Shown here piece after piece: positions 1 to 64,000 of a stretch of 64,000 nucleotides of DNA. The translations under genes were made by a program, and so were the position numbers. A model generated the notes under the pieces. That model had not been told where the DNA came from. It was given only the letters and a program-made list of their open reading frames with translations, and made no database searches. Within the stretch, counting starts at the first letter, position 1, and the number at the start of each line of letters is the position of its first letter. The stretch is from an uncultured Aquimarina sp. GTDB taxonomy: Bacteria > Bacteroidota > Bacteroidia > Flavobacteriales > Flavobacteriaceae. The stretch covers positions 62,001 to 126,000 of the forward strand of contig CANLYR010000005.1 of the NCBI GenBank assembly GCA_947495425.1. The letters run 5' to 3'.

Positions 1-236
1 AACCCAACAAAACGAGTCTCTAGCGTGTACGAACCACTAGGTAGTGATAGGCTAAAGGTGCCGTCAAAATCACTTACCGTTCCCTTATCCTTAAGTTCAA
101 TAATCCGTAGTGTTGCACCGGGAATGGGATTGGCATCTGTATCCAAAACTATTCCTTTCAATTCACCCTGAGCACCACAGATTAGACTACATAAAAACAG
201 GAAAAACACCGATGTCTTTTTTCCAAAATTTTTCAC
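1..236 (-). CDS. TonB-dependent receptor, N-terminal part only (cut by window edge)
   Basis: The minus strand reads from a GTG at 236 (a TTG two codons upstream is also possible) into a signal peptide (VKNFGKKTSVFFLFLCSLIC, then GAQ) and a carboxypeptidase-regulatory-like beta domain (GELKGIVLDTDANPIPGATL, then SDFDGTFSLSLPSGSYTLE). That is the usual N-terminus of Bacteroidota TonB-dependent outer-membrane receptors; plug and barrel would lie beyond position 1. It is divergent from the PchR-like AraC gene at 352 and shares its promoter element with the siderophore biosynthesis operon, so I infer it is the receptor for that siderophore. Receptor identity rests on the N-domain and context only. 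Confidence 0.75.
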   Translation of the reverse strand, partial: MKNFGKKTSVFFLFLCSLICGAQGELKGIVLDTDANPIPGATLRIIELKDKGTVSDFDGTFSLSLPSGSYTLETRFVG

Positions 237-288
237 TGACAATTACAATTTTTCTTAAACAATTTAGTTAGATTTACAATATTATTTA

Positions 289-304
289 TATTTGATCTAA
301 ATAA
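289..304. promoter_or_regulatory. Inverted repeat TATTTGATCTAAATAA in receptor promoter
   Basis: Imperfect palindrome (arms TATTT/AAATA around GATCT) between the divergent receptor and AraC genes. The same 16 bases recur at 21185-21200, upstream of the siderophore biosynthesis operon. Being proximal to the minus-strand gene start in both places, it may be an iron-repressor operator or part of the core promoter; that role is inferred. Confidence 0.5.
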
Positions 305-341
305 ATATAATTGCAAAATTACTAGCTATAGAAAAAGAAAA

Positions 342-369
342 ATGACGTATTATGGATAAAAAAAGACGT
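342..369. promoter_or_regulatory. 28-bp regulatory element, copy 1
   Basis: Matches 26 of 28 bases of the element at 21236-21263. Each copy carries two GACGT half-sites exactly 21 bp apart (here starting at 344 and 365), i.e. two helical turns, as expected for tandem half-sites bound by an AraC-family protein. It lies 37 bp upstream (minus-strand sense) of the inverted repeat at 289-304. It overlaps the first codons of the AraC gene at 352, so it may also be used for autoregulation. Confidence 0.6.
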
Positions 370-1368
370 GAATTAACGTCGCTTAAAACCGAAAATTTAC
401 CTAAAAAAAACACATGTGCTTTATCCACAATTTCTCGATTAGTAACCGCCCAGGAACACTGCGGTATTATCTCAAAAAAGTATAGGTTTTTGGAACACTG
501 CGGCATTGGGTATTTTGATTCATATCGTTTTGATGGCTTATATGTTGGGGTTTTTGATGTGCTATTAAAAAAAGATATTCATATTGAAGGACATCTGGAT
601 ACCGATTTTCTTGAGTTGTCATTCCTTATTGAAGGTGAGCAAATCATCAAGATTGATGGGATTTCTAATGATCTGGTCTATGAAAGCCAAGAAAGCTATC
701 TCGTCTTTCTTTCTGATGTTAGCGGTTCTATTTCATATTACAAACGCAAGCGACTAAAAGAGATAAAAATCAGGATGGATCATCGTTTTATTCAAAAACA
801 CCGGCTTAACGAAGCTTATGATATTAAGGATCGATATTCGCTGGTAAAAGTTCAGAAAAACTTTGTTAAACCGCTATGCACAAAAACACAAGAAATACTC
901 TCAGAAATTTTATCAGATACACGCAAAGGAATCCTTAAACGATTGTTTCTGGAATCTAAAGCCCTTGAACTAATTACGTTACAACTAGACACAAAATCAA
1001 CAGACACTATAGAGAAAACAAATCAGGTTGATAATCTGGTTAAGAAATTATATACGATACAACATATTATTGCCAAAGATCTTTCTGTACAATACTCTAT
1101 ACAACAATTAGCAAGACAGATCGGAGTCAATGATTTTGTAATAAAAAAAGAGTTTAAACGTGTATTTGGTAAAACGATTTTCGAATATGCTATTGCACTA
1201 CGAATGAATAAGGCAAAACAACTTTTGAATCATAGTAAAAAACCTATTTATGAAATCTCGGAGCTGGTAGGGTATAAAAACTCAACACATTTTACGGCAG
1301 CGTTCAAAAAAATAGAGGGGACTACTCCAAAAAAATATAGGGATGCATCAGGAATCGAAAAGATATAG
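352..1368 (+). CDS. AraC-family transcriptional regulator (PchR-like, siderophore regulon)
   Basis: 338 residues. The C-terminal ~100 residues form the double helix-turn-helix of AraC proteins (YSIQQLARQIGVNDFVIKKE for the first HTH; YEISELVGYKNSTHFTAAFK for the second, ending in P-KKYR). The N-terminal ~200 residues are a ligand-sensing domain like that of PchR-type siderophore regulators. It is divergent from a receptor gene and probably controls that receptor and the operon starting at 21175 through the shared 28-bp element. ATG 352 lies inside that element; no other in-frame ATG occurs before about residue 139, so either the element overlaps coding sequence or a non-ATG start is used. An EHCGI...YRF segment is repeated 13 codons apart near residues 36-60. 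Confidence 0.85.
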   Translation: MDKKRRELTSLKTENLPKKNTCALSTISRLVTAQEHCGIISKKYRFLEHCGIGYFDSYRFDGLYVGVFDVLLKKDIHIEGHLDTDFLELSFLIEGEQIIKIDGISNDLVYESQESYLVFLSDVSGSISYYKRKRLKEIKIRMDHRFIQKHRLNEAYDIKDRYSLVKVQKNFVKPLCTKTQEILSEILSDTRKGILKRLFLESKALELITLQLDTKSTDTIEKTNQVDNLVKKLYTIQHIIAKDLSVQYSIQQLARQIGVNDFVIKKEFKRVFGKTIFEYAIALRMNKAKQLLNHSKKPIYEISELVGYKNSTHFTAAFKKIEGTTPKKYRDASGIEKI

Positions 1369-1405
1369 TTTTTACCATCCTTTGAATTTACTGGGATAAA
1401 TGGTA

Positions 1406-1494
1406 TTATATAATTGCTTTAGCTTTTCGAGACTGTGCTTTTGCTAAAATTTCCATTTTGCAGAGATCAAACTGCTTCATTTTTATACAAAAAA
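1406..1494 (-). pseudogene. Decayed 3' fragment of an rpfF-like crotonase gene
   Basis: The minus strand reads in one frame CIKMKQFDLCKMEILAKAQS followed by RKAKAII and a stop at 1406. This aligns with the C-terminus of the intact crotonase at 10210-11061 (CMKIGKFDLRKMEILVHAQS, then RKGK). DNA identity over about 75 bp is roughly 70 percent by eye. The fragment is cut exactly where the PepSY gene stop codon begins (1495). It is too short to be functional and marks a past rearrangement. Confidence 0.75.
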
Positions 1495-3078
1495 TTAACC
1501 CAACCGTTTGTAATTTAACGAAGTTACCTTTTTACTTTTTAAATAAAATAAAGAAATCAATATCCCAATTATTCCTGTACAAAGCCAAACTATATCGACG
1601 CTAAAAATATGATATTGTTTGTTGGCTAATGCTTTCCATATCCAATCTCCTGTAACAACACCATTGGTTGCTGGTATCAGAAGTGCAAGAACTCCACCTA
1701 TTAATAGATAGTTTTTATTAAGCTTTTCAAAATCATTCCAAAACAATCCTACTAAAATTAGTAATAGCCAGCCTCCAAAAAAAACAGTATTTACTATATG
1801 TATACGACCAATTGTTTCAATTGGCACCAGTTTGTTGGCTAAAAAGATAAGAGCCGTTGCAGGAAAAAGGCTTAGACATATTGCCAAATACACTTTGGTA
1901 GTACGATGATGAAATCGTTTTTGTTTATCTGTATATTTTGAATTATCCCTAGCTTTCTTCCAAATAAGAATACCACTCAGAATAATAAAGCAGGTAATCA
2001 TGGACAGTATAAAGTAGATGATTTTTAATAAAATACCACCAAAGGTGGCAAAGTGAAGTTTGGTTAATAAATTATAAATAGTTTGACTATACGTTTTCTT
2101 ATTCGGAACAATTTGTTTTACTAATTCTCCAGTTTTCATGCTATATACAAACAGCCCATCTCCGATGATACCTTCTCCATCATCTACAGCAAATGTTGCC
2201 ATAGCATCTACTCTACCATAGTTTAATGTCACTACATTTCTAACTGTAAAATCTGAATAATTAGCCTGAACATCCAGGAGTAGTTCATCTATTGTTTTAT
2301 GGTCTGAAGCAGGCGCATTTACATCTATTTCTAAGGTGCGATCAGGGCGGATATTTTCAAAAATAGCAGTACTGTCTCCATCAAAAAGAAATATTACGCT
2401 AGGTGCTAACAATAATGTCAATAACCCGAAAAATGCACCAGTTATGGCATAAACAACCTGAAATGGCAATCCAATGACCCCTAAAACTGTATGCGCGTTG
2501 GTCCAAATTTGTTTCCACTTCCCTTTGGCCGTAAATCCATAAAATTTAGTCACAAGATTTTTCCAATGAACCAAAACACCGGTAACGATTGCAAATAGAA
2601 AAAAAATCGATACTAAACCAGATATCCATATCCCCAAAGCAGGAATTTGATCAAAAAAATGTAGATGGTACATAGTGTCTCCAACAGTAGTTAAAGGCTC
2701 TTCTGATTTAACAACATCAAAATCAACGGGATTTACAAGAGCATGAAATCTAGAAGTAGTACTATCTGTTTCTAACACACTACCATAAACCTGAATAAAA
2801 GGAATACTTTCATTAGGGAGTACAAAAGTTAACTGATCTTCTTTTTTAAAACTTGGATGCGACTTTTCTATACTTTTTATTGCATTTTCAAAGTTAACTG
2901 TATCGGGAGTTTCAAAACGAGCATTAGGATTTTCCCATTTATATATTTCATTTTTAAAAAGAGCAACGGCTCCTGCATAAAAAATAACAAACAATGCAAA
3001 ACTAATCACAATACCTGCTACGGTATGTGTATGAAACATGATATTATGCGCTCTCTTGTTTAAAGACTTCAATTTCAT
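1495..3078 (-). CDS. PepSY-TM inner-membrane protein (ferric-siderophore/heme reductase type)
   Basis: 527 residues with about eight membrane helices: one at 17-40 after a THTVAG motif, others near 150-172, 198-225, 350-373, 393-415, and three at the C-terminus. Two periplasmic PepSY-like stretches lie between the first helices and at about 250-330. Conserved histidines (FHTHTVAG, MYHLHFFD, HHRTTK) suit heme-dependent electron transfer. This is the FoxB/FpvG/PiuB/XusC family, which releases iron from imported siderophores by reduction. It is the last gene of the minus-strand operon starting at 8543 and overlaps the preceding gene by 4 bp (ATGA), indicating translational coupling. Confidence 0.85.
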   Translation of the reverse strand: MKLKSLNKRAHNIMFHTHTVAGIVISFALFVIFYAGAVALFKNEIYKWENPNARFETPDTVNFENAIKSIEKSHPSFKKEDQLTFVLPNESIPFIQVYGSVLETDSTTSRFHALVNPVDFDVVKSEEPLTTVGDTMYHLHFFDQIPALGIWISGLVSIFFLFAIVTGVLVHWKNLVTKFYGFTAKGKWKQIWTNAHTVLGVIGLPFQVVYAITGAFFGLLTLLLAPSVIFLFDGDSTAIFENIRPDRTLEIDVNAPASDHKTIDELLLDVQANYSDFTVRNVVTLNYGRVDAMATFAVDDGEGIIGDGLFVYSMKTGELVKQIVPNKKTYSQTIYNLLTKLHFATFGGILLKIIYFILSMITCFIILSGILIWKKARDNSKYTDKQKRFHHRTTKVYLAICLSLFPATALIFLANKLVPIETIGRIHIVNTVFFGGWLLLILVGLFWNDFEKLNKNYLLIGGVLALLIPATNGVVTGDWIWKALANKQYHIFSVDIVWLCTGIIGILISLFYLKSKKVTSLNYKRLG

Positions 3079-3359
3079 AATTTAAAAAAAACGATAACAG
3101 CTATACAAATAACAATAATTAAAAGCATCCAGCTCCAAACTTTCCATCCATTTTTCGATAGAAATGCAAAAATCATAAAACCTACCCAAATAAAAAATGT
3201 ACTATACCCAGCAGTTAGAACCAATGCAGATTTATTTACTAAAACAGCACCTATTGCAATATGGATGAGTATAGATGCAATATACCCTCCCAGAATAGCA
3301 GCCGATATCTTTAGCCATCGTTGTCCATTACTTGATAAATATTTTGTATTTGCAGGCAT
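3075..3359 (-). CDS. Small membrane protein, DUF3649-like
   Basis: 94 residues with three predicted helices (ISAAILGGYIASILIHIAIG; LVLTAGYSTFFIWVGFMIFA; WSWMLLIIVICIAVIVFF). Small DUF3649 membrane proteins typically sit between a DUF3325 protein and a PepSY-TM protein in ferric-siderophore utilisation operons, and this gene has exactly that position. It overlaps the PepSY gene by 4 bp and starts 3 bp after the preceding gene. I infer a role as accessory subunit of the PepSY reductase; family assignment is by topology, length and order. Confidence 0.6.
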   Translation of the reverse strand: MPANTKYLSSNGQRWLKISAAILGGYIASILIHIAIGAVLVNKSALVLTAGYSTFFIWVGFMIFAFLSKNGWKVWSWMLLIIVICIAVIVFFKL

Positions 3360-3362
3360 ATT

Positions 3363-3680
3363 TCAAATAAAATAGTTAATTACCATACTTAACAGGCCAA
3401 TACTACCAAATAGATATATAAAATTTCTATGTATTGGCAAAGCTATAACAAGAAGGCTTATAGTCAAAAGTAATGCTGCCAAAAACACTATAACTCCTGT
3501 AGCAATATCATATTGATGGCTAAACAAAAACGCCGAAATCGCTAATAAGACATATCCAAAAATCCTTGTTAATACAATATTCCTTGATAATAAGTTCTGA
3601 AGATAAATTAAATTCTCAGGAAAATATTTAGATTTTCCATAAAGCAGAAGACTTCCCATGAATACTGTAGCTATAGCCAT
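3363..3680 (-). CDS. Small membrane protein, DUF3325-like
   Basis: 105 residues from ATG 3680; a TTG three codons upstream (3689) is possible but less likely. Three or four hydrophobic helices, with a short basic loop (GKSKYFPENL) after the first, fit the DUF3325 family (~105 residues) found upstream of DUF3649 and PepSY-TM genes in siderophore operons. Probably an accessory part of the iron-release complex in the inner membrane. No catalytic motif is visible. Confidence 0.6.
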   Translation of the reverse strand: MAIATVFMGSLLLYGKSKYFPENLIYLQNLLSRNIVLTRIFGYVLLAISAFLFSHQYDIATGVIVFLAALLLTISLLVIALPIHRNFIYLFGSIGLLSMVINYFI

Positions 3681-3709
3681 AATAAGCAATATTTATTTAC
3701 TATAAATGT

Positions 3710-4888
3710 TTAAAATTTAAACTCGACATCATCAATAAAACTAACAGAATCATTAATAATTATAGGATTTGGAGCGAGGAAATAAGGTGTATTTGACATT
3801 ATGAATATAAGTTTATCTGGAATCACATCATTTTGAATAACAGTTACCGAAGCCGAAAATGCTGTATACGATGCTGCATCTGGAAAAACACTATCGACAG
3901 TCGCTACAACTTCGTCTACACCTGTAGCTTCATTAAACTTTGTCATTACCGCATATACTTTAAACCCACCAGAAAATGTTGCTGTTTCTCCTGGTGCTAA
4001 TTTACCATTTGGTGTACATTCTTCATTATTAAATACTGTATCCGGACCACTACTATGTTTGTAAAATCCATCTATTGAAGTGGGAACAGCGTTAAAGTTA
4101 AAAGCAACAGGAAGTGCATCAAAGAAACCTGTTTCGGGTTTAAAAATACCCACAAAACCAACGGCGCTATTAAATCCATTTTCTAATTTGATAGCAGAGC
4201 TTCCAGAATTTGCATCGGTCGTTGATGTTACCCAAAATGGATCTGGAGATTGAAATGTATCATCAGTTGTTGCCCATCCTATAGGTCTATTATTTCCACT
4301 AAATGATGAAGTCGTTCCTGCACCGTCTCCATCTATTAAACAAGTAGTACCATTAAAAGAATTGGTAGAAAAACTATATTCAAAAACGTCTAAACTTTGC
4401 ACGCCAAAATCTTCAAATCCCCCATTTACAAGTCCTATTGGTATCACTGTATCATCTGAATCATCAAGATAATCAGGTGTCCCGTCATTATCCATATCAT
4501 CATTGGTAGGATCGCCATCTCCATTTTGATCTTCAGCTATTGTATTAATACCATCACCATCGTCATCAACATCTAGATAATTAGGAGTTCCATCATTGTC
4601 TGTATCTAGCGTAGCTCCTTCTGCTTTTGTATCAATGCTATCACCATCGTCATCGGTATCTTTGTAATTTGCGATTCCGTTACCATCAGTATCATCATTT
4701 TCAAAGTTACCATCATTATTAAGGTCTTCGTCTTTATTTAATATCCCATCTGCATCCTCATCTGCATCTGGATTTATAGCTAGCTCCTGTGATTGTGGAG
4801 TATCATTGTCATCATCAGAACAATTCGTTGTTATTAGCATGGTTGTAAACAATGCAATAGATAAGGTTAAAAATTTTAATTTTTTCAT
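3710..4888 (-). CDS. Asp-rich lipoprotein with thrombospondin type 3-like calcium repeats
   Basis: The start is taken at ATG 4888, which gives a clean lipoprotein signal ending LITTNC (Cys23); upstream in-frame codons would add a charged stretch. Residues ~40-145 carry repeated DxDxDG motifs ([44 protein letters not shown]) typical of TSP3 calcium-binding linkers. The remaining ~245 residues form an unrecognised, probably beta-rich domain with few cysteines. It lies in the Xus-like operon between the DUF4374-like lipoprotein (34 bp gap) and the DUF3325-like gene. Likely a surface-exposed accessory to the receptor; substrate unknown. Confidence 0.7.
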
Positions 4889-4922
4889 TATTTCAATACT
4901 TTTTATTTGACTATTCTTTACT

Positions 4923-6188
4923 TTAATTTTCTTCGATTTCATAAAAACCATAAATAATACCTCCAGTAATTACATTGGTAACCAACTCAGCAGTATTTGT
5001 AGAAGGATCCGTTTCATAAATCGCACTAATTCCTTCATCTGGATTATATACATTAAGTTGTACTTTACCTCTATAGTTATATGCCATACCAGAGGTAAGC
5101 CCAACATTTCTAGGAATGCCCTGGACTAATTGAGCAGTTTGATTGTTAAGATCTAATTTTGCCCAACGCATTAGAGGTTTATTAACTAAGTCATTAGGGG
5201 TTACTGGTTCTTCCATTAATACATTAGTATATGCAATACCATTACCTACATATAAAAAACCAGAATTTACAATAGTAGTAGCAGACGACTCAGTGATCTG
5301 GTTTTGAGGTATAAATTCATAATCTGGATCAAAATCATCACTATCAGCAGGTATTTTTAGAATTTTGGCAGGCGTTGGTGTCCCTGATTCCAGGCTTAAT
5401 CCACCTTGAGTGGACAAATATAAATTCCCTTCTTCATCAACAATATTATTATTAAACCTCAAAAATGGTTGCCCCGGATATTTCGTACCTTCTTTGAAAA
5501 TATTCTTTATAAAAGTATCCGTATCGGTGTCAATTACGGCTACGATACTTCCCACGTCACTTTGATATAAAAATGGAGGAAATGAAAATCCAGTATAAAA
5601 ACAAGCATACAATCGATTTCCTCGTATATAAAAATCATTATATTGATTTGAAGCATTATTAGGTATTGAGAATGCTTGTGACATATTAATTTCACTAATC
5701 CTTTCAAAGGTAGTAGGATTAAATACCTGAATATTAAGTGTGTTAAAATCTATATAATATCCTTTTTCTTCATTTAAGAAAGCGACAGCAGATCCTCCAC
5801 CGAATGTTTGAATAATATCTTTGTCATCTCTGGTTACTGGCACTTTTTCTTTAGACAAAAAAACTCGCTGATACCCTGGACCACTTAAAAGCTTTTGTTG
5901 ATTTACTACATAACTCCTAAAAGAAACACCTCCTGAAATAGCAGGAAAAGCCAACGTTGTTGGCAAAGAAGGAATATCCAAGGTGCCTTCTGGAAATTCG
6001 TCAAACCCGGTTATAAAGCCACTGGAAGAAGAACCGCTTCTGGTAAAAAGCATGTAATCTTTCTCGAGTGTTGGTTCTCCAAAAGAAAAATTAGTTTCAC
6101 CACTAATTGGAATAGCATCATCTGTAGCACACGATAATGTTGATACTAGTATACATATTGATATAATATATTTATAGCTTTTCATCAT
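4923..6188 (-). CDS. DUF4374-like surface lipoprotein (XusB-like)
   Basis: 421 residues with a type II signal peptide ([13 protein letters not shown], Cys at ~19-20) and beta-propeller-like sequence throughout. The pattern resembles DUF4374 proteins, which include the Bacteroides xenosiderophore-binding lipoprotein XusB. Its ATG (6188) directly follows the receptor stop codon (6189-6191), so the two are almost certainly co-translated, as xusA and xusB are neighbours. Two adjacent ATGs (6188, 6185) are possible starts. Predicted to capture a ferric ligand at the cell surface for the receptor at 6189-8543. The DUF4374 assignment is by resemblance and context. Confidence 0.7.
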
Positions 6189-8543
6189 TTATTGAATTGT
6201 GTATCTTAGTTTCATATTAAAATTAGTCCCTGGACGTTGCACACGAAAATTATCATAAGCATCATCATTAAAAATATTATTAGCTTTTGCAGAAAAACTC
6301 CATTTTTGATTAGCGGTTATATATACTGCTTCAAACGAGTTGATGTGTTGTGCAGGAACAAAATTGGCTACATTCTCATTGGCGTTTGCTTCGCGGATGG
6401 AGGAAAATTTATCAATAAAATCATAGAAATAAGAAACACTTAATTTATCATTTTTTACCAGGAGGTTGCTCATGTCGTAAGTAGCATCAAAACTCAAGAA
6501 AAAAGATGGAATATTAGGAACTCTGGTACCTATTAAATCCTGATCAGCTTTTACTAATGCACTCTGAATTATAATATCTTGATAAGTCGCAGCAAAATTT
6601 ATACGCATAGATTGTAATGGTTTTACTGAAATGTAACCATCAATCCCTATTATTTCTACCTCTTCTTCATTAAAAAACTGAGCAAGATCAAAACCTGAAG
6701 CTAATAGAACGATACGATCACGCTGATACCTGTAAAATCCATTTAACTCCACAGCCACTGGAATAGTGCTAAACATGTTGGCTTTATATGATGCTCCTAG
6801 ATTATAGTTATCGCTCTGCTCGGGTCTTAGCGTAATATTTGATCGTATCGTGGTTTGATTTCCAAATAGCTCTGCTTCTTCAGGTAATCGATACGCATAT
6901 TCATAAGACCCTCTTAGAAAAAAATCATTTGTAAATGAATATTTCAATGCTGCGTTGCCTCCGTGATAATTATTAGAAGTATTCTGTCGTTCAAATTCTT
7001 GATCAATTACGTTCTCAAGACTTGTTGCATCTGCTATATACGTATAGTTTTTATATGTAGTGATCGTTTCTATTGCACTATCAAACCATTTTGCACTCCA
7101 CTCAACACCAGCATAATTTTGCTGTAATGCTGCAGGAAACCTAAAAGGATCATCTTGTGCTGCAATTAATTCATTACTACCTTTTCTATGTTGATCTATA
7201 AACAGGTTACTTATAGTTAATTTCTGTGATGGATTGAATGCATAGGAAACTGTAGTTCTTTGTAAAAAAATTTCATTATCAATAGATATTTTAGCAGCAC
7301 CACCTAACAAATCTGCACCAATATTGTTGGGTGTGTCTAAACGTTCTCCAAACCAATTGTAAAAAAAAGCAGTAGAGTCCGTAACTTTTTCTTCATACAC
7401 TCCAAAATTGGTTTTGGTTTTAATTTGAAGCTTATCATCTCGTGAATGAATCGTATAATCAACACTACCCGTAAAACCATCTTTGGTATTAAAAATATCT
7501 CCTGCCGGCCGCACCGGATTAAAAACTATCCCTGTTTGGACCTCATCATAAACCGTGTTATATATAAATGATACTTTTAATTCTTTTGCCCATGGCTTAT
7601 CTCTTATTCCTGTATAGAATTCTGCAAAATAAGACCGGTACAAATCATTAAACCGTTCAACTTCGATTGTCTTTTCTGCCTGTCGTGTTTCTTCATTAAA
7701 ACCTTGTGCATCTATCTTGTAATTATTGTCTGCATAGTTTAGAAAGAAATTACTACCAATAAAAACGTCATTATCTGATAAATAGAACATATTTACTGAA
7801 GGGCGATGCGTGTTAAATGATCCAAACTGATACGTAACGTCAATATAAGTGTCTTTAAATTTTTTGGGCACAATATTTATTCCTCCGCCCAGTGCATCGG
7901 TGCCAACATCTAATGGTGTAACACCTCTATAGATATCAATTCTTTCGATTTGGTTGACTGGTAAATTGTTGATATCAAGTCCTGCAGCTAGAAATTTTAT
8001 GGGTAGACCATCAAAGTAACGCCTGATTGCATTTCCTTGCGAGCCTTGTATAGATATATTAACTTCACTCCCCAGACCACCAGATTGACGCACTCTTACC
8101 CCATTTGATCTATCTAGTAAACTGGCCGCATCAATATTCAAATTTTGAAATAGCTGCGCATCAATAGAAGATACTGCTAGAGGCTGTTCATTAATTATTC
8201 TTACTTGGGATTTACTCTCTAAAACGATCTCCTCCAGGCTTTCTGTATTAAAAAGCAATACTATTTCTATCATAATAGATGATCTTTTAGACAAATCAAC
8301 CGTTTTCTTGATAGTTTTATAACCCATAGAACTCAATACTAATGTATGGGATATATTTTTTAATCCTTCGATAGTAAAAGACCCATTTTCATCAGAAACA
8401 GCATACTTGGTTGTTCCTTCGACTATGATATTTACATAAGGTATTGGTGATTTATTTTGACCTACAATCCTACCTGTAATTTTTGATTGCGAAAACGACT
8501 GACTACATACAATCATAAAAATGATTGAAAAATATTTTTTCAA
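6189..8543 (-). CDS. TonB-dependent outer-membrane receptor (Xus-like operon)
   Basis: 784 residues: signal peptide (KKYFSIIFMIVCSQSFSQ), carboxypeptidase-like domain ~20-100 (ITGRIVGQNKSPIPYVNIIV), plug ~115-225 (VRVRQSGGLGSEVNISIQGS; IERIDIYRGVTPLDVGTDAL), then a beta barrel ending in an aromatic-rich strand (NFNMKLRYTIQ). The best start is a TTG at 8543; the next in-frame ATG is codon 10, inside the signal peptide. First gene of a six-gene minus-strand operon ending at 1495. With the DUF4374-like lipoprotein and PepSY protein it matches the XusABC layout. Likely regulated by the divergent AraC gene at 8730. Confidence 0.9.
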   Translation of the reverse strand: MKKYFSIIFMIVCSQSFSQSKITGRIVGQNKSPIPYVNIIVEGTTKYAVSDENGSFTIEGLKNISHTLVLSSMGYKTIKKTVDLSKRSSIMIEIVLLFNTESLEEIVLESKSQVRIINEQPLAVSSIDAQLFQNLNIDAASLLDRSNGVRVRQSGGLGSEVNISIQGSQGNAIRRYFDGLPIKFLAAGLDINNLPVNQIERIDIYRGVTPLDVGTDALGGGINIVPKKFKDTYIDVTYQFGSFNTHRPSVNMFYLSDNDVFIGSNFFLNYADNNYKIDAQGFNEETRQAEKTIEVERFNDLYRSYFAEFYTGIRDKPWAKELKVSFIYNTVYDEVQTGIVFNPVRPAGDIFNTKDGFTGSVDYTIHSRDDKLQIKTKTNFGVYEEKVTDSTAFFYNWFGERLDTPNNIGADLLGGAAKISIDNEIFLQRTTVSYAFNPSQKLTISNLFIDQHRKGSNELIAAQDDPFRFPAALQQNYAGVEWSAKWFDSAIETITTYKNYTYIADATSLENVIDQEFERQNTSNNYHGGNAALKYSFTNDFFLRGSYEYAYRLPEEAELFGNQTTIRSNITLRPEQSDNYNLGASYKANMFSTIPVAVELNGFYRYQRDRIVLLASGFDLAQFFNEEEVEIIGIDGYISVKPLQSMRINFAATYQDIIIQSALVKADQDLIGTRVPNIPSFFLSFDATYDMSNLLVKNDKLSVSYFYDFIDKFSSIREANANENVANFVPAQHINSFEAVYITANQKWSFSAKANNIFNDDAYDNFRVQRPGTNFNMKLRYTIQ

Positions 8544-8729
8544 AACTGACTAATGTTTTAATTTAGACTCGTTAAAAATAACGAATTGATTTGCGAATTT
8601 ATTCTATACTAAAAAGTTTAGAGTCCTAAAAATGGTATTTTACCTTTTTTGATACTTCAAAAATTTAATTAGTTGGATATTTTTCTAATAATTCCTGAGA
8701 CGATTAATTTTTTTAGATAGTATTGTGCT
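8544..8729. promoter_or_regulatory. Divergent promoter region between receptor and membrane AraC gene
   Basis: 186 bp, very AT-rich. It holds a perfect short inverted repeat CGTTA-AAAA-TAACG at 8570-8583 and TTTAG-AGTC-CTAAA at 8617-8630. Either may be an operator for iron control or for the AraC protein encoded to the right. No convincing TTG/TAnnTTTG pair was found for either gene. Confidence 0.4.
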
Positions 8730-10217
8730 ATGAAACTATTGAGCTTACTAATTTTTGCTGCCGGATTTCAGTCTATTCTTTTCGGATTGTATTTACTTTT
8801 CTTCGGATTCAAAAAAAAGAAAGCAAACCTATACTTAGGTATATTTATGGTTCAAATTGGAGTGGATTTGGTATTCAGTTTTTTTCAATTAGAAAAAATA
8901 TTGTATGAATACAGAATCGTATTTTATATTCCTATTTATCTGGTGACCTTGCCGACAACAGCGATTAGTTTTTATTTTATCGAAATCATAAACCCAAAAG
9001 CTATCTCAACTAAAATCAGGTTTATGATCTGGTCTATCCCAATACTAGAATTTGTTTTAATGCTGACCATACTTTTTCAATATGTTATCTATGATGATGA
9101 TTTATGGTTAAACACCAAATTCTATTGGGTTAAATTTATCTATTTTGTAGGTGTTCAGGGTATTAATTTGATTCTTGGTTTTGTTATAATTTTCAGTACT
9201 TATTTTCTTTTGAAAAGGAAATCAGATTACTTTAAGAACAACAATCTTTGGTCAGGAGATGCTATAAAAAGTATACATTGGCTGCAACTTTTTTTAATAG
9301 GATATTTTATTTTTCATCTATCATGGTCTATTTTGGTCAGTTTTGATGTCATGAAGATTGGGGGATTTAATTTTTATGATAATGTAGTACCTTATGTATA
9401 TACTTTTGCAGCTTTGTTAACGTATTGGATTAGTTTTAAAAGTATTCAAATCCCTAAAATAGTGGCATCTCCATGGACTACTTTTGAAGCTCCTAATCAA
9501 CGTAAAACTATACTTGAAGCTATTCAGGAAAAAGAAAAACCAGTATTAATTACAAATGCAGACAGCATGATACTGTATGCAAATCAAAAACTTATGGATA
9601 CTGTTAAATACACTTTTAGAGAACTTGAAAACAATGTAGTCTCAACTATTGTGTATGATGAAGATGAAAATAACATCATCAATCTTAATTTATTAGCGTA
9701 CAAAAATAATTCAATGAAAAGTGAATTTATTATCAAAGAAAAAAACGGATCAGAGTATTTGTCTGAAGTTGAAGCGTTTATAACAAATAATAAACAAGGA
9801 GCTACGACTTCATTTATATTTTATTTTAGCAATTTCAAACTACTATCAACTCCTGAAAACACACTTTCGGAATATCAGAAATTACTACAAACAAAAATTG
9901 AAAAGCTACTTTTAGAACAAAAAATATACAAGGACCCTAATTTATCATTAGCATCTTTTTCTTCTTTATTGGATATTTCTACGCGCTATACCTCTATGAT
10001 CGTTAAAGCGTTATTTAATAAAAATTTTAGGGATTTGATAAATGAATCACGAGTTAAAGAGGTAAAAGAAATGCTAGAAAGCCCCGAGTATAAAAATTAT
10101 AGCTTGTTATCTATTGGTTTAGAAGCAGGTTTTAATTCAAAATCTGCTTTTCATTCTGTATTTAAAAAACATACAGGATTGACACCTCTAAAATATCAAT
10201 CTCAAAAAACTAGATAG
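8730..10217 (+). CDS. Membrane-bound AraC-family regulator (7TM sensor, PAS, HTH)
   Basis: 495 residues. About seven membrane helices in residues 1-240, then a PAS-like domain ~255-355 (PVLITNADSMILYANQKLMD), then an AraC HTH ~390-495 (NLSLASFSSLLDISTRYTSM; LLSIGLEAGFNSKSAFHSVF; GLTPLKY). Such 7TM-AraC proteins are common in Flavobacteriia and sense extracytoplasmic signals. It is divergent from the Xus-like operon and presumably controls it. Its last 8 bp overlap the 3' end of the convergent rpfF-like gene, an unusually tight junction that coincides with the edge of the putative inserted module. Confidence 0.85.
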   Translation: MKLLSLLIFAAGFQSILFGLYLLFFGFKKKKANLYLGIFMVQIGVDLVFSFFQLEKILYEYRIVFYIPIYLVTLPTTAISFYFIEIINPKAISTKIRFMIWSIPILEFVLMLTILFQYVIYDDDLWLNTKFYWVKFIYFVGVQGINLILGFVIIFSTYFLLKRKSDYFKNNNLWSGDAIKSIHWLQLFLIGYFIFHLSWSILVSFDVMKIGGFNFYDNVVPYVYTFAALLTYWISFKSIQIPKIVASPWTTFEAPNQRKTILEAIQEKEKPVLITNADSMILYANQKLMDTVKYTFRELENNVVSTIVYDEDENNIINLNLLAYKNNSMKSEFIIKEKNGSEYLSEVEAFITNNKQGATTSFIFYFSNFKLLSTPENTLSEYQKLLQTKIEKLLLEQKIYKDPNLSLASFSSLLDISTRYTSMIVKALFNKNFRDLINESRVKEVKEMLESPEYKNYSLLSIGLEAGFNSKSAFHSVFKKHTGLTPLKYQSQKTR

Positions 10218-11061
10218 TATTACTAGAGGATCTAGATAACACCAATTTCCCTTTTCGAGACTGGGCATGTACCAAAATTTCCATTTTTCTTAGATCGAAT
10301 TTACCGATTTTCATACAGGCTTCGACCCAAAGATCTGTAATTGCTAAGAGTTCTTTTTTTGATAACGGATGAATCATTTTTTTGCATTGCACATGATGGT
10401 ATTCAAAATTAAATTGCTCGCTTAATTTTTTAGTAAAACGATGCAATGCTTTCGTTCCTGAGTTTTTCTCAACTACGTGTTCGATAAGGCCCAGAGATTC
10501 TAAATACATAGTTTTATAAACTTTTCCACTTCTTATGATCATATCAGCATCTGCTGTGCTTACTTTTCGATATAACAAGCTATAAGCTCCCATCCCCGGA
10601 AATAAATTGAATTTATTCTCTGGTAAACCAAACTGTACGTTATCTTCTGCAACAATAAAATCATGTGCTAGTGCGCATTCAAATCCGCCACCGTATGCAT
10701 TGCCTTCTACCAGGGCAATCGTAAGTACAGGCAAGTCAAAAGAAGTGTACATCGCATAGATTGCTTCAACACATAAGTGAGCATAAATCTTTAGGTTTTC
10801 TACAGCGTTATTTTTAATATTTTCAATAAAAAATGGCAAATCTCCACCCATATTATAAACCCCCTGATGCTCTGAGGCAGACACAATAAACTTCAGAGGG
10901 CGATCAGGGTGCGAGAAATAGTCTTTTACCCAAAGTGAAAACTCCTGAAATTCCTGAAGACCTCGCAAACAAAAATTAGGCATTCCAGTATCTTTTATCT
11001 TCCATAACAAAAGTTCTTGCTCTTTAAAATAAGTCACAGATATGCATGTAAACTGTCTCAT
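10210..11061 (-). CDS. RpfF-like crotonase (DSF-synthase family enoyl-CoA hydratase)
   Basis: 283 residues, crotonase fold. It contains YNMGGDLPFF (oxyanion loop), GNAYGGGFECAL (Glu128) and FGLPENKFNLFPGMGAYS (Glu148). The two glutamates are 20 residues apart, like Glu141/Glu161 of Xanthomonas RpfF, and the surrounding words plus the LR-M-LV-AQSRK-type C-terminus also match. RpfF dehydrates 3-hydroxyacyl-ACP and releases a cis-2-unsaturated fatty acid signal. Here the gene is the last of the siderophore operon, 4 bp after the membrane acyltransferase gene. It may make a signal or an enoyl chain for the siderophore; both are inference. A decayed relative lies at 1406-1494. Confidence 0.8.
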   Translation of the reverse strand: MRQFTCISVTYFKEQELLLWKIKDTGMPNFCLRGLQEFQEFSLWVKDYFSHPDRPLKFIVSASEHQGVYNMGGDLPFFIENIKNNAVENLKIYAHLCVEAIYAMYTSFDLPVLTIALVEGNAYGGGFECALAHDFIVAEDNVQFGLPENKFNLFPGMGAYSLLYRKVSTADADMIIRSGKVYKTMYLESLGLIEHVVEKNSGTKALHRFTKKLSEQFNFEYHHVQCKKMIHPLSKKELLAITDLWVEACMKIGKFDLRKMEILVHAQSRKGKLVLSRSSSNTI

Positions 11062-11065
11062 TGGA

Positions 11066-12184
11066 TTATGTTTTGTGTATAACCATTGATTTTTTGGTCA
11101 CAGTTGTTTGTTTTTTAGTTTTCTTAGAAAATAATATCCTATCCAATCCTAGTTTTTGGATGCCTAATGTTAGCAACATATATAAAGGAATTAAAAATAA
11201 AACAGTTCCTACGCCAAATTGCTGATAGCCCAAGAATCCCATTCCCCAACAAATAATAACCCATTGGATAACGTATATCGTCGTGACTCTTTTACTACAG
11301 TAATACAAGAATGTAAACACTCTATTTTCTTTGATTCGAGTCACCAGAAGGTGTGCAAACCATAATAATACTAAATTGAACCCTGCCAAATATATCGTTC
11401 CGCCAGGTCCCAAATGAAAATAATCTCCAAAATGGTACTCAAAATTAGAATAACATAGCCCTCCACCTATGATCATTAAGGCTATACCGGCAATGAGCAT
11501 TCTACCAAATAAATACGCATCGCTTCTATTCCTCTCCTTATACCACATCCCAAAGAACATGCCTATAAGAATAAAAGAAAACCAAGGAAATACAGCAAAA
11601 TATACATTCCACTCTGCTCCCCACATGAGATCCAGTATATAATCTATACCTACCACTCCTAATCGGAAACCGTGTATCGCCTTGGTCATTACAGCTATCA
11701 TTAATGCTAGCACTAAAGGCACATATTTATTTTTTGAAAATTTGTTGATGATCCCCATAAACAGTAATGAGACCCCAGCTAATTGTAGAATATCACCTGT
11801 ACCTAGCATGTAGATCATATTATCCAAAGTAACCGGAGTTGTCCAGCCATATGCTGCTATAAAATTATCAAGTACAGTGCCAATTAATACCGGAAGTACA
11901 AACTTGAGAAAATTCATCAAATATCCAATTCCCAGAATATAAAAGGCACGCTTGATGGACAATAAAACGCTCTGATTTCGGGATAAAGTAAACGATACGC
12001 CCATAGCAATCAAAAACATCGGAGTTCCTTTTCCTATAAAATGTATTACAGAACCCAACCAGGTTTCGGATTGAGTATGCAGATCTCCATAAATCCAAAG
12101 GGTATGAACGATAATAACCATCAGTACACTTACGCCTCTGGCAAGGTCTATGGCTAAAATTCTGTTGGGTTTTATCTTTGACAT
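11066..12184 (-). CDS. Multi-pass membrane acyltransferase (DUF1624/HGSNAT-like)
   Basis: 372 residues with about ten membrane helices. The N-terminus (RILAIDLARGVSVLMVIIVH) carries the D-x-x-R-G...H signature of heparan-alpha-glucosaminide N-acetyltransferase-like and acyltransferase-3-like proteins; a short basic tail is cytoplasmic. These enzymes move acyl groups onto amino or hydroxyl acceptors at the membrane. Within the siderophore operon (37 bp after an NIS gene, 4 bp before the rpfF-like gene) it may acylate the siderophore or a precursor, or simply act on an envelope glycan. Substrate unknown. Confidence 0.7.
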   Translation of the reverse strand: MSKIKPNRILAIDLARGVSVLMVIIVHTLWIYGDLHTQSETWLGSVIHFIGKGTPMFLIAMGVSFTLSRNQSVLLSIKRAFYILGIGYLMNFLKFVLPVLIGTVLDNFIAAYGWTTPVTLDNMIYMLGTGDILQLAGVSLLFMGIINKFSKNKYVPLVLALMIAVMTKAIHGFRLGVVGIDYILDLMWGAEWNVYFAVFPWFSFILIGMFFGMWYKERNRSDAYLFGRMLIAGIALMIIGGGLCYSNFEYHFGDYFHLGPGGTIYLAGFNLVLLWFAHLLVTRIKENRVFTFLYYCSKRVTTIYVIQWVIICWGMGFLGYQQFGVGTVLFLIPLYMLLTLGIQKLGLDRILFSKKTKKQTTVTKKSMVIHKT

Positions 12185-12221
12185 ATTACTATTAGTTTAA
12201 AAAAATTTAAATTTGTTATAC

Positions 12222-14672
12222 TTACTTATTTTCAACAAGCTCAGAGGCATCCTGATTTACGGTACTATTTTTATACTTTGCTATAGGGTTTTGTAACGTT
12301 CCTTTTAAAATCAAACTCTCAATTGGATCCGAGAGATTCAACATTTGCTTTGTATTTCTCAGTTGCAAACGATTGAGGCAACACCGATCGAATTCGGGTA
12401 TAAAAAGATCATATCGCTCAAATTTTGATTGTAATTCGGGATGTTGATTTTGGTAGCTATTAATGTTCTCTGCCACGTGTTTCCAAAAATACTCTTCTGA
12501 ATACCCAAGATGTTTTTCTAAAATTGAACTTATATATCTAAAAAAGCAATCAAAGACATCAGTAAAAATTGATAATACCTTCATGGTATCAGAAGTTTCG
12601 GTATAGAGTCGTTTTACTTCTTCGGGCAGATCGTGTTTCTGATCAAAAACTATAACTTCTTCTGTAATATCTTTCATCAATATCTTTATGGGAGCATGCT
12701 CTTGTATAACCATAATGATATTCTCGCCGTGAGGCATAAATACCAGGTCATGGCTATAAAAACAATGTAGTATCGGGCTTAGATAGGCATTTAGATATTT
12801 TTTTAACCACAGTGTCGTATCACAAGAAGAGGCTTTGATCAATTCGGCTAACAAAGAAGTTCCCTCTTTATCTACATGTAGGAATGCTGCCATGGTCATT
12901 AACTGCTGATTTTTATTGATTTTAGCATGAGGACTTTCTCTCCATAAAGCAGACAACATTTTATTATGCGCATTGGTTTTTCCTAACACTTCATAGTATG
13001 TATTTTGGTAGCCCACAGTCGCAACCTCACCCAGCATGGTAAACCCCGTTTTTTTTAGGTATTGATCATTAGCCAACAAATCTGTAATCCAGGTAGTAAT
13101 GTGAGGCGTACTTTGCATATACTGTGGAGAAAGCCCACGCATAAATCCCATATTGAGTATTGATAATGCCGTTTTGATATACATTTTACTGGGGTTACTG
13201 CTATTATACAACGTACGAATAGATTGCTGTGCTGCATATTGATCATCGCTTTCGCCCAGAAATACCAAATCACAATTTGCAATATCGGCCGCAAAGACTT
13301 GAAGGATTTTATTATTCCACTGCCATGGATGTACTGGTATGAATACATAGGCATCACTATCTAATCCTTGGGATAGCAATACCGAGTTGAACTTTGCAAT
13401 GGTATTCACTCCAAGTTCTTTATGCATTAAGGTTTTATAATCTAATTTTTTTATAGCCGTATAGGTCGCTTTACGTTTATGCCCTGCCAACCAATATATT
13501 TTGAAAGGTTGACTGGTTTCTGGAGCATATTGTATATATTCCTCTGCATCAAAACCTATTCGCCCGTTATTCGCTACAAAACAGGGGTGACCTTCGGTCA
13601 TGGCATGTTCAATGACCTGAAAAGATGCATTTACTAATCCACGAGCAGAAAATTTTTGATTTGAATACTTGTAGGCAGCGCTTGATAATGTGCTTGAAAT
13701 TTCTTCGAGGTACACCGGAAGCAAATCTTCAGGAATTCTTAATGCATGCCTGAACTCTAAGATGAATTTTAAAGCATCAATCTGCTCAAGAGTATCATTA
13801 TTCCTTTTTACTATCGTATTTTCATCTACATCCCAATGATCCAATGCTTGCTTTTTGGCAGAAAACTCATACGTGATTCCTGGTACATCAGAAACCAAAA
13901 GGTAAGTGATAAGGCCTTCTACATTCTTAATTGGTTTGGGTGTAAAAATTAATTCGTGGGTAAATTCACTAATGGCTTTTCTTACTAAAGATAAATTGGC
14001 TATTTCCCAAGCTTGGGGAGTAAGGTGAGCCATGGTAGATTCAGGAGGTTTGGATATAGTTAAGTTAATCATTGGTTTTAATTTTTGTAAGCGTTTTTGC
14101 GCATTGTAATAGTCTTTTCGTTCACAAAAAGCCAGTGCTGCTCTTTTTTCAGGCAAATCAATCTCTTTTTGGTACTGAAAACCAGCTTTTTTATTGAGTG
14201 TATGAATTTTTTGATTTCGTATATCGGGTTCAACCACGACTCTATTTATATTCGGTTGTTCAAAAAAATAGTCCAGCACAGTACTAAATATATTCCAAGT
14301 GAAACCATGTATTTTTTGCTCTGGCGGGGCAATCAAAATATGCATCCCATAATCGGTATCTCTTGCTTCATAATATGTTGAAATCCGATCTTCTACTGCT
14401 TTATATTTTTCCATCAAAAAAATAGGTTGATCTTTGTATGTGCCGATAAACACATCATATCCCCCTCTGGAAACTAATTTTGTATATTCAGACCGTACAT
14501 CATCTATTGATTTATCCATCATCCCCCAATAGGTAGCATACGATTGTGTCACCCAACTGTGGATAACTTCTATATCCTTATCAAGATCCAAATGATGCAT
14601 AAGAATCTTCCCAAAACCTTTTATGGTTCTTGAAAATATAAAGTTGGATAATGTGCTGTTTTCTTTCATCAT
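12222..14672 (-). CDS. GNAT acyltransferase-NIS synthetase fusion (BibC-like), copy 2
   Basis: 816 residues. Residues ~20-200 form an AlcB/IucB-type GNAT acyltransferase (INRVVVEPDIRNQKIHTLNK, then KAGFQY) expected to acylate an N-hydroxy-diamine. Residues ~210-800 form an IucA/IucC synthetase with the type C ATP-site motif TEGHPCFVANNGRIGF, HPWQW, QQSIRTLYNSSNP and KTALSILNMGFMRGL. The same two-domain order is described for BibC of bisucaberin biosynthesis. It lies 11 bp downstream of its paralogue. Two ATGs at 14672 and 14669 are possible starts. All visible core motifs are intact, so both copies are probably active. Confidence 0.88.
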   Translation of the reverse strand: MMKENSTLSNFIFSRTIKGFGKILMHHLDLDKDIEVIHSWVTQSYATYWGMMDKSIDDVRSEYTKLVSRGGYDVFIGTYKDQPIFLMEKYKAVEDRISTYYEARDTDYGMHILIAPPEQKIHGFTWNIFSTVLDYFFEQPNINRVVVEPDIRNQKIHTLNKKAGFQYQKEIDLPEKRAALAFCERKDYYNAQKRLQKLKPMINLTISKPPESTMAHLTPQAWEIANLSLVRKAISEFTHELIFTPKPIKNVEGLITYLLVSDVPGITYEFSAKKQALDHWDVDENTIVKRNNDTLEQIDALKFILEFRHALRIPEDLLPVYLEEISSTLSSAAYKYSNQKFSARGLVNASFQVIEHAMTEGHPCFVANNGRIGFDAEEYIQYAPETSQPFKIYWLAGHKRKATYTAIKKLDYKTLMHKELGVNTIAKFNSVLLSQGLDSDAYVFIPVHPWQWNNKILQVFAADIANCDLVFLGESDDQYAAQQSIRTLYNSSNPSKMYIKTALSILNMGFMRGLSPQYMQSTPHITTWITDLLANDQYLKKTGFTMLGEVATVGYQNTYYEVLGKTNAHNKMLSALWRESPHAKINKNQQLMTMAAFLHVDKEGTSLLAELIKASSCDTTLWLKKYLNAYLSPILHCFYSHDLVFMPHGENIIMVIQEHAPIKILMKDITEEVIVFDQKHDLPEEVKRLYTETSDTMKVLSIFTDVFDCFFRYISSILEKHLGYSEEYFWKHVAENINSYQNQHPELQSKFERYDLFIPEFDRCCLNRLQLRNTKQMLNLSDPIESLILKGTLQNPIAKYKNSTVNQDASELVENK

Positions 14673-14683
14673 AATTTAAATAC

Positions 14684-17131
14684 TCAAGAAACTGCTTCGA
14701 TACTATCTTTTCGATATGCGGCGATTGGATTTTCTAATGTCCCTGCAAATTGAAGTAAGGCAACAGGATCATCCAGATCAATCATTTGTTTATGATTATT
14801 GAGCTGAAGTCTATTCAGGCATGACAGATGAAAATTTGGAGCAAATAAGTCATATTGCTTAAATTTTGCTTCTTTCTCTGGGTAACGTTCCTGATATTCA
14901 TGGATAGTTGAAGCCACCGATTTCCAAAAGCGAGCTTCTTCAACACCAGCATGTTCTTCTAAAATATGCGCCATAAATCTGAAGAAGCCGTCAAATATAT
15001 CGGTGAATATCGATAGTAGTTTCACATCTTCCGGCACTGGGGCATACATTCGTTTCAGGTGATCGGGAAGCTCCATTTCTTGGTTAAGGATACAAGCTTC
15101 TTCGGTAATATCTTTCAGTAACGCCTTTACCGGGATATGATCTTCTAACACCATAATTAGGTTTTCGCCGTGCGGCATAAATACCAGATCAAAATGATAG
15201 AAACAGTGCAATAATGGACTCAGATACGCTTTTAGATATTTTTGAAGCCAATTTTCTAGGGGTAACCCTGATTTTGTTATGATTTTTGGCAGTAATGCTT
15301 CTCCGTGATGATCAACGTGTAAAAATGCAGCCATGGTCATGGCCTGTTGCCCTTCTTCTATTGCAGACATCGGGCTTTCTCTCCACAAAGAGGCCAACAT
15401 TTTATTATAATCATTATGGTCGCCAAATTCTTCAAAATATGGATTTACATAGCTTACAGAGGCGATCTCACCCAACATTTTGAATCCAGTTTCTTGTATA
15501 AATGGGTCGGTATACAACAAATCTTCTAACCAAACTGCCATTTTTGGTGCAGTACCTAAATAGTATAATGGCAAACCACGCATAAAGCCCATATTCAAAA
15601 TAGACAATGCCGTTTTGGTATACAGCTTATGCGGATTTGTACTATTGAATAAGGTGCGAACGGATTGCTGAGCAAGATATTGATCCGGACTGTACCCAAG
15701 GCAAATTAAGTTCCCAATAGCAATTTCTGGAGAGAAGATATTGGCTAACTTATTAAACCATTGCCAGGGATGCATTGGGATAAAGAAATAATCATCTGGA
15801 TCAAATCCTCTATTTTTTATGGTTTCATGAAATGATGTAATGGTATCTTTATCTAATTCTTGTTGCAGGAGTTTATCATACGGCAAATCTTCGGTAGCAG
15901 CATACACAGCTCTACTTTTATGTCCTGCTAACCAGAGTAGCGAAAATGAGTTTCCTGCTTCGGGAGCATATGCTCTATAGTCACTACTATCAAAACCGAT
16001 ACGACCATTATTGGCTACAAAACCCGGATGTCCCTCGGTCATCGACTGTTCTATGGTCTGAAAATCTGTATCGACCAGTGCTGAAGCTGTTGGATTTCCT
16101 TTTAGGAATTTAAAAGCACTACCGTAGAGTGTGCTGATAATTTCTTCTAGATATACCGGCATCTGACTGTCATCTATGCCTAGTTGTTTTCTGAATTCTT
16201 TGATAAATAAAATCGCATCCAAAGGTTTTTGTTGGTTTTCATCATACTTTTTGATCGAGTCGGTTTCAATCCAAAAGTGATTCATGGCCAAGTGTTTTGC
16301 TTTGAATTGATATTGTATAGCCGCACAATCTGTCTGTACTACATACATGTTCCAGCCATGATCCAACTGTTGTAAAATTTTAGGCTGGATAAGAAGTTCA
16401 TGGCTAAATTCGCAAAGTGCTTTTTTGATAAGTAAGACATTCGACTTAGCCCATATTTCGGGTTGTAGATGGCTCACAGATTGTTGCGGTGATACGGCAT
16501 TGTCCAAAGTATTCATAGCGCTTCTTTTATTGATTTGTGATTTTGTTTGTAGTTGTTGATAACGCTCTCTGGTTAAGAAAGCTAATTGTGCCGTTTTTTG
16601 AGGGAGCTCTACTATTTTATCTAATTGAAATCCAATACGCTGGCACAGCGCAAACATTTTTTTATTTCTAATATCCGGTTCTACTAAAATTCGATTGATT
16701 GCTGCATCCTGAAATACAAAATCCATAATTGTATGAAACAAATACCATGTAAAATTTGGAATTTTAATCGTTGGCGGAGCCACAATAATATGAATCCCGA
16801 AATCATCAGGTTTAGCAGGATATAGATTGCCAATGATGTCTTGTTGTGGTTGATATCGTTCTACTACAAAAACCGGTTGCTCCTGATATGTACCTACAAA
16901 AGCATCATAATGATCGGGCTGTAGTAATATTGTATATTCTTGTGCTACTTGCTGCACTGTATAGCCTTGCATTCCCCAAAAAACTGCATACTCCTTGTTT
17001 ACCCATTGCTGTAATACTACACTATCTCTTGACACTTCGAATGGACGTATTTTAACCTCCCCAAAGTCTCGAAAAGATGTAGCAAATACATAAGGACTAT
17101 CCTCTTGGCTATTTTTATTTGGTATATGCAT
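14684..17131 (-). CDS. GNAT acyltransferase-NIS synthetase fusion (BibC-like), copy 1
   Basis: 815 residues with the same architecture as the next gene: GNAT domain ~20-205 (INRILVEPDIRNKKMFALCQ, then RIGF) and type C NIS synthetase ~220-805 (TEGHPGFVANNGRIGF, FIPMHPWQWFNKL, QQSVRTLFNSTNP, KTALSILNMGFMRGL). Type C NIS enzymes (AlcC, DesD, PubC, BibC) join succinylated or citrylated hydroxamate units and can close macrocycles. The gene follows the MFS exporter gene by 11 bp. Tandem copies suggest division of labour between oligomer formation and cyclisation, or between two products. Confidence 0.88.
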   Translation of the reverse strand: MHIPNKNSQEDSPYVFATSFRDFGEVKIRPFEVSRDSVVLQQWVNKEYAVFWGMQGYTVQQVAQEYTILLQPDHYDAFVGTYQEQPVFVVERYQPQQDIIGNLYPAKPDDFGIHIIVAPPTIKIPNFTWYLFHTIMDFVFQDAAINRILVEPDIRNKKMFALCQRIGFQLDKIVELPQKTAQLAFLTRERYQQLQTKSQINKRSAMNTLDNAVSPQQSVSHLQPEIWAKSNVLLIKKALCEFSHELLIQPKILQQLDHGWNMYVVQTDCAAIQYQFKAKHLAMNHFWIETDSIKKYDENQQKPLDAILFIKEFRKQLGIDDSQMPVYLEEIISTLYGSAFKFLKGNPTASALVDTDFQTIEQSMTEGHPGFVANNGRIGFDSSDYRAYAPEAGNSFSLLWLAGHKSRAVYAATEDLPYDKLLQQELDKDTITSFHETIKNRGFDPDDYFFIPMHPWQWFNKLANIFSPEIAIGNLICLGYSPDQYLAQQSVRTLFNSTNPHKLYTKTALSILNMGFMRGLPLYYLGTAPKMAVWLEDLLYTDPFIQETGFKMLGEIASVSYVNPYFEEFGDHNDYNKMLASLWRESPMSAIEEGQQAMTMAAFLHVDHHGEALLPKIITKSGLPLENWLQKYLKAYLSPLLHCFYHFDLVFMPHGENLIMVLEDHIPVKALLKDITEEACILNQEMELPDHLKRMYAPVPEDVKLLSIFTDIFDGFFRFMAHILEEHAGVEEARFWKSVASTIHEYQERYPEKEAKFKQYDLFAPNFHLSCLNRLQLNNHKQMIDLDDPVALLQFAGTLENPIAAYRKDSIEAVS

Positions 17132-17142
17132 CGAGATCTCCC

Positions 17143-18327
17143 TTAGGTTTTTATCAATTTTTTTGAAACTGTCTTTATGCTTTCTGCTCTAAAAATGAAA
17201 TAATACAATAGCAACGTCACTAAAAATCCGCCCAGAGCGACCATAAATGGAATTTGTAACCCTTGATTTTCTACTAAGATTCCTACAGAGAATGAAGACA
17301 ACAGTACTCCCAGGTTTTGGAAAAAATGAACCTTGCTATAGTCTACAGCATAGGATGACGGAGTACTGAGTTCAAAAAGCAAAATATCGAATCGAACGAC
17401 TCCCTGAAAAATTGCCCATCCATAAATAACTCTTCCGATGATTACTACCGTTTCTGAAGGAATCCCTTGTAACAATAATCCAACAGTTCCCAAAAATAAG
17501 GCGGAAACAATGCCTTGGAATCTGCTGTTTTTGGATTTCCTTTTTGAGTTGATCCATAAGGCTACCAACGCAACAAATCCGGGAATGGCATATATCGTTC
17601 CCGAAATAAGTTTTGAATCAAAGACAGAGATCTGTTCCCAGTATGAAGCAAAAAAAGGACGAATCAAAAAGTCACTGAAGTATAGAATCATAGTGACCAA
17701 TCCTATTTTGAGGATGAAACCTTTCGGAATCATTTTTTGATGAAGTGTCGAGTCTGCTATACTTTCTTCACTTTTCGAAGTATCATATTTCTTACTTTTT
17801 AGCAAATACATACTCATCCCCATTTGAATAAAATCACCAAGCGCCATGATCAAAAAGATATAACTGGCGTCGATTAAATCAACTGTTAATCCGCCAATAA
17901 CAGCACCCAAAACTCCACCTAAATGCACTACTACGGACAATAACCCTATAGTACCTGGGTGTTCTGTTTTAGTAATAATTTTAAGAATATATGGGTAGAC
18001 CAGTAAATAGCTTCCTTTGAATAAAATCATAACTAAAGAAATAATCCAAAAATCGATGTACGACGTAGTCCAATAACATAAGAGTGCAAGAATCCCTGCT
18101 ATACATTGGGTGTATACTAAAATATTGAGCTCGGTAACCTTTTTAGAAACATAAGCCCAAAACGGAAAAGCAATCATGACCATAAAACAGATGGCAGCAA
18201 AATAATATCCAACATATTCTGGATTTGTAACCCCAAAGCGTGCCTCGAAAAATTGAGGGTAAAATGGATGTAATAAGTAATCACTTACTACAGCTACCAA
18301 AGTCATTATGATTAAGGAGTTCTTCAT
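17143..18327 (-). CDS. MFS transporter, probable siderophore exporter
   Basis: 394 residues, about twelve membrane helices, with a basic cytoplasmic loop in the middle (LLKSKKYDTSKSEESIADST) and INSKRKSKNSR between later helices. The fold and length fit the major facilitator superfamily. The start overlaps the monooxygenase stop (ATGA, 18324-18327), so translation is coupled. MFS exporters are the standard efflux route for NIS siderophores, and its position inside the operon supports export of the product across the inner membrane. Confidence 0.85.
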   Translation of the reverse strand: MKNSLIIMTLVAVVSDYLLHPFYPQFFEARFGVTNPEYVGYYFAAICFMVMIAFPFWAYVSKKVTELNILVYTQCIAGILALLCYWTTSYIDFWIISLVMILFKGSYLLVYPYILKIITKTEHPGTIGLLSVVVHLGGVLGAVIGGLTVDLIDASYIFLIMALGDFIQMGMSMYLLKSKKYDTSKSEESIADSTLHQKMIPKGFILKIGLVTMILYFSDFLIRPFFASYWEQISVFDSKLISGTIYAIPGFVALVALWINSKRKSKNSRFQGIVSALFLGTVGLLLQGIPSETVVIIGRVIYGWAIFQGVVRFDILLFELSTPSSYAVDYSKVHFFQNLGVLLSSFSVGILVENQGLQIPFMVALGGFLVTLLLYYFIFRAESIKTVSKKLIKT

Positions 18328-19658
18328 AGTACAGGCTCCTTCTTTTTAATTTCTTCTTGCGCTGTGACTTCAAATTGCTGAAAAGCAATCTTTTTTTCTA
18401 TGGGGTAATAATCCGTGCCTGTTAATTCTTTAATAATGTAGGAATTACGATAGCAAGCCATTCCCAAATCCGGAGTAACAAATCCATGCGTATGCAATTC
18501 TGCATTTTGCACGAAAACATCTTTTCCTTGAATATCAATGGCATAATTACGATGTACGTCATATCGGCCTTGATCATCCCAACGGATATTATCTTTTATT
18601 CCTTCTATAAACTGAGGCTTTTGATAGTTATATCCTGTAGCAAGGATTAACCCTTCGGTATGGTGTTTATAATATTTATCTTGCTCTTGCTGATGTATTT
18701 CGAGATAAAAATTTCCTAGAGCGTTATCAAATGCTGCTGTTTTTAATTCTGAATTGGTTCTCAGGCTTATCTTTACTTTATTTGTAAGTTGCTTGATATA
18801 AATCAAATCAAAAATATTAGCAATCAAGTCCTGATTAATACCCTTGTACAGGTGCTTTTGATTTTTGATTACATCATTTCTTTTTTTAGCTGGTAAATCA
18901 TAGAAATAATCAACATATTCTGGTGAAGTCATTTCTAAGGTAAGCTTGGAGTATTCTAAAGGAAAAAATCTTGGTGAGCGTGTGATCCAATGCAGTTCGT
19001 ATTGTTTTTGATCAATATCTTGTAAAAGGTCATAGAAAATTTCGGCAGCACTTTGCCCACTTCCCAGAACAGTAATTGATTTTTTGGATTGTAGCAGTGA
19101 CTTGTTTTGCACATATGAAGAAGAATGAATTGCATTCTCTTTTAAGCCTTTGCAACAGTTGGGAATATACGGTTGTGTTCCTGTGCCTAATACTAACTTT
19201 TTAGTTTTAAATCTTTTTTCCTCTTGAGTTTTGGTGCATTTTGAAAGTATATGGTAACATTGCTCTGTTTCGCTATAGGTTACCTCGGTTACTTCGGTTT
19301 GGAAATGAATATTCGATAATTTTTGGATAGCCCATTGGCAATATTGATTATATTCATTTCTAAGTAACAAGAAATTTTCTCGTATATAAAACGAATAAAT
19401 TCTACCTTGTTCTTTGATATAATTTAGAAAACTAAATGGATTTGTAGGATCTGCCAAAGTCACCAGATCTGCCATAAAAGGAATTTGTAGCGTGGTATCT
19501 TGAAGCAACATCCCAGGGTGCCAATCAAATACGTCTCTCTTATCCAAAAATAGTCCGTCTAATTCTGCTATGGGCGCTGTTAAACAGGCTAATCCAAGAT
19601 TCATTGGACCTACCCCAATAGCGATAAAATCTAGTATAATTTCTTCTTTATGCTTCAT
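18324..19658 (-). CDS. Diamine/lysine/ornithine N-monooxygenase (IucD/DesB-type)
   Basis: 444 residues. Near the N-terminus the FAD motif IAIGVGPMNLGLACL; around residue 195 the NADPH motif ITVLGSGQSAAEIFYDL; around residue 335 the C-terminal ATGYNYQKP. This is the flavoprotein family that N-hydroxylates cadaverine, putrescine, lysine or ornithine to start hydroxamate formation. With an upstream decarboxylase the substrate is most likely a diamine, as in desferrioxamine, bisucaberin and putrebactin pathways. Second gene of the operon, 11 bp after the decarboxylase. Confidence 0.9.
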   Translation of the reverse strand: MKHKEEIILDFIAIGVGPMNLGLACLTAPIAELDGLFLDKRDVFDWHPGMLLQDTTLQIPFMADLVTLADPTNPFSFLNYIKEQGRIYSFYIRENFLLLRNEYNQYCQWAIQKLSNIHFQTEVTEVTYSETEQCYHILSKCTKTQEEKRFKTKKLVLGTGTQPYIPNCCKGLKENAIHSSSYVQNKSLLQSKKSITVLGSGQSAAEIFYDLLQDIDQKQYELHWITRSPRFFPLEYSKLTLEMTSPEYVDYFYDLPAKKRNDVIKNQKHLYKGINQDLIANIFDLIYIKQLTNKVKISLRTNSELKTAAFDNALGNFYLEIHQQEQDKYYKHHTEGLILATGYNYQKPQFIEGIKDNIRWDDQGRYDVHRNYAIDIQGKDVFVQNAELHTHGFVTPDLGMACYRNSYIIKELTGTDYYPIEKKIAFQQFEVTAQEEIKKKEPVL

Positions 19659-19669
19659 TATTGTGCGTA

Positions 19670-21175
19670 TTAATTGATGGTTTTATAGTCACTCCCTGTT
19701 TTCTTTATCATTTGTATGATATTCAATACATCATCAATTGTACTTTTGGGATTAAGGAGTGTAAATTTTAAATAGATAACATCATTCAGTTTTGTGCTTG
19801 CCACAGAAGCCTGACCTGTTTTAAAAAGTGTGTTTTTAATGTACAAGTTGATTGTATCATGAACTTTGTCATCGGTAACGCCCAATGCTGTATATCTAAA
19901 TACTAAAGTGCTTAGCTCTGGTTTGTGTGCCACTTCAAAATAGATATCATCTTTTATACTATAATAAAGTTCTAATGCCAGATAGTGTACTTTTTCGAGG
20001 AAAGCACTAATGGTTTTGGTTCCGGTTATTTTTAGGGTAAACCAAAGTTTCAATGCATCAAATCGTCGCGTAGTCTGAATTGATTTTTCAATAAGATCAG
20101 GATGTTCTGGGTCTCTGTTTTCTATAGGATTTAGATAATCGGCATAATATGATACATATTGAAAATGTTGTTTATTCTTGGCTAAAAAGGCACTAGAACA
20201 TACCGGTTGAAAAAATGTTTTATGAAAATCGATAGTTACAGAATCTGCATGTTTAATCCCTTCAAATAAGTGATTATGTGTATCTGTTAGGACATAACAT
20301 CCACCGTACGCTCCGTCAACATGAAACCAAATATCATATTCTTTAGCAATTTTTGATATTGTTTCTAAAGGGTCAAAACTACCATAGTCTGTAGTTCCCG
20401 CAGTAGCTACAATTGCTATAGGAATATTACCTGATTGTTTCTCTTTTTCTATCGCCTGCACTAGTACATCAGGTTGCATTTTCATAGCGGTATCAGTAGC
20501 TACAGGAATAACGGCATCGTATCCCATCCCTAATAAAGCCGCATTTTTTTGAATACTAAAATGCGCTTTTTCTGAACAGAAAAAACGAAAGCGACTTACC
20601 ACATCTGACCAGCCATTTTGCTTTATATTCAAGCCATAATGTGTAAATGCATAGTGGTCTCTTGCCATTAGTAATGCCATAAAATTAGACTGTGTTCCTC
20701 CACTAGTAAAAACGCCGTCTGAAGAAGTAGGAAAACGCATCTGTGCACTAATCCAGCGTATGATTTCCTGTTCAATAAATGTTGCCGAAGTACTCTGATC
20801 CCAAGTTTCTACTGCAGTATTTACTGAAGAAGCAATTAAATCCCCCACGATAGCAGGAAGTAGCACAGGGCAATTTAAGTGAGCGACATAATTAGGATTA
20901 TGAAACGAAATGGTATGATCTAGATACAGTTCTTTTACTTCTTGTAGCGCTTCATCAATAGTTAATTGAGTTTCTGTAGTAGACGCACTCTCCTCGATCC
21001 TTTGTTTTAGGGTACTGCTTGATTCGCCACTATAAAAGTTATCCTTATTCAAAAATCCAACAATATATTGTGTCGTTTTTTGGATGTATTCTTCATAACT
21101 ATATTTTGAACTAGGGTCAAAAAGATGATCTGCTTGAATATCTTGGATTAGGTTCAATTGTGATTCTAAGAGCAT
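19670..21175 (-). CDS. PLP-dependent group II amino-acid decarboxylase (siderophore diamine synthesis)
   Basis: 501 residues, group II (glutamate/DOPA/diaminobutyrate) decarboxylase fold. Visible motifs: TSGGTQSNFMALL (phosphate-binding, ~158-168), FHVDGAYGG (Asp287, pyridine nitrogen), and TIDFHKTFFQP with the PLP lysine at 319. DesA, PubA and similar enzymes decarboxylate lysine or ornithine to supply the diamine for hydroxamate siderophores. First gene of the operon, preceded by the 28-bp element and inverted repeat shared with the receptor promoter, hence probably iron-regulated and AraC-activated. Lysine versus ornithine cannot be decided from sequence by eye. Confidence 0.85.
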   Translation of the reverse strand: MLLESQLNLIQDIQADHLFDPSSKYSYEEYIQKTTQYIVGFLNKDNFYSGESSSTLKQRIEESASTTETQLTIDEALQEVKELYLDHTISFHNPNYVAHLNCPVLLPAIVGDLIASSVNTAVETWDQSTSATFIEQEIIRWISAQMRFPTSSDGVFTSGGTQSNFMALLMARDHYAFTHYGLNIKQNGWSDVVSRFRFFCSEKAHFSIQKNAALLGMGYDAVIPVATDTAMKMQPDVLVQAIEKEKQSGNIPIAIVATAGTTDYGSFDPLETISKIAKEYDIWFHVDGAYGGCYVLTDTHNHLFEGIKHADSVTIDFHKTFFQPVCSSAFLAKNKQHFQYVSYYADYLNPIENRDPEHPDLIEKSIQTTRRFDALKLWFTLKITGTKTISAFLEKVHYLALELYYSIKDDIYFEVAHKPELSTLVFRYTALGVTDDKVHDTINLYIKNTLFKTGQASVASTKLNDVIYLKFTLLNPKSTIDDVLNIIQMIKKTGSDYKTIN

Positions 21176-21184
21176 AATTATTTT

Positions 21185-21200
21185 TATTTGATCTAAATAA
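21185..21200. promoter_or_regulatory. Inverted repeat TATTTGATCTAAATAA in siderophore operon promoter
   Basis: Identical over 16 bases to 289-304. It lies 10 bp upstream of the decarboxylase ATG (21175). A shared TTGCAAA (21204-21210; 311-317 in the other copy) lies just distal. Candidate operator or core promoter element; the protein that binds is unknown. Confidence 0.5.
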
Positions 21201-21235
21201 GTTTTGCAAATTTAGAATCAAGTAAAAATATATTC

Positions 21236-21263
21236 ATGACGTATGTTGGATAAAAAAAGACGT
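21236..21263. promoter_or_regulatory. 28-bp regulatory element, copy 2
   Basis: 26 of 28 bases equal those at 342-369, with GACGT half-sites at 21238 and 21259, again 21 bp apart. It sits 35 bp from the inverted repeat at 21185-21200, close to the 37 bp seen in copy 1, and in the same orientation relative to the minus-strand gene. This copy is non-coding, so its conservation must be regulatory. Best candidate for the binding site of the AraC protein encoded at 352-1368. Confidence 0.65.
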
Positions 21264-21587
21264 AGCGATGAAATTGTGTTTTATTTCATAATTAGATAAC
21301 AATATTTTTATGATTAAATAAAGTTAAAATAGACCATTAAGATGCGACTAGTTTTATTAATACACAGAAAGTAGGATAAAGAAACGACACTATACAAGTA
21401 AAAATAATTTTAAATACTTCTCTCTTTATAAACAGTACTAAATCAGACTTCAAAATAGAAAAAACTTGTATTTATCAAGTAAATAAATTTTCAAATAAGC
21501 TTTTATTTTTCTGAAATTCAATTAATTATACTTTATCATCTATTCCTGATTTCACAACCCAAAATTAGTAAACACATTCATTGCGAA

Positions 21588-21618
21588 TTGTAACTTTTTT
21601 TCATTTTATATATATTTA
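21588..21618 (+). promoter_or_regulatory. Bacteroidota-type promoter upstream of isocitrate lyase
   Basis: TTG at 21588-21590, a 20-bp spacer, then TATATTTA at 21611-21618 (7 of 8 to TAnnTTTG). Spacing and sequence fit the Bacteroidota housekeeping promoter. A perfect palindrome follows at the expected transcription start. Confidence 0.5.
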
Positions 21619-21631
21619 GCGAACGTTCGCT
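21618..21631. promoter_or_regulatory. Perfect 14-bp palindrome AGCGAACGTTCGCT, candidate operator
   Basis: Self-complementary over all 14 bases and placed at the end of the -7 box of the promoter at 21588. The position is ideal for a dimeric repressor that blocks initiation, plausibly linking the glyoxylate shunt to acetate or fatty-acid supply. The binding protein is not identified. Confidence 0.5.
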
Positions 21632-21679
21632 TTTTTATTTAAAAACTTTTTTATACTATTGTCATGTAATTAATTCACT

Positions 21680-21823
21680 ATGATGTATAGCAGATTAATA
21701 ATGAACCATAAAATAGAAAAGATGAAATCACAAGGAAAAACGAAAACACTACTTACCAATTGGGCTATTAATAATACGATTGATTATAGTACGTATGATT
21801 ATGATGCGCAAAAACCAAAATAG
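21680..21823 (+). CDS. Small ORF upstream of isocitrate lyase, 47 residues
   Basis: ATG 21680 to TAG 21823; a shorter form from the ATG at 21722 (MKSQGKTKTLLTNWAINNTI) has a purine-rich leader. The product is short, without membrane helix or known motif, ending DYDAQKPK. It lies between the promoter and aceA in the same direction, so it would be co-transcribed. It may be a leader peptide or a small conserved protein of the glyoxylate operon; coding status is uncertain. Confidence 0.35.
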   Translation: MMYSRLIMNHKIEKMKSQGKTKTLLTNWAINNTIDYSTYDYDAQKPK

Positions 21824-21872
21824 CGCAACATATAGATATTAACCTTAACATTAAAACTAAAAACACTACACT

Positions 21873-23483
21873 ATGACTACTTATAATTCAGCGCTTGATA
21901 CTGTACGCACATTAAAAGCAAAACACGGAAACACCTGGGCAACTATAAACCCAGAAAGCGCAGCCCGTATTACTGTACAAAACAGGTTTAAAACCGGATT
22001 AGATATTGCCAAATACACAGCAGCTATTATGCGTAAAGACATGGCAGCATATGACGCTAATAGTATAAACTACACTCAATCATTAGGCTGTTGGCATGGT
22101 TTTGTAGCACAACAAAAAATGATTGCTGTAAAAAAACATCAAGGTACCACAGACAAAACATACTTATACCTTTCTGGCTGGATGGTAGCAGCTTTACGCT
22201 CTGAGTTGGGTCCTTTACCGGATCAGTCTATGCATGAAAAAACTTCAGTTCCTAAGTTAATTGAAGAGATTTATACCTTCTTACGTCAGGCAGATGCAGT
22301 AGAATTAAATGATCTTTTTCGTCGTCTGGATGCAGGGGAAGATGTACAATCTGAAATAGATAATTTTGAAACGCATGTCGTACCTATTATTGCTGATATT
22401 GATGCAGGTTTTGGTAATGAAGAAGCAACCTACCTGCTAGCTAAAAAAATGATTGAAGCTGGTGCTTGTGCATTGCAAATCGAAAATCAAGTTTCGGACG
22501 CTAAGCAATGCGGTCACCAGGATGGTAAAGTAACAGTACCGCACGAAGATTTTATAGCCAAGCTAAATGCACTTAGATACGCGTTCTTAGAACTAGGAGT
22601 AGAAGATGGTGTCATTGTAGCCAGAACAGACTCTGAAGGTGCTGGTTTAACACAAAAACTACCGGTATCTATTGAAGAAGGTGACTTGGCATCACAGTAT
22701 ATGGATTTTGTTGAAGCAGAAGAAGTTCGATTAGATGAAGTGAATCAAAATGATGTATTATTCAAACGTAATGGCAAATTAGTTCGCCCGGTACGCATGC
22801 CTAATGGCTTGTATAAATTTAAAGAAGGCTCTAATATTGATCGTGTTGTATTGGATTGTATTACAAGTCTAGAGCATGGTGCAGATTTATTATGGATAGA
22901 GACGCCAACACCAAATGTGAAACAAATTGCACATATGGTCAATAGCGTAAAAGAAAAGGTGCCAAATGCCAAATTGGTATACAATAATTCTCCATCTTTT
23001 AACTGGACACTCAATTTCCGTCAGCAAGCATTTGATGCCATGATAGAAGCAAGCGAAGATGTATCTGCCTACAATCGATCTGAACTCATGGACGCTAAAT
23101 ATGATGGCACAGAATTATCGAACCGGGCAGATGAAATGATTCGTATGTTTCAAGCAGAGGCATCTCGTGATGCAGGAGTGTTTCATCACCTAATCACATT
23201 GCCTACATACCACACCACCGCACTGCATATGAATGATCTCGTAGAGGGGTATTTTGGAGACATGGGAATGTTAGCGTATGTTGATGCTGTGCAACGTCAA
23301 GAAATACGAAAAGGTGTGTCTTGTGTAAAACATCAACATATGGCTGGTTCTGACTTAGGAGATGATCATAAAACCTTCTTTGCAGGAGAAAAAGCTTTAA
23401 AAGCTGGCGGCGAAAAAAACACCAGTAATCAATTTGAAATTAAAACTAGTGCCATAGAGGCAGCATTAGCTTTGGATAAATAA
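21873..23483 (+). CDS. aceA: Isocitrate lyase
   Basis: 536 residues, the long ICL subfamily (about 530 residues, as in Pseudomonas) rather than the ~430-residue E. coli form. Key motifs: WHGFVAQQ near 74, the metal-binding DIDAGFG (175-181) and the signature KQCGH (211-215) with catalytic Cys213. It splits isocitrate into glyoxylate and succinate in the glyoxylate shunt, allowing growth on acetate or fatty acids. No malate synthase gene lies within the window next to it. A hairpin terminator follows at 23503. Confidence 0.95.
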   Translation: MTTYNSALDTVRTLKAKHGNTWATINPESAARITVQNRFKTGLDIAKYTAAIMRKDMAAYDANSINYTQSLGCWHGFVAQQKMIAVKKHQGTTDKTYLYLSGWMVAALRSELGPLPDQSMHEKTSVPKLIEEIYTFLRQADAVELNDLFRRLDAGEDVQSEIDNFETHVVPIIADIDAGFGNEEATYLLAKKMIEAGACALQIENQVSDAKQCGHQDGKVTVPHEDFIAKLNALRYAFLELGVEDGVIVARTDSEGAGLTQKLPVSIEEGDLASQYMDFVEAEEVRLDEVNQNDVLFKRNGKLVRPVRMPNGLYKFKEGSNIDRVVLDCITSLEHGADLLWIETPTPNVKQIAHMVNSVKEKVPNAKLVYNNSPSFNWTLNFRQQAFDAMIEASEDVSAYNRSELMDAKYDGTELSNRADEMIRMFQAEASRDAGVFHHLITLPTYHTTALHMNDLVEGYFGDMGMLAYVDAVQRQEIRKGVSCVKHQHMAGSDLGDDHKTFFAGEKALKAGGEKNTSNQFEIKTSAIEAALALDK

Positions 23484-23502
23484 AATTGCATTGAAATCGT
23501 TT

Positions 23503-23533
23503 AAAAGGTGACCTTATCATGGGGTCACCTTTT
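23503..23533 (+). terminator. Rho-independent terminator after isocitrate lyase
   Basis: An 11-bp perfect stem (AAAAGGTGACC, 23503-23513, with GGTCACCTTTT, 23523-23533) around a 9-base loop, 20 bp after the stop codon and ending in a T run. Confidence 0.85.
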
Positions 23534-24130
23534 TAATAGTATTATAAATAAAATGAATATTTAATTATTCAAAGCGATAAGGTTGAGCATGTTATATATT
23601 CGAATTTACTTTTATCATTACAAACACTCAATAGATTCAAACATTATTACTTTCAATTTCATCAACACTTAGACTATATATTTCCAAAGCATTTAAATTT
23701 TATGTTAAACATCTTCTAAATGTTCTAAAAATTTCAAGTTTAAATCAAAATGATGAAATTTTTTACAAAAATTATTGAAATAATACTTCATTTGTTTAAT
23801 CACAATTAAAGTATAGTTCAACACTACTGAAAGATATACGCATAATAAATTAGTTAATTTTAGTTAAAATAACAATTAAAATGTTAAAAATTGTTAATAT
23901 TTATTCATACCTTACTATGGTTTTTCTTACAAATTTGCCCTGAAAGATTTTTCGTGTTAATACTTTTCAAAGTACTGTTATCACTAAAGCAACTTTGTTG
24001 CAATAAAATATTAAGTCATCTTATGTTTTCCTCTTAATATTTGTCAATCAACAATTTAGATTACGGTTTTTCCACAATGCACTTCGCTTCTGAATTCATA
24101 CTTTTGGGAACTAACATAAACTCTAAAAAA
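23534..24130. other. Long AT-rich gap upstream of the secreted protease, with candidate promoter
   Basis: About 600 bp without a gene. Near its right end TTG (23998-24000), a 21-bp spacer and TATGTTTT (24022-24029) make a candidate promoter, giving a ~95-base leader before ATG 24131. Nothing else recognisable. Confidence 0.45.
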
Positions 24131-25402
24131 ATGAAAACATTTAGCAAACTTGCTTTGGGTACTTTACTCACAGCATTAGTAATCACTTCATGTCAGGATG
24201 AAAACGTTTCTGACACAACTGTAGAATCAGTAGTTGAACCAACAAGCGCAGAAGGAAAAATTATTCCTGGTCAGTACATTGTGGTTTTCAAAAATTCTGA
24301 AATTCAACCAACATCAAAAGTTCTTGCTAAAACTTCATTCACCAGCAGAGCAGCAAAAGCAAAATCGGTAAGACAAATTTCTGAAGTTTCTATTAAGAAA
24401 ATGAATGCTATTTTATCTGATAATGAAATAGAGCAATCTCAGGTTCTAAATTATTATACTTCAGCAATATCTGGTATGGCTCTTAAGCTAAACGATGTTG
24501 AGTTTGAGCACTTAAAAAAAGATCCTAACATTGCTGCTATTGAATATGATAGAATAGTAGAATTACCAAAATTTGAGGTAGAAGAAGTTATTCCTGGAAA
24601 TGCTGTCCAAAAAATGTCACAACAGACTCCTTGTGGAGTTTCTGGTGCTGGTGGAGCAGGAAATGGTGCAGGTAGAGACCAATGGATTTGGGTGATTGAT
24701 AGTGGTATTGATTTAGATCATCCCGATCTTAATGTAGTTACAGACTCTAGATACTCAAAATCTTTTGTAGGAGGCTCTCCTAATGATTGTAATGGTCACG
24801 GTACACATGTAGCAGGAACTGCCGCTGCAATTAATAATAGTGTAGGCGTTGTAGGTGTTTCTGCTGGAGCATCAGTAGTATCGGTAAGAGTTTTTGGATG
24901 TAGCGGTGGTAGCTCTACTTCTACAATAGTAAATGGGATCAACCATGTTGCCGCTAATGCCATAGCTGGTGATGTAGCCAACTTAAGCTTGGGTGGTTTC
25001 TTTGGTAGTAATAACTGTGCGAGCAATTCTTCATATCGTAATGCATTACAAAACTTAGCCAGTACTGGAACTCGAATCGCTATCGCTGCCGGAAACGATA
25101 GTGCTAATGCTGCTAATTATCAGCCCGCTTGTGTTAATGGAACTAATATATACACCGTAGCTTCTATGACATGTAATCGTAGTTTTTCATCTTTTTCAAA
25201 TTTTAATTTGAATCCAATAGATGTTATTGCAACGGGTAGCAGAGTATCGAGTACATATCTGAATGGTGGATATGCAACATTAAGTGGTACATCAATGGCT
25301 TCACCACACGTTGCAGGAATCATGCATGCTAGAAATAATGGTCCAAGAACTTCTGGTACTGTAAGTAGTAGAGGAGAAAATTATCCCATTGCTGTAAGAT
25401 AA
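24131..25402 (+). CDS. Subtilisin-like (S8) serine protease lipoprotein
   Basis: The start is set at ATG 24131, which gives a lipoprotein signal (SKLALGTLLTALVITSC, Cys21). Residues ~45-145 form an I9-type propeptide (GQYIVVFKN... ending IAAIEYDRIVEL). The catalytic domain shows Asp190 (WVIDSGIDLDHPDL), His223 (GHGTHVAGT), the oxyanion Asn322 (AIAAGNDS) and Ser388 (SGTSMASPHVAG). The protein ends about 35 residues after the catalytic Ser, so it has no sorting or PPC domain. Probably a surface-attached degradative protease with autocatalytic activation. Single gene with its own promoter and terminator. Confidence 0.92.
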   Translation: MKTFSKLALGTLLTALVITSCQDENVSDTTVESVVEPTSAEGKIIPGQYIVVFKNSEIQPTSKVLAKTSFTSRAAKAKSVRQISEVSIKKMNAILSDNEIEQSQVLNYYTSAISGMALKLNDVEFEHLKKDPNIAAIEYDRIVELPKFEVEEVIPGNAVQKMSQQTPCGVSGAGGAGNGAGRDQWIWVIDSGIDLDHPDLNVVTDSRYSKSFVGGSPNDCNGHGTHVAGTAAAINNSVGVVGVSAGASVVSVRVFGCSGGSSTSTIVNGINHVAANAIAGDVANLSLGGFFGSNNCASNSSYRNALQNLASTGTRIAIAAGNDSANAANYQPACVNGTNIYTVASMTCNRSFSSFSNFNLNPIDVIATGSRVSSTYLNGGYATLSGTSMASPHVAGIMHARNNGPRTSGTVSSRGENYPIAVR

Positions 25403-25443
25403 GAACTTATCATTTTTTACTTACGTTGGGAACGTGTAGTTAC

Positions 25444-25473
25444 GAAACCACTTGTTGGAGAACAAGTGGTTTC
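25444..25473. terminator. Bidirectional terminator between protease and Fur-family gene
   Basis: 13-bp perfect stem GAAACCACTTGTT/AACAAGTGGTTTC with a GGAG loop, followed by TCTTATTTTTT on the plus strand, between two convergent genes. Confidence 0.8.
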
Positions 25474-25475
25474 TC

Positions 25476-25862
25476 TTATTTTTTACATTTATTACAAATA
25501 CCTATAACTAAAAACTGGGTCTCTAACACTGTAAATCCTTTCAAATCTGGCATGTGTAATGTATTAGGCTGACAAGTTACTTCCTGACATTCTTGACATT
25601 CAAAATGGATATGATTATGGACTTTATGAGATATTCCACAGTTATTACAAAGTGCATAATGTGTTTTTCCATTTTTACCAGTAACAAAATGAACTTCTCC
25701 TTTTTCAACAAATCTATCTAAAATTCTATAAATTGTAGTTTTGTTTACTTTTACAGGCATAGCCAGCATAATATCTTCAACAGACATAGTATGCCTTGTT
25801 TTGGATAAAATCTCTTTTACCAGATTTTGTTTTTCAGTATTTCTTGTTTTCTTAATCTCCAT
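25476..25862 (-). CDS. Fur-family metalloregulator (Zur/Fur-like)
   Basis: 128 residues from ATG 25862; the frame is open further upstream but without a better start. Winged helix in residues 1-70 (MSVEDIMLAMPVKVNKTTIY, then RILDRFVEKG), then a Cys/His-rich dimerisation part: CNNCGISHKVHNHIHF (Cys72, Cys75, four His), CQECQEVTC (89-97) and CNKC (123-126). The paired CxxC motifs form the structural zinc site of the family. The extra CxxC at 72-75 is less usual. Whether it answers to zinc or iron cannot be told; it lies alone, convergent with the protease gene. Confidence 0.85.
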   Translation of the reverse strand: MEIKKTRNTEKQNLVKEILSKTRHTMSVEDIMLAMPVKVNKTTIYRILDRFVEKGEVHFVTGKNGKTHYALCNNCGISHKVHNHIHFECQECQEVTCQPNTLHMPDLKGFTVLETQFLVIGICNKCKK

Positions 25863-26119
25863 GGCACAATATTGAAACTCCTGCACTATATCTAAAATAG
25901 TAAATTTTTGATCATAAGAGGTGTTTTTTAGCAAAATTGAAAAGATCAAGTATGAATACCTTATGTATCAAGTGTAACTAATGTATGAAGTAATCAACAA
26001 AAAACTATAAAGTGTCTAGCTAAGCCTCCTTTTTAAACTACGATTAGCGAGAACAATGCAACAGTAAAAAAAATTGACCGTTTTTATTTAACTTAGCTCG
26101 CTATTCTTACTCTAATTAT

Positions 26120-26638
26120 TTGAATAAAAAAAATACATCAAATTCCGTCAAAGAAGCCAAATTCTCCAATTTGTTTGATCGGCACTATAAAAAACTCTAC
26201 AATTATGCCTACAAGGTTTTAAGAGATGCTGACTTTTCGGAGGAATTAGTTCAGGAGACATTCATCAAGCTATGGGAAAACTTTGAAAATATTAAAGAAT
26301 CAGAACGCGCTATAGCGTCATTTTTAATTATATCACTCAAAAATAAAATCATCGATGAGTATAGAAAAAAACAAACTAGAACTAAGCATACTAATATATA
26401 TGCGCTACATATAAATATTGAAACCCAGATTGATAAGCAATGGGAAATAGCACAGTGCATTGAAAATATTTATGCAACTCTTGAGCAAAAAACAGTGAAG
26501 ATTTTTAAGTTATCTAGAGATAAAGGATTAACCTACAAAGAAATTTCCAAACTACAGGGTATTTCTATAAAAACGGTTGAACTCCATATTTCAAAGGCTT
26601 TAACAGCATTTAAGAGCGGCTTAAAGGATTACTTATAA
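26120..26638 (+). CDS. ECF RNA polymerase sigma factor
   Basis: 172 residues, probably from TTG 26120. Region 2 (FDRHYKKLYNYAYKVLRDAD, FSEELVQETFIKLWEN) and region 4 (LTYKEISKLQGISIKTVELH, ISKALTAFK) are clear. It belongs to the Bacteroidota sigma-70-like ECF group paired with FecR anti-sigma factors. The FecR gene begins 72 bp downstream, followed by a TonB receptor with an STN domain. Predicted to activate that uptake locus when the receptor binds its ligand. Confidence 0.9.
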   Translation: MNKKNTSNSVKEAKFSNLFDRHYKKLYNYAYKVLRDADFSEELVQETFIKLWENFENIKESERAIASFLIISLKNKIIDEYRKKQTRTKHTNIYALHINIETQIDKQWEIAQCIENIYATLEQKTVKIFKLSRDKGLTYKEISKLQGISIKTVELHISKALTAFKSGLKDYL

Positions 26639-26710
26639 GAAAAAAAGCATCTTTTAAATAGGGTGGCTCTGCTCGACATACGTCTTATAAGTAGTTAACA
26701 TCGTATTGGT

Positions 26711-27667
26711 ATGGAGCATTTTGAAATTACAGAAACCGAACTTTGGGAATATATCTCGAAAACTGCTGATGATACAACAATCCAGAGCGTAGAACAATGG
26801 ATGGATTCTGCAGATTTCAACGAAGCCTTATTCATCAAAATCACTGCCCTTTACAATCATACTGAAGAACAAAACCCTTCTGTTGAACTAGCAAAAAAAC
26901 GTTTCCGTACTTCTATTCAAAAAAAGACAGTAGCCTGGAAAGAACTACTAAAATATGCTGCCATATTAATCGTACTACTTTCTGGAACATATATCTACAA
27001 TACTATATCCTCAAATAAAAATCAAATTGTGGTACAAACAACTTTTGGTGAACAAAAGAAGATTGATCTACCAGATGGTTCAAGGGTTTGGTTAAATGCT
27101 TCGAGTACATTATCCTATGATGTTAAATCACCAAGAACGCTATACCTCGAAGGAGAAGGTTTTTTTGAAGTTGCAAAAGATACGCTACGCCCCTTTATGG
27201 TGACGACTCCAGATCAGATTACAGTCAAAGCTTTGGGGACTAGTTTTAATGTAAAATCGTACGCAAGTAGCCAAATTACAGAGACGAAACTACGCACGGG
27301 CAAAGTTGAAGTTACTTCTGACACTCATTTTACAGAAAGTATACTCTTGATTCCTGATGAAAAGGTAACCTATAATAAGGGTACAAAAGAAGTAGTGAAA
27401 TCCAAAATGGATAGTAATGAGTCTAGAATTGCCTGGAAAGAAGGACTAATACAATTTGAAAATAAAACCTTTAGAGAAATCGCAATCGATTTAAAAGCTC
27501 AATTTGGCCAACACATCTATTTTAAAAATATAGACATCGCAGCTACCAAATTTACAGGGACATTTAATAAAACAACACCAATATATGAGATTTTTGAGAT
27601 CCTTAAAATTTCAAAAGACTTTACATACAAACTAAACACAGCAACTAATGAGTGGATGATAGAATAA
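26711..27667 (+). CDS. FecR-family anti-sigma factor
   Basis: 318 residues. A cytoplasmic N-terminal ~75 residues (anti-sigma domain), one membrane helix ~77-97 (LLKYAAILIVLLSGTYIYNT), a periplasmic FecR domain ~105-215 (TTFGEQKKIDLPDGSRVWLN, LEGEGFFEVAKD, VKALGTSFNV) and a DUF4974-type C-terminus ~245-318 (FENKTFREIAIDLKAQFG). It relays receptor occupancy to the sigma factor encoded just upstream. Confidence 0.92.
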   Translation: MEHFEITETELWEYISKTADDTTIQSVEQWMDSADFNEALFIKITALYNHTEEQNPSVELAKKRFRTSIQKKTVAWKELLKYAAILIVLLSGTYIYNTISSNKNQIVVQTTFGEQKKIDLPDGSRVWLNASSTLSYDVKSPRTLYLEGEGFFEVAKDTLRPFMVTTPDQITVKALGTSFNVKSYASSQITETKLRTGKVEVTSDTHFTESILLIPDEKVTYNKGTKEVVKSKMDSNESRIAWKEGLIQFENKTFREIAIDLKAQFGQHIYFKNIDIAATKFTGTFNKTTPIYEIFEILKISKDFTYKLNTATNEWMIE

Positions 27668-27719
27668 ACGACCTCTAGACAAGTCTAAAAATATACAAGT
27701 TTCAATTATATAACAAAAA

Positions 27720-27743
27720 GTGGGAAAACTGCCATTTTCCCAC
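27720..27743 (+). promoter_or_regulatory. Hairpin between fecR and receptor gene
   Basis: Perfect 9-bp stem GTGGGAAAA/TTTTCCCAC with a 6-base loop, 58 bp before the receptor start. No T run follows, so it may be an mRNA processing or attenuation structure separating sigma/anti-sigma from receptor expression. Confidence 0.4.
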
Positions 27744-27800
27744 TATACGTGCAAAAAATGCTAATCGCGAAATCAGTATCCATTAACACTATTCAAATTT

Positions 27801-30509
27801 ATGAAAATAAACCTTTTTCAGGACACACTTCGATCAAAAAGAAGTTCAAAAAAAATCATATTTTTAATGAAATTATCTTTCTGTTTTTATCTATTTTTTT
27901 GTTTCCAACTCGTTGCATTTGATGGGTTTTCTCAAAATAATATCACCCTAAATGAAGAAAACAGTACTTTGAAATCAATCATACATAGCATTGAAGAACA
28001 AACAATTTATAATTTTATTCTTAATAACGATGTGATTGATGTAGATCAAAATTTTAGTATTACTGTTTTAGAAAAGGATATCACAGAAAGCCTTAGCTTG
28101 CTTTTTGAGCATTCTACAATTTCATATAAAATTAAGAAAAATCATATTATTCTTTCTCATGTAAAGAATCAACGTAATAATTTTACTGTTAGTGGCACCG
28201 TTACAGATGCCAGCACTGGTGAAACACTTTTGGGCGCCAGTATCATTATAAAAAATACCAACAGAGGTGTGGTTACCAATGAATACGGTTTTTATTCTAT
28301 TACTCTACCAAAAAGCACTTATACTTTTGAAATTTCATACCTGGGATATACTACAAAAGAAATTGAAGTTCAACTGCTACGTGATATGAACATGAAGATA
28401 GAACTACAACTTTCTTTGAGTGAATTAGATGAAATCATACTACAAACAAATCAAAATAATAAAAGCCAAGTAAAGCCAATTTTAGGTGGAACCACAAATT
28501 TAACAACTTCAGAAATAAAAAAATTACCTTCTTTGCTTGGTGAACCAGATATTAGCCGAGCAATTTTAACACAACCGGGAATTAGTAGTGTTGGTGAAGG
28601 AACTAGTGGTTTTAATGTTAGAGGCGGAAATGTAGATCAAAATTTAATCCTACTCGACGAAGCACCCTTATACAATACTTCTCATTTATTTGGTCTGTTT
28701 TCTATTTTTAATACAGATGCTATTAAAGTAATACAATTATACAAAGGCGGAATCCCGGCACGTTTTGGGGGCAGGGCATCATCTGTGCTCGAGATTAGAC
28801 AAAAAGACGGCAATTCAAAAAGAATTAAAGGAGAAGGTGGATTAGGATTATTATTTTCTAGATTTACTATAGAAGGACCTATTAAAAAAGATAAAGTAAG
28901 TTTCTTAGCTTCTGGTAGACGCTCTTATTTTGATTTATTTTTTCCGTTGTTTGACGATATCCGTTTCAAAAAATTTCATTTCTATGATCTTAATACAAAA
29001 CTAACCTGGAATATTAACGAAAATAATAAACTCTACGCTTCAGGTTTTTTTGGTGCCGATGTCATACAATTTGTGCAAGATGATGTTAGTGATGAACCTG
29101 ATGTCACGGCAGATCTTGGCTGGACCAATACTACCGCAACTCTGCGTTGGAATCATACTTTTTCTAATACATTATTTGCGAATATTACAGGTATCTATAG
29201 CAAATACGATTTTGCATTGGGTGTCGAAGAAAATATTGAAGAGGAAGATGTCGAGGGAATTCTTGATAGAGCTATTGAAAATTGGATTTTCAAACCCGAT
29301 TTCACCTATTATCAAAATCTCACGACAACATGGCGATTTGGTCTTTCTGGTAATTTTTATCAATTTATTCCAAAACTTAGAGGTACCAACACCACTCAAC
29401 TTCAAGACTTAGATAAAGAAAAAGCATTAGAACTAGCCGCGTATTTTAGCATCAAAAAAAAATGGAGTACACTGTCATTACAGGCAGGAGTGCGGTCATC
29501 CTGGTTTGCAAATTTTGGAGAAGGTAAAATCGCAATTTACAATCCTGATTTACCACAAACACCAAATACAATTACTGGGCTTAGAAATGTTAAGAATAAT
29601 GAAATATCAAAAAGCTATGCTGGGCTAGAGCCACGAATATCCCTTAAATATGACCTTACTGATAGAAAAGCTTTTAAGGCAGAGTTTAATAGAATGTTTC
29701 AATATATCCATTTAATCTCTAATCAAACGGTAGCTTTGCCAAACGATGTTTGGAAACCAGCTGGAGAGCATATTGCTCCCTTAGAAGTTAATCAACTTTC
29801 TGCGGGATATGCATATGATTCCAAAAATAAAGACTATAATTTTTCGGTAGAAGGGTATTACAAAACATTTGATAACATTATAGAGTATAAAAATGGAGCT
29901 CGGATAGGGGTTTTAGGGGTATTAGGAGTCAATAACAATGTAGAAACCGAAGTTGTACCTGCCAAAGGTTTTTCTTATGGAATAGAATTGGCAGCGCATA
30001 AAAACAAAGGAAAATTAACTGGAAATATAAACTATACCTATGCGGTATCAAAACGAAAAACAACTAGTAAATTTTCTTCAGAACAGATAAATAACGGCGC
30101 ATATTTTCCTTCGAATTTTGATAGACCGCACCTATTTAATATGACTGCAAACTATTCATTATCTAGAACATGGGAGATGGGTGTGTTTTTTACATATCAA
30201 ACGGGAAGACCCATTACACAACCCAACGGAAGGTTTCGTTTTGATAATGCTTCGTTCCTTACCTACTCTGATAGAAATGCCTTTAGAATTCCAAACACAC
30301 ACCGGGCAGACATCTCTTTTACGTATACCCCCATTGGTAATCCTGAAACCAATTGGCAAGGAAGCTGGAATTTTGGAGTTTATAATGTTTACGGACATAA
30401 AAATGCATTTTCGATTAATTCAGTTTTTGACGGTAACACACTAGACACAGGGCAGATCTCTTTTATTGGAGCCCCAATACCTTTTATTTCTTATAATTTT
30501 AAATTTTAA
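27801..30509 (+). CDS. TonB-dependent receptor with STN signalling domain
   Basis: 902 residues. Signal sequence to ~45, STN (secretin/TonB short N-terminal) domain ~48-115 for contact with FecR, carboxypeptidase-like domain ~130-205 (FTVSGTVTDASTGETLLGAS), plug ~225-335 (GTSGFNVRGGNVDQNLILLD; GIPARFGGRASSVLEIRQKD) and a long barrel ending FISYNFKF. Sigma, FecR, receptor and a DUF4249 lipoprotein form one uptake and signalling unit. The substrate is not evident. A long N-terminal extension (KINLFQDTLRSKRSSKK) precedes the hydrophobic signal core. Confidence 0.92.
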   Translation: MKINLFQDTLRSKRSSKKIIFLMKLSFCFYLFFCFQLVAFDGFSQNNITLNEENSTLKSIIHSIEEQTIYNFILNNDVIDVDQNFSITVLEKDITESLSLLFEHSTISYKIKKNHIILSHVKNQRNNFTVSGTVTDASTGETLLGASIIIKNTNRGVVTNEYGFYSITLPKSTYTFEISYLGYTTKEIEVQLLRDMNMKIELQLSLSELDEIILQTNQNNKSQVKPILGGTTNLTTSEIKKLPSLLGEPDISRAILTQPGISSVGEGTSGFNVRGGNVDQNLILLDEAPLYNTSHLFGLFSIFNTDAIKVIQLYKGGIPARFGGRASSVLEIRQKDGNSKRIKGEGGLGLLFSRFTIEGPIKKDKVSFLASGRRSYFDLFFPLFDDIRFKKFHFYDLNTKLTWNINENNKLYASGFFGADVIQFVQDDVSDEPDVTADLGWTNTTATLRWNHTFSNTLFANITGIYSKYDFALGVEENIEEEDVEGILDRAIENWIFKPDFTYYQNLTTTWRFGLSGNFYQFIPKLRGTNTTQLQDLDKEKALELAAYFSIKKKWSTLSLQAGVRSSWFANFGEGKIAIYNPDLPQTPNTITGLRNVKNNEISKSYAGLEPRISLKYDLTDRKAFKAEFNRMFQYIHLISNQTVALPNDVWKPAGEHIAPLEVNQLSAGYAYDSKNKDYNFSVEGYYKTFDNIIEYKNGARIGVLGVLGVNNNVETEVVPAKGFSYGIELAAHKNKGKLTGNINYTYAVSKRKTTSKFSSEQINNGAYFPSNFDRPHLFNMTANYSLSRTWEMGVFFTYQTGRPITQPNGRFRFDNASFLTYSDRNAFRIPNTHRADISFTYTPIGNPETNWQGSWNFGVYNVYGHKNAFSINSVFDGNTLDTGQISFIGAPIPFISYNFKF

Positions 30510-30513
30510 AACC

Positions 30514-31314
30514 ATGAAAAAAAGATATATACTCACATTAGCGGCTGCAATAGTACTAATATCAGGCTGTATCGACGAGATTTCTCCAGATTTTGAATTT
30601 GAAGAGCAAGTATTTATTTCTGGACTCCTTACCAACGAAACCGGTTTTGTATCAGTTAGTATTCAAAAAACAGTAGCAGTAACCGATACCACTTTTAATG
30701 CTGTTAAAGACGCTCGTGTATCTTTATTTACAAGAAATACATCGGATACTGTTTCACTAGTTTCAGATTCGTTTGAGGTTACAGAAAAAGGGTATACCTC
30801 TTCAGAAATAATTACACCTATCATTGGAAACGCCTATTGGATCGAAGTGACGTTACAAGATCAAACAATGCTTAGATCAGAAGAAGAAATTTTAAATCCA
30901 CCAATCTCGATTACAGATATGGTAAAAACGAATAACACGGTTCGAATTAGATTTTCAGACCCGATCGAAGAACAAAATTTTTATATAACTCGAATAGAGG
31001 TTCTTAAAGATGGCGAACTAATTTCTAATAATGTAGATGTTTTTAGTGATGTCATTAGAAATGACAATTCAGAAATATTTCTTGATATTAGTGGTGTAAG
31101 TACTGGTAATACTGTAAGAACCCGTATTTATAATATTAACTTTAATACGTTTCAGTTTTATCTCAATGTATTTGGAGGAGAAAATGATCTGGGGTTATCG
31201 TCATTATTCTTACCCGTAGACGTTGTAGGCAATGTTACCAATACTACCATTAATGAATTGGCACTTGGTAATTTTGGTATAGCAGGATTTAGCACTATGA
31301 CTACTAATTTCTAG
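30514..31314 (+). CDS. DUF4249 outer-membrane lipoprotein
   Basis: 266 residues from ATG 30514, 4 bp after the receptor stop. Lipoprotein signal ILTLAAAIVLISGC. The pattern (EEQVFISGLLTNETGFVSVS; VKDARVSLFTRN; NAYWIEVTLQD; ILNPPISITDM) is that of DUF4249 proteins, regular partners of STN-bearing receptors in Flavobacteriia and thought to act like SusD lids. It is at the short end of the family (often 270-400 residues). Confidence 0.85.
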   Translation: MKKRYILTLAAAIVLISGCIDEISPDFEFEEQVFISGLLTNETGFVSVSIQKTVAVTDTTFNAVKDARVSLFTRNTSDTVSLVSDSFEVTEKGYTSSEIITPIIGNAYWIEVTLQDQTMLRSEEEILNPPISITDMVKTNNTVRIRFSDPIEEQNFYITRIEVLKDGELISNNVDVFSDVIRNDNSEIFLDISGVSTGNTVRTRIYNINFNTFQFYLNVFGGENDLGLSSLFLPVDVVGNVTNTTINELALGNFGIAGFSTMTTNF

Positions 31315-32003
31315 GTTGTAGTATGCATGTTTTTTTAAGTGCTACACTGGCAACTGTATTAATTTGATGTACTTCTGCACTAGGGCTGCCGCGTGTACAT
31401 AACTTTATTGCCAATAATGAGAACAAAAACCAGTCAATCTGGAAAGGGTGCATGCACGCATTATTATCATTTTCAACCTATTAAAACTATACAATTAAAC
31501 CGTAGTATTTATAGAATCTATTGCTTTGTATTTTGAAACATCAACCCCTACCGTCTCGCTATGGGCGGGACACCTTCCCCCGCCGGTGGCGGGGAAGGAA
31601 CATAAAAAACTTAAATTATTTGTATACAAACGGTAGGTACTAGGGGGAAGTGTACCTCAATAAACTGAGTAGAACTATCAGACCATTGGTTTCTAATTAA
31701 ATACCACAGAAGGTTCTAAAAAGCAAGTGTGTGCTGCACCTTGAGACATTAGATTAAAATTACTTGAGCTGGATTTAACAAATGACCTTTGGGCAAGTTT
31801 TAGTGATAATCAAAAAAAAAACTTTGAACGTAAAGCAAACCGGATCGATGTATTCGGATATCATTTATAACGCAAAAAACATTACTATCAAGAATTTTAA
31901 GTATTAGATTATAAGACTGGCTTGTTTTATTGAGTTAATTAAATATCGAATTGCACTACATATACATAACTAAACCCGATACCTTGCCATATCTTAAAAT
32001 TTT
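31315..32003. other. 689-bp gap with repeat structures and possible gene relics
   Basis: Holds a GTGCATGCAC palindrome near 31448, a GC-rich hairpin nested in an inverted repeat (31547-31637, listed separately), and an ATG-less open stretch 31745-31870 whose 41 codons end ANRIDVFGYHL. That stretch could be the tail of a lost gene, but I do not recognise it. Base composition is patchy, with GC-rich islands unlike its surroundings. Confidence 0.5.
31547..31637. repeat. MITE-like element with 8-bp inverted ends and GC-rich hairpin
   Basis: Ends CCTACCGT (31547-31554) and ACGGTAGG (31630-31637) are perfect inverted repeats 75 bp apart. Inside, CCTTCCCCCGCC (31573-31584) and GGCGGGGAAGG (31588-31598) form a strong hairpin with one bulged C and a GGT loop. 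This looks like a small non-autonomous or REP-type repeat rather than a terminator, as no T run follows. Confidence 0.45.
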
Positions 32004-33011
32004 ATGATGTTGTCCACCAAGAATAATTTACTGTTTTCTGAAAACGAAACTAATTCATACACATCGATTCTTGATTCGATTGGTGAAACGCCACTTATTT
32101 CATTAAAACGTCTTAATACATCAACCGGACTCAAAATTTACGGAAAGATGGAGAATTTTAATCCAGGTGGTAGTATAAAAGATAGAACGTCTAAAGAAAT
32201 TCTTTTAAAAGCTCTTGAACTTGGAACTGTTTCAAAAGGAGATACTATTATCGAATCCAGCAGTGGTAATATGGCTATTGGATTAGCACAAGCTTGTCTC
32301 TTTTATGGGTTGCAGCTTATCGTTGTTGTAGACCCAAAAGCAAATCAACATACGCTCAAAATTATAAAAGCGTATGGTGCTAAAATTTCTACCGTAGATA
32401 AACCTTTAGAAAGCGGAGGGTATCTTGCTGCCCGATTAAAAAGAGTGCAAGAATTGCTATCCGATACCCCTGATAGTTTCTGGACAAATCAATATGGCAA
32501 CGTTGAGAATCCATTGACACATTTGACTACTATGAGAGAGATTAAGGAATCATTAAAAAGGGATCCGGATTATATTTTCGTAGCAACTAGTACTTGTGGC
32601 ACACTAATGGGATGTGCAGAATATATTCACCTTAATAATTTAAGTACCAAGGTAATAGCCGTGGATGCTAAAGGCAGCGTAATTTTTGGTCAACAATCAA
32701 AGCCCAGATTAATTCCCGGACATGGAGCAGGCCTAGCCTCTCAATTTTTAGATACTTCAAAAATTTCAAAGGCTGTTCTCGTTTCAGACTTAGAATGTGT
32801 ACAAGGATGCCATCATCTTCTTAAAAATGAAGCTATCTTGGCAGGAGGCTCTTCTGGTGGGGTTATATCAGCGCTTTATAAATCACTAAATTATATACCC
32901 AAAGGCAGCGTATGCGTGATCATGATTTGTGATCGAGGAGAGCGGTATCTGGACACCATTTACAATGCTACCTGGGTTCATAAACATTTTCCTATGGCTA
33001 CCAAAGTATAA
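32004..33011 (+). CDS. SbnA-like PLP enzyme (cysteine synthase family)
   Basis: 335 residues, fold-type II PLP enzyme. NPGGSIKDR holds the PLP lysine (Lys59); ESSSGNMAIGLAQ and GGSSGGVISAL are phosphate/substrate loops. The words VVVDPKANQ, ATSTCGTLMGC, AVDAKGSVIFG and RLIPGHGAG match SbnA, which joins O-phosphoserine and glutamate on the way to 2,3-diaminopropionate, rather than ordinary CysK. First gene of a four-gene operon with a FAD/NAD(P)-binding protein and a Y4yA-type enzyme. No SbnB homologue is present, so the next step must differ from staphyloferrin B biosynthesis. Confidence 0.82.
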   Translation: MMLSTKNNLLFSENETNSYTSILDSIGETPLISLKRLNTSTGLKIYGKMENFNPGGSIKDRTSKEILLKALELGTVSKGDTIIESSSGNMAIGLAQACLFYGLQLIVVVDPKANQHTLKIIKAYGAKISTVDKPLESGGYLAARLKRVQELLSDTPDSFWTNQYGNVENPLTHLTTMREIKESLKRDPDYIFVATSTCGTLMGCAEYIHLNNLSTKVIAVDAKGSVIFGQQSKPRLIPGHGAGLASQFLDTSKISKAVLVSDLECVQGCHHLLKNEAILAGGSSGGVISALYKSLNYIPKGSVCVIMICDRGERYLDTIYNATWVHKHFPMATKV

Positions 33012-33018
33012 AAAGACT

Positions 33019-34872
33019 ATGCATACTATTATGGAGATATCAAAAACGGCAATTCATTTCGCAGTTGTAGGATTTGGTCCTAAAGGTCTTTATGCCTTTG
33101 AAAGACTGTTAGCCGAAATTAAAATGGCACATCTAGAGTATCCGATTACCATCCATTTATTTAATAAAAATATTCATTTTGGTGCTGGTGATATATATCG
33201 AACAGATCAGCCAGACTATTTAAAAATGAATTATGCAAATCGATTCATTACGCTATGGAATATTGAAGGAACCCCACCCATTCTTACTGATGCACTACGG
33301 TTTTCTGATTGGTTGATGTTGCACGGCGAATACTCATATGATCAAATTGATAACCAATGCGAATCCAGAGCTACGGTAGGTACATATTTAGAATTTTACT
33401 TCAATCAACTTTGTGATCATCTACCAAACCATGTAACTGTTGAAAAACATATACAAACTGTTTATAACATACACCAATCTGGCAATCAACATTTTCTAGA
33501 AGTTCATGGTGCAGATGGTGACACCGTTCTACCTATGCCTTTTTCTTATATAATGTTAACTACAGGTCATTCAGAGATATGTTGTGATGCGATATCAAGA
33601 GCAAGCAAAAATTCTGAAATTCCTTTCATTTATCCTGTAGAAAAACAGTTAGCACATATTAATGCAGGAGCACAAGTTGCGATCAAAGGCTTTGGGCTAA
33701 CAGCTATTGATGCGATTTTAGCACTTACTGAAGGTAAAGGAGGCTACTTTATTTCTAATAATAATCAAGAACTAATATACACTCCTAGTGGTCTTGAGGT
33801 TGATAAAATTGCCGTCTATTCTACTTCTGGATACCCCATGATACCCCGGGCAACGTCTATAAATCCTTCTTCAGAGGGTTACCCAAGCTATTTCGAAGCC
33901 TATGCAGAGAGCATACTGGCACGTAAACATCGTAATCCGTTAGATTTTGAATCAGAACTACTACCACTAATACAACAAGATATCCAATTTACATATTACC
34001 GTGTAGTATTTGAAAAATACGGTCAGGTCTTAGAATACAAAAATAATTTTGATGAAGTTTTACATCAAATTTCCAATTTTCATATCCAAAACCCCCATCT
34101 TCCTATTTTTTCTAGTAATTCAATTTTACACCCTTCATTTGATGTCACCTATGGGATGCATACTGGTATAGAGCACTATTTAAGGTCGACACTACAAGAG
34201 ATTAGCAGCACCCTAAGTCCGTTTGCCGTTGCAGCTTCTGTTTGGAGACGAATTAGTAACACTTTCAATACAATATATCAATTTGGTGGGTTATTACCGC
34301 ATTCTCAAAAAAAATTCGATACTTATTATTTTGGATTATTTAATAGGGTTTCATACGGACCTCCTGATACCAATATGAAAAAAATACTAGCGCTTTCTGA
34401 ATGTGGTATTCTGGATTTCACTTTCATTAAAAATCCAGAAGTTCTAAGAATCGATAACACTTTTAGACTAATTAATCACGAAGAATTAAAAAGTGAAACG
34501 TTTCAATTTCACATTGATGCTAGAATTCCCAGGAGTAGTACCGAAAACATGGGAAGGTTATACAGTAATCTTTGTGCTTCTGGTTTGGCTAAACCCTACC
34601 GTAATTTTATTACTGGTGCTTCTTATGAGACTGGTGGGATCGCAATCAATCATGAGGGGAATATTATTGACAACAATGGCAATCCTAACAAAAAAATAAG
34701 TGTCTATGGTACACCCACAGAAGGTATAACATTTGACAATGATACCTTATCTCGAAATAGAAATGATTTTGGTTCAGTTTGGGCCAAGAATAGTATACAA
34801 CATTTAGAAATTAGTACTAAAAGAAGTCTAGAAAACAAAGGTGTCGATTTAGAAACAAATCATAGTATATAG
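33019..34872 (+). CDS. FAD/NAD(P)-binding oxidoreductase (COG4529-like)
   Basis: 618 residues from ATG 33019, 7 bp after the previous stop; the frame is open upstream, overlapping that gene, but this start (or the ATG 12 bp later) fits better. N-terminal dinucleotide fold FAVVGFGPKGLYAFERLL, a second one at ~210 (VAIKGFGLTAIDAILALTEG). It resembles the FAD-NAD(P)-binding family of uncharacterised proteins. In this operon it may oxidise or hydroxylate the SbnA-type product, replacing the NAD-dependent SbnB. That role is inference. Confidence 0.75.
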   Translation: MHTIMEISKTAIHFAVVGFGPKGLYAFERLLAEIKMAHLEYPITIHLFNKNIHFGAGDIYRTDQPDYLKMNYANRFITLWNIEGTPPILTDALRFSDWLMLHGEYSYDQIDNQCESRATVGTYLEFYFNQLCDHLPNHVTVEKHIQTVYNIHQSGNQHFLEVHGADGDTVLPMPFSYIMLTTGHSEICCDAISRASKNSEIPFIYPVEKQLAHINAGAQVAIKGFGLTAIDAILALTEGKGGYFISNNNQELIYTPSGLEVDKIAVYSTSGYPMIPRATSINPSSEGYPSYFEAYAESILARKHRNPLDFESELLPLIQQDIQFTYYRVVFEKYGQVLEYKNNFDEVLHQISNFHIQNPHLPIFSSNSILHPSFDVTYGMHTGIEHYLRSTLQEISSTLSPFAVAASVWRRISNTFNTIYQFGGLLPHSQKKFDTYYFGLFNRVSYGPPDTNMKKILALSECGILDFTFIKNPEVLRIDNTFRLINHEELKSETFQFHIDARIPRSSTENMGRLYSNLCASGLAKPYRNFITGASYETGGIAINHEGNIIDNNGNPNKKISVYGTPTEGITFDNDTLSRNRNDFGSVWAKNSIQHLEISTKRSLENKGVDLETNHSI

Positions 34873-34930
34873 ACAAGATCAAATCAAAAAAAATCAGTGT
34901 TACAATATATATAAACAGCATACAAACATT

Positions 34931-36337
34931 ATGAGTTTACCAAAGCTTACCCCACGAACATCTTCCTGGATGCATGAGATTATAGAGGATGTATCCTTAC
35001 AACAACAACTACTCAGCACTTATGGATCTCCAATAAATTTGCACCATTTACCATCATTCGATCATAATATTCAAACATTCAAAAATTGCTTAGATGCTTA
35101 TAATATAAATTACCAAATCTTCTACGCCAGAAAAGCTAATAAGTGTAAATCTTTGGTAGCGCGCTCCTTTTTGAACAAAATAGGTGTAGATACTGCGAGT
35201 CTACGCGAATTAGAGGAATGTATATCGTTGGGAATTCCATCTAAATATTTGGTAGTGACGGCGGCTATCAAAAATGAAGAATTAATCACATACGCCATCA
35301 AAAATGATGTGCTTATTATTCTAGACAACGATGATGAAGTCACATTAACAGTAAACATTGCAAAAGGGCTAAAAAAGAAAGCAATTGTTGGGTTTAGAGT
35401 TAGTGGTTTTCTACACAACAACACGAAACTGAAAAGTAGATTTGGATTTGACATGGATATGATACGCCAGTATATCAAATCAAAAATATTTCAATTTATT
35501 ACTTCTGGCAATCTAGAGGTGCAAGGGTTTCATTTTCATTTAGATGGGTATAGCACGTCAGAACGAGGCAATGCCATTCATCAGATATTAAATAGTATAG
35601 AAGAGCTCGAGGCTCTGGGTCTAAACTTCAAATTTATAGATATCGGTGGTGGGATCTTGATGAACTATCTACAATCAAGCACAGAATGGAATCGATTTAA
35701 GCAACATCTGCAAAATGCTGTCAAAGGAGTGAGTCCTCCAATAACATATAATAATAATGGGCTGGGGTATCATCTTGTTGATAAGAAAGTGTTGGGAGAA
35801 TTATCTACATATCCTTTTTATAATGAAAATTCGACAGTGACATTTTTAGCTGCAGTACTTAATAAACCCAACCAAAGCGGCGAAACCGTAGCAAAGAGAT
35901 TACAGAGATCAAATATTGAGCTTAGATTAGAACCTGGTCGCTCCCTTTTAGATCAAGTAGGTATGACTATCGCTAAAGTAGCTTTCAGAAAACAAAATGC
36001 AGCGCAAGAATATTTGATAGGTCTCGAAATGAATATGAGTCAAATGGCTAGTTCTAGTGCTGATTTTTTATTAGATCCCTTTGTGAGTTATCAACAAGAG
36101 CCCGATAATGATGATGCGTCTGTAGGCGTATTTTTTACAGGAGCATATTGTCTGGAGAGGGATATCCTACTGAAAAGAAAGATTGAAATAAATAAAATCC
36201 CAGAGATCGGCGATACGGTAAGTTTTGTGAATACTGCAGGTTATATGATGCACTTTTTTGAGACCGAAGCACATTTATTTCAGCTTTCGCAAAACCTAAT
36301 TATTGATAAAAATATCGAAAAAATCACACCCGACTAA
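34931..36337 (+). CDS. Y4yA-like PLP-dependent enzyme (decarboxylase fold III)
   Basis: 468 residues, alanine racemase/ornithine-DAP decarboxylase fold. IFYARKANK carries the PLP lysine (Lys68) in place of the usual YAVKAN; GFHFHLDGYS, FIDIGGG and LRLEPGRSLLD are cofactor and substrate motifs, and TGAYCLERD near the C-terminus supplies the second-subunit residues. It resembles the Y4yA family, relatives of diaminopimelate and SbnH-type decarboxylases. 58 bp after the oxidoreductase gene. Probably decarboxylates a modified amino acid made by its neighbours; substrate unknown. Confidence 0.8.
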   Translation: MSLPKLTPRTSSWMHEIIEDVSLQQQLLSTYGSPINLHHLPSFDHNIQTFKNCLDAYNINYQIFYARKANKCKSLVARSFLNKIGVDTASLRELEECISLGIPSKYLVVTAAIKNEELITYAIKNDVLIILDNDDEVTLTVNIAKGLKKKAIVGFRVSGFLHNNTKLKSRFGFDMDMIRQYIKSKIFQFITSGNLEVQGFHFHLDGYSTSERGNAIHQILNSIEELEALGLNFKFIDIGGGILMNYLQSSTEWNRFKQHLQNAVKGVSPPITYNNNGLGYHLVDKKVLGELSTYPFYNENSTVTFLAAVLNKPNQSGETVAKRLQRSNIELRLEPGRSLLDQVGMTIAKVAFRKQNAAQEYLIGLEMNMSQMASSSADFLLDPFVSYQQEPDNDDASVGVFFTGAYCLERDILLKRKIEINKIPEIGDTVSFVNTAGYMMHFFETEAHLFQLSQNLIIDKNIEKITPD

Positions 36338-36357
36338 TTTTAAATTAATACACAGTT

Positions 36358-36894
36358 ATGAACATTTCAATATATAATAAACGAGCAATTGTAGGTGGCC
36401 TTATAGCTACTTGTATTATAGGACTTGGTACTTTCCTGCTGGGAAATTTGAGCGGTTATGAAGCCAAACAATTAATAGAATCCTCACTATCCGGAGTAAA
36501 TACTTTTTTTAATACGGTAGTTCTAGCTTCGGCAACTATACTTGCACTTTTACTCACTTTATTGAGCGTAAGTTCGGGGTCGAATTCTAAACTTAAAGAA
36601 GAGCACTATCGATATGTATTGAAAATTGCTCGATTAGTCACCATTATTTTTATTTCTTCTATTACGAGTTTTCTTCTTCTCAACTTACCGGTTACAGAAT
36701 CGAATGATGTTCCTAATAATTGGTATGCCTATATCTATTATATTTCTATCGGGCTAGCTTCGATTCACTGTGGTGGGATCATTGCTGTAGTTTTAATGTT
36801 ATATAATACCATAAGTAATATCATTAAAATAGTAGGGTTGAAGGATAAAGATCATCCGTTATCATCTATTGATGCTGAAGAAATTGAGAATTGA
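36358..36894 (+). CDS. Small integral membrane protein, unknown
   Basis: 178 residues with four predicted helices (about 9-28, 46-70, 88-112, 122-150) and an acidic C-terminal tail (SSIDAEEIEN). No family recognised. It starts 20 bp after the Y4yA-like gene and is probably co-transcribed with it. It could help export or anchor the pathway, but nothing in the sequence shows a transport motif. Confidence 0.65.
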   Translation: MNISIYNKRAIVGGLIATCIIGLGTFLLGNLSGYEAKQLIESSLSGVNTFFNTVVLASATILALLLTLLSVSSGSNSKLKEEHYRYVLKIARLVTIIFISSITSFLLLNLPVTESNDVPNNWYAYIYYISIGLASIHCGGIIAVVLMLYNTISNIIKIVGLKDKDHPLSSIDAEEIEN

Positions 36895-36978
36895 ACCATA
36901 TCATCCTATACCATCAACAATTGTAGTAATAGAGCAATTCTTACACTACATATTAAGCTATCTTAAACAATAAAAATC

Positions 36979-37092
36979 ATGAAAAAATTATTTAGAATTT
37001 TTACGCTATTACAAGTTGCATATCAAGGGTATTCATACATCAAAGGTCGCAAAAAAAATAAACGTAAAAAAAGAGCTTCTTATAGAAGATGA
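36979..37092 (+). CDS. Small basic peptide, 37 residues
   Basis: ATG 36979 to TGA 37092. The N-terminal half is hydrophobic (LFRIFTLLQVAYQGYSYI), the C-terminal half very basic (KGRKKNKRKKRASYRR). The stop overlaps the ATG at 37089 of the next open frame (ATGA), suggesting coupled translation. Similar short basic proteins occur in stress-gene clusters of Flavobacteriia; function unknown. Confidence 0.5.
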   Translation: MKKLFRIFTLLQVAYQGYSYIKGRKKNKRKKRASYRR

Positions 37093-37466
37093 TACTATTA
37101 GGAAAAACTTCAATTCAAAAATATACTATGGAGAAATATGCAAAAAATGAGAAAGACTTGATCAGGAGATATGAAAAAATGGGATATGATCATCTCTACA
37201 GGTTTCAAGATGGAGCACTTGTTGATACGAATACCAATGAAAAATTTTCTCCCGAAGATATTCTCATTGTCGCAGAGCATCGGTATGAAGGTATGAGCAA
37301 CCCATCTGATTTATCGATTCTTTATATTATTGAATCCAGATCCGGAAACAAAGGTTCTATGCTAGCTGGGTACGGCCCATCTGCAAATCTTGAATTAGCA
37401 GAATTTTTTAAAGAAATTCCGGAGGAGAATATTTCTAATAAAGTTAACATTAATGCTGAAGAATAA
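37089..37466 (+). CDS. Small protein of the so-called phosphoribosylpyrophosphate-synthetase-like family
   Basis: 125 residues from ATG 37089, or 112 from ATG 37128 (MEKYAKNEKDLIRRYEKMGY). The core FSPEDILIVAEHRYEGMSNP followed by SDLSILYIIES resembles short Bacteroidota proteins often labelled phosphoribosylpyrophosphate synthetase. It has no PRPP-binding loop and is far too short for the enzyme, so that name should not be taken literally. Lies with other small stress-type genes. Confidence 0.65.
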   Translation: MILLGKTSIQKYTMEKYAKNEKDLIRRYEKMGYDHLYRFQDGALVDTNTNEKFSPEDILIVAEHRYEGMSNPSDLSILYIIESRSGNKGSMLAGYGPSANLELAEFFKEIPEENISNKVNINAEE

Positions 37467-37470
37467 ATTC

Positions 37471-37881
37471 GTGAAAACGCTTCTTTAATTCTTTGGATTT
37501 CTAACAGTACTATTAGCATTGATCCCAATTATTTCGAAGCAATATTGGTGAATCATAATATTTAATTTTCCACATTTTCAATTCACGGGATTCGACGGCA
37601 ATCTCTTTGGTGGTTTATTTTATACAATGTATTGTTACGTCAAAATTTGATATCGTCCTAGCGCTAGTTCTCACAGGTTGCTTTCTAATCAATTGATTAA
37701 AATTTAACCTTATACGCTCTTAGCTCAAATAGAAGTACGTTCCGGTACTTCGGCCCAGAGCGATAACAGAATCCATATTTTTACTGCCAATGTGTATCAA
37801 AGCAATAAAAACAGTAAAAAACTCTTAAAAGCGATTGATGATTATAATGCGATGGCCTCTGGATCATATTCTTATTTCTGA
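37471..37881 (+). pseudogene. Decayed endonuclease/exonuclease/phosphatase-family gene
   Basis: A single reading frame from GTG 37471 to TGA 37879-37881 is broken by stops at 37486, 37549, 37648 and 37705 but still reads as a protein: a membrane part (FFGFLTVLLALIPIISKQYW, then IIIFNFPHFQF), then QSDNRIHIFTANVYQSNKNS followed by KKLLKAIDDYNA. The last segment matches the start of EEP-superfamily catalytic domains with N-terminal helices. It stops well before the catalytic residues, so the gene is both mutated and truncated. Confidence 0.65.
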
Positions 37882-37890
37882 AAAATTTAA

Positions 37891-37937
37891 GAAAGTGACC
37901 TGATAGTGAAATGAACTTATTACTTCAGATCACTTTC
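37891..37937. repeat. Inverted repeat after the pseudogene
   Basis: Arms GAAAGTGACCT (37891-37901) and AGATCACTTTC (37927-37937) pair with one G-T wobble. No T run follows; possibly a remnant terminator. Confidence 0.3.
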
Positions 37938-38059
37938 CTATATATGTACATCATGACTTTGAGCCAGAGAAATGCAAAAAACAGATAATGCCTGCTCCTG
38001 CTGCACAAAACGTTTAAGATTGAAACTTATAGAAAAATAAGAAAAAAGGAATTACTTAA

Positions 38060-38362
38060 TTAGTGTAATTTTTTAATCTCTATAGAATCGATTATTTGAT
38101 TGATTCTATTTCTAATTGCTTTTCGGTCTTCTGGACTATCTACTTCTTCTAGAGCTGCTCTAAAATTCTCCATAGCATCCTCGATATTTTGTGCGGCAGA
38201 TCCAATGTGGTCTGATGCATCTTCTATATCATCTGCTCTATCCTCTAGCTTTTCAGCTTTGTTTTCTAAATTATCTTCTAACCGTTCTATATTATTATCT
38301 TTACATGAGATACTGGTAACCATTAAGATAACCATTGCGATACTTAAAATATTAATTTTCAT
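38060..38362 (-). CDS. Small helical lipoprotein
   Basis: 100 residues with a lipoprotein signal (LSIAMVILMVTSISC, Cys~20). The rest is charged and strongly heptad-patterned (IERLEDNLENKAEKLEDRAD, DIEDASDHIGSAAQNIEDAM), i.e. an amphipathic helix or coiled coil. No enzyme motif. Probably an envelope stress or structural protein; sits among other small stress-type genes. Confidence 0.7.
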   Translation of the reverse strand: MKINILSIAMVILMVTSISCKDNNIERLEDNLENKAEKLEDRADDIEDASDHIGSAAQNIEDAMENFRAALEEVDSPEDRKAIRNRINQIIDSIEIKKLH

Positions 38363-38574
38363 TTGAATTCTTTTAGTTAGTTATTTACTTTTTTATTTAA
38401 TAATCCTGTCTTAGGCAGGCACAGTGAGATTTAAATATTTCAGATTTAGGCTCGGAATCGTAAAGCCTTTTCTTTTAGAATATCACTTGGGCTTGCCCAT
38501 AGGTATTCTATTTCTATACTAAAAGCCCCGATGTTGGAGCTCTTAGCAATATAAGATATTTTTTAATAACGATC

Positions 38575-39024
38575 TTAATCTTTGATATCTTCAAGCGCTT
38601 TATTTTTCTCTAGATCGCTTTTAATTTGATCTCTTTGTTGTCTCAGCACTGTTCTAAGATCGGCAGGAATATTATCTTCTTCCAAAAGATCATTATATTC
38701 ATCTACCGCAGCCTTATCACCCTTAATAGATTCTTCTAACATAGCCTCATCATCATCTGCAGAAAATAAGGATTTTACATCCATCCAAGCTCGATGTATG
38801 GTACCCGTAAAGGATCCATCTTCATCAAAATCTGTAAATGTTGATTTCATTGTGTTTTTAAGCTCAGCATTAAATTCTTTACGCGCTCTCGATTTTCTTT
38901 CAAAATATCTTTTCAAAGCTGTGCTATCTGCATTTTCTGCTGCTTTTGAAAATCCTTTTTCTGCATCTTTGTTTTTTTCTAAAACTTCTTCCAGTTCTTC
39001 TAGAACTTCATTGTGTGTGCTCAT
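38575..39024 (-). CDS. PA2169-type four-helix-bundle protein (DUF2383)
   Basis: 149 residues, all helical, ferritin-like layout: NEVLEELEEVLEKNKDAEKG for helix 1, ALKRYFERKSRARKEFNAEL for helix 2, DFDEDGSFTGTIHRAWMDVK for the linker and helix 3, and a C-terminal helix ending EKNKALEDIKD. This fits PA2169-family proteins, usually part of general stress responses. No di-iron site can be claimed by eye. Confidence 0.78.
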   Translation of the reverse strand: MSTHNEVLEELEEVLEKNKDAEKGFSKAAENADSTALKRYFERKSRARKEFNAELKNTMKSTFTDFDEDGSFTGTIHRAWMDVKSLFSADDDEAMLEESIKGDKAAVDEYNDLLEEDNIPADLRTVLRQQRDQIKSDLEKNKALEDIKD

Positions 39025-39155
39025 ATTTATATGTTTTAATTTTAAAGTTAAGCCAAATTAACTTTTTAAAAATCAGATTGTTAACTTGAATGAAATAATA
39101 ATTGACTCGTATAAAATTCTTCAAGTTATCACCTTAATATTTAATCAAAAAAAAA

Positions 39156-39181
39156 AGGAGCTGATCAAAAAGTCAGCTCCT
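39156..39181 (-). terminator. Rho-independent terminator for the YqaE-like gene
   Basis: 9-bp stem AGGAGCTGA/TCAGCTCCT with an 8-base loop; read on the minus strand it is followed by about ten T residues, 67 bp after the stop of the gene at 39248-39400. Confidence 0.85.
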
Positions 39182-39247
39182 GGTATACCCAATTTCAATC
39201 CAACACAGTTTTAAGACTGTATTGTAATTTTTAATATCTTATAGCAA

Positions 39248-39400
39248 TTAATCGTTAACGATAAAAGCATGGATTACCCCTGGTATCCAACCGATCACAG
39301 TAAGAATTATACTAATTAGAAATGTAGTCCCTAATCCGTGCTTCATAAATACGGCTAGAGGTGGTAATAATATGTTAAGAATGATGGTCAGTATAGACAT
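39248..39400 (-). CDS. YqaE/Pmp3-family small membrane protein
   Basis: 50 residues from ATG 39400. Two helices (ILTIILNILLPPLAVFMKHG; TTFLISIILTVIGWIPGVIH) with the family pattern LLPPLAVFMKHG and ILT-IGWIPG-IHA. Pmp3 proteins affect membrane potential and salt or cold tolerance. Monocistronic with a strong terminator. Confidence 0.88.
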   Translation of the reverse strand: MSILTIILNILLPPLAVFMKHGLGTTFLISIILTVIGWIPGVIHAFIVND

Positions 39401-39804
39401 ATGTAAATTTTTAATTATTAATAAAATAAAGATACATAGCCCCAACTCCTTTTAGTAACGTAATCACAGTAATCTTTGACTGATATGCAAATAGTAATTC
39501 GAGTTGTATAAAATTCAATTCATGTATAGTTAACTTATTATACATCCACTTGCAGTAAAAGTTATCATTAGAAGAAAAGTAGACTATATTTCCTATTATA
39601 CTCTTTATAATAGTCTATTTAACAGACTCATGCATTCAGATGCCCGTATTCTAGTTATAAAATTATGATTCCTCAACAATTTTTTTAAATTTTTGAACGA
39701 ACGCTAATTTGATAGCATTACAAAGTGTCGTTTAATAATAAAATCATTGATTAAACGCAAAAAATCAACTAACTTTGTTTTAAATTACTTAATAGCATTC
39801 ATCA
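39401..39804. other. 404-bp gap between divergent genes
   Basis: AT-rich; apart from the promoter at 39747-39777 nothing is recognisable. Confidence 0.5.
39747..39777 (+). promoter_or_regulatory. Consensus Bacteroidota promoter for AraC gene
   Basis: TTG (39747-39749), 20-bp spacer, TAACTTTG (39770-39777), a perfect TAnnTTTG. The start codon at 39805 leaves a leader of about 20 bases. Confidence 0.7.
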
Positions 39805-40818
39805 ATGGTTACAATTCTTAATAATAATGTTTTTCATACCATCGATGCTTTTGCTAAATCACTAGAGGCAAAGACTAAAAAAGGATATGGTTTTTCAGTT
39901 CTACAGGTAAACAATCACTTTGCCAAAGGTCGAATTTCTGCATTTCATATGTTTTCTGGTTTTTCTTGTATGACGTATAGTATCGAGTTTAAAAATGCTT
40001 TTGAGCTTACGCTAGAAGGAAATGCAATGAATACCCTGTATTTTATTTATTGTATGAGTGGAAGTTTAACGTATGCTTTTGAAGACCAAGGGCATTCCAA
40101 TACTATAAATACGCAGCAAAATGCAATTATGCTGGGTAAAGATCACTTAGAGAATAAAATTACGCTACCTGGTAATACTAAACTGAATATAAGTTTCATT
40201 TATATCACAGAAAATGAATTGCTACAAAACAAAATAACAAAAAGTAATTACCTTCAAGCTAGTCTCTCTGACATATTTACTCAGTTGGAGCATAGAGAAA
40301 ATTATCAATTTTTTGGAAGAGTGCGCCCAAAAACGGCAGAATATGTGAAGTTGTTGATTGATAATCGCAAGATTGGTTTGGTGGGTAGATTAATTACCGA
40401 ATCTTCAATATTTCAAATTTTGATATCACAGTTAGAAAATCATGACGAAGAAATTCAAAACCCTCAAATCTCTTCTGCCTTATCTAGAAATGAAATTAAC
40501 TCAGTGATAAGAATTTCTGAAAAAATCTCCAGAAAATTAGAGCATAATCTAAGCGTCGAAGAATTGTGCAAAATGTCTGGGCTCTCCCCCCGTAAATTAC
40601 AAATGGGGTTTAGATATCTTTATGGGATGACAGTTTCACGCTTTATTATCAAAGCTCGCATGGAAAGATCGAGAGAGCTCATGGAAACTACAGAATTAAC
40701 GATTTCAGAAATTGTATATTCTGTCGGTTTGAGTAGTAGAAGCTATTTTTCTAAAATTTTTAAAGAAATGTACACCTTTTCGCCTAACGAATATAAAAAA
40801 CTATATGCATCACAATAA
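39805..40818 (+). CDS. AraC-family transcriptional regulator
   Basis: 337 residues. The C-terminal HTH pair is clear (NLSVEELCKMSGLSPRKLQM, GFRYLYG; LTISEIVYSVGLSSRSYFSK, IFKEMY-FSPNEYK). The N-terminal ~210 residues are a beta-rich sensing domain of unknown ligand (FHMFSGFSCMTYSIEFKNAF). Followed 110 bp later by a sensor kinase gene in the same direction, possibly one stress-response unit. Has a consensus promoter. Confidence 0.85.
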   Translation: MVTILNNNVFHTIDAFAKSLEAKTKKGYGFSVLQVNNHFAKGRISAFHMFSGFSCMTYSIEFKNAFELTLEGNAMNTLYFIYCMSGSLTYAFEDQGHSNTINTQQNAIMLGKDHLENKITLPGNTKLNISFIYITENELLQNKITKSNYLQASLSDIFTQLEHRENYQFFGRVRPKTAEYVKLLIDNRKIGLVGRLITESSIFQILISQLENHDEEIQNPQISSALSRNEINSVIRISEKISRKLEHNLSVEELCKMSGLSPRKLQMGFRYLYGMTVSRFIIKARMERSRELMETTELTISEIVYSVGLSSRSYFSKIFKEMYTFSPNEYKKLYASQ

Positions 40819-40928
40819 GACGTATGATTTAAATTCATAAGTAATTTTCTAACCTATTAAAACACCCCAACTAACCTGCTGTTTATTTGAAATTGAATTC
40901 TTGAAACAATACAAAAGTTAAAAATAGC

Positions 40929-42059
40929 ATGAAACCAGCAGCAGTTGTAATTGAAAATAAAGTATCAGAAATTATGGAGCTTTGGGAAGATGAAGTAAAA
41001 AAAGAAGTCCCAGCTTCTCAAAATCTTTCTGAAATTGCTCTCTATGATCATTTACCTAATTTAATGAAGGATATATCGACGGTAATGTCACGTCGTCAAA
41101 CCTTAGTTGATGCTCAAGCCGACGAAAAATATAAAGAAATACTAGAAAATAGCATTGAACACGGGAGACATAGAGCAGCAGCATCGAATTATACTGCAAG
41201 CCAGATCGTACATGAGTATATTGTTTTTCATAAAACACTCACAGCGACTTTATTGAAAAACAAAGTGTACACCTTAGAAGTAGGAGAAGTACTGAAATAT
41301 CTAATTGAAACAGCCATACTCAATTCTGTAGAATCGTTTTCAAAAGCATTGTCTGAGATGCAAGATACCCTTATTGGTACGTTGGCGCACGATATTCGTA
41401 ATCCACTATCTGCTGCGCAAACTTCACTAGATCTCATGAATTATGAAGAGGGTGAAGAATGGTTTGATACGATGAAAGGAACAGCGACCAAAAGTGTAAA
41501 AAAAGCACTTAGTCTTATCGAGGGACTTATGGATTCTATAACCGTAAAAGCCGGGCAGGGGATGATGATGAATTTTGATGAGGAAAATATTACTGAAGTA
41601 CTCAAAGAGATATATACTGATGCCACTGATATATATTCTCATACCTTCGAATTGAAAGGAGATTTACATGATATTTTTGGAGTTTTTGATGTAATTGCTA
41701 TTCGTAGGTTGCTGGAGAACTTAATTTCTAATGCAGTAAAGTATGGTTCCTACAATACTCCTATTATTCTTAAACTGACAGATCTAGAAGAAAGTATAAA
41801 AATCTCAGTACGCAATTATGGTACACCAATTCCAAAAGAGAAGCAAGGAGAAATATTTCAATTTTTACGTCGGGATCAGACACAAAACAATATTAACCTC
41901 AACAGTTGGGGCATGGGGCTTACACTTGTAAGATTAGTTGCAGAAGCGCATGGAGGATATGTTCATTTAGAAAGTGATGCATTAGAAGGAACTTGTTTTA
42001 CCATATTGCTTGATAAGAATTTCAATACGCCTGGTAAAACAAGAACCAAATTAAAGTAA
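40929..42059 (+). CDS. Soluble sensor histidine kinase with RsbR-like N-domain
   Basis: 376 residues, no membrane helix. Residues 1-140 are helical and resemble RsbRD-type input domains (HGRHRAAASNYTASQIVHEY). The H-box is LIGTLAHDIRNPLSAAQ (His154), followed by an ATPase domain with NLISNAVKYGS (N-box), and a G-box WGMGLTLVRLVAEAHGG. No receiver domain is fused and no response regulator gene lies next to it. Probably a cytoplasmic stress sensor. Confidence 0.85.
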   Translation: MKPAAVVIENKVSEIMELWEDEVKKEVPASQNLSEIALYDHLPNLMKDISTVMSRRQTLVDAQADEKYKEILENSIEHGRHRAAASNYTASQIVHEYIVFHKTLTATLLKNKVYTLEVGEVLKYLIETAILNSVESFSKALSEMQDTLIGTLAHDIRNPLSAAQTSLDLMNYEEGEEWFDTMKGTATKSVKKALSLIEGLMDSITVKAGQGMMMNFDEENITEVLKEIYTDATDIYSHTFELKGDLHDIFGVFDVIAIRRLLENLISNAVKYGSYNTPIILKLTDLEESIKISVRNYGTPIPKEKQGEIFQFLRRDQTQNNINLNSWGMGLTLVRLVAEAHGGYVHLESDALEGTCFTILLDKNFNTPGKTRTKLK

Positions 42060-42069
42060 CCAAACTATA

Positions 42070-42471
42070 TTACTTCTTATAATTGATCATCCACTGAATA
42101 TCAAATCGATCTGAACAACGACCATAGTAAGCGCCCCAAGAGGTGTCTTGCAAAGGAGTATGTACTCGACCAGAAGCACTTAATCTATTAAAAATTCTTT
42201 CTGTCTCTTCTTCTGATGATACATCTATACTCATATACATATTTGATCCCGAAGTTAGCGGAGTATCTGGTGCTGCGTCGTAGGCCATAAAATGAAAGCC
42301 TTTTCCTTTTAGCTCAGCATGCTGAAGTTTATCCCTATAACTCGAAGGAATATCAATTGATTTATCATCATACGTTTGTCGGTTTATAATATCACCTCCA
42401 AAGATATCTTTATAGAAGCTTAAGGCTTCGTGACAGTTCCCTTTGAATGCCAAATATGCTTGAATTTTCAT
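42070..42471 (-). CDS. VOC-family protein (PhnB/glyoxalase-like)
   Basis: 133 residues, PhnB-type start (IQAYLAFKGNCHEALSFYKD, IFGGD) and a C-terminal WGAYYGRCSDRFDIQWMINY strand. The fold is glyoxalase/bleomycin resistance/dioxygenase-like; PhnB members usually lack known activity. Single gene convergent with the kinase gene. Confidence 0.85.
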   Translation of the reverse strand: MKIQAYLAFKGNCHEALSFYKDIFGGDIINRQTYDDKSIDIPSSYRDKLQHAELKGKGFHFMAYDAAPDTPLTSGSNMYMSIDVSSEEETERIFNRLSASGRVHTPLQDTSWGAYYGRCSDRFDIQWMINYKK

Positions 42472-42510
42472 AATTTTATTTTTTATCGTTTATACTTATT
42501 TTTGTGTTTT

Positions 42511-43044
42511 TTATATTTCTTCATCTTTATTCACACCTTGCAGCATTTTGCCCATAAGCTCTTTACCTTCGTCATTATGTAAAACAGATATGTCTCCTGT
42601 AGCTTCTAAGACCACTGCCAAGACTTCATCAAAATGAATCACATTAGCCTCTCTTAGTTTTGCAATCAGATCGTCCTCTCCAACATTACATTTTTTCAAA
42701 TTATTATAGAGTATAACTCCATCTTTCATAAGTAGCATGGGCTCATTTGTTAAGAGCCATTGAAAGAAATTTGATTTTCTTACTATAAATGAAAACGTAG
42801 TTTGAAAAATAACAATTCCTGCGAGCGCAATAGCCCCTTTTAAGATAGATTGACCAGGGTTCATTACCACAGCTGCCAGAACTGAACCAATTGCTATCGT
42901 AGAAGCAAAATCAATACTAGACATTTTTGCAAAAGTTCTAAGGCCTGATACTCTTATGATGCATATAATAATACTAAAAATAGCCAGTACAGATAAAAAC
43001 ACTTTTACTAATATTTCTGTACTTGCATACAACCAATTTTCCAT
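42511..43044 (-). CDS. YetF/DUF421-family membrane protein
   Basis: 177 residues: three N-terminal helices (ILVKVFLSVLAIFSIIICII; FASTIAIGSVLAAVVMNPG; GAIALAGIVIFQTTFSFIV) with the family motif RVSGLRTFAKMSSIDFASTI, then a soluble C-terminal domain (KKCNVGEDDLIAKLREANVI). Similar YetF proteins often accompany stress and catalase genes. 31 bp after the catalase gene, possibly co-transcribed with it. Confidence 0.85.
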   Translation of the reverse strand: MENWLYASTEILVKVFLSVLAIFSIIICIIRVSGLRTFAKMSSIDFASTIAIGSVLAAVVMNPGQSILKGAIALAGIVIFQTTFSFIVRKSNFFQWLLTNEPMLLMKDGVILYNNLKKCNVGEDDLIAKLREANVIHFDEVLAVVLEATGDISVLHNDEGKELMGKMLQGVNKDEEI

Positions 43045-43075
43045 ATTTAATTTTTGATACTGTTAATGACAAATT

Positions 43076-45211
43076 TTATACGGGTATGTTTTTTGCCACT
43101 TTCTCTCTATCCCAGTTTCTGTGCTGAGCAATTGCAGCAATAAATTCTTTCGCTTCTGCATCAATAAAAAATGCTGCATCGTTTTCATATTCGATATACT
43201 TAGACGCTTTAATAAGTGCAATACCTTCATGATCCACCGCAATTGCTTTACAGTGTTTAAAAGCTTCAGTAACGAACTTGATAAACTTTGGCTGCTCACA
43301 CAAACTTTGGATTGACGCCTCCCCTCCTGGAATATACACTGCATCAAATAACACACTTTCTGTAGTCATAATAGCGGCGTCTACATGATGTTGCATGTCT
43401 TGGTTACAAGATATTGATTCACCCTGGGGTGCAATCATCTTAATAACGGCATTTTCTTTCTCCAGAGCAGTCTTCATTTTTTCAAAGTCTTCCATTCTAA
43501 AGCCATCGGCAGCAAGTACTGCGATTTGTCTGGTTGCAATAGAATCAGAGGCAATATGTGTTTGACTTAACGGTTGAGATTTTTCAAGATAAATTTTCTT
43601 TTTACCTGGTTGATGCTTCTCAACGTCTGTATCGGCACCTATGGCTTGATTTATGGGTTTATCAATAGCGTCTGGCACTTTCAATCCAAGACCTTTGGCA
43701 ACTTTTTCAGCTAAATGTTCATCAATTTGATTAATCAGCCACAACATTCTTTTTTTGATGGGTTTGTTTTCACACTTACCCAACTCAAAAGTATAAGCAT
43801 CTGCTACGTGATTTTTTTCCCATTGTTCTAAACTTCGGTAAAAAAGTGCTGGTTGTGAAAAATGATCATTAAAGCTTTCACTTCTAGCTCTTATTTTTTT
43901 TGCATCGATTCGTTCCTGATACGAATGAAATGCTCCTTCCGATATTTTTGACAAATGCGGGCAACCTCCTCCTAAGGTATTCGGAAAATATGCTGTCTTC
44001 CCTTTGTGAATACTCATTTGCATATGTCCATCTCGCTGGTTATTATGTACATCGACAATAGGTTGATTAATCGGAATTTGATGAAAATTAGGGCTTCCTA
44101 ACCTAGAAAGTTGTGTGTCTCTATATGAAAAAAGCCTTCCTTGTAAAAGTGGATCGTTGGTAAAATCGATACCGGGTACAATATTACCCAGTAAAAAAGC
44201 TACTTGCTCAGTTTCTGCAAAAAAATTGTCAGGATTTCTATTCAACGTCATCTTACCCACTATTTTTACAGGTACCATTTCTTCGGGAATCAGTTTTGTA
44301 GGGTCTAAAAGATCAAATTCGAATTTATGTTCATCTTCTTCAGGTATTATTTGTACACCTAACTCCCACTCAGGAAATTGTTCTGCTTCGATAGCATCCC
44401 AAAGATCTCTACGATGAAAATCCGAATCTGCACCATTGATTTTTACCGCCTCATCCCAAGTTACAGAATGCACTCCCAATAAGGGTTTCCAGTGAAATCG
44501 AACAAAATGAGCTTCTCCTATATCATTTATAAAACGAAATGTGTGAATTCCAAAACCTTCCATCATTCGCAAACTTCTTGGTATTCCTCGATCGCTCATC
44601 ACCCAAATGTGATTATGCAGCGTTTCTGTAGTTAGTGAGATAAAATCATAAAACGTATCATGTGCTGAAGCTGCCTGAGGGATCTCGCGATCAGGTTCTG
44701 GTTTTACCGAGTGAATTAAATCCGGAAACTTCATAGCATCCTGAATAAAAAATATCGGCATATTATTCCCAACCAGGTCCCAGGTACCTTCTTCAGTATA
44801 AAACTTTACAGCAAAACCACGCACATCTCTTGCCAAATCAGGAGAGCCTTTGGAACCTGCCACAGTAGAAAACCTGGTAAATACAGGTGTTTTTCGAGAA
44901 GTATCTGTAAAAATACCAGCTTTGGTATACTTTTCTAGACTTTCATACAATTCAAAATATCCATGAGCAGCACTCCCTCTGGCATGTACAATTCGCTCAG
45001 GTATTCTTTCGTGATCAAAATTAGTTATCTTCTCTCTAAGCAAAAAATCCTCGAGTAAGGTGGCTCCGCGTTCCCCTGCTTTTAATGAAGTATTGGTATC
45101 ATTAACTTTAAGTCCTTGACGACTTGTGAGTGCTTTGCCTGATTTATCTTTGGTGTATGAAGCCAAATTATCGGCTTTTTTTGATGTATTTTTGTTTGTT
45201 GATGTGTCCAT
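43076..45211 (-). CDS. katE: Large-subunit catalase (HPII-type) with DJ-1-like C-domain
   Basis: 711 residues, clade 2 catalase length. Catalytic His region ERIVHARGSAAHGYFE, distal Asn region around DLVGNNMPIFFIQDAMKFPD, proximal heme-ligand segment GRLFSYRDTQLSRLGSPNFH with Tyr. Residues ~565-700 form the DJ-1/PfpI-like domain (IAVLAADGFRMEDFEKMKTA; AVYIPGGEASIQSL). It decomposes hydrogen peroxide in the cytoplasm. An inverted repeat (45235-45263) lies just upstream. Confidence 0.93.
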   Translation of the reverse strand: MDTSTNKNTSKKADNLASYTKDKSGKALTSRQGLKVNDTNTSLKAGERGATLLEDFLLREKITNFDHERIPERIVHARGSAAHGYFELYESLEKYTKAGIFTDTSRKTPVFTRFSTVAGSKGSPDLARDVRGFAVKFYTEEGTWDLVGNNMPIFFIQDAMKFPDLIHSVKPEPDREIPQAASAHDTFYDFISLTTETLHNHIWVMSDRGIPRSLRMMEGFGIHTFRFINDIGEAHFVRFHWKPLLGVHSVTWDEAVKINGADSDFHRRDLWDAIEAEQFPEWELGVQIIPEEDEHKFEFDLLDPTKLIPEEMVPVKIVGKMTLNRNPDNFFAETEQVAFLLGNIVPGIDFTNDPLLQGRLFSYRDTQLSRLGSPNFHQIPINQPIVDVHNNQRDGHMQMSIHKGKTAYFPNTLGGGCPHLSKISEGAFHSYQERIDAKKIRARSESFNDHFSQPALFYRSLEQWEKNHVADAYTFELGKCENKPIKKRMLWLINQIDEHLAEKVAKGLGLKVPDAIDKPINQAIGADTDVEKHQPGKKKIYLEKSQPLSQTHIASDSIATRQIAVLAADGFRMEDFEKMKTALEKENAVIKMIAPQGESISCNQDMQHHVDAAIMTTESVLFDAVYIPGGEASIQSLCEQPKFIKFVTEAFKHCKAIAVDHEGIALIKASKYIEYENDAAFFIDAEAKEFIAAIAQHRNWDREKVAKNIPV

Positions 45212-45522
45212 AAATGTAGCTATTGGTGTGAGAAGTTAAAGCTATTGTATACGCTTCTTTAACCTTATCGCTATTGAAACAATCATTGACTCATTAATAC
45301 TTTTTATACATACGCATTGACTTTGAAAAAGTTTTCTTTTAAGCGAAGCATTTGATATTAAGATAAAAGTGCTTAGAATACAATATACAGGAGTCAAAAT
45401 GCAGAATTCTTTCTCTTAAAAATGAACAAGAATATTTTGCAATTTTGATTTCGTTCTTACTCATTCTTTTTATGTTGAGGGTCTCACTATTAAAAAATGG
45501 TAATAATGTTATCTTTACCAAT
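45212..45522. promoter_or_regulatory. Divergent region upstream of catalase, with inverted repeat
   Basis: 311 bp. GTTAAAG (45235-45241) and CTTTAAC (45257-45263) form a perfect 7-bp inverted repeat 15 bp apart, 24 bp upstream of the catalase start; candidate operator. Nothing else recognised. Confidence 0.35.
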
Positions 45523-46572
45523 ATGATAAAGCTAAAAACCTTCTTATATCTAGTTATCTTCGTTTCCGCCTATGCAGTAGCGCAAAAACCTTTTGTATTT
45601 CAAAATGAACCTATCGAACCGGGAACCAAAAATCATTTTGAAATACCTGTGATTAGTGAAACAGACAGCACCTTTATTCCTATTACTATATTTCATGGTT
45701 CAAAACCAGGTTCAGTTTTAGGAATAACAGCAGGAGTTCACGGCTACGAGTATCCACCTATCCTTGCAGCTCAGCAATTGAATCAAAAAATTGATCCCGA
45801 GAAATTATCAGGAACTATAATTTTGGTACAGATAGCCAATGTGCCAGCTTTTTTGGGAAGAAGTCCATTTTTAAACCCATTGGATCATAAAAACTTGAAC
45901 CGATCTTTCCCAGGAGATGCTACTGGATCTATAACCCATCGTATGGCAGACATCCTCACTAAAGAAGTGATTGCTAGATCTGATTTCTTCGTGGATATGC
46001 ATGCTGGGGATGCACCAGAAGATTTACGGTCTTATAATGCCTGGTATCATAGTGAAGCACTTCCAGAAGTTTCTAAAAAAGGACGCGAAATGGCCATGGC
46101 TATGGGGTTTGATTATTCTATCATATTCAATATTCCAGAGAAGCGACTACAGAAACCTAGTTTGTATTGTTCACAAGAAGCCTTTCATCGTAAGATCCCT
46201 GCTGTAGATATTGAGTGCGGAAGATTAGGTATCCCAGACAAAATAAAAACTAATCGAATTGTAAATGGCATGTTGTCTTTATTAGCGCATCTCAAAATGA
46301 TGAATTCAGGCAAAAAGGAGACCTCAACAAAACCAATAGTCATATCACAACGGTTTACTATCAAAAGTAAATCTACCGGGCTTTTCTATACCGAAAGAAG
46401 AGCAGGAGATTTTATTAAAAAAGGAGAACCTGTTGGATACATTACCGATTTTTTTGGCAATACAATAGAAAATATCAGAGCATCACAAAGTGGAATGATT
46501 TTATATATGATTGGCACTCCCCCTATTAATAAAGGCGAAACTATTATGAATGTAGGTGTTATACCAAAGTAG
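45523..46572 (+). CDS. Secreted M14-like zinc hydrolase (succinylglutamate desuccinylase/aspartoacylase family)
   Basis: 349 residues from ATG 45523, with a signal peptide (KTFLYLVIFVSAYAVAQ). Zinc-ligand motif GVHGYEYPPILAAQ (His and Glu), the loop NPLDHKNLNRSFPG and FFVDMHAGDAPEDL follow the order of the family. It ends with a beta-rich domain (FTIKSKSTGLFYTERRAGDF). Likely a periplasmic deacylase or carboxypeptidase; substrate unknown. It is convergent with the permease gene at 46575, only 2 bp apart. Confidence 0.85.
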   Translation: MIKLKTFLYLVIFVSAYAVAQKPFVFQNEPIEPGTKNHFEIPVISETDSTFIPITIFHGSKPGSVLGITAGVHGYEYPPILAAQQLNQKIDPEKLSGTIILVQIANVPAFLGRSPFLNPLDHKNLNRSFPGDATGSITHRMADILTKEVIARSDFFVDMHAGDAPEDLRSYNAWYHSEALPEVSKKGREMAMAMGFDYSIIFNIPEKRLQKPSLYCSQEAFHRKIPAVDIECGRLGIPDKIKTNRIVNGMLSLLAHLKMMNSGKKETSTKPIVISQRFTIKSKSTGLFYTERRAGDFIKKGEPVGYITDFFGNTIENIRASQSGMILYMIGTPPINKGETIMNVGVIPK

Positions 46573-46574
46573 TT

Positions 46575-47921
46575 TTATAAACGTCTTACCATGGGTATAG
46601 AAATCAAAATCATACCTATTGAAGCTATTACAATTGGGATCATGCTTTGTACTAGAGATACGTTTGGGGTAGCTTCGTGATATTCTGGAGTAAATTGATT
46701 CCAATCGATAGTATCGGCCTTTTGTTTTTCAAATATTTTTGGGTAGAAAAATAATCTTAATTTTTCATGAAAGGCATCGGTAGCTTCTAAATACTCCATT
46801 TGTTGACTCATACTTGTTCCGGCTAATTGATTAAAGACGAGCTGTAAATACATATTAGGAAGTACCGTTGTAATTTTTCTACTAGCCAATTCACGTAGTT
46901 TTATCTTCTCATTTAGTGCATCCCGCTCATTTCTTGAGTCATCATCCCCCATTTGTTGCATGGCATAATACCATAACCAGTTGAAGCCATCGGTAGGGTA
47001 TCCATATTTTTTGAATTGGGGATAATGCTGATAAAACTTTTCAATGGTAGCCAATTTATCGGTATCCCATTTGGTATGATATCCATCGCGTTGTGCTATA
47101 GCTGTACTTAAAGCTTCTGGCACTGGGTACTTAGAGGATACATAGGCATTGATTCCTGCTGGTAAAAGAATAATCAATACCAACCAAACCGATAACAATA
47201 ATAATGCATTAAAGCCAGAAGATTTGTTAAAAGTAATAATGAAAAAAGTAAGCGTAAACCAAAACAAGACATAGAGCATGGATAATCCTAACATCCATAT
47301 AAAGTTAGTATTAAAAGGTAAGTTAAGTACTAATTTTGCAATGAAAAAAAGAAATATAAGTATGGTATACAAGAGCATCAACCGGATTAAAAGTTTGGAA
47401 ACAACGAACCCTAATTTGGATGTTGCTTGAATAATAACTAATCGCCAAGTACCGGTTTCAGTTTCTTCAGAAAGCACATTAAAAGTCAATACTATGACCA
47501 ATAAGGGTAATAGATAAATAATTACAAACGATACATCGAGGTTACCCGATTGTAAATTCATTGGATTCACCAAATCGGTATCATATTTTTGTGCTTCAAA
47601 CGTCTTAATTGTAATTCGCTTTACCGTAGGATTTACATCTGCCTGACCAATAGATAATCCAGCTAGGGGATTTAAGGTATTGATATAGGCAAAATTTGCG
47701 TAATACAATAACAACCCCAGGTCTTCATTATGAAGTGCTACTTGTCGATCAAAATGTTGTTTTTGATAGGCATGTACTTCTGCAATAGCATTTTGCTGCC
47801 TTTCAAGGTGTTTGTGCCCAATAATAATACTAACTACACCTAAAAGAGTAATGAGCAATAGACTCATCCAAACCTCTTTTGATCGAATACATTGCTGTAA
47901 AAATAATTTGAATGTTATCAT
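46575..47921 (-). CDS. ABC-2 type permease, DUF3526-like (arm A, permease 2)
   Basis: 448 residues from ATG 47921, overlapping the previous gene by 4 bp. One N-terminal helix (WMSLLLITLLGVVSIIIGH), a large extracytoplasmic loop, a bundle of helices ~150-290 (FVIIYLLPLLVIVLTFNVLS; LLLLSVWLVLIILLPAGINA), a second large loop, and a C-terminal helix. Topology and the VLSEETETGTWRLV signature fit ABC-2/DUF3526 permeases. Paralogue of the frameshifted gene at 56308-57730. Partner of the ATPase at 52081. Confidence 0.82.
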   Translation of the reverse strand: MITFKLFLQQCIRSKEVWMSLLLITLLGVVSIIIGHKHLERQQNAIAEVHAYQKQHFDRQVALHNEDLGLLLYYANFAYINTLNPLAGLSIGQADVNPTVKRITIKTFEAQKYDTDLVNPMNLQSGNLDVSFVIIYLLPLLVIVLTFNVLSEETETGTWRLVIIQATSKLGFVVSKLLIRLMLLYTILIFLFFIAKLVLNLPFNTNFIWMLGLSMLYVLFWFTLTFFIITFNKSSGFNALLLLSVWLVLIILLPAGINAYVSSKYPVPEALSTAIAQRDGYHTKWDTDKLATIEKFYQHYPQFKKYGYPTDGFNWLWYYAMQQMGDDDSRNERDALNEKIKLRELASRKITTVLPNMYLQLVFNQLAGTSMSQQMEYLEATDAFHEKLRLFFYPKIFEKQKADTIDWNQFTPEYHEATPNVSLVQSMIPIVIASIGMILISIPMVRRL

Positions 47922-49357
47922 ATCGCCTTTGCTTTTTTTGATGTGAAGTGAAGTAACCAGAAAGCAGCTAGCACCCATAATACTATAGAAATTAATGCGG
48001 GAAAAGCTTCTTTAATTGATTTTGAAAATACCATAGGTTGATGATTAAAATCTTGAAATTTCTCCCAATGTTCATGGTCTACTACATGAGTTTTTCCTTC
48101 AGAGCCGCTCTTCTTTTTTGGACTTATATATTCCATTTGTAGTTCATTCATGGTTTGCGCTAATTCGTAACGATAGGTATCCGCTTGGTTTTGAAAATTT
48201 ATATAGGATGAAAAATCTGTTCCTGCCATGGTCATCGATACCAGTTTTATCGCTGTAAAAGGATTGATAAAAGAAGAAAAAATAGTAACATCATTCTGAC
48301 TTTCATAGATATTAACCAATTTTTTATGATGTTTTTTATATAAAGAAGATGTGATTTTTTCTCCTTCTCGCATGACAAATCCTGAATAATTAAAAGGTAA
48401 ATCGGTCACTTTACTCACATTATGAGCTTTTAAAACAGAATCCTTTAGGCTATTGTAATGAGGATCATCAGGGTTATGACTATCCCCTTTTAGAATGACT
48501 TCTTCCTCAATAGCAGATTGAAAGGCTAATTTACTTGGAGTAGGAAACCAGTAATTCCCCATGGCTTGCGTAGATTTTGGCAAAAGTATCACAAGTAGTA
48601 GCCATATCCCTAATAATCGTAATAGCGCATTTTTTGAAGTATTACTAGTTGCTGACATCACGATGGTTAAAGAAGAAACAATATATAAGAACGCTACATA
48701 ACTAAAGGCAATTAGTAAGAAGCGTAGCCATTCAAACTGGTCATCAAGTAGTAAAAGCGTAGTAATTACAACCAAAAGAACAGGAATTAAAAAAAGCAAA
48801 GAAACTGCTAAAAGTCCTATTGATTTTCCGAATAGTATTTCCTTCCAGGTAGCCCCTTGTGATAATACTATTTTTAAGGTTCCGTTCTCTCGATCTGCAG
48901 CAACACTAGAAAAGCCTACAAAAAACAAAATTAGCGGTAATACCAACTGTAGCAACAAAGCTAAACTTAATTCACCAAACCTAAGCATACCTGTAGAAAA
49001 CGTGGCTTCAGAAAAATTGACACTATTTTGCCGATGTGCCTCTAGAAACACTGTACTTCCTGTAAAACTTTCTAATCCATAATCAAATATTCCCAATGGG
49101 GGATGTATCCGAAATGCAAAAGTCCCAAAATGAGCCATCCGGTGAGGATGTTTATCAGGATTTGCTTCCCAGCTTTGTCTGGCTTTGACTTGATGTTCTT
49201 TTCTTATCTCATTTTGAGTGTTATGATTTTTTACACCACTAACAGCTGCATATCCAGACAGCAGTACAAAAATGAAATATAATAGATAAAAAGTTTTAGA
49301 TGTTGTCGCATTATGCCAAAAATTTAATGCGAATATGCTTACATTTGCCCGTTTCAT
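47918..49357 (-). CDS. ABC-2 type permease, DUF3526 family (arm A, permease 1)
   Basis: 479 residues from ATG 49357. N-terminal helix (FYLLYFIFVLLSGYAAVSGV), extracytoplasmic loop with HPHRMAHFGTFAF and GSTVFLEAHRQN, six-helix core (ADRENGTLKIVLSQGATWKE between helices), second loop, C-terminal helix. The loop words recur in the paralogue at 54901 (NPHSAAHYGTYAF; GTSIFLEAHKHN). The His-containing loop could touch a metal or ligand, but this is only suggested by conservation. Same family as the NosY-associated permeases. Separated from the receptor gene by a REP-like repeat. Confidence 0.82.
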   Translation of the reverse strand: MKRANVSIFALNFWHNATTSKTFYLLYFIFVLLSGYAAVSGVKNHNTQNEIRKEHQVKARQSWEANPDKHPHRMAHFGTFAFRIHPPLGIFDYGLESFTGSTVFLEAHRQNSVNFSEATFSTGMLRFGELSLALLLQLVLPLILFFVGFSSVAADRENGTLKIVLSQGATWKEILFGKSIGLLAVSLLFLIPVLLVVITTLLLLDDQFEWLRFLLIAFSYVAFLYIVSSLTIVMSATSNTSKNALLRLLGIWLLLVILLPKSTQAMGNYWFPTPSKLAFQSAIEEEVILKGDSHNPDDPHYNSLKDSVLKAHNVSKVTDLPFNYSGFVMREGEKITSSLYKKHHKKLVNIYESQNDVTIFSSFINPFTAIKLVSMTMAGTDFSSYINFQNQADTYRYELAQTMNELQMEYISPKKKSGSEGKTHVVDHEHWEKFQDFNHQPMVFSKSIKEAFPALISIVLWVLAAFWLLHFTSKKAKAI

Positions 49358-49434
49358 ACGTTTATTTTTTATCGTTTTTTTCTGGTTTTGAGATTGTCTG
49401 AAAAGCGTACCGTTTGCTATCTTGTCATATATAG

Positions 49435-49473
49435 CCCTTCGACGGAGACTCAAGGACAGGCTCGGTCGAAGGG
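49435..49473. repeat. REP-like inverted repeat
   Basis: Perfect 9-bp arms CCCTTCGAC (49435-49443) and GTCGAAGGG (49465-49473) around a GC-richer core. Resembles the dispersed TTCGAC...GTCGAA palindromic repeats common in Flavobacteriia. Lies between receptor and permease genes of arm A. Confidence 0.5.
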
Positions 49474-49548
49474 TATAAAAACTAAAGAGTATAGCTTCTC
49501 GACGCTACTCTAAATAACAGAGATATTTACTTTTTTAAACAATCCCAT

Positions 49549-52056
49549 TTAGAATTTATACGTTGTAGTTAACAATACATTTCTAGGAGCTCCCGGAAAA
49601 AGTCTAGTCGCATTTAGCGCTCCGTTCCAATAGTTTTCATCAAACAAATTATTAAGCTTCAGCGCAATTTGCATATCGACTCCAGTAGGGCGATAATACA
49701 CTGCTGCATCGAATACCGTATACGATGGTAATTCGATACGATCTCCATACCAGGACAAACGATCTCCACGATATACTGTTCCTAAACCTACGCCAATATT
49801 TTTAAGAGCGCCATGCGTAAAATCATATCGCCCCCAAAAATTGGCACTATGCTCAGGTGCTCCCCCTATACGTTCGCCAATTAAAGCGGGATCATCATCT
49901 TCTATGATTTCGGCATCGATAAAGGCATACGAAGCACTTACTTGTAGGTTCGGCAATATATATCCGTTAAGATCCCACTCAAAACCTCGGCTACGTTGTT
50001 CTCCTCGTTCTGTCAATAAAGATTCATCATTAGGATCTTGCTGTAATAGATTTTTTTGTGTTATCTGATATACGGCAGCATTCATCGTTAATTTTCCACC
50101 TAAAAATTCTCCCTTAGCACCAAATTCTATATTGTCACTTTCTAAAGGATCAAAACTAGCTGGAGAAGGAGGCAAACCTTCACGAGAAAAACCCCAGAAA
50201 AACTCTTCGGTAGCTGGTGATAATGTAGTCGTATTAGACTGTGGCTGAAATCCCGCTACATAAGAGCCATAAACACTAATAGTTTTAGTAGCTTCATACG
50301 TTACTCCTATTCTAGGTATAAATGCTTCATTTTTAAAAGATTCTTCATTGTTAGAATCATAATCAAAAATATCTTCATACCAATCATAGCGAAGATTCAA
50401 TAAGGCAGAAAATTTACCTATCTTAAACTGGTTCTGAATATAGATACCATTTGCAGTGGTAAGATTTGCCGGTATTGCAAACTCAGAGGTGATATAATTT
50501 GAAGTTTCTCTTGCAGTGTTATTAGGGTTTGCAAGATCAAAATGAGCAACATTAGGTCTTGGAGCAATAACACCGTCGATCTCGATTGTTTCAAACTGAT
50601 CTGCTTCTGCTGGGTCAAATGAGGTTGCTCTACCGTCCAATCTTCTGTAACGTCTTGCTCCATTAGAAACTCCTCCTAAAGTACGCTCCCATCTACTTCC
50701 ATCGTATCCTGCTAAAAATTTGTTTGTGATATTATCATTTTCAATATCATAATTGATGAATGCGCTATAATTGTCTGTTACCCAAAATTGTTGTCTCTCT
50801 GTATAGCGTAGTTCGGCTAATGTGGGTATAGAATTTCCTGCAATATCTATTGCAGCAGAACCAGCCACACGATGTTCTGCAAGGTCTTCTTCCCAGGTTT
50901 GCTTCATATAAGAAGCATTAAATCCTAAATTATCAGTAATTTCTTTACTAAAATTACTAATCACCATAAATTCTTTTGAAGCATAAAAATCGTTGGCAGC
51001 ACCCACATTTGTAGAAATATCGGTACTATTTAAATCAAATTCACCATTGATAGCTCCAAAGAGAGGCTGGCCTCTATCTAGATTACCCACACCGTTGCTA
51101 TAGATCATCTCTACGTTAAGCGCCGTAGTTTCATTGGGTATGAAGGTGATGGAGGGTGCTAATAAAAATTGATTGTTTTGCACCAAATCCCGAAAAGATC
51201 TTGCTTCTTGGATGGCGGCATTAAATCTATACAATAGCGTTTCAGAGTCATTTACGGATCCTGTAAAATCTGCTGTTGCTCTAAGCGTTCCAAAACTTCC
51301 TACAGTAGCACTTACCTCACTCCTTTTTTCTTTCAGTGGTTTCTTTGTAACCAAATTAACAGATCCACCAGGGTCTACACTAGAAAAAGTTACTGATGAC
51401 GGTCCTTTAATCACTTCTGCTCTTTCTATATGCGAAGTAATAGGTTGTAGAAAATAATACTGGCGCGTTCTCATACCATTGATAAGTTGACCATCTTCTG
51501 CCTGAATGATACCTCTAATATTAAAATGATTATAAAACCCGGTATGCGTTACACTACTCGAAGTTTTTATGGCATCAGCAATCTGAAAGGTTTGTCGATC
51601 ATTCATTAACTCCTTAGTAATGGTTGATACCGCTTGAGGCAATTCTCTATTTTTTATGGCAACTTTGGTAGACGAAAATGAATAATCACTATTATAATCT
51701 GTACGTGCACGACCAACGACTTCTACACTCTGTAGTTGTTCTGTTCCTTCTGCTAAAGTAATGGTACCTATATCAAGAGGTGTACCTTCACTAACTTCTA
51801 TAGTATTTTTATAAGCCTGAAATCCTAAATATCGTACTTCAAAGTTGTAATTTCCTGAAGGGGCATTTATTTCAAATTGTCCGGAGTTATCCGTTAGTTT
51901 TTCAAATGTATTCGCTGTGTTTTTTAGCGAGATCGTAGCACCTATAATCGGAGTATTTTTGGCATCAACGATGGTTCCTGTTACTTGTACTTGTGCAAAA
52001 GTAGCACAACTACATAAAAGAAATAAAAGGAAGGGTAATGATTTAAAAAGTTTCAT
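49549..52056 (-). CDS. TonB-dependent siderophore-type receptor (arm A)
   Basis: 835 residues: signal peptide ending CATFAQ, carboxypeptidase-like domain ~22-110 (VQVTGTIVDAKNTPIIGATI), plug ~130-245 (LPQAVSTITKELMNDRQTFQ; FNIRGIIQAEDGQLINGMRT; VIKGPSSVTFSSVDPGGSVN), then the barrel with a PEHSANFWGRYDF-type segment and a final GAPRNVLLTTTYKF strand. The plug words are those of FhuA/FhuE/FpvA-like siderophore receptors. It lies inside an ABC operon, 24 bp after the ATPase gene, which is unusual for a simple siderophore receptor. Confidence 0.9.
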   Translation of the reverse strand: MKLFKSLPFLLFLLCSCATFAQVQVTGTIVDAKNTPIIGATISLKNTANTFEKLTDNSGQFEINAPSGNYNFEVRYLGFQAYKNTIEVSEGTPLDIGTITLAEGTEQLQSVEVVGRARTDYNSDYSFSSTKVAIKNRELPQAVSTITKELMNDRQTFQIADAIKTSSSVTHTGFYNHFNIRGIIQAEDGQLINGMRTRQYYFLQPITSHIERAEVIKGPSSVTFSSVDPGGSVNLVTKKPLKEKRSEVSATVGSFGTLRATADFTGSVNDSETLLYRFNAAIQEARSFRDLVQNNQFLLAPSITFIPNETTALNVEMIYSNGVGNLDRGQPLFGAINGEFDLNSTDISTNVGAANDFYASKEFMVISNFSKEITDNLGFNASYMKQTWEEDLAEHRVAGSAAIDIAGNSIPTLAELRYTERQQFWVTDNYSAFINYDIENDNITNKFLAGYDGSRWERTLGGVSNGARRYRRLDGRATSFDPAEADQFETIEIDGVIAPRPNVAHFDLANPNNTARETSNYITSEFAIPANLTTANGIYIQNQFKIGKFSALLNLRYDWYEDIFDYDSNNEESFKNEAFIPRIGVTYEATKTISVYGSYVAGFQPQSNTTTLSPATEEFFWGFSREGLPPSPASFDPLESDNIEFGAKGEFLGGKLTMNAAVYQITQKNLLQQDPNDESLLTERGEQRSRGFEWDLNGYILPNLQVSASYAFIDAEIIEDDDPALIGERIGGAPEHSANFWGRYDFTHGALKNIGVGLGTVYRGDRLSWYGDRIELPSYTVFDAAVYYRPTGVDMQIALKLNNLFDENYWNGALNATRLFPGAPRNVLLTTTYKF

Positions 52057-52080
52057 TGTATGAATTATTTTATTTTAAGT

Positions 52081-52776
52081 TTAGATCGTTTTTAAGTATA
52101 AGTCTTGTAATTCTGTGGCACTGATGGTGTCTGTATCAGAGGTATGCACTAGCTTTCCCTCTTTCATAATACCGATTTTGGTTCCCACATTTACAGCATT
52201 AAAGATATCGTGTGTTGCCATAAAAATAGCCTTGCCTTGATTGCTCAATTCTTTACAGATTTCAGTAAACTCGAGTGTGGCTTTGGGATCTAAGCCTGAG
52301 ATAGGTTCATCCATAAAAATATAATCTGCATTTTTAGAAAGAGCAATAGCAATCCCTACTTTTTGTCGCATCCCTTTGGAATAAGAAGATAATTTTTTCT
52401 GATGCGCAGTTTCCTGAAGCCCGGCTTTTGATAAAAAATCAGATAATACCGTATTTGTATATTTAAAACCAGCTAATCTACTGAAGAAATTTAGGTTTTC
52501 TATACCAGAGAGATTTCCATATAATTGCACAACCTCTGGAATATAAGCAATCATTTTAGTCGTTTTGTTACTATTTGGCTTAACAGTAATTCCATTAATC
52601 AATGCTTCGCCACTTGTGGATTCGATTAGCCCTAAAAATAGATTGATCGTAGTGGTTTTTCCTGCACCATTTTGACCTAGTAAACAAAATATTTCTCCTT
52701 TATCAACTGATAAATTTAATTGACTAAGTGCTTGGTGCTTACCATATGTTTTGGTAAGATTTATAGCTTTAAGCAT
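52081..52776 (-). CDS. ABC transporter ATPase (arm A)
   Basis: 231 residues with Walker A GQNGAGKTTTIN, signature YSKGMRQKVGIAIAL, Walker B YIFMDEPISGLDP and switch His in MATHDIF. The short C-terminal tail and sequence fit ABC-2 type exporters (CcmA/NosF-like). Its partners are the permeases at 46575 and 47918. Clearly paralogous to the ATPase at 54188. Confidence 0.9.
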   Translation of the reverse strand: MLKAINLTKTYGKHQALSQLNLSVDKGEIFCLLGQNGAGKTTTINLFLGLIESTSGEALINGITVKPNSNKTTKMIAYIPEVVQLYGNLSGIENLNFFSRLAGFKYTNTVLSDFLSKAGLQETAHQKKLSSYSKGMRQKVGIAIALSKNADYIFMDEPISGLDPKATLEFTEICKELSNQGKAIFMATHDIFNAVNVGTKIGIMKEGKLVHTSDTDTISATELQDLYLKTI

Positions 52777-53024
52777 AAGTGAGATGTAAAAATAAGGTTG
52801 ACGATTTGTGTTTTATACTCGAATATTATCGACGAAAATCTAGTTATATAAAAAGTACCTTGCTCTGTAGTGTTCGTATGTTGTAGACTCTAAATACTCT
52901 GCTATCATGTTTTTCCGGCTATCTAATTAAAAGATATAAACGCTGGTAATGAATCAGAGTAAAAATTAATGTTCAAATATAATTTTGAAACACTACTAAA
53001 ATTTAAAAATAGGCAGTACTTTTC

Positions 53025-53330
53025 TTATGTAAGCGGCGGTGGTTTATTGTAAATAAAAATTGGAGAAGCGATAGTTTGCTGTGGCGAATTGTATTCAGTG
53101 TATACAATTCTTGAATTTGGGATGCGCTGCGATGCATTTTCTGGATAAGAATTATCATAATTGATCAAATCAAGCTGGTATGAATCAACAAGGATATCAC
53201 AAAGCTCACAAGAAAAAGAAGAATCATCATCTACCGAATGGCTTAATGCGTGTATGTTTGCAATCCTTGGAATAAGGAAAGCCGCTACAAACAAAAGAGT
53301 GACGATATGTGTAAGTACGCGTTGGTACAT
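53025..53330 (-). CDS. Small secreted CELC-motif protein (arm A)
   Basis: 101 residues: signal peptide/hydrophobic start (VLTHIVTLLFVAAFLIPRIA), then IHALSHSVDDDSSFSCELCD followed by ILVDSYQ, a Ser/Asn-rich middle and the tail YNKPPPLT. It shares R(I/V)A..HA.SH..DD.....CELC and the terminal YNKPPP with the protein at 53592-53921. His, Asp and the CxxC could bind a metal ion. No known family recognised. It heads the minus-strand arm (248 bp before the ATPase gene). Confidence 0.65.
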   Translation of the reverse strand: MYQRVLTHIVTLLFVAAFLIPRIANIHALSHSVDDDSSFSCELCDILVDSYQLDLINYDNSYPENASQRIPNSRIVYTEYNSPQQTIASPIFIYNKPPPLT

Positions 53331-53591
53331 ATCTGCAATATTAGGAATAATAAAATAGACATCCTTATTTTAACACAATTTTAAGTTTTACGCTATGAAT
53401 TCAAAGAAAGCAGTATAAATTTTGTTTTGAAAAATTGAAATTTATGAACGACTGTGCCTATTGATATCAAAAAGAATTGTGTACCAAAAGTATCTGATAT
53501 TAAAAGAACTTTGTTTCCACCTTAATCCAAGAAAAGAATTCTTATCAATATCTTAAGATTTAAAAATCTAATTAATTACTATATTGGTCGC

Positions 53592-53921
53592 GTGAGAGTG
53601 CATTTTTATAAATATATTATTTCTTTTTTCTTCCTTTCGACTTTTCTAGTATTAAGAGTCGCTGATGCACATGCTTTTTCTCATTTTTCTGATGATAGTG
53701 ACCCTATACATTGTGAATTATGTGAGATTATAACAACATCTAACCAATTTACGTTACTATTTAATGGATCATTTACTGAAGAATTGACGCTACAATGTAA
53801 TGCCTTCACGACCGTACACATCAATTTTTGCTACGAAACATCACAATACAGCATTACACGACCTCAAAGTGTTTATAACAAACCTCCTCCTGCAATACTT
53901 AGCATTGCAGATTTTTGTTAG
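53592..53921 (+). CDS. Small secreted CELC-motif protein (arm B)
   Basis: 109 residues from GTG 53592 (GTG 53598 also possible). Hydrophobic signal (YIISFFFLSTFLVLRVADAH), then HAFSHFSDDSDPIHCELCEI, three further Cys, and YNKPPPAILSIADFC. Paralogue of the protein encoded at 53025-53330, oriented away from it, and heading the plus-strand ABC operon. Likely periplasmic or surface; proposed metal-binding accessory, unproven. Confidence 0.65.
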   Translation: MRVHFYKYIISFFFLSTFLVLRVADAHAFSHFSDDSDPIHCELCEIITTSNQFTLLFNGSFTEELTLQCNAFTTVHINFCYETSQYSITRPQSVYNKPPPAILSIADFC

Positions 53922-54187
53922 GAATATCAATTCATAGGACTACACTTTGTCTTATACTACTTTGTAGTTTTGAAAGGTTTACAATTTACAGTATTAAGTG
54001 CTTACATAAGCAAGAATAGTGTATCTACACTTTATCATCATTCCTTTAAGTGATTGGAGTATTGTAAACCATTTCCTAATTCAATTAAATCATACCGCAA
54101 CATACTTCTATACGATTATGGTGTTTATGAATCGACATACTGCATGTACTGCTGTTCATCCATATACTAAATATTAATTCAGTCAAA

Positions 54188-54904
54188 ATGATTACTACAC
54201 AAAACCTTACAAAAAAATATAATGATCAAACTGCTCTTGATCAGTTAAATCTTAACGTTAACAAAGGAGAAATCTATTGTTTATTAGGAGCTAATGGTGC
54301 TGGCAAAACCACTACGATTAATCTTTTATTAGGATTTATTGAACCCACTTCGGGGAGTGCTTTGATCAATGATTTAAATGTATCACAAAAAGCAAAAGAA
54401 ACTAAAAAAATTCTAGCATATATCCCAGAGAATCTGATGCTGTATCCCAGCCTAACCGCTATTGAAAATTTAGATTACTTTTCGGGCATTGCCGGTAAAA
54501 AACTTACTAAAGAAAATGTAATCTCTTTCTTAAAAGAAGCAGGACTGCAGGAAAATGCTTTCGAAAAAAGAATAACCGCTTTTTCTAAAGGAATGCGACA
54601 AAAAGTAGGGATTGCTATTGCTCTCGCCAAAGATGCTAAAGTTTTACTATTAGATGAACCTACTTCGGGACTAGACCCAAAAGCTAGTAACGAATTTGGG
54701 CAACTCCTTCACAAGCTTTCACAAAAAGGTGTAGCAACCTTGATGGCAACACATGATTTATTTAGAGCAAAAGAAGTGGCTACACATATCGGGATTATGA
54801 AAGATGGTCAACTTAAAGAAGAATGCATTGCCCGTGATATTTCTTTACGCGATTTAGAGCAAACGTATTTAAGTACTATGAATTATAAAGAAGTTGAATT
54901 ATGA
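54188..54904 (+). CDS. ABC transporter ATPase (arm B)
   Basis: 238 residues: Walker A GANGAGKTTTIN, signature FSKGMRQKVGIAIALA, Walker B VLLLDEPTSGLDP, switch MATHDLF. Its best match inside the window is the arm A ATPase, from which it differs mainly in the C-terminal tail. It overlaps the following permease start by 4 bp (ATGA), so stoichiometric synthesis is likely. Confidence 0.9.
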   Translation: MITTQNLTKKYNDQTALDQLNLNVNKGEIYCLLGANGAGKTTTINLLLGFIEPTSGSALINDLNVSQKAKETKKILAYIPENLMLYPSLTAIENLDYFSGIAGKKLTKENVISFLKEAGLQENAFEKRITAFSKGMRQKVGIAIALAKDAKVLLLDEPTSGLDPKASNEFGQLLHKLSQKGVATLMATHDLFRAKEVATHIGIMKDGQLKEECIARDISLRDLEQTYLSTMNYKEVEL

Positions 54905-56304
54905 CCAGAAAAACATTCTTTAAGGAAAGTAAAGAGCTATTTCGTGACGGACGTGTACGTGTAGCAATGATTATTGTAGTTATATTAATGTGTGTATCCG
55001 TATGGATTAGTGCACGGCAATATCAAAATATAAATGAACAATATAAAGTAGCCAACACTTCAGAAAGAGCTATTTGGGATAATCAGGGTGAGAAAAATCC
55101 GCATTCTGCAGCACATTATGGCACCTACGCTTTTAAACCTAAGTACCCTTTATCTCTGGTAGATCAAGGAGTAGATAAATATGCAGGGACTTCTATTTTT
55201 CTAGAAGCCCACAAACATAACGAAGCACAATTTAGTGCTGCATCAGACCAAACTGGCCTTGCCCGTTTTGGAGATTTAACTCCAGATTTTATGCTCTTAT
55301 TTATGATGCCATTGCTGATTATACTTTTAGGATACAATAGTTTTACCAAAGAACATGAGATGGGAACACTTACGCTGCTTAAGAGTCAAGGAATTTCTTC
55401 CTGGAAATGGATAGCAGGCAAATGGGCAGCACTTTTTCTTCCTATTTTAATTTTGACTACAGTGTTATTCATAATAGCAGGTTTGATCTTATCAAATCTA
55501 AGGGACTTTGGTGTTTTTGATTGGAATGCTCTACTTTGGATGTACCTCGTTTATACAGTATACTACATTATTTTTGTCAATCTGATATTGTTCATTTCTG
55601 CAAAAACAAAAAAATCTGGAATTTCTCTAGTAGTAGCATTATCACTATGGATTTTATCATGCCTGGCAATTCCTAAAGCTGCCAGTAATATTGCTGAAGA
55701 TGCATATCCATATCCTACCCGACAAGAGTTTGCCGCAAATGTTCTGAAAGACAAAAAACAAGGTCTAGATGGTCATAACCCCTGGAGTAAAAAAGCGCAA
55801 CGATTAAAAGAAAATGTATTAGCCGAGCACGGCGTGGATAGTGTACACAAGCTTCCTTTTAATTTTGATGCCTATCGCATGCAAAAAGGAGAAGAGCATG
55901 AAGCCGAAATTTATTTTAAACATTATAATTATCTCAAAGAACAATTTGTGAAACAATCCAAAGTTTATAAGGGATTGGCTGCATTTTCACCGTATCTACC
56001 TACCCGTTTTATGAGTATGGCCATCGCCCATACCGATTATGCTACGCATTGGAATTTTGCTGATGCCGCAGAAAACTATCGCATCGCTACTCAGAAATTC
56101 CTAAACAAGAACTTTGAACAGAATGCGGCCTATGGCGACTGGTCTTATCGCGCAGATGCTAATTTCTGGAAACAACTACCCGCTTTTGAATATTCACCAC
56201 CTCAACTTGGGGCTGTACTTTCGCAAAACTTCTCTAATCTTGGAGTTTTAGGATGCTGGCTTGTTGGTTCTTTTGCTTTACTACTATTCATCAAAAAAAT
56301 GTAA
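54901..56304 (+). CDS. ABC-2 type permease, DUF3526 family (arm B, permease 1)
   Basis: 467 residues. N-terminal helix (VRVAMIIVVILMCVSVWISA), loop with NPHSAAHYGTYAF and GTSIFLEAHKHN, helix core (FMLLFMMPLLIILLGYNSFT), second loop, and the DUF3526-type end KQLPAFEYSPPQLGAVLSQN before the last helix. Paralogue of the permease at 47918-49357. Works with the ATPase at 54188; its normal partner permease (56308) is frameshifted. Confidence 0.85.
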   Translation: MTRKTFFKESKELFRDGRVRVAMIIVVILMCVSVWISARQYQNINEQYKVANTSERAIWDNQGEKNPHSAAHYGTYAFKPKYPLSLVDQGVDKYAGTSIFLEAHKHNEAQFSAASDQTGLARFGDLTPDFMLLFMMPLLIILLGYNSFTKEHEMGTLTLLKSQGISSWKWIAGKWAALFLPILILTTVLFIIAGLILSNLRDFGVFDWNALLWMYLVYTVYYIIFVNLILFISAKTKKSGISLVVALSLWILSCLAIPKAASNIAEDAYPYPTRQEFAANVLKDKKQGLDGHNPWSKKAQRLKENVLAEHGVDSVHKLPFNFDAYRMQKGEEHEAEIYFKHYNYLKEQFVKQSKVYKGLAAFSPYLPTRFMSMAIAHTDYATHWNFADAAENYRIATQKFLNKNFEQNAAYGDWSYRADANFWKQLPAFEYSPPQLGAVLSQNFSNLGVLGCWLVGSFALLLFIKKM

Positions 56305-56307
56305 ACG

Positions 56308-57730
56308 ATGTTCTCATACAATTTTAAATACGAATTAAAACTACTGCTTCGAAGTAAATGGATTCAATTATTAAGCATTCTTTTATTGTTGTTATTTGGA
56401 TTTTCAACCTATAACGGAAAAGAAAAAGTAGCCAAACGAAACGCAGATGTTGTTGCGGCCAAGAATAAAGTGAAAGAAAACGACCAAATGATGCTCCAAT
56501 TATTGGATTCTATAGAAAAAGGGATGCCAGTTAGTGCTTCGCGATGGACCATCCCTACCAGTCCTATGGCCTTAGGGAATTATCACCCTCGTATCGCTGC
56601 CGTAGCATCTCAACCTATGGCGTTTGTGGCTACAGGACAGGCAGATCTTTTTACACATTATGTAAAGCCCAAAGTGACTGGAGATGATTTTGCATTAAAC
56701 TTCACAGAGATGACTAGCCCTGTTCAATTATTGTTTGGTAGCTTTGATCTAGCCTTTGTTATTGTCTATTTATTACCCTTACTCATTATCGCTTTTTCAT
56801 ACAATGTGCTGTCCTCTGAAAAAGAAAATGGTTCGCTACGATTACTTGCCTCTCAACCTATTGGGATTCAAAACTGGGTATTGCAAAAGTTATCCCTTCG
56901 ATTTTTTTGGTTATCTGCTCTTGTGATACTTTCGTTGTGTGTAACTTTTTTAATTTTTGGTATAGATTGGTTTTCTATGTTGAAATCATTTTTATTAATC
57001 ATTGGGCTTATCGTATCCTATATGCTCTTTTGGTTTTCACTGGCTTTTTTGGTTAACCTTTGGGGAGGAAGCTCTGCAAAAAATGCAATTTCTCTATTGG
57101 GATTGTGGGTGCTTTTTGTACTACTAAGTACCGTCTATGCTAAATCAACTAAGTACTACGCTATATCCAATGCCTTCACGCACCCTACTAATTAACGAGA
57201 TGAGGGAATTAAAAGCTGAGGTCGCTAAAGAACAAGATAAAATTCTGGATAATTTCCTAAGAGATCATCCCGAATATGCAATTAATGATACCACGCAAAC
57301 ACGAGGGTTTTATCATAAATATGTGGCTTCTCAACGACTGGTTAAAGAAGAACTGAAACCAGTGCTTATCGCGTATGAAAATCAACTACAAAAACAACAG
57401 GCATGGGTAGAACGACTAAAATGGGTATCACCGGCAATCACAATACAAGAGTCCTTAAATAAAATGACCGGGACTTCTACAGGAGATTACGAGCATTTTC
57501 GAAAACAAGTAGTCGCTTTTGCTGAGACCTGGAGAGATTTTCTAACTCCTTTTCTCTACAATAATGAGAATTTTACGCAAAAAGATTATCCAAAGCTCCC
57601 TCAATTCGTATTTCAACCTAAACCTCAATCAAAACCATTTTTGGTTCCGGTTGTTCTTTTATTGATCTCCACTTTATTTTTTGGCATTGGATATATCGCT
57701 TCAAAAAAACCAAGGAAAATAGTATATTAA
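56308..57730 (+). pseudogene. ABC-2 type permease, arm B permease 2, broken by a +1 frameshift
   Basis: The first part (56308-57195) reads a helix, loop and membrane core, then runs into a stop at 57193. The second part continues in another frame from about 57128 to 57730 with the expected loop (INEMRELKAEVAKEQDKILD) and C-terminal helix. Removing one A at 57126/57127 makes LLVPSMLNQLSTTLYPMPSR, which aligns with LLPAGINAYVSSKYPVPEA of the arm A paralogue. The site is not a long homopolymer, so a real mutation or an assembly error are both possible. Both halves are otherwise well preserved, indicating a recent event. Confidence 0.8.
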
Positions 57731-57742
57731 ATCCACTCTGAT

Positions 57743-59953
57743 ATGAGATATTATATACTGATAATCAATTTCATAATACCAATAACGGTCGTTGCCCAAC
57801 ACCAAGGAGTTGATAATTTTCCGCCGCCAGAAACGACTGTAAAAATTAATGCTACAAGAACTTCTGGAAAGATAACTATCGACGGTAAATTAAATGAATC
57901 TGACTGGCAAAATACAGAAGCCGTTACAGATTTTTTTAGAGTAGAACCGACACAAGGAGGAGCAATCAAAAATCCTACAGTTGTGAGCGTACTTTATGAT
58001 GACAAACACCTGTACTTTGGTATATTTGCTGCAGATTCATTAGGGAAGAAAGGTGTGCGGATTCAGGATTTGAGGCGTGACTTTGATGATGAAGAAAATG
58101 ATGTATTCGGTATTCAAATTGATGCGCAGAACACCAAACAATATGCAGCCTCTTTTCAGACAACTCCTTACGGAAACCAGTTAGACCTTCAAAGTTTTAA
58201 TGATAACAATACCGATACGGATTGGAATGCGCTTTGGACGGTTAGAACGCAGCGAACAGATAAAGGGTACTATGCAGAATTTGCAATACCCTTTAAATCC
58301 ATACGATATGACACCCCTGTCACAGGAGTTCCGATTGAGTGGGGCATTACATTTTATAGACTGGCACGAAAGGATTTTGAAAAGACGGTTTTTCCTGCTA
58401 TTCCGCAATCCTTTTCACAAAACAGAATGGTATATGCCGCCAAGCTTACCGGTTTAGAAGTTCCTCCGCCATCAGCTAACATTCGTATCGAACCTTATAC
58501 GTTGTATCAATATGACGAAAACAAAGTAGGGAATACCACGACCAACAAATTAAGTGAGCCCAAAATCGGAGGCGATGTAAAATGGGCAATTAACCCAAAT
58601 GCAGTATTAGACCTCACGATTAATACTGATTTTGCTCAGGCTGATGTTGACAGAGCCGTAAATAATCTGGAACGTTTCAATATTTTCTTTCCTGAAAGAC
58701 GACAATTCTTTTTAGAAAACTCTGGTATTTGGGCCGGAGGAGGTAATTCTCAATTACGCCCTTTCTTTAGCAGAACTATTGGATTAGAAAATACATTTAA
58801 TGCTGCTCCTGCTCCACTGGATTTGGGAGCTCGTTATACCAATAGAAATGAAAGCCGAACTATAGCTGCACTTGCTGTTCGCCAGAGAGAAACAGACAAT
58901 AGCCCGGCCAGTACATTTGGCGTAGCGCGATACACCCAAAACTATGGTAAAGAAAATAATGTTGGGGCTATGGTTACTCATCGATTAGATGATTCTTCTA
59001 ATGATATAGGAGTTTCTTCACAAAACAATACTACTATTTCTATTGATGGATTGATACGACCCATAAGTGAATTGACTGTTTCTTATCTACTCTCTACCTC
59101 ACTAGATAGTGAAACCGGTGATACGGGATATTCAGGAAGACTATTTACCGGGTTGCGTACTAACAAATATTACCTTGGATACCTCAACACTTTTGTAAGC
59201 GATACATATTCACCAGATATGGGATTTGTGTTTCAAAAAGATGTGATGTATCACAGTCCAGGTGGGTATGCTATTCTACGTCCGAATGGATTACCCTTTG
59301 TGCGAAGGTGGGACCCCGGTGCCTTCTTTAATTATTATCATGATTTTGAAAATTTTGGGAATTTTCAACAAGCTAGCCTTTATATATTTCCCATTTTTAC
59401 ATGGTTCAAAGACAACAGCTTTGTAGAGGCTTCTTTTACACCGACCTGGCAAAATATTAATTTTAATTTTGCTCCTTTAGATCTCGAAATTGAAGAAGGA
59501 AACTACCGTTATACTCGATTCTTATTGCGATACAATACAGATCAATCTAAAAAATTATCAGCTTCTATTCGATATGATTTCGGGAACTTTTATAATGGTA
59601 CACGTACTACAGTTATTTCTGGATTACGCTATGCACCACTGCCACATATCGCACTATCTGCAGATTATGAGCATAATAATATCAATGGAGTAGGGATTCT
59701 ACAAGAAGATTTAGACACTGATTTATATACGGCAAGCCTAAGGTTAGCTTTGAATCCCAGGGTGCAACTGTCTACTTTTTACCAATATAATAGTTTTGAT
59801 GAACAGGGTCGGTGGAATGTACGTTTTAGTTGGGAATATATGCCTTTATCCTTTATCTATCTTGTACTAAATGATACGCAAACCGATGTTTTTGATCCCG
59901 TACAGCAAAACACACAATTTATTAGTAAGATCACCTTTTTAAAGCAATTTTAA
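57743..59953 (+). CDS. DUF5916 protein with CBM9-like N-domain (outer-membrane)
   Basis: 736 residues with signal peptide (YILIINFIIPITVVAQ). Residues ~35-230 are a CBM9-like fold (ITIDGKLNESDWQNTEAVTD; VSVLYDDKHLYFGIFAADSL; GYYAEFAIPFKSIRYDT). The rest is the DUF5916 part, likely a beta barrel, with NINTDFAQADVDR-type and FFPERRQFFLENSGIW words and a C-terminal aromatic residue (FLKQF). Starts 12 bp after the broken permease. DUF5916 proteins are widespread in Bacteroidota and of unknown role. Confidence 0.85.
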   Translation: MRYYILIINFIIPITVVAQHQGVDNFPPPETTVKINATRTSGKITIDGKLNESDWQNTEAVTDFFRVEPTQGGAIKNPTVVSVLYDDKHLYFGIFAADSLGKKGVRIQDLRRDFDDEENDVFGIQIDAQNTKQYAASFQTTPYGNQLDLQSFNDNNTDTDWNALWTVRTQRTDKGYYAEFAIPFKSIRYDTPVTGVPIEWGITFYRLARKDFEKTVFPAIPQSFSQNRMVYAAKLTGLEVPPPSANIRIEPYTLYQYDENKVGNTTTNKLSEPKIGGDVKWAINPNAVLDLTINTDFAQADVDRAVNNLERFNIFFPERRQFFLENSGIWAGGGNSQLRPFFSRTIGLENTFNAAPAPLDLGARYTNRNESRTIAALAVRQRETDNSPASTFGVARYTQNYGKENNVGAMVTHRLDDSSNDIGVSSQNNTTISIDGLIRPISELTVSYLLSTSLDSETGDTGYSGRLFTGLRTNKYYLGYLNTFVSDTYSPDMGFVFQKDVMYHSPGGYAILRPNGLPFVRRWDPGAFFNYYHDFENFGNFQQASLYIFPIFTWFKDNSFVEASFTPTWQNINFNFAPLDLEIEEGNYRYTRFLLRYNTDQSKKLSASIRYDFGNFYNGTRTTVISGLRYAPLPHIALSADYEHNNINGVGILQEDLDTDLYTASLRLALNPRVQLSTFYQYNSFDEQGRWNVRFSWEYMPLSFIYLVLNDTQTDVFDPVQQNTQFISKITFLKQF

Positions 59954-59983
59954 TTATAAGCTAAAAACAAAATATTAAATTCA

Positions 59984-61201
59984 ATGAAAAAACTACCTGT
60001 AACTGTATTAAGTGGCTTTCTTGGTGCAGGAAAAACAACACTCTTAAATCATATTTTGCATAATAAAGAGGGATTAAAAGTAGCTGTTATCGTTAATGAT
60101 ATGAGTGAAATTAATATCGATGTGCAACTTGTTAAAAATGAAAATACACTCTCTAGGACTGAAGAAAAGCTTGTAGAAATGTCTAATGGATGTATCTGCT
60201 GTACCCTAAGAGAAGATCTTATGGTAGAAGTAGAAAAATTAGCCAAAGAACAACGGTTTGATTATTTGCTTATCGAAAGTACCGGAATTTCTGAACCTAT
60301 TCCTGTAGCACAAACGTTTAGCTTTGCTAGTGAAGATGGGCAACTGGATTTGAGCCGTTTTAGCTACGTAGATACCATGGTTACCGTGGTAGATGGCTAT
60401 AACTTTCTAAAAGATTTTTCTAGCCCGCAATACTTAACGGATAGAGATCTTACCAATATCGAAGGTGATGATCGCACAATTGTAAACTTACTTACAGACC
60501 AGGTAGAATTTGCCAATGTAATTTTGTTGAATAAAGTTGATTTGGTAACAGAATCAGAATTACGGAATCTATATGATATTATCCATAAATTAAATCCAAA
60601 TGCTCATATCATTCCTACACAAAACTCTCAAGTTCCTCTACACAAAGTTATTGATACAGGTCTGTTTGATTTTGAAGAAGCAGAAGCATCAGCAGGATGG
60701 ATTCAAGAGCTCGAAAATGAACATATCCCCGAAACCGAAGAATATGGAATTGGTTCTTTTCTGTACAGAAAGAGCCAACCCTTTCACCCAGAGCGATTTT
60801 TAGATTTTGCTACAGCACACTTTCCGTCTAATATTATTCGTAGCAAAGGATTATTCTGGCTTGCTTCGCGACCTGACCAGGCTCTTATCTGGGGTTCTGC
60901 CGGGGGATCACTCAAAACTGATCCCGCAGGAGTGTGGTGGGCTTCGATGCCTTTTGGTGAAAGAATTAGCTATGCTTCATTTATCGATAATCAAAAGATG
61001 ATTGAAGCTGACTGGGACATTACATTTGGCGATCGTAAAATTGAATTGGTATTTATTGGTCAACATATTAATGTTGACCAGGTAAAAAAACAACTCGATG
61101 CCTGTTTGCTAACCAAATCAGAGATTGACCAATGGAAAAAAGGTGAGTTATCTACAAAAGATAATTGGCCTATAGCTAATTATCAAGAACCATCAATTTA
61201 A
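59984..61201 (+). CDS. COG0523 GTPase, CobW/ZigA-type metallochaperone
   Basis: 405 residues. Walker [18 protein letters not shown], the metal site [11 protein letters not shown] (CxCC), [16 protein letters not shown], and a CobW_C domain from ~270 to the end. COG0523 proteins deliver metals, most often zinc, to client proteins and are commonly zinc-regulated. It follows the DUF5916 gene by 30 bp, at the end of arm B. Its presence is the main reason to suspect a metal role for the whole locus. Confidence 0.9.
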
Positions 61202-61224
61202 TTCGTTTTAAATACAGATAAAAC

Positions 61225-61257
61225 AAGACTTTCAATATTAAAATTATAGAAAGTCTT
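61225..61257 (+). terminator. Probable terminator after COG0523 gene
   Basis: 9-bp stem AAGACTTTC/GAAAGTCTT with a 15-base loop, 23 bp after the stop, followed by a weak T tract (TCGTTATCTTT). Confidence 0.55.
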
Positions 61258-61404
61258 TCGTTATCTTTACTAAGGAAAATTGAAACTGATATTTACTGTT
61301 TCTCTTAGAAAGAAGGAGGGTACAATCAAGAGTGAAGCAACTTATTACATTTAGGATTTTCGCTCTGACCACCCTACTGTTTATTTTTAACCGAAAAATT
61401 ACGT

Positions 61405-63102
61405 ATGAAAACTCTTTTTTATTATACTGCTATTCTTTTTTTATGTACAACCTATATCGTTGCGCAAGATAGAATTACAGGAGAACCTTTTGCAACCCGT
61501 TCTGAAGTACTAGGTCAAAATGGAATGGTAGCTACCAGTCATCCTTTGGCTACTCAGATAGGGCTTGATATCCTAAAAAGTGGAGGTAATGCCATCGATG
61601 CAGCCATTGCGGCAAATGCGGCACTGGGACTCATGGAGCCTACAGGATGTGGTGTTGGTGGTGATCTTTTTGCTATCGTTTGGGATGGAAAAACTAAAAA
61701 ACTCTATGGTCTTAATGCCAGTGGACGTTCTCCTCAGAAACTTACGTTGGATTACTTTCAAAAAGAAGGGATGGAAAAAATACCGTCGTATGGACCATTA
61801 CCTGTAAGTGTGCCCGGTGCAGTTGATGGATGGTTTGAACTTCATAAGAAATTTGGTTCAAAGCCCATGACAGAAATTCTGTCGCCAGCTATCCAATATG
61901 CTGGAAATGGGTTTCCTTTGACCGAACTTATCTCCTGGTACATGCAGCGTACTGTCCCGCGTTTTGAATCCAAAGGGTTTCCCAACATAAAAGATACCTA
62001 TATCACCCAGAATGGAGGCAAACTGCCTAAAGAAGGTGAACTGTATAAAAATCCTTATCTCGCTAACACTTACCGAAGTCTCGCTAAAGGAGGACGTGAT
62101 GCTTTCTACAAAGGTGCTATTGCCAAAACTATTGACAAATTTATTAAAGAACAAGGCGGATTTCTATCGGCCAAAGATTTCTCGGCTCATACCTCAGAAT
62201 GGGTAGAGCCAGTATCTATTAACTATAGAGGCTATGATGTTTGGGAATTACCTCCAAACGGACAGGGAATTGCAGCACTTCAAATGCTACAGGTATTAAA
62301 AGGATATGACTTTTCTAATATTGAATTTGGAAGCACAGCGCATCTACATCTTTTTACCGAGGCTAAAAAATTGGCCTTTGAAGATCGCGCAAAATACTAT
62401 GCTGATATGGATTTTTTTGATGTTCCTGTGACGCAATTACTGTCAGAAGCATATGCCGAAAACAGAAGAAAACAAATTGGAGCTAAAGCAGGAACATACA
62501 GCGCAGGTGAAATTTCTGCTGGTGAGACCATTTATATGACGGTAGCCGACAAGGAAGGAACCATGATATCCCTAATTCAAAGTAATTATCGAGGAATGGG
62601 TTCTGGTATGGTTCCTCCAAAACTTGGTTTTATGCTGCAAGATCGTGGTGAATTGTTTAGCTTAAAAAAAGGGCAGGCTAATACCTATGAACCTGGTAAA
62701 CGCCCTTTTCACACTATAATTCCCGCCTTCATTACCAAAAACGGTAACCCTTTTGTTAGTTTCGGAGTTATGGGGGGTGATTTTCAACCTATGGGACATA
62801 CGCAAATCGTCATGAATCTTATTGACTTTGATATGAATTTACAGGAGGCTGGTGATGCTCCACGTTGGGATCATACTGGTGGAGCAAGCCCGATGGGAAA
62901 GACCACTCAGAATACTGGAATGATACGAGTAGAATCTGGGATCCCTTACACTACGATAAGAGGATTAATGGATAAAGGTCATAAAATAGGCACTGCTCGA
63001 GGAGTGTACGGAGGATATCAAGCTATTTTATGGGATGATAAAAACAAGGTATATCACGGAGCTTCAGAAAGTCGAAAAGACGGACAAGCGGCAGGATATT
63101 AA
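61405..63102 (+). CDS. ggt: Gamma-glutamyltransferase
   Basis: 565 residues with signal peptide (FYYTAILFLCTTYIVAQ). N-terminal GGT motifs: GMVATSHPLATQIGLDILKS, GGNAIDAAIAANAALGLMEP, GCGVGGDLFAI. The autocleavage site is AGETIYMTVADKEGTMISLI, with the threonine of GET as the expected nucleophile, and QSNYRGMGSGMV and GGDFQPMGHTQ lie in the small subunit. Hydrolyses or transfers gamma-glutamyl groups of glutathione-like peptides in the periplasm. Separate from arm B by a terminator. Confidence 0.92.
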   Translation: MKTLFYYTAILFLCTTYIVAQDRITGEPFATRSEVLGQNGMVATSHPLATQIGLDILKSGGNAIDAAIAANAALGLMEPTGCGVGGDLFAIVWDGKTKKLYGLNASGRSPQKLTLDYFQKEGMEKIPSYGPLPVSVPGAVDGWFELHKKFGSKPMTEILSPAIQYAGNGFPLTELISWYMQRTVPRFESKGFPNIKDTYITQNGGKLPKEGELYKNPYLANTYRSLAKGGRDAFYKGAIAKTIDKFIKEQGGFLSAKDFSAHTSEWVEPVSINYRGYDVWELPPNGQGIAALQMLQVLKGYDFSNIEFGSTAHLHLFTEAKKLAFEDRAKYYADMDFFDVPVTQLLSEAYAENRRKQIGAKAGTYSAGEISAGETIYMTVADKEGTMISLIQSNYRGMGSGMVPPKLGFMLQDRGELFSLKKGQANTYEPGKRPFHTIIPAFITKNGNPFVSFGVMGGDFQPMGHTQIVMNLIDFDMNLQEAGDAPRWDHTGGASPMGKTTQNTGMIRVESGIPYTTIRGLMDKGHKIGTARGVYGGYQAILWDDKNKVYHGASESRKDGQAAGY

Positions 63103-64000
63103 ACTATTTGTGTATTTCCTTGGTACGTTTTGTCTATTTGATGATCAAAATAAAAATCTATTCTTCCTAAATACAAGCCATAACAACCCACTTGGTTCAC
63201 TAGAACATCTTTGTCTTTTTTGTTTTTTACTACGGTTGGTTTATCGAGAAAGGTATGGGTGTGTCCGCCTATAATCAGATCAATATCTTCTGTATTGCGA
63301 GCAAGATGAAGGTCACTCATCTTATCCGGTTGACTTTTATAGTCATATCCCAAATGCGATAAACATATAACCAAGTCGCACTGTTCTTCTGTCTTTAATA
63401 TGTTGCTCATGTCCTGAGCAATCTCTATGGGATTGAGATATTTGGTTTCTTTGTAGAGTTCTTTGGTAACAAGACCCTCTAACTGTATGCCTAAACCAAA
63501 AACACCAATCTTAATACCGTCTTTAATCAATATTTCGTAAGGTTTCACCCAGGTATCCATGACCGTATTGGTAAAATCATAATTGGCAGAAACAAATTTG
63601 AATTGGGCATTAGGGAGTTGAGCATGTAACCCTTCAATACCGTTATCAAAATCATGATTACCGATAGTTGCTACATCGTATTTAAGCATACTCATTAACT
63701 TAAATTCGAGTTCGCCCCCGTAAAAATTAAAATAAGGCGTTCCTTGAAAAATATCTCCGGCATCTAACAATATTGTGTTTGGGTTTTCTTTCCTTATATT
63801 TTCAATAATCGTTGCTCTTCTCGCAACACCGCCTTTATTCGCATTTCTACCATGATCTGGTCCAAAGGGATCTATATGACTATGCACATCGTTGGTATGC
63901 AAAATCGTTATTTTTTTTGCTTGGCTAACAGAAAAAGAGGACAAACCCACTCCTCCTAAGGTAACTAACGATGCTGCTGCGGTCTGTTTTACAAATGTTC
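63099..64000 (-). CDS. Metallophosphoesterase (UshA/5'-nucleotidase-like), 5' end beyond window
   Basis: The open frame continues unbroken to the right edge. Upstream of the mature part it reads FVKQTAAASLVTLGGVG, the hydrophobic core of a probable Tat signal whose arginine pair would lie outside. The mature domain shows ILHTNDVHSHIDPFG, LLDAGDIFQGTPYF, ATIGNHDFDNG, CLSHLGYDYK and GGHTHTF, the five metallophosphoesterase motifs in order. It lacks the C-terminal 5'-nucleotidase domain, ending after KTYQGNTQIV. Tail-to-tail with ggt (4 bp overlap). Confidence 0.88.
   Translation of the reverse strand, partial: TFVKQTAAASLVTLGGVGLSSFSVSQAKKITILHTNDVHSHIDPFGPDHGRNANKGGVARRATIIENIRKENPNTILLDAGDIFQGTPYFNFYGGELEFKLMSMLKYDVATIGNHDFDNGIEGLHAQLPNAQFKFVSANYDFTNTVMDTWVKPYEILIKDGIKIGVFGLGIQLEGLVTKELYKETKYLNPIEIAQDMSNILKTEEQCDLVICLSHLGYDYKSQPDKMSDLHLARNTEDIDLIIGGHTHTFLDKPTVVKNKKDKDVLVNQVGCYGLYLGRIDFYFDHQIDKTYQGNTQIV

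Follow-up and report, generated by a model that had tools for sequence, protein, structure and literature searches.

The 64,000-nucleotide stretch of DNA analysed here (the window), from an uncultured Aquimarina sp., contains two divergent operons, and the ORF list and profile matches place in each of them a short CELC ORF followed by genes for an ABC ATPase and two DUF3526 permeases. We propose that these operons probably form a zinc-acquisition locus, in which arm A is a relative of znuK-znuGHI, arm B is an old paralogue, and the CELC ORFs are zinc-sensing leaders of the CruR/CutF kind. Judged by its sequence, the transporter is of a kind already described, that of the Zur-repressed Caulobacter znuK/znuGHI genes. 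The new element of the locus is the CELC ORF. The gene content of the locus, its kinship with znuGHI, the linkage of its relatives to zinc genes, and the fixed anatomy and operon position of the CELC ORF are matters of observation.

Gene content and kinship of the two arms

The arms diverge from 53331-53591. Arm A, on the minus strand, begins with a CELC ORF (53025..53330) and a long gap (52777..53024), followed by genes for a ZnuG-like ABC ATPase (52081..52776), a siderophore-type TonB-dependent receptor in the position of ZnuK (49549..52056), a ZnuH-like DUF3526 ABC-2 permease 1 (47918..49357) and a ZnuI-like DUF3526 ABC-2 permease 2 (46575..47921); these likenesses come from profile matches and comparison with Caulobacter and, for permease 1, from profile matches and a tree. 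Arm B, on the plus strand, has a CELC ORF (53592..53921), a long gap (53922..54187), and genes for an ABC ATPase (54188..54904), a DUF3526 ABC-2 permease 1 (54901..56304; profile and tree), a broken permease 2, a DUF5916/CBM9-type protein (57743..59953) that is also encoded next to the arm B and type C operons of relatives, and a COG0523 GTPase (59984..61201). The receptor gene of arm A lies between the ATPase and permease genes, and arm B has no TonB gene in the window. Pfam and NCBIfam matches support the DUF3526/ABC-2 permeases, the ABC ATPases, the TonB receptor, the DUF5916 protein and the COG0523 GTPase, so that the original prediction was correct in the place, strand and family of its ORFs at 46575..61201, as it was in having the arms face away from each other. 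A genome-wide profile search found four DUF3526 matches in the same genome, all inside this locus. The arm A receptor scores 286.3 bits against the siderophore-type model TIGR01783 (cut-off 223.5). The COG0523 protein scores 561.7 bits against the ZigA model NF038288, below the curated cut-off of 600, and we call it ZigA-like, short of a ZigA assignment. A convergent gene for a DoeB-like deacylase of AstE/AspA type (45445..46572, plus strand) recurs beside arm A, and its membership of the locus is uncertain.

Permease 2 of arm B is frameshifted, as originally noted. Its ABC-2 membrane part (56308..57195, 295 aa) and its DUF3526 part (57137..57730, 197 aa) lie in two frames that overlap at 57137-57195, on the evidence of the ORF list and profile matches. 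Since the nearest relative (L055) has an unbroken frame of 477 aa, the split reflects either damage to this particular copy or an error in the sequence.

The arms had been predicted to be paralogous, as after a head-to-head duplication. Protein alignment bears out the paralogy, with identities of 55% for the ATPases, 28% for permease 1, 29–33% for permease 2 and 35% for the CELC proteins. The duplication fared differently. In a permease-1 tree of 57 rows, in which the tool flagged long branches, a 100/100 split into 26 and 31 rows separates the arms. Permease 1 of arm A groups with orthologues from other genomes (up to 82% identical), on the same side as Caulobacter ZnuH, and that of arm B falls in a clade of its own orthologues (up to 84% identical). 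With orthologues of its own for each arm, the tree speaks against a recent head-to-head duplication. Nor is the divergent order fixed: in one relative (L179), FolE, a Zur-like gene and ZigA separate the divergent arms, but another (L180) has both arms on one strand. Arm B is best regarded as a putative old paralogue of the ABC part of arm A.

The Caulobacter znuK box is Zur-repressed, according to the available text of PMC4176598, and the locus that contains it (L109) also has a divergent TonB gene, together with genes for an ATPase and two permeases. The Caulobacter genome has just two DUF3526 matches, which are these two permeases. Permease 1 of arm A is 34.5% identical to the Caulobacter permease over 432 aa, compared with 28% to arm B. 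Four residues, H73, H77, E107 and H109 (numbering of that row comparison), lie between the first two predicted membrane spans and are kept in 57/57 rows, Caulobacter included. Arm A thus has in common with ZnuK/ZnuGHI (PMC4176598) a TonB receptor, an ATPase, two DUF3526 ABC-2 permeases and the His/Glu residues of permease 1; within the window, arm B differs in the receptor. Hence, the claim that no published system has this gene set was wrong for the transporter. The differences lie elsewhere. Beyond the ZnuK/ZnuGHI set, the loci described here have the leader ORF, a second ABC paralogue, and DUF5916 and COG0523 genes, whereas no CELC ORF was found at the Caulobacter locus, and the box in relatives is GTTAT..ATAAC rather than the TGCAAC...GTTGCA of Caulobacter.

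DUF3526 returned no papers in the open-access literature searched. If our proposal is correct, it places DUF3526 ABC transporters, whose Pfam name denotes unknown function, in zinc starvation. A lack of ZnuB-type genes can be rejected as the reason for such a system, since ABC-3 genes (the ZnuB/MntB-type family) are present in 28 of 30 genomes of the genus, this one included. For the same reason, the DUF3526-type transporter need not be the inner-membrane zinc importer. We also considered the “ancient zinc acquisition system” of ZepA, and rejected it as a match: the available text of that paper (PMC10957091) lacks ABC and Bacteroidetes terms.

Zinc genes and a Zur-type box near related loci

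The gene context of relatives supports a link of both arms and of CELC to zinc. The order is MerC, arm B, FolE, Zur-like gene, ZigA-like gene and arm A in L179, and a divergent Zur-like gene, MerC, FolE, ATPase, TonB and permease genes in L182. A single Fur-family gene precedes the TonB, ATPase and permease genes in L067, and one lies between the permease and TonB genes, after the ATPase gene, in L069. A MerC-FolE-CELC-TonB order is seen in L197, L203 and L206. In L034 and L063, a ZigA-like COG0523 gene separates CELC from the ATPase gene. In L198, and at a second locus of the same genome (L085), CELC is followed by TonB, DUF4625 and AztD-like genes, the AztD-like protein of L085 scoring 87 bits against a cut-off of 400. 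In 26/58 cases, a MerC gene is located no more than 10 kb from the CELC or DUF3526 cluster, compared with about 0.6 expected by chance for presumed 4 Mb genomes; in PMC2770081, the term occurs in an author name and in references only. The likeness of CELC-headed receptors to ZnuD is weak (83–145 bits, n = 3, cut-off 950). The Zur-like regulator, MerC and FolE genes belong to the clusters of relatives and are absent from the window's own arms. A Fur-family gene elsewhere in the window (25476..25949, minus strand, start uncertain) encodes a protein that shares 33–35% identity with the Zur-like proteins encoded in L106 and L179.

Several relatives share a palindromic box, TGCAACNNNGTTGCA (GTTAT..ATAAC), which from gene context alone we take for a putative Zur site. 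Exact matches number 39 in 30 genomes of the genus, compared with seven for the reversed control. Among 55 clusters (54 extracted, with L128 dropped and the two window arms added), a box lies within 6 kb upstream of 7/32 ABC clusters with CELC and 15/23 without (p = 0.002, p values here being overstated because the rows are related). Within 450 bases of the ATPase gene the counts are 0/32 and 4/23, a contrast that is nearly forced because CELC occupies that space.

The window itself differs from these relatives. No box was found in its CELC region, where the highest score, 1.6 bits, falls below the training minimum of 20, and no shared palindrome of note was found upstream of its CELC genes. 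Hence, Zur control of the window's own operons is hypothetical, and the predicted role in metal metabolism is narrowed to zinc by the neighbouring genes of relatives, not by a box at either arm. The sole match in the window, with two mismatches (23987..24003), lies ahead of an S8 peptidase gene and is not significant by itself, since 26 of 100 shuffles contain one. Across the genome, the box is hardly enriched: with at most one mismatch it occurs at seven places (reversed control, five), and exactly at one (reversed control, one). In a subset of 19 box loci surveyed for their downstream genes, several boxes lie ahead of genes for peptidases, lipoproteins and a cysteinyl-tRNA-synthetase-like frame, besides classical zinc genes.

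The CELC ORF

The arm A CELC ORF encodes 101 aa, with a hydrophobic export signal, H27xxxH31, C41ELC44 and a C-terminal NKPPP followed by two residues. That of arm B, with a GTG start and about 109 aa, has the same motifs and nine residues after NKPPP. Both are candidate zinc-sensing leaders. Of the 75 distinct sequences in the CELC set, 74 contain PPP and 73 contain HxxxH..CxxC, counts that are partly due to selection because the set was gathered with a profile containing the motifs. The [KR]PPP motif stands close to the C-terminal end, a few residues short of the stop codon, and the gap from CxxC to PPP is 50–54 residues in 73/73 measurable sequences (sd 0.84 in 72). The intervening sequence has a median identity of 17%, and in 40 diverse rows just seven positions are kept at 90% or more: H27, H31, C41, C44 and P97-P99. 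Export signals, judged from hydropathy only, are indicated by a 14-residue hydropathy of at least 1.8 in 74/75 N termini. AlphaFold2 predicts helices at residues 2-33 and 42-49, and no structure past residue 49. Close orthologues have pN/pS ratios of 0.26–0.47, indicating protein-level constraint in the middle as well, which would also be expected of a working secreted protein. The PDB matches of the CELC profile, two zinc-finger chains (E = 0.6 and 0.83), are not significant.

CELC ORFs occupy a consistent position. For the 61 of 90 profile matches that were surveyed (29 in short loci were left out), the next gene encodes an ATPase in 28 and a TonB receptor in 26, with median gaps of 250 and 210 bases, respectively, and 60 are followed by a gene in the same orientation. 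No terminator-like hairpin was found in the window's CELC gaps; of the 26 gaps scanned, three have one (L050, L045 and L049). CELC lies just upstream of at least 31 of 58 DUF3526 clusters. This is a lower bound, because the survey scored limited candidates per genome and missed CELC in two of eight fetched clusters counted as lacking it (L181 and L186); the other six (L182-L185, L187 and L188) do lack it. The predicted co-occurrence of CELC and DUF3526 holds in part. Across 349 genomes, CELC is found in 71, DUF3526 in 51, and both in 33 (Fisher p = 2.7e-14, likewise overstated). However, 38 of the 71 CELC genomes lack DUF3526. Random occurrence of CELC without the ABC genes would have counted against the original prediction, and this is partly what was seen, although the placement ahead of ATPase and TonB genes is not random. 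A strict tie can be rejected, since 70 of 102 CELC places have no same-strand downstream DUF3526 gene within 9 kb.

What is the function of the CELC ORF? CruR and CutF are copper-responsive leader peptides, according to the available text of PMC9426467 and PMC9973294. As described there, CruR (DUF2946) lies ahead of a TonB gene in Bordetella and, like CELC, is a short exported ORF with CxxC, a proline motif near the stop and a long gap before that gene. The available text of PMC9426467 also covers the spacing of the two motifs in more than 2000 DUF2946 proteins; in four examples that we fetched it is 44–45 residues. The likeness is one of architecture only, a CxxC and a C-terminal proline motif at fixed spacing: CruR has RAPP, a gap of 44–45 and copper as its metal, whereas CELC has [KR]PPP, a gap of 50–54 and an extra HxxxH. 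Membership of DUF2946 is unsupported. Pfam searches with 22 CELC members gave nothing better than E = 0.088 and no DUF2946 match, and hhalign gave a probability of 0.7%, with a small set of nine rows. CELC also fits filters given in the available text of PMC9973294: a length below 150 aa, PP among the final 15 residues, an export signal, and a same-strand gene following within 1000 nt. In that text, Bacteroidota make up 40% of the CutF-like list when normalised by proteomes and 19% otherwise, the metals named are copper, nickel and cobalt, “zinc” is absent from the main text, and the isolated CutF C terminus gave no translation arrest in a SecM-type test, which counts against our reading. Among the matches listed from the open-access literature, no paper describes a zinc leader of this kind.

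Because the export signal, HxxxH and CxxC, [KR]PPP, fixed spacing and long downstream gap match CruR/CutF, we infer that CELC ORFs encode zinc-sensing nascent-chain regulators rather than a secreted carrier, and the secreted CxxC protein of the original prediction is doubtful. The nascent chain would combine an export signal, a metal site of HxxxH and CxxC, with zinc as the likely ligand, and an arrest-type [KR]PPP motif at constant spacing from that site. In zinc shortage, the ribosome would pause at PPP and the downstream transporter genes would be expressed; bound zinc would relieve the pause and switch expression off, for example via Rho. The arm A receptor would deliver zinc, alone or as a complex, to the periplasm. 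At the inner membrane, the DUF3526-type ABC-2 transporter would work with the receptor and may transport zinc; arm B would add an ABC paralogue and the ZigA-like COG0523 metallochaperone. We lean, by a little, towards CELC being a separate family of zinc-responsive nascent-chain sensors, with a C2H2-like HxxxH and CxxC site ruler-spaced from PPP, that controls whether zinc transporter genes are translated or transcribed, either in addition to Zur or in its place, in this bacterial family. If so, CELC would be the first leader peptide to sense zinc, as far as the open-access literature searched goes. A zinc counterpart of CruR and CutF, with a separate sequence family and a measurable ruler between metal site and arrest motif, would suggest repeated origins of this mode of control. 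It would also account for the short, uncharacterised ORFs that precede TonB genes in the family.

An alternative explanation, which we consider rather unlikely, is that CELC acts as a zinc (or copper) chaperone, secreted or anchored in the membrane, which passes metal between TonB receptor and ABC transporter, with PPP as a docking motif. The hydrophobic N terminus, the HxxxH and CxxC motifs and the protein-level constraint are consistent with this, and the invariant His/Glu residues of permease 1 could receive the metal. However, a chaperone fits poorly with so few conserved positions, the lack of a predicted fold past residue 49, a CxxC-PPP distance that is held while the sequence is not, the long gaps before the next gene, and the absence of CELC from six of eight fetched clusters. 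The transporter might instead be an ATP-driven machine like NosFY that loads metal between periplasmic partners rather than moving it across the membrane. NosFY likewise pairs an ATPase with an ABC-2 membrane protein and is tied to metal delivery. A PDB sequence search with arm A permease 1 gave NosY alone at E ≤ 1, and the His-bearing loop between the first two predicted spans would suit such a role; but the match is marginal and not significant (E = 0.25), there are two different DUF3526-domain permeases here, and no NosD-like partner was recognised among annotated cluster genes, making this a fairly improbable reading.

ABC-2 permeases are mostly exporters. Together with the siderophore type of the arm A receptor and an SbnA-type gene in the window (32007-33011, about 13.6 kb away), this would suit export of a small zinc-binding metabolite (a zincophore) that the receptor retrieves. 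We regard this as quite improbable: no biosynthesis gene was recognised in the clusters of relatives, where most flanking ORFs are unannotated, and the SbnA genes have no box. That the system serves copper or iron is very unlikely, despite the copper response of CruR and CutF, the TIGR01783 match of the arm A receptor, the below-cut-off scores of CELC-headed receptors against the copper receptor model TIGR01778, and the weak NCBIfam matches of the Zur-like proteins, the best of which is to a Fur model. The FolE, MerC, ZigA-like and AztD-like neighbours, the shared box and the Zur-regulated Caulobacter relative argue for zinc. The siderophore type of the arm A receptor, and a DUF4374-like protein encoded in a type C cluster (L037), make another metal complex possible for some members.

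Layout and kinship of the two operons

The window holds two divergent operons around a 261-base centre (53331-53591). The minus-strand operon, arm A, comprises a CELC ORF (53025-53330), an ABC ATPase gene, a TonB receptor gene and two DUF3526 permease genes; arm B, on the plus strand, runs from a CELC ORF (53592-53921) through genes for an ABC ATPase, permease 1, a permease 2 that occupies two frames and DUF5916 to a COG0523 gene. The gene set and layout of the original prediction are borne out, with ORFs present at both arms, and all four DUF3526 matches in this genome fall at the locus. Permease 2 of arm B (56308-57730) is split into two frames but unbroken in the nearest relative; this may reflect decay of arm B in this genome or a sequence error.

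The system had been thought undescribed. Its transporter part is already known in outline: according to PMC4176598, the Caulobacter Zur regulon includes znuK, a TonB receptor gene, and znuGHI, an ABC-2 system, both Zur-repressed and raised upon zinc depletion. The znuK box printed there, used to scan genome contigs, matched 17 stretches. In one of these, from Caulobacter vibrioides DSM 9893 (L109), the box separates an ATPase gene from a TonB gene that points away from it; downstream of the ATPase are permeases of 482 and 451 aa, which account for both DUF3526 matches in that genome. ZnuK/ZnuGHI, like arm A, thus combines a TonB receptor, an ATPase and two DUF3526 permeases at one locus. This gene content, and the placement of both DUF3526 matches within it, indicate that arm A is a system of the ZnuK/ZnuGHI kind; judged by this kinship, the locus is a zinc transporter of a known kind. 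H73, H77, E107 and H109 of permease 1, which hydropathy places between the first two membrane spans, are kept in 57 of 57 rows, Caulobacter among them. Unlike the window's arms, L109 has no CELC that we could find.

A head-to-head duplication had been proposed for the arms, which are 55% identical in their ATPases, 28-33% in their permeases and 35% in their CELC proteins. That origin did not hold up: a permease-1 tree of 57 rows, with long branches flagged by the tool, splits 26 against 31 with support of 100/100, and each arm groups with its own orthologues from elsewhere. Arm A joins orthologues up to 82% identical, with Caulobacter on the same side, and its permease 1 is closer to the Caulobacter protein (34.5% identity) than to arm B; arm B joins orthologues up to 84% identical together with the type C clusters. 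On this tree, the arms are old paralogues, found together in some genera. L179 (genome G505) has them in divergent orientation around FolE, a Zur-like gene and ZigA, and L180 (genome G447) has them on a single strand. At three loci (L187, L210 and L215) TonB and lipoprotein genes lie directly upstream of arm B, so in other genomes a receptor may partner arm B. A lipoprotein gene of that kind adjoins a CELC ORF on another contig of the window's own genome (L086).

The CELC ORF and its likeness to copper leaders

Among 349 sampled genomes of the family, taken to be the Flavobacteriaceae, CELC gave 102 matches in 71 genomes and DUF3526 gave 111 in 51; 33 genomes have both. DUF3526 follows within 9 kb on the same strand at 32 or more of the 102 CELC places, and CELC lies upstream of at least 31 of 58 DUF3526 clusters; these are lower bounds, since two (L181 and L186) of eight re-examined "CELC-less" clusters carry it. 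For 61 CELC ORFs with sufficient flank, the first recognised gene to follow on the same strand is an ATPase (28), TonB (26), ZigA (2), DUF5829 (2), MerC (1), lipoprotein (1) or none (1), with median gaps of 250 bases to the ATPase and 210 to TonB. In a decaying cluster (L190:4429-5691), a CELC ORF persists by a MerC gene and what is left of the arm B ATPase (94 aa).

HxxxH followed by CxxC is present in 73 of 75 distinct CELC sequences and PPP in 74, the remaining one having KAPP. The distance from CxxC to PPP is 50-54 in all 73 measurable sequences (52 in 41), and PPP is followed by 1-9 residues (2 or 3 in 61 of 74). Between the motifs, median identity is 17% (820 pairs among sequences with a 52-residue spacing). 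Codon usage of PPP varies, and close orthologues show constraint at the protein level in all parts. AlphaFold2 (40 rows; mean pLDDT 73.6, pTM 0.41) predicts a long helix at the N terminus and a short one at CxxC, with no structure beyond.

The same layout is seen in the short exported proteins CruR and CutF, as described in two papers. CruR heads an operon that includes a TonB gene. Copper is sensed on the ribosome by the CxxC of CruR; expression requires its C-terminal RAPP, the spacing between the two motifs matters, and cysteine mutants retain expression and lose control (PMC9426467). CutF has CxxxC and a proline-rich end, and its C terminus by itself caused no ribosome stalling in the assay used (PMC9973294). 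Four DUF2946 proteins, the family of CruR, have 44-45 residues between the motifs, compared with 50-54 in CELC, and neither Pfam nor hhalign places CELC in DUF2946. We therefore claim a likeness in working, not in kinship. In L043 and in arm A of L179, the CELC metal motif has decayed and PPP is retained, which would fit a regulatory CELC, given the CruR cysteine mutants; two cases prove little.

Boxes, neighbouring genes and a proposed zinc leader

The palindrome TGCAACNNNGTTGCA was derived from relatives' sequences, and we take it for a Zur site, judging from gene context alone. Its sole exact match in the window's genome is upstream of MerC-FolE. In L106 (genome G008), MerC and a FolE-like frame lie on one side of it and a Fur-family gene on the other. 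In L067, from another family, a copy with one mismatch coincides with the start of a Fur-family gene; TonB, ATPase and permeases come after that gene, and MerC is divergent. L069 (ATPase, permeases, Fur-family gene, TonB) has copies upstream of both the ATPase and the Fur-family gene. In L058 and L059, doubled boxes directly precede the type A ATPase; such boxes also stand upstream of most type C operons. Across 30 genomes of the genus, exact matches sum to 39 versus 7 for the reversed control; the window's genome by itself shows hardly any excess. FolE, MerC, COG0523 and AztD-like genes are recurrent neighbours of CELC and ABC genes. Of 43 possible cases, 15 have MerC within 10 kb of CELC (0.33 expected); for DUF3526 clusters the count is 14 of 40 (0.24 expected), and for either of the two 26 of 58 (0.57 expected). 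A scan of the window found no box near the arms. Its only box, at 23987 and by itself not significant, is upstream of an S8 subtilase gene (24041-25402, plus) convergent with the Zur-like gene (25476-25949, minus). Boxes recur upstream of S8-like peptidases in the genus, in L042 by Pfam and in L090, L093, L095, L096, L103 and L104 by BLAST to the L042 peptidase.

Among 55 ABC clusters, related to one another, 7 of 32 with CELC have a box in the 6 kb upstream of the ATPase gene, versus 15 of 23 without CELC (Fisher p 0.002); three of the seven boxes are 3.5 kb off, by a peptidase gene. A regulatory role of CELC would also account for which clusters lack it. With anatomy, linkage and kinship observed, we infer zinc as the ligand, an arrest, the direction of control and transport. 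When zinc is poor, the ribosome would pause at [KR]PPP and the downstream transporter mRNA would be made or translated; when zinc is rich, HxxxH and CxxC of the nascent chain would bind it, relieving the pause and ending expression. In relatives, Zur could add to this control, or stand in for it, at the transcriptional level. The TonB receptor would carry free or bound zinc into the periplasm; the ABC-2 pump might move it inward, load it onto partners or export a helper compound; and the ZigA-like GTPase would hand it on in the cytoplasm. The CELC leader probably applies the CruR/CutF principle to zinc, a reading that is new as far as the open-access literature searched shows.

Other loci

The eight type C clusters (L035, L037, L040, L052, L057, L061, L064 and L066), in which no CELC was found, contain a TonB receptor, a 394-396 aa protein (DUF4374-like in L037, 24.9 bits, cut-off 25), DUF3526 ABC genes, DUF5916 and a MATE-type protein. 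Seven have boxes, often two, 38 bases apart; the L057 locus stops at the TonB gene or close to it. In L105 (1540-1848), a 102-aa ORF with HDQDCELCSPFC and a C-terminal PPQA has a box 39 bases upstream, and the following gene resembles an RND pump by eye; the 102-aa ORF is perhaps another metal leader, from a different family. In the window, consecutive genes at 32007-36337 encode a diaminopropionate synthase of the SbnA type (394 bits against TIGR03945, whose cut-off is 350), an FAD-NAD(P)-binding protein and a PLP decarboxylase, possibly a small-molecule (metallophore?) pathway. In L203 (1-3477), LolD/FtsX-like ABC genes, a ZigA-like gene and a second COG0523 gene adjoin Zur-MerC-FolE-CELC-TonB genes.
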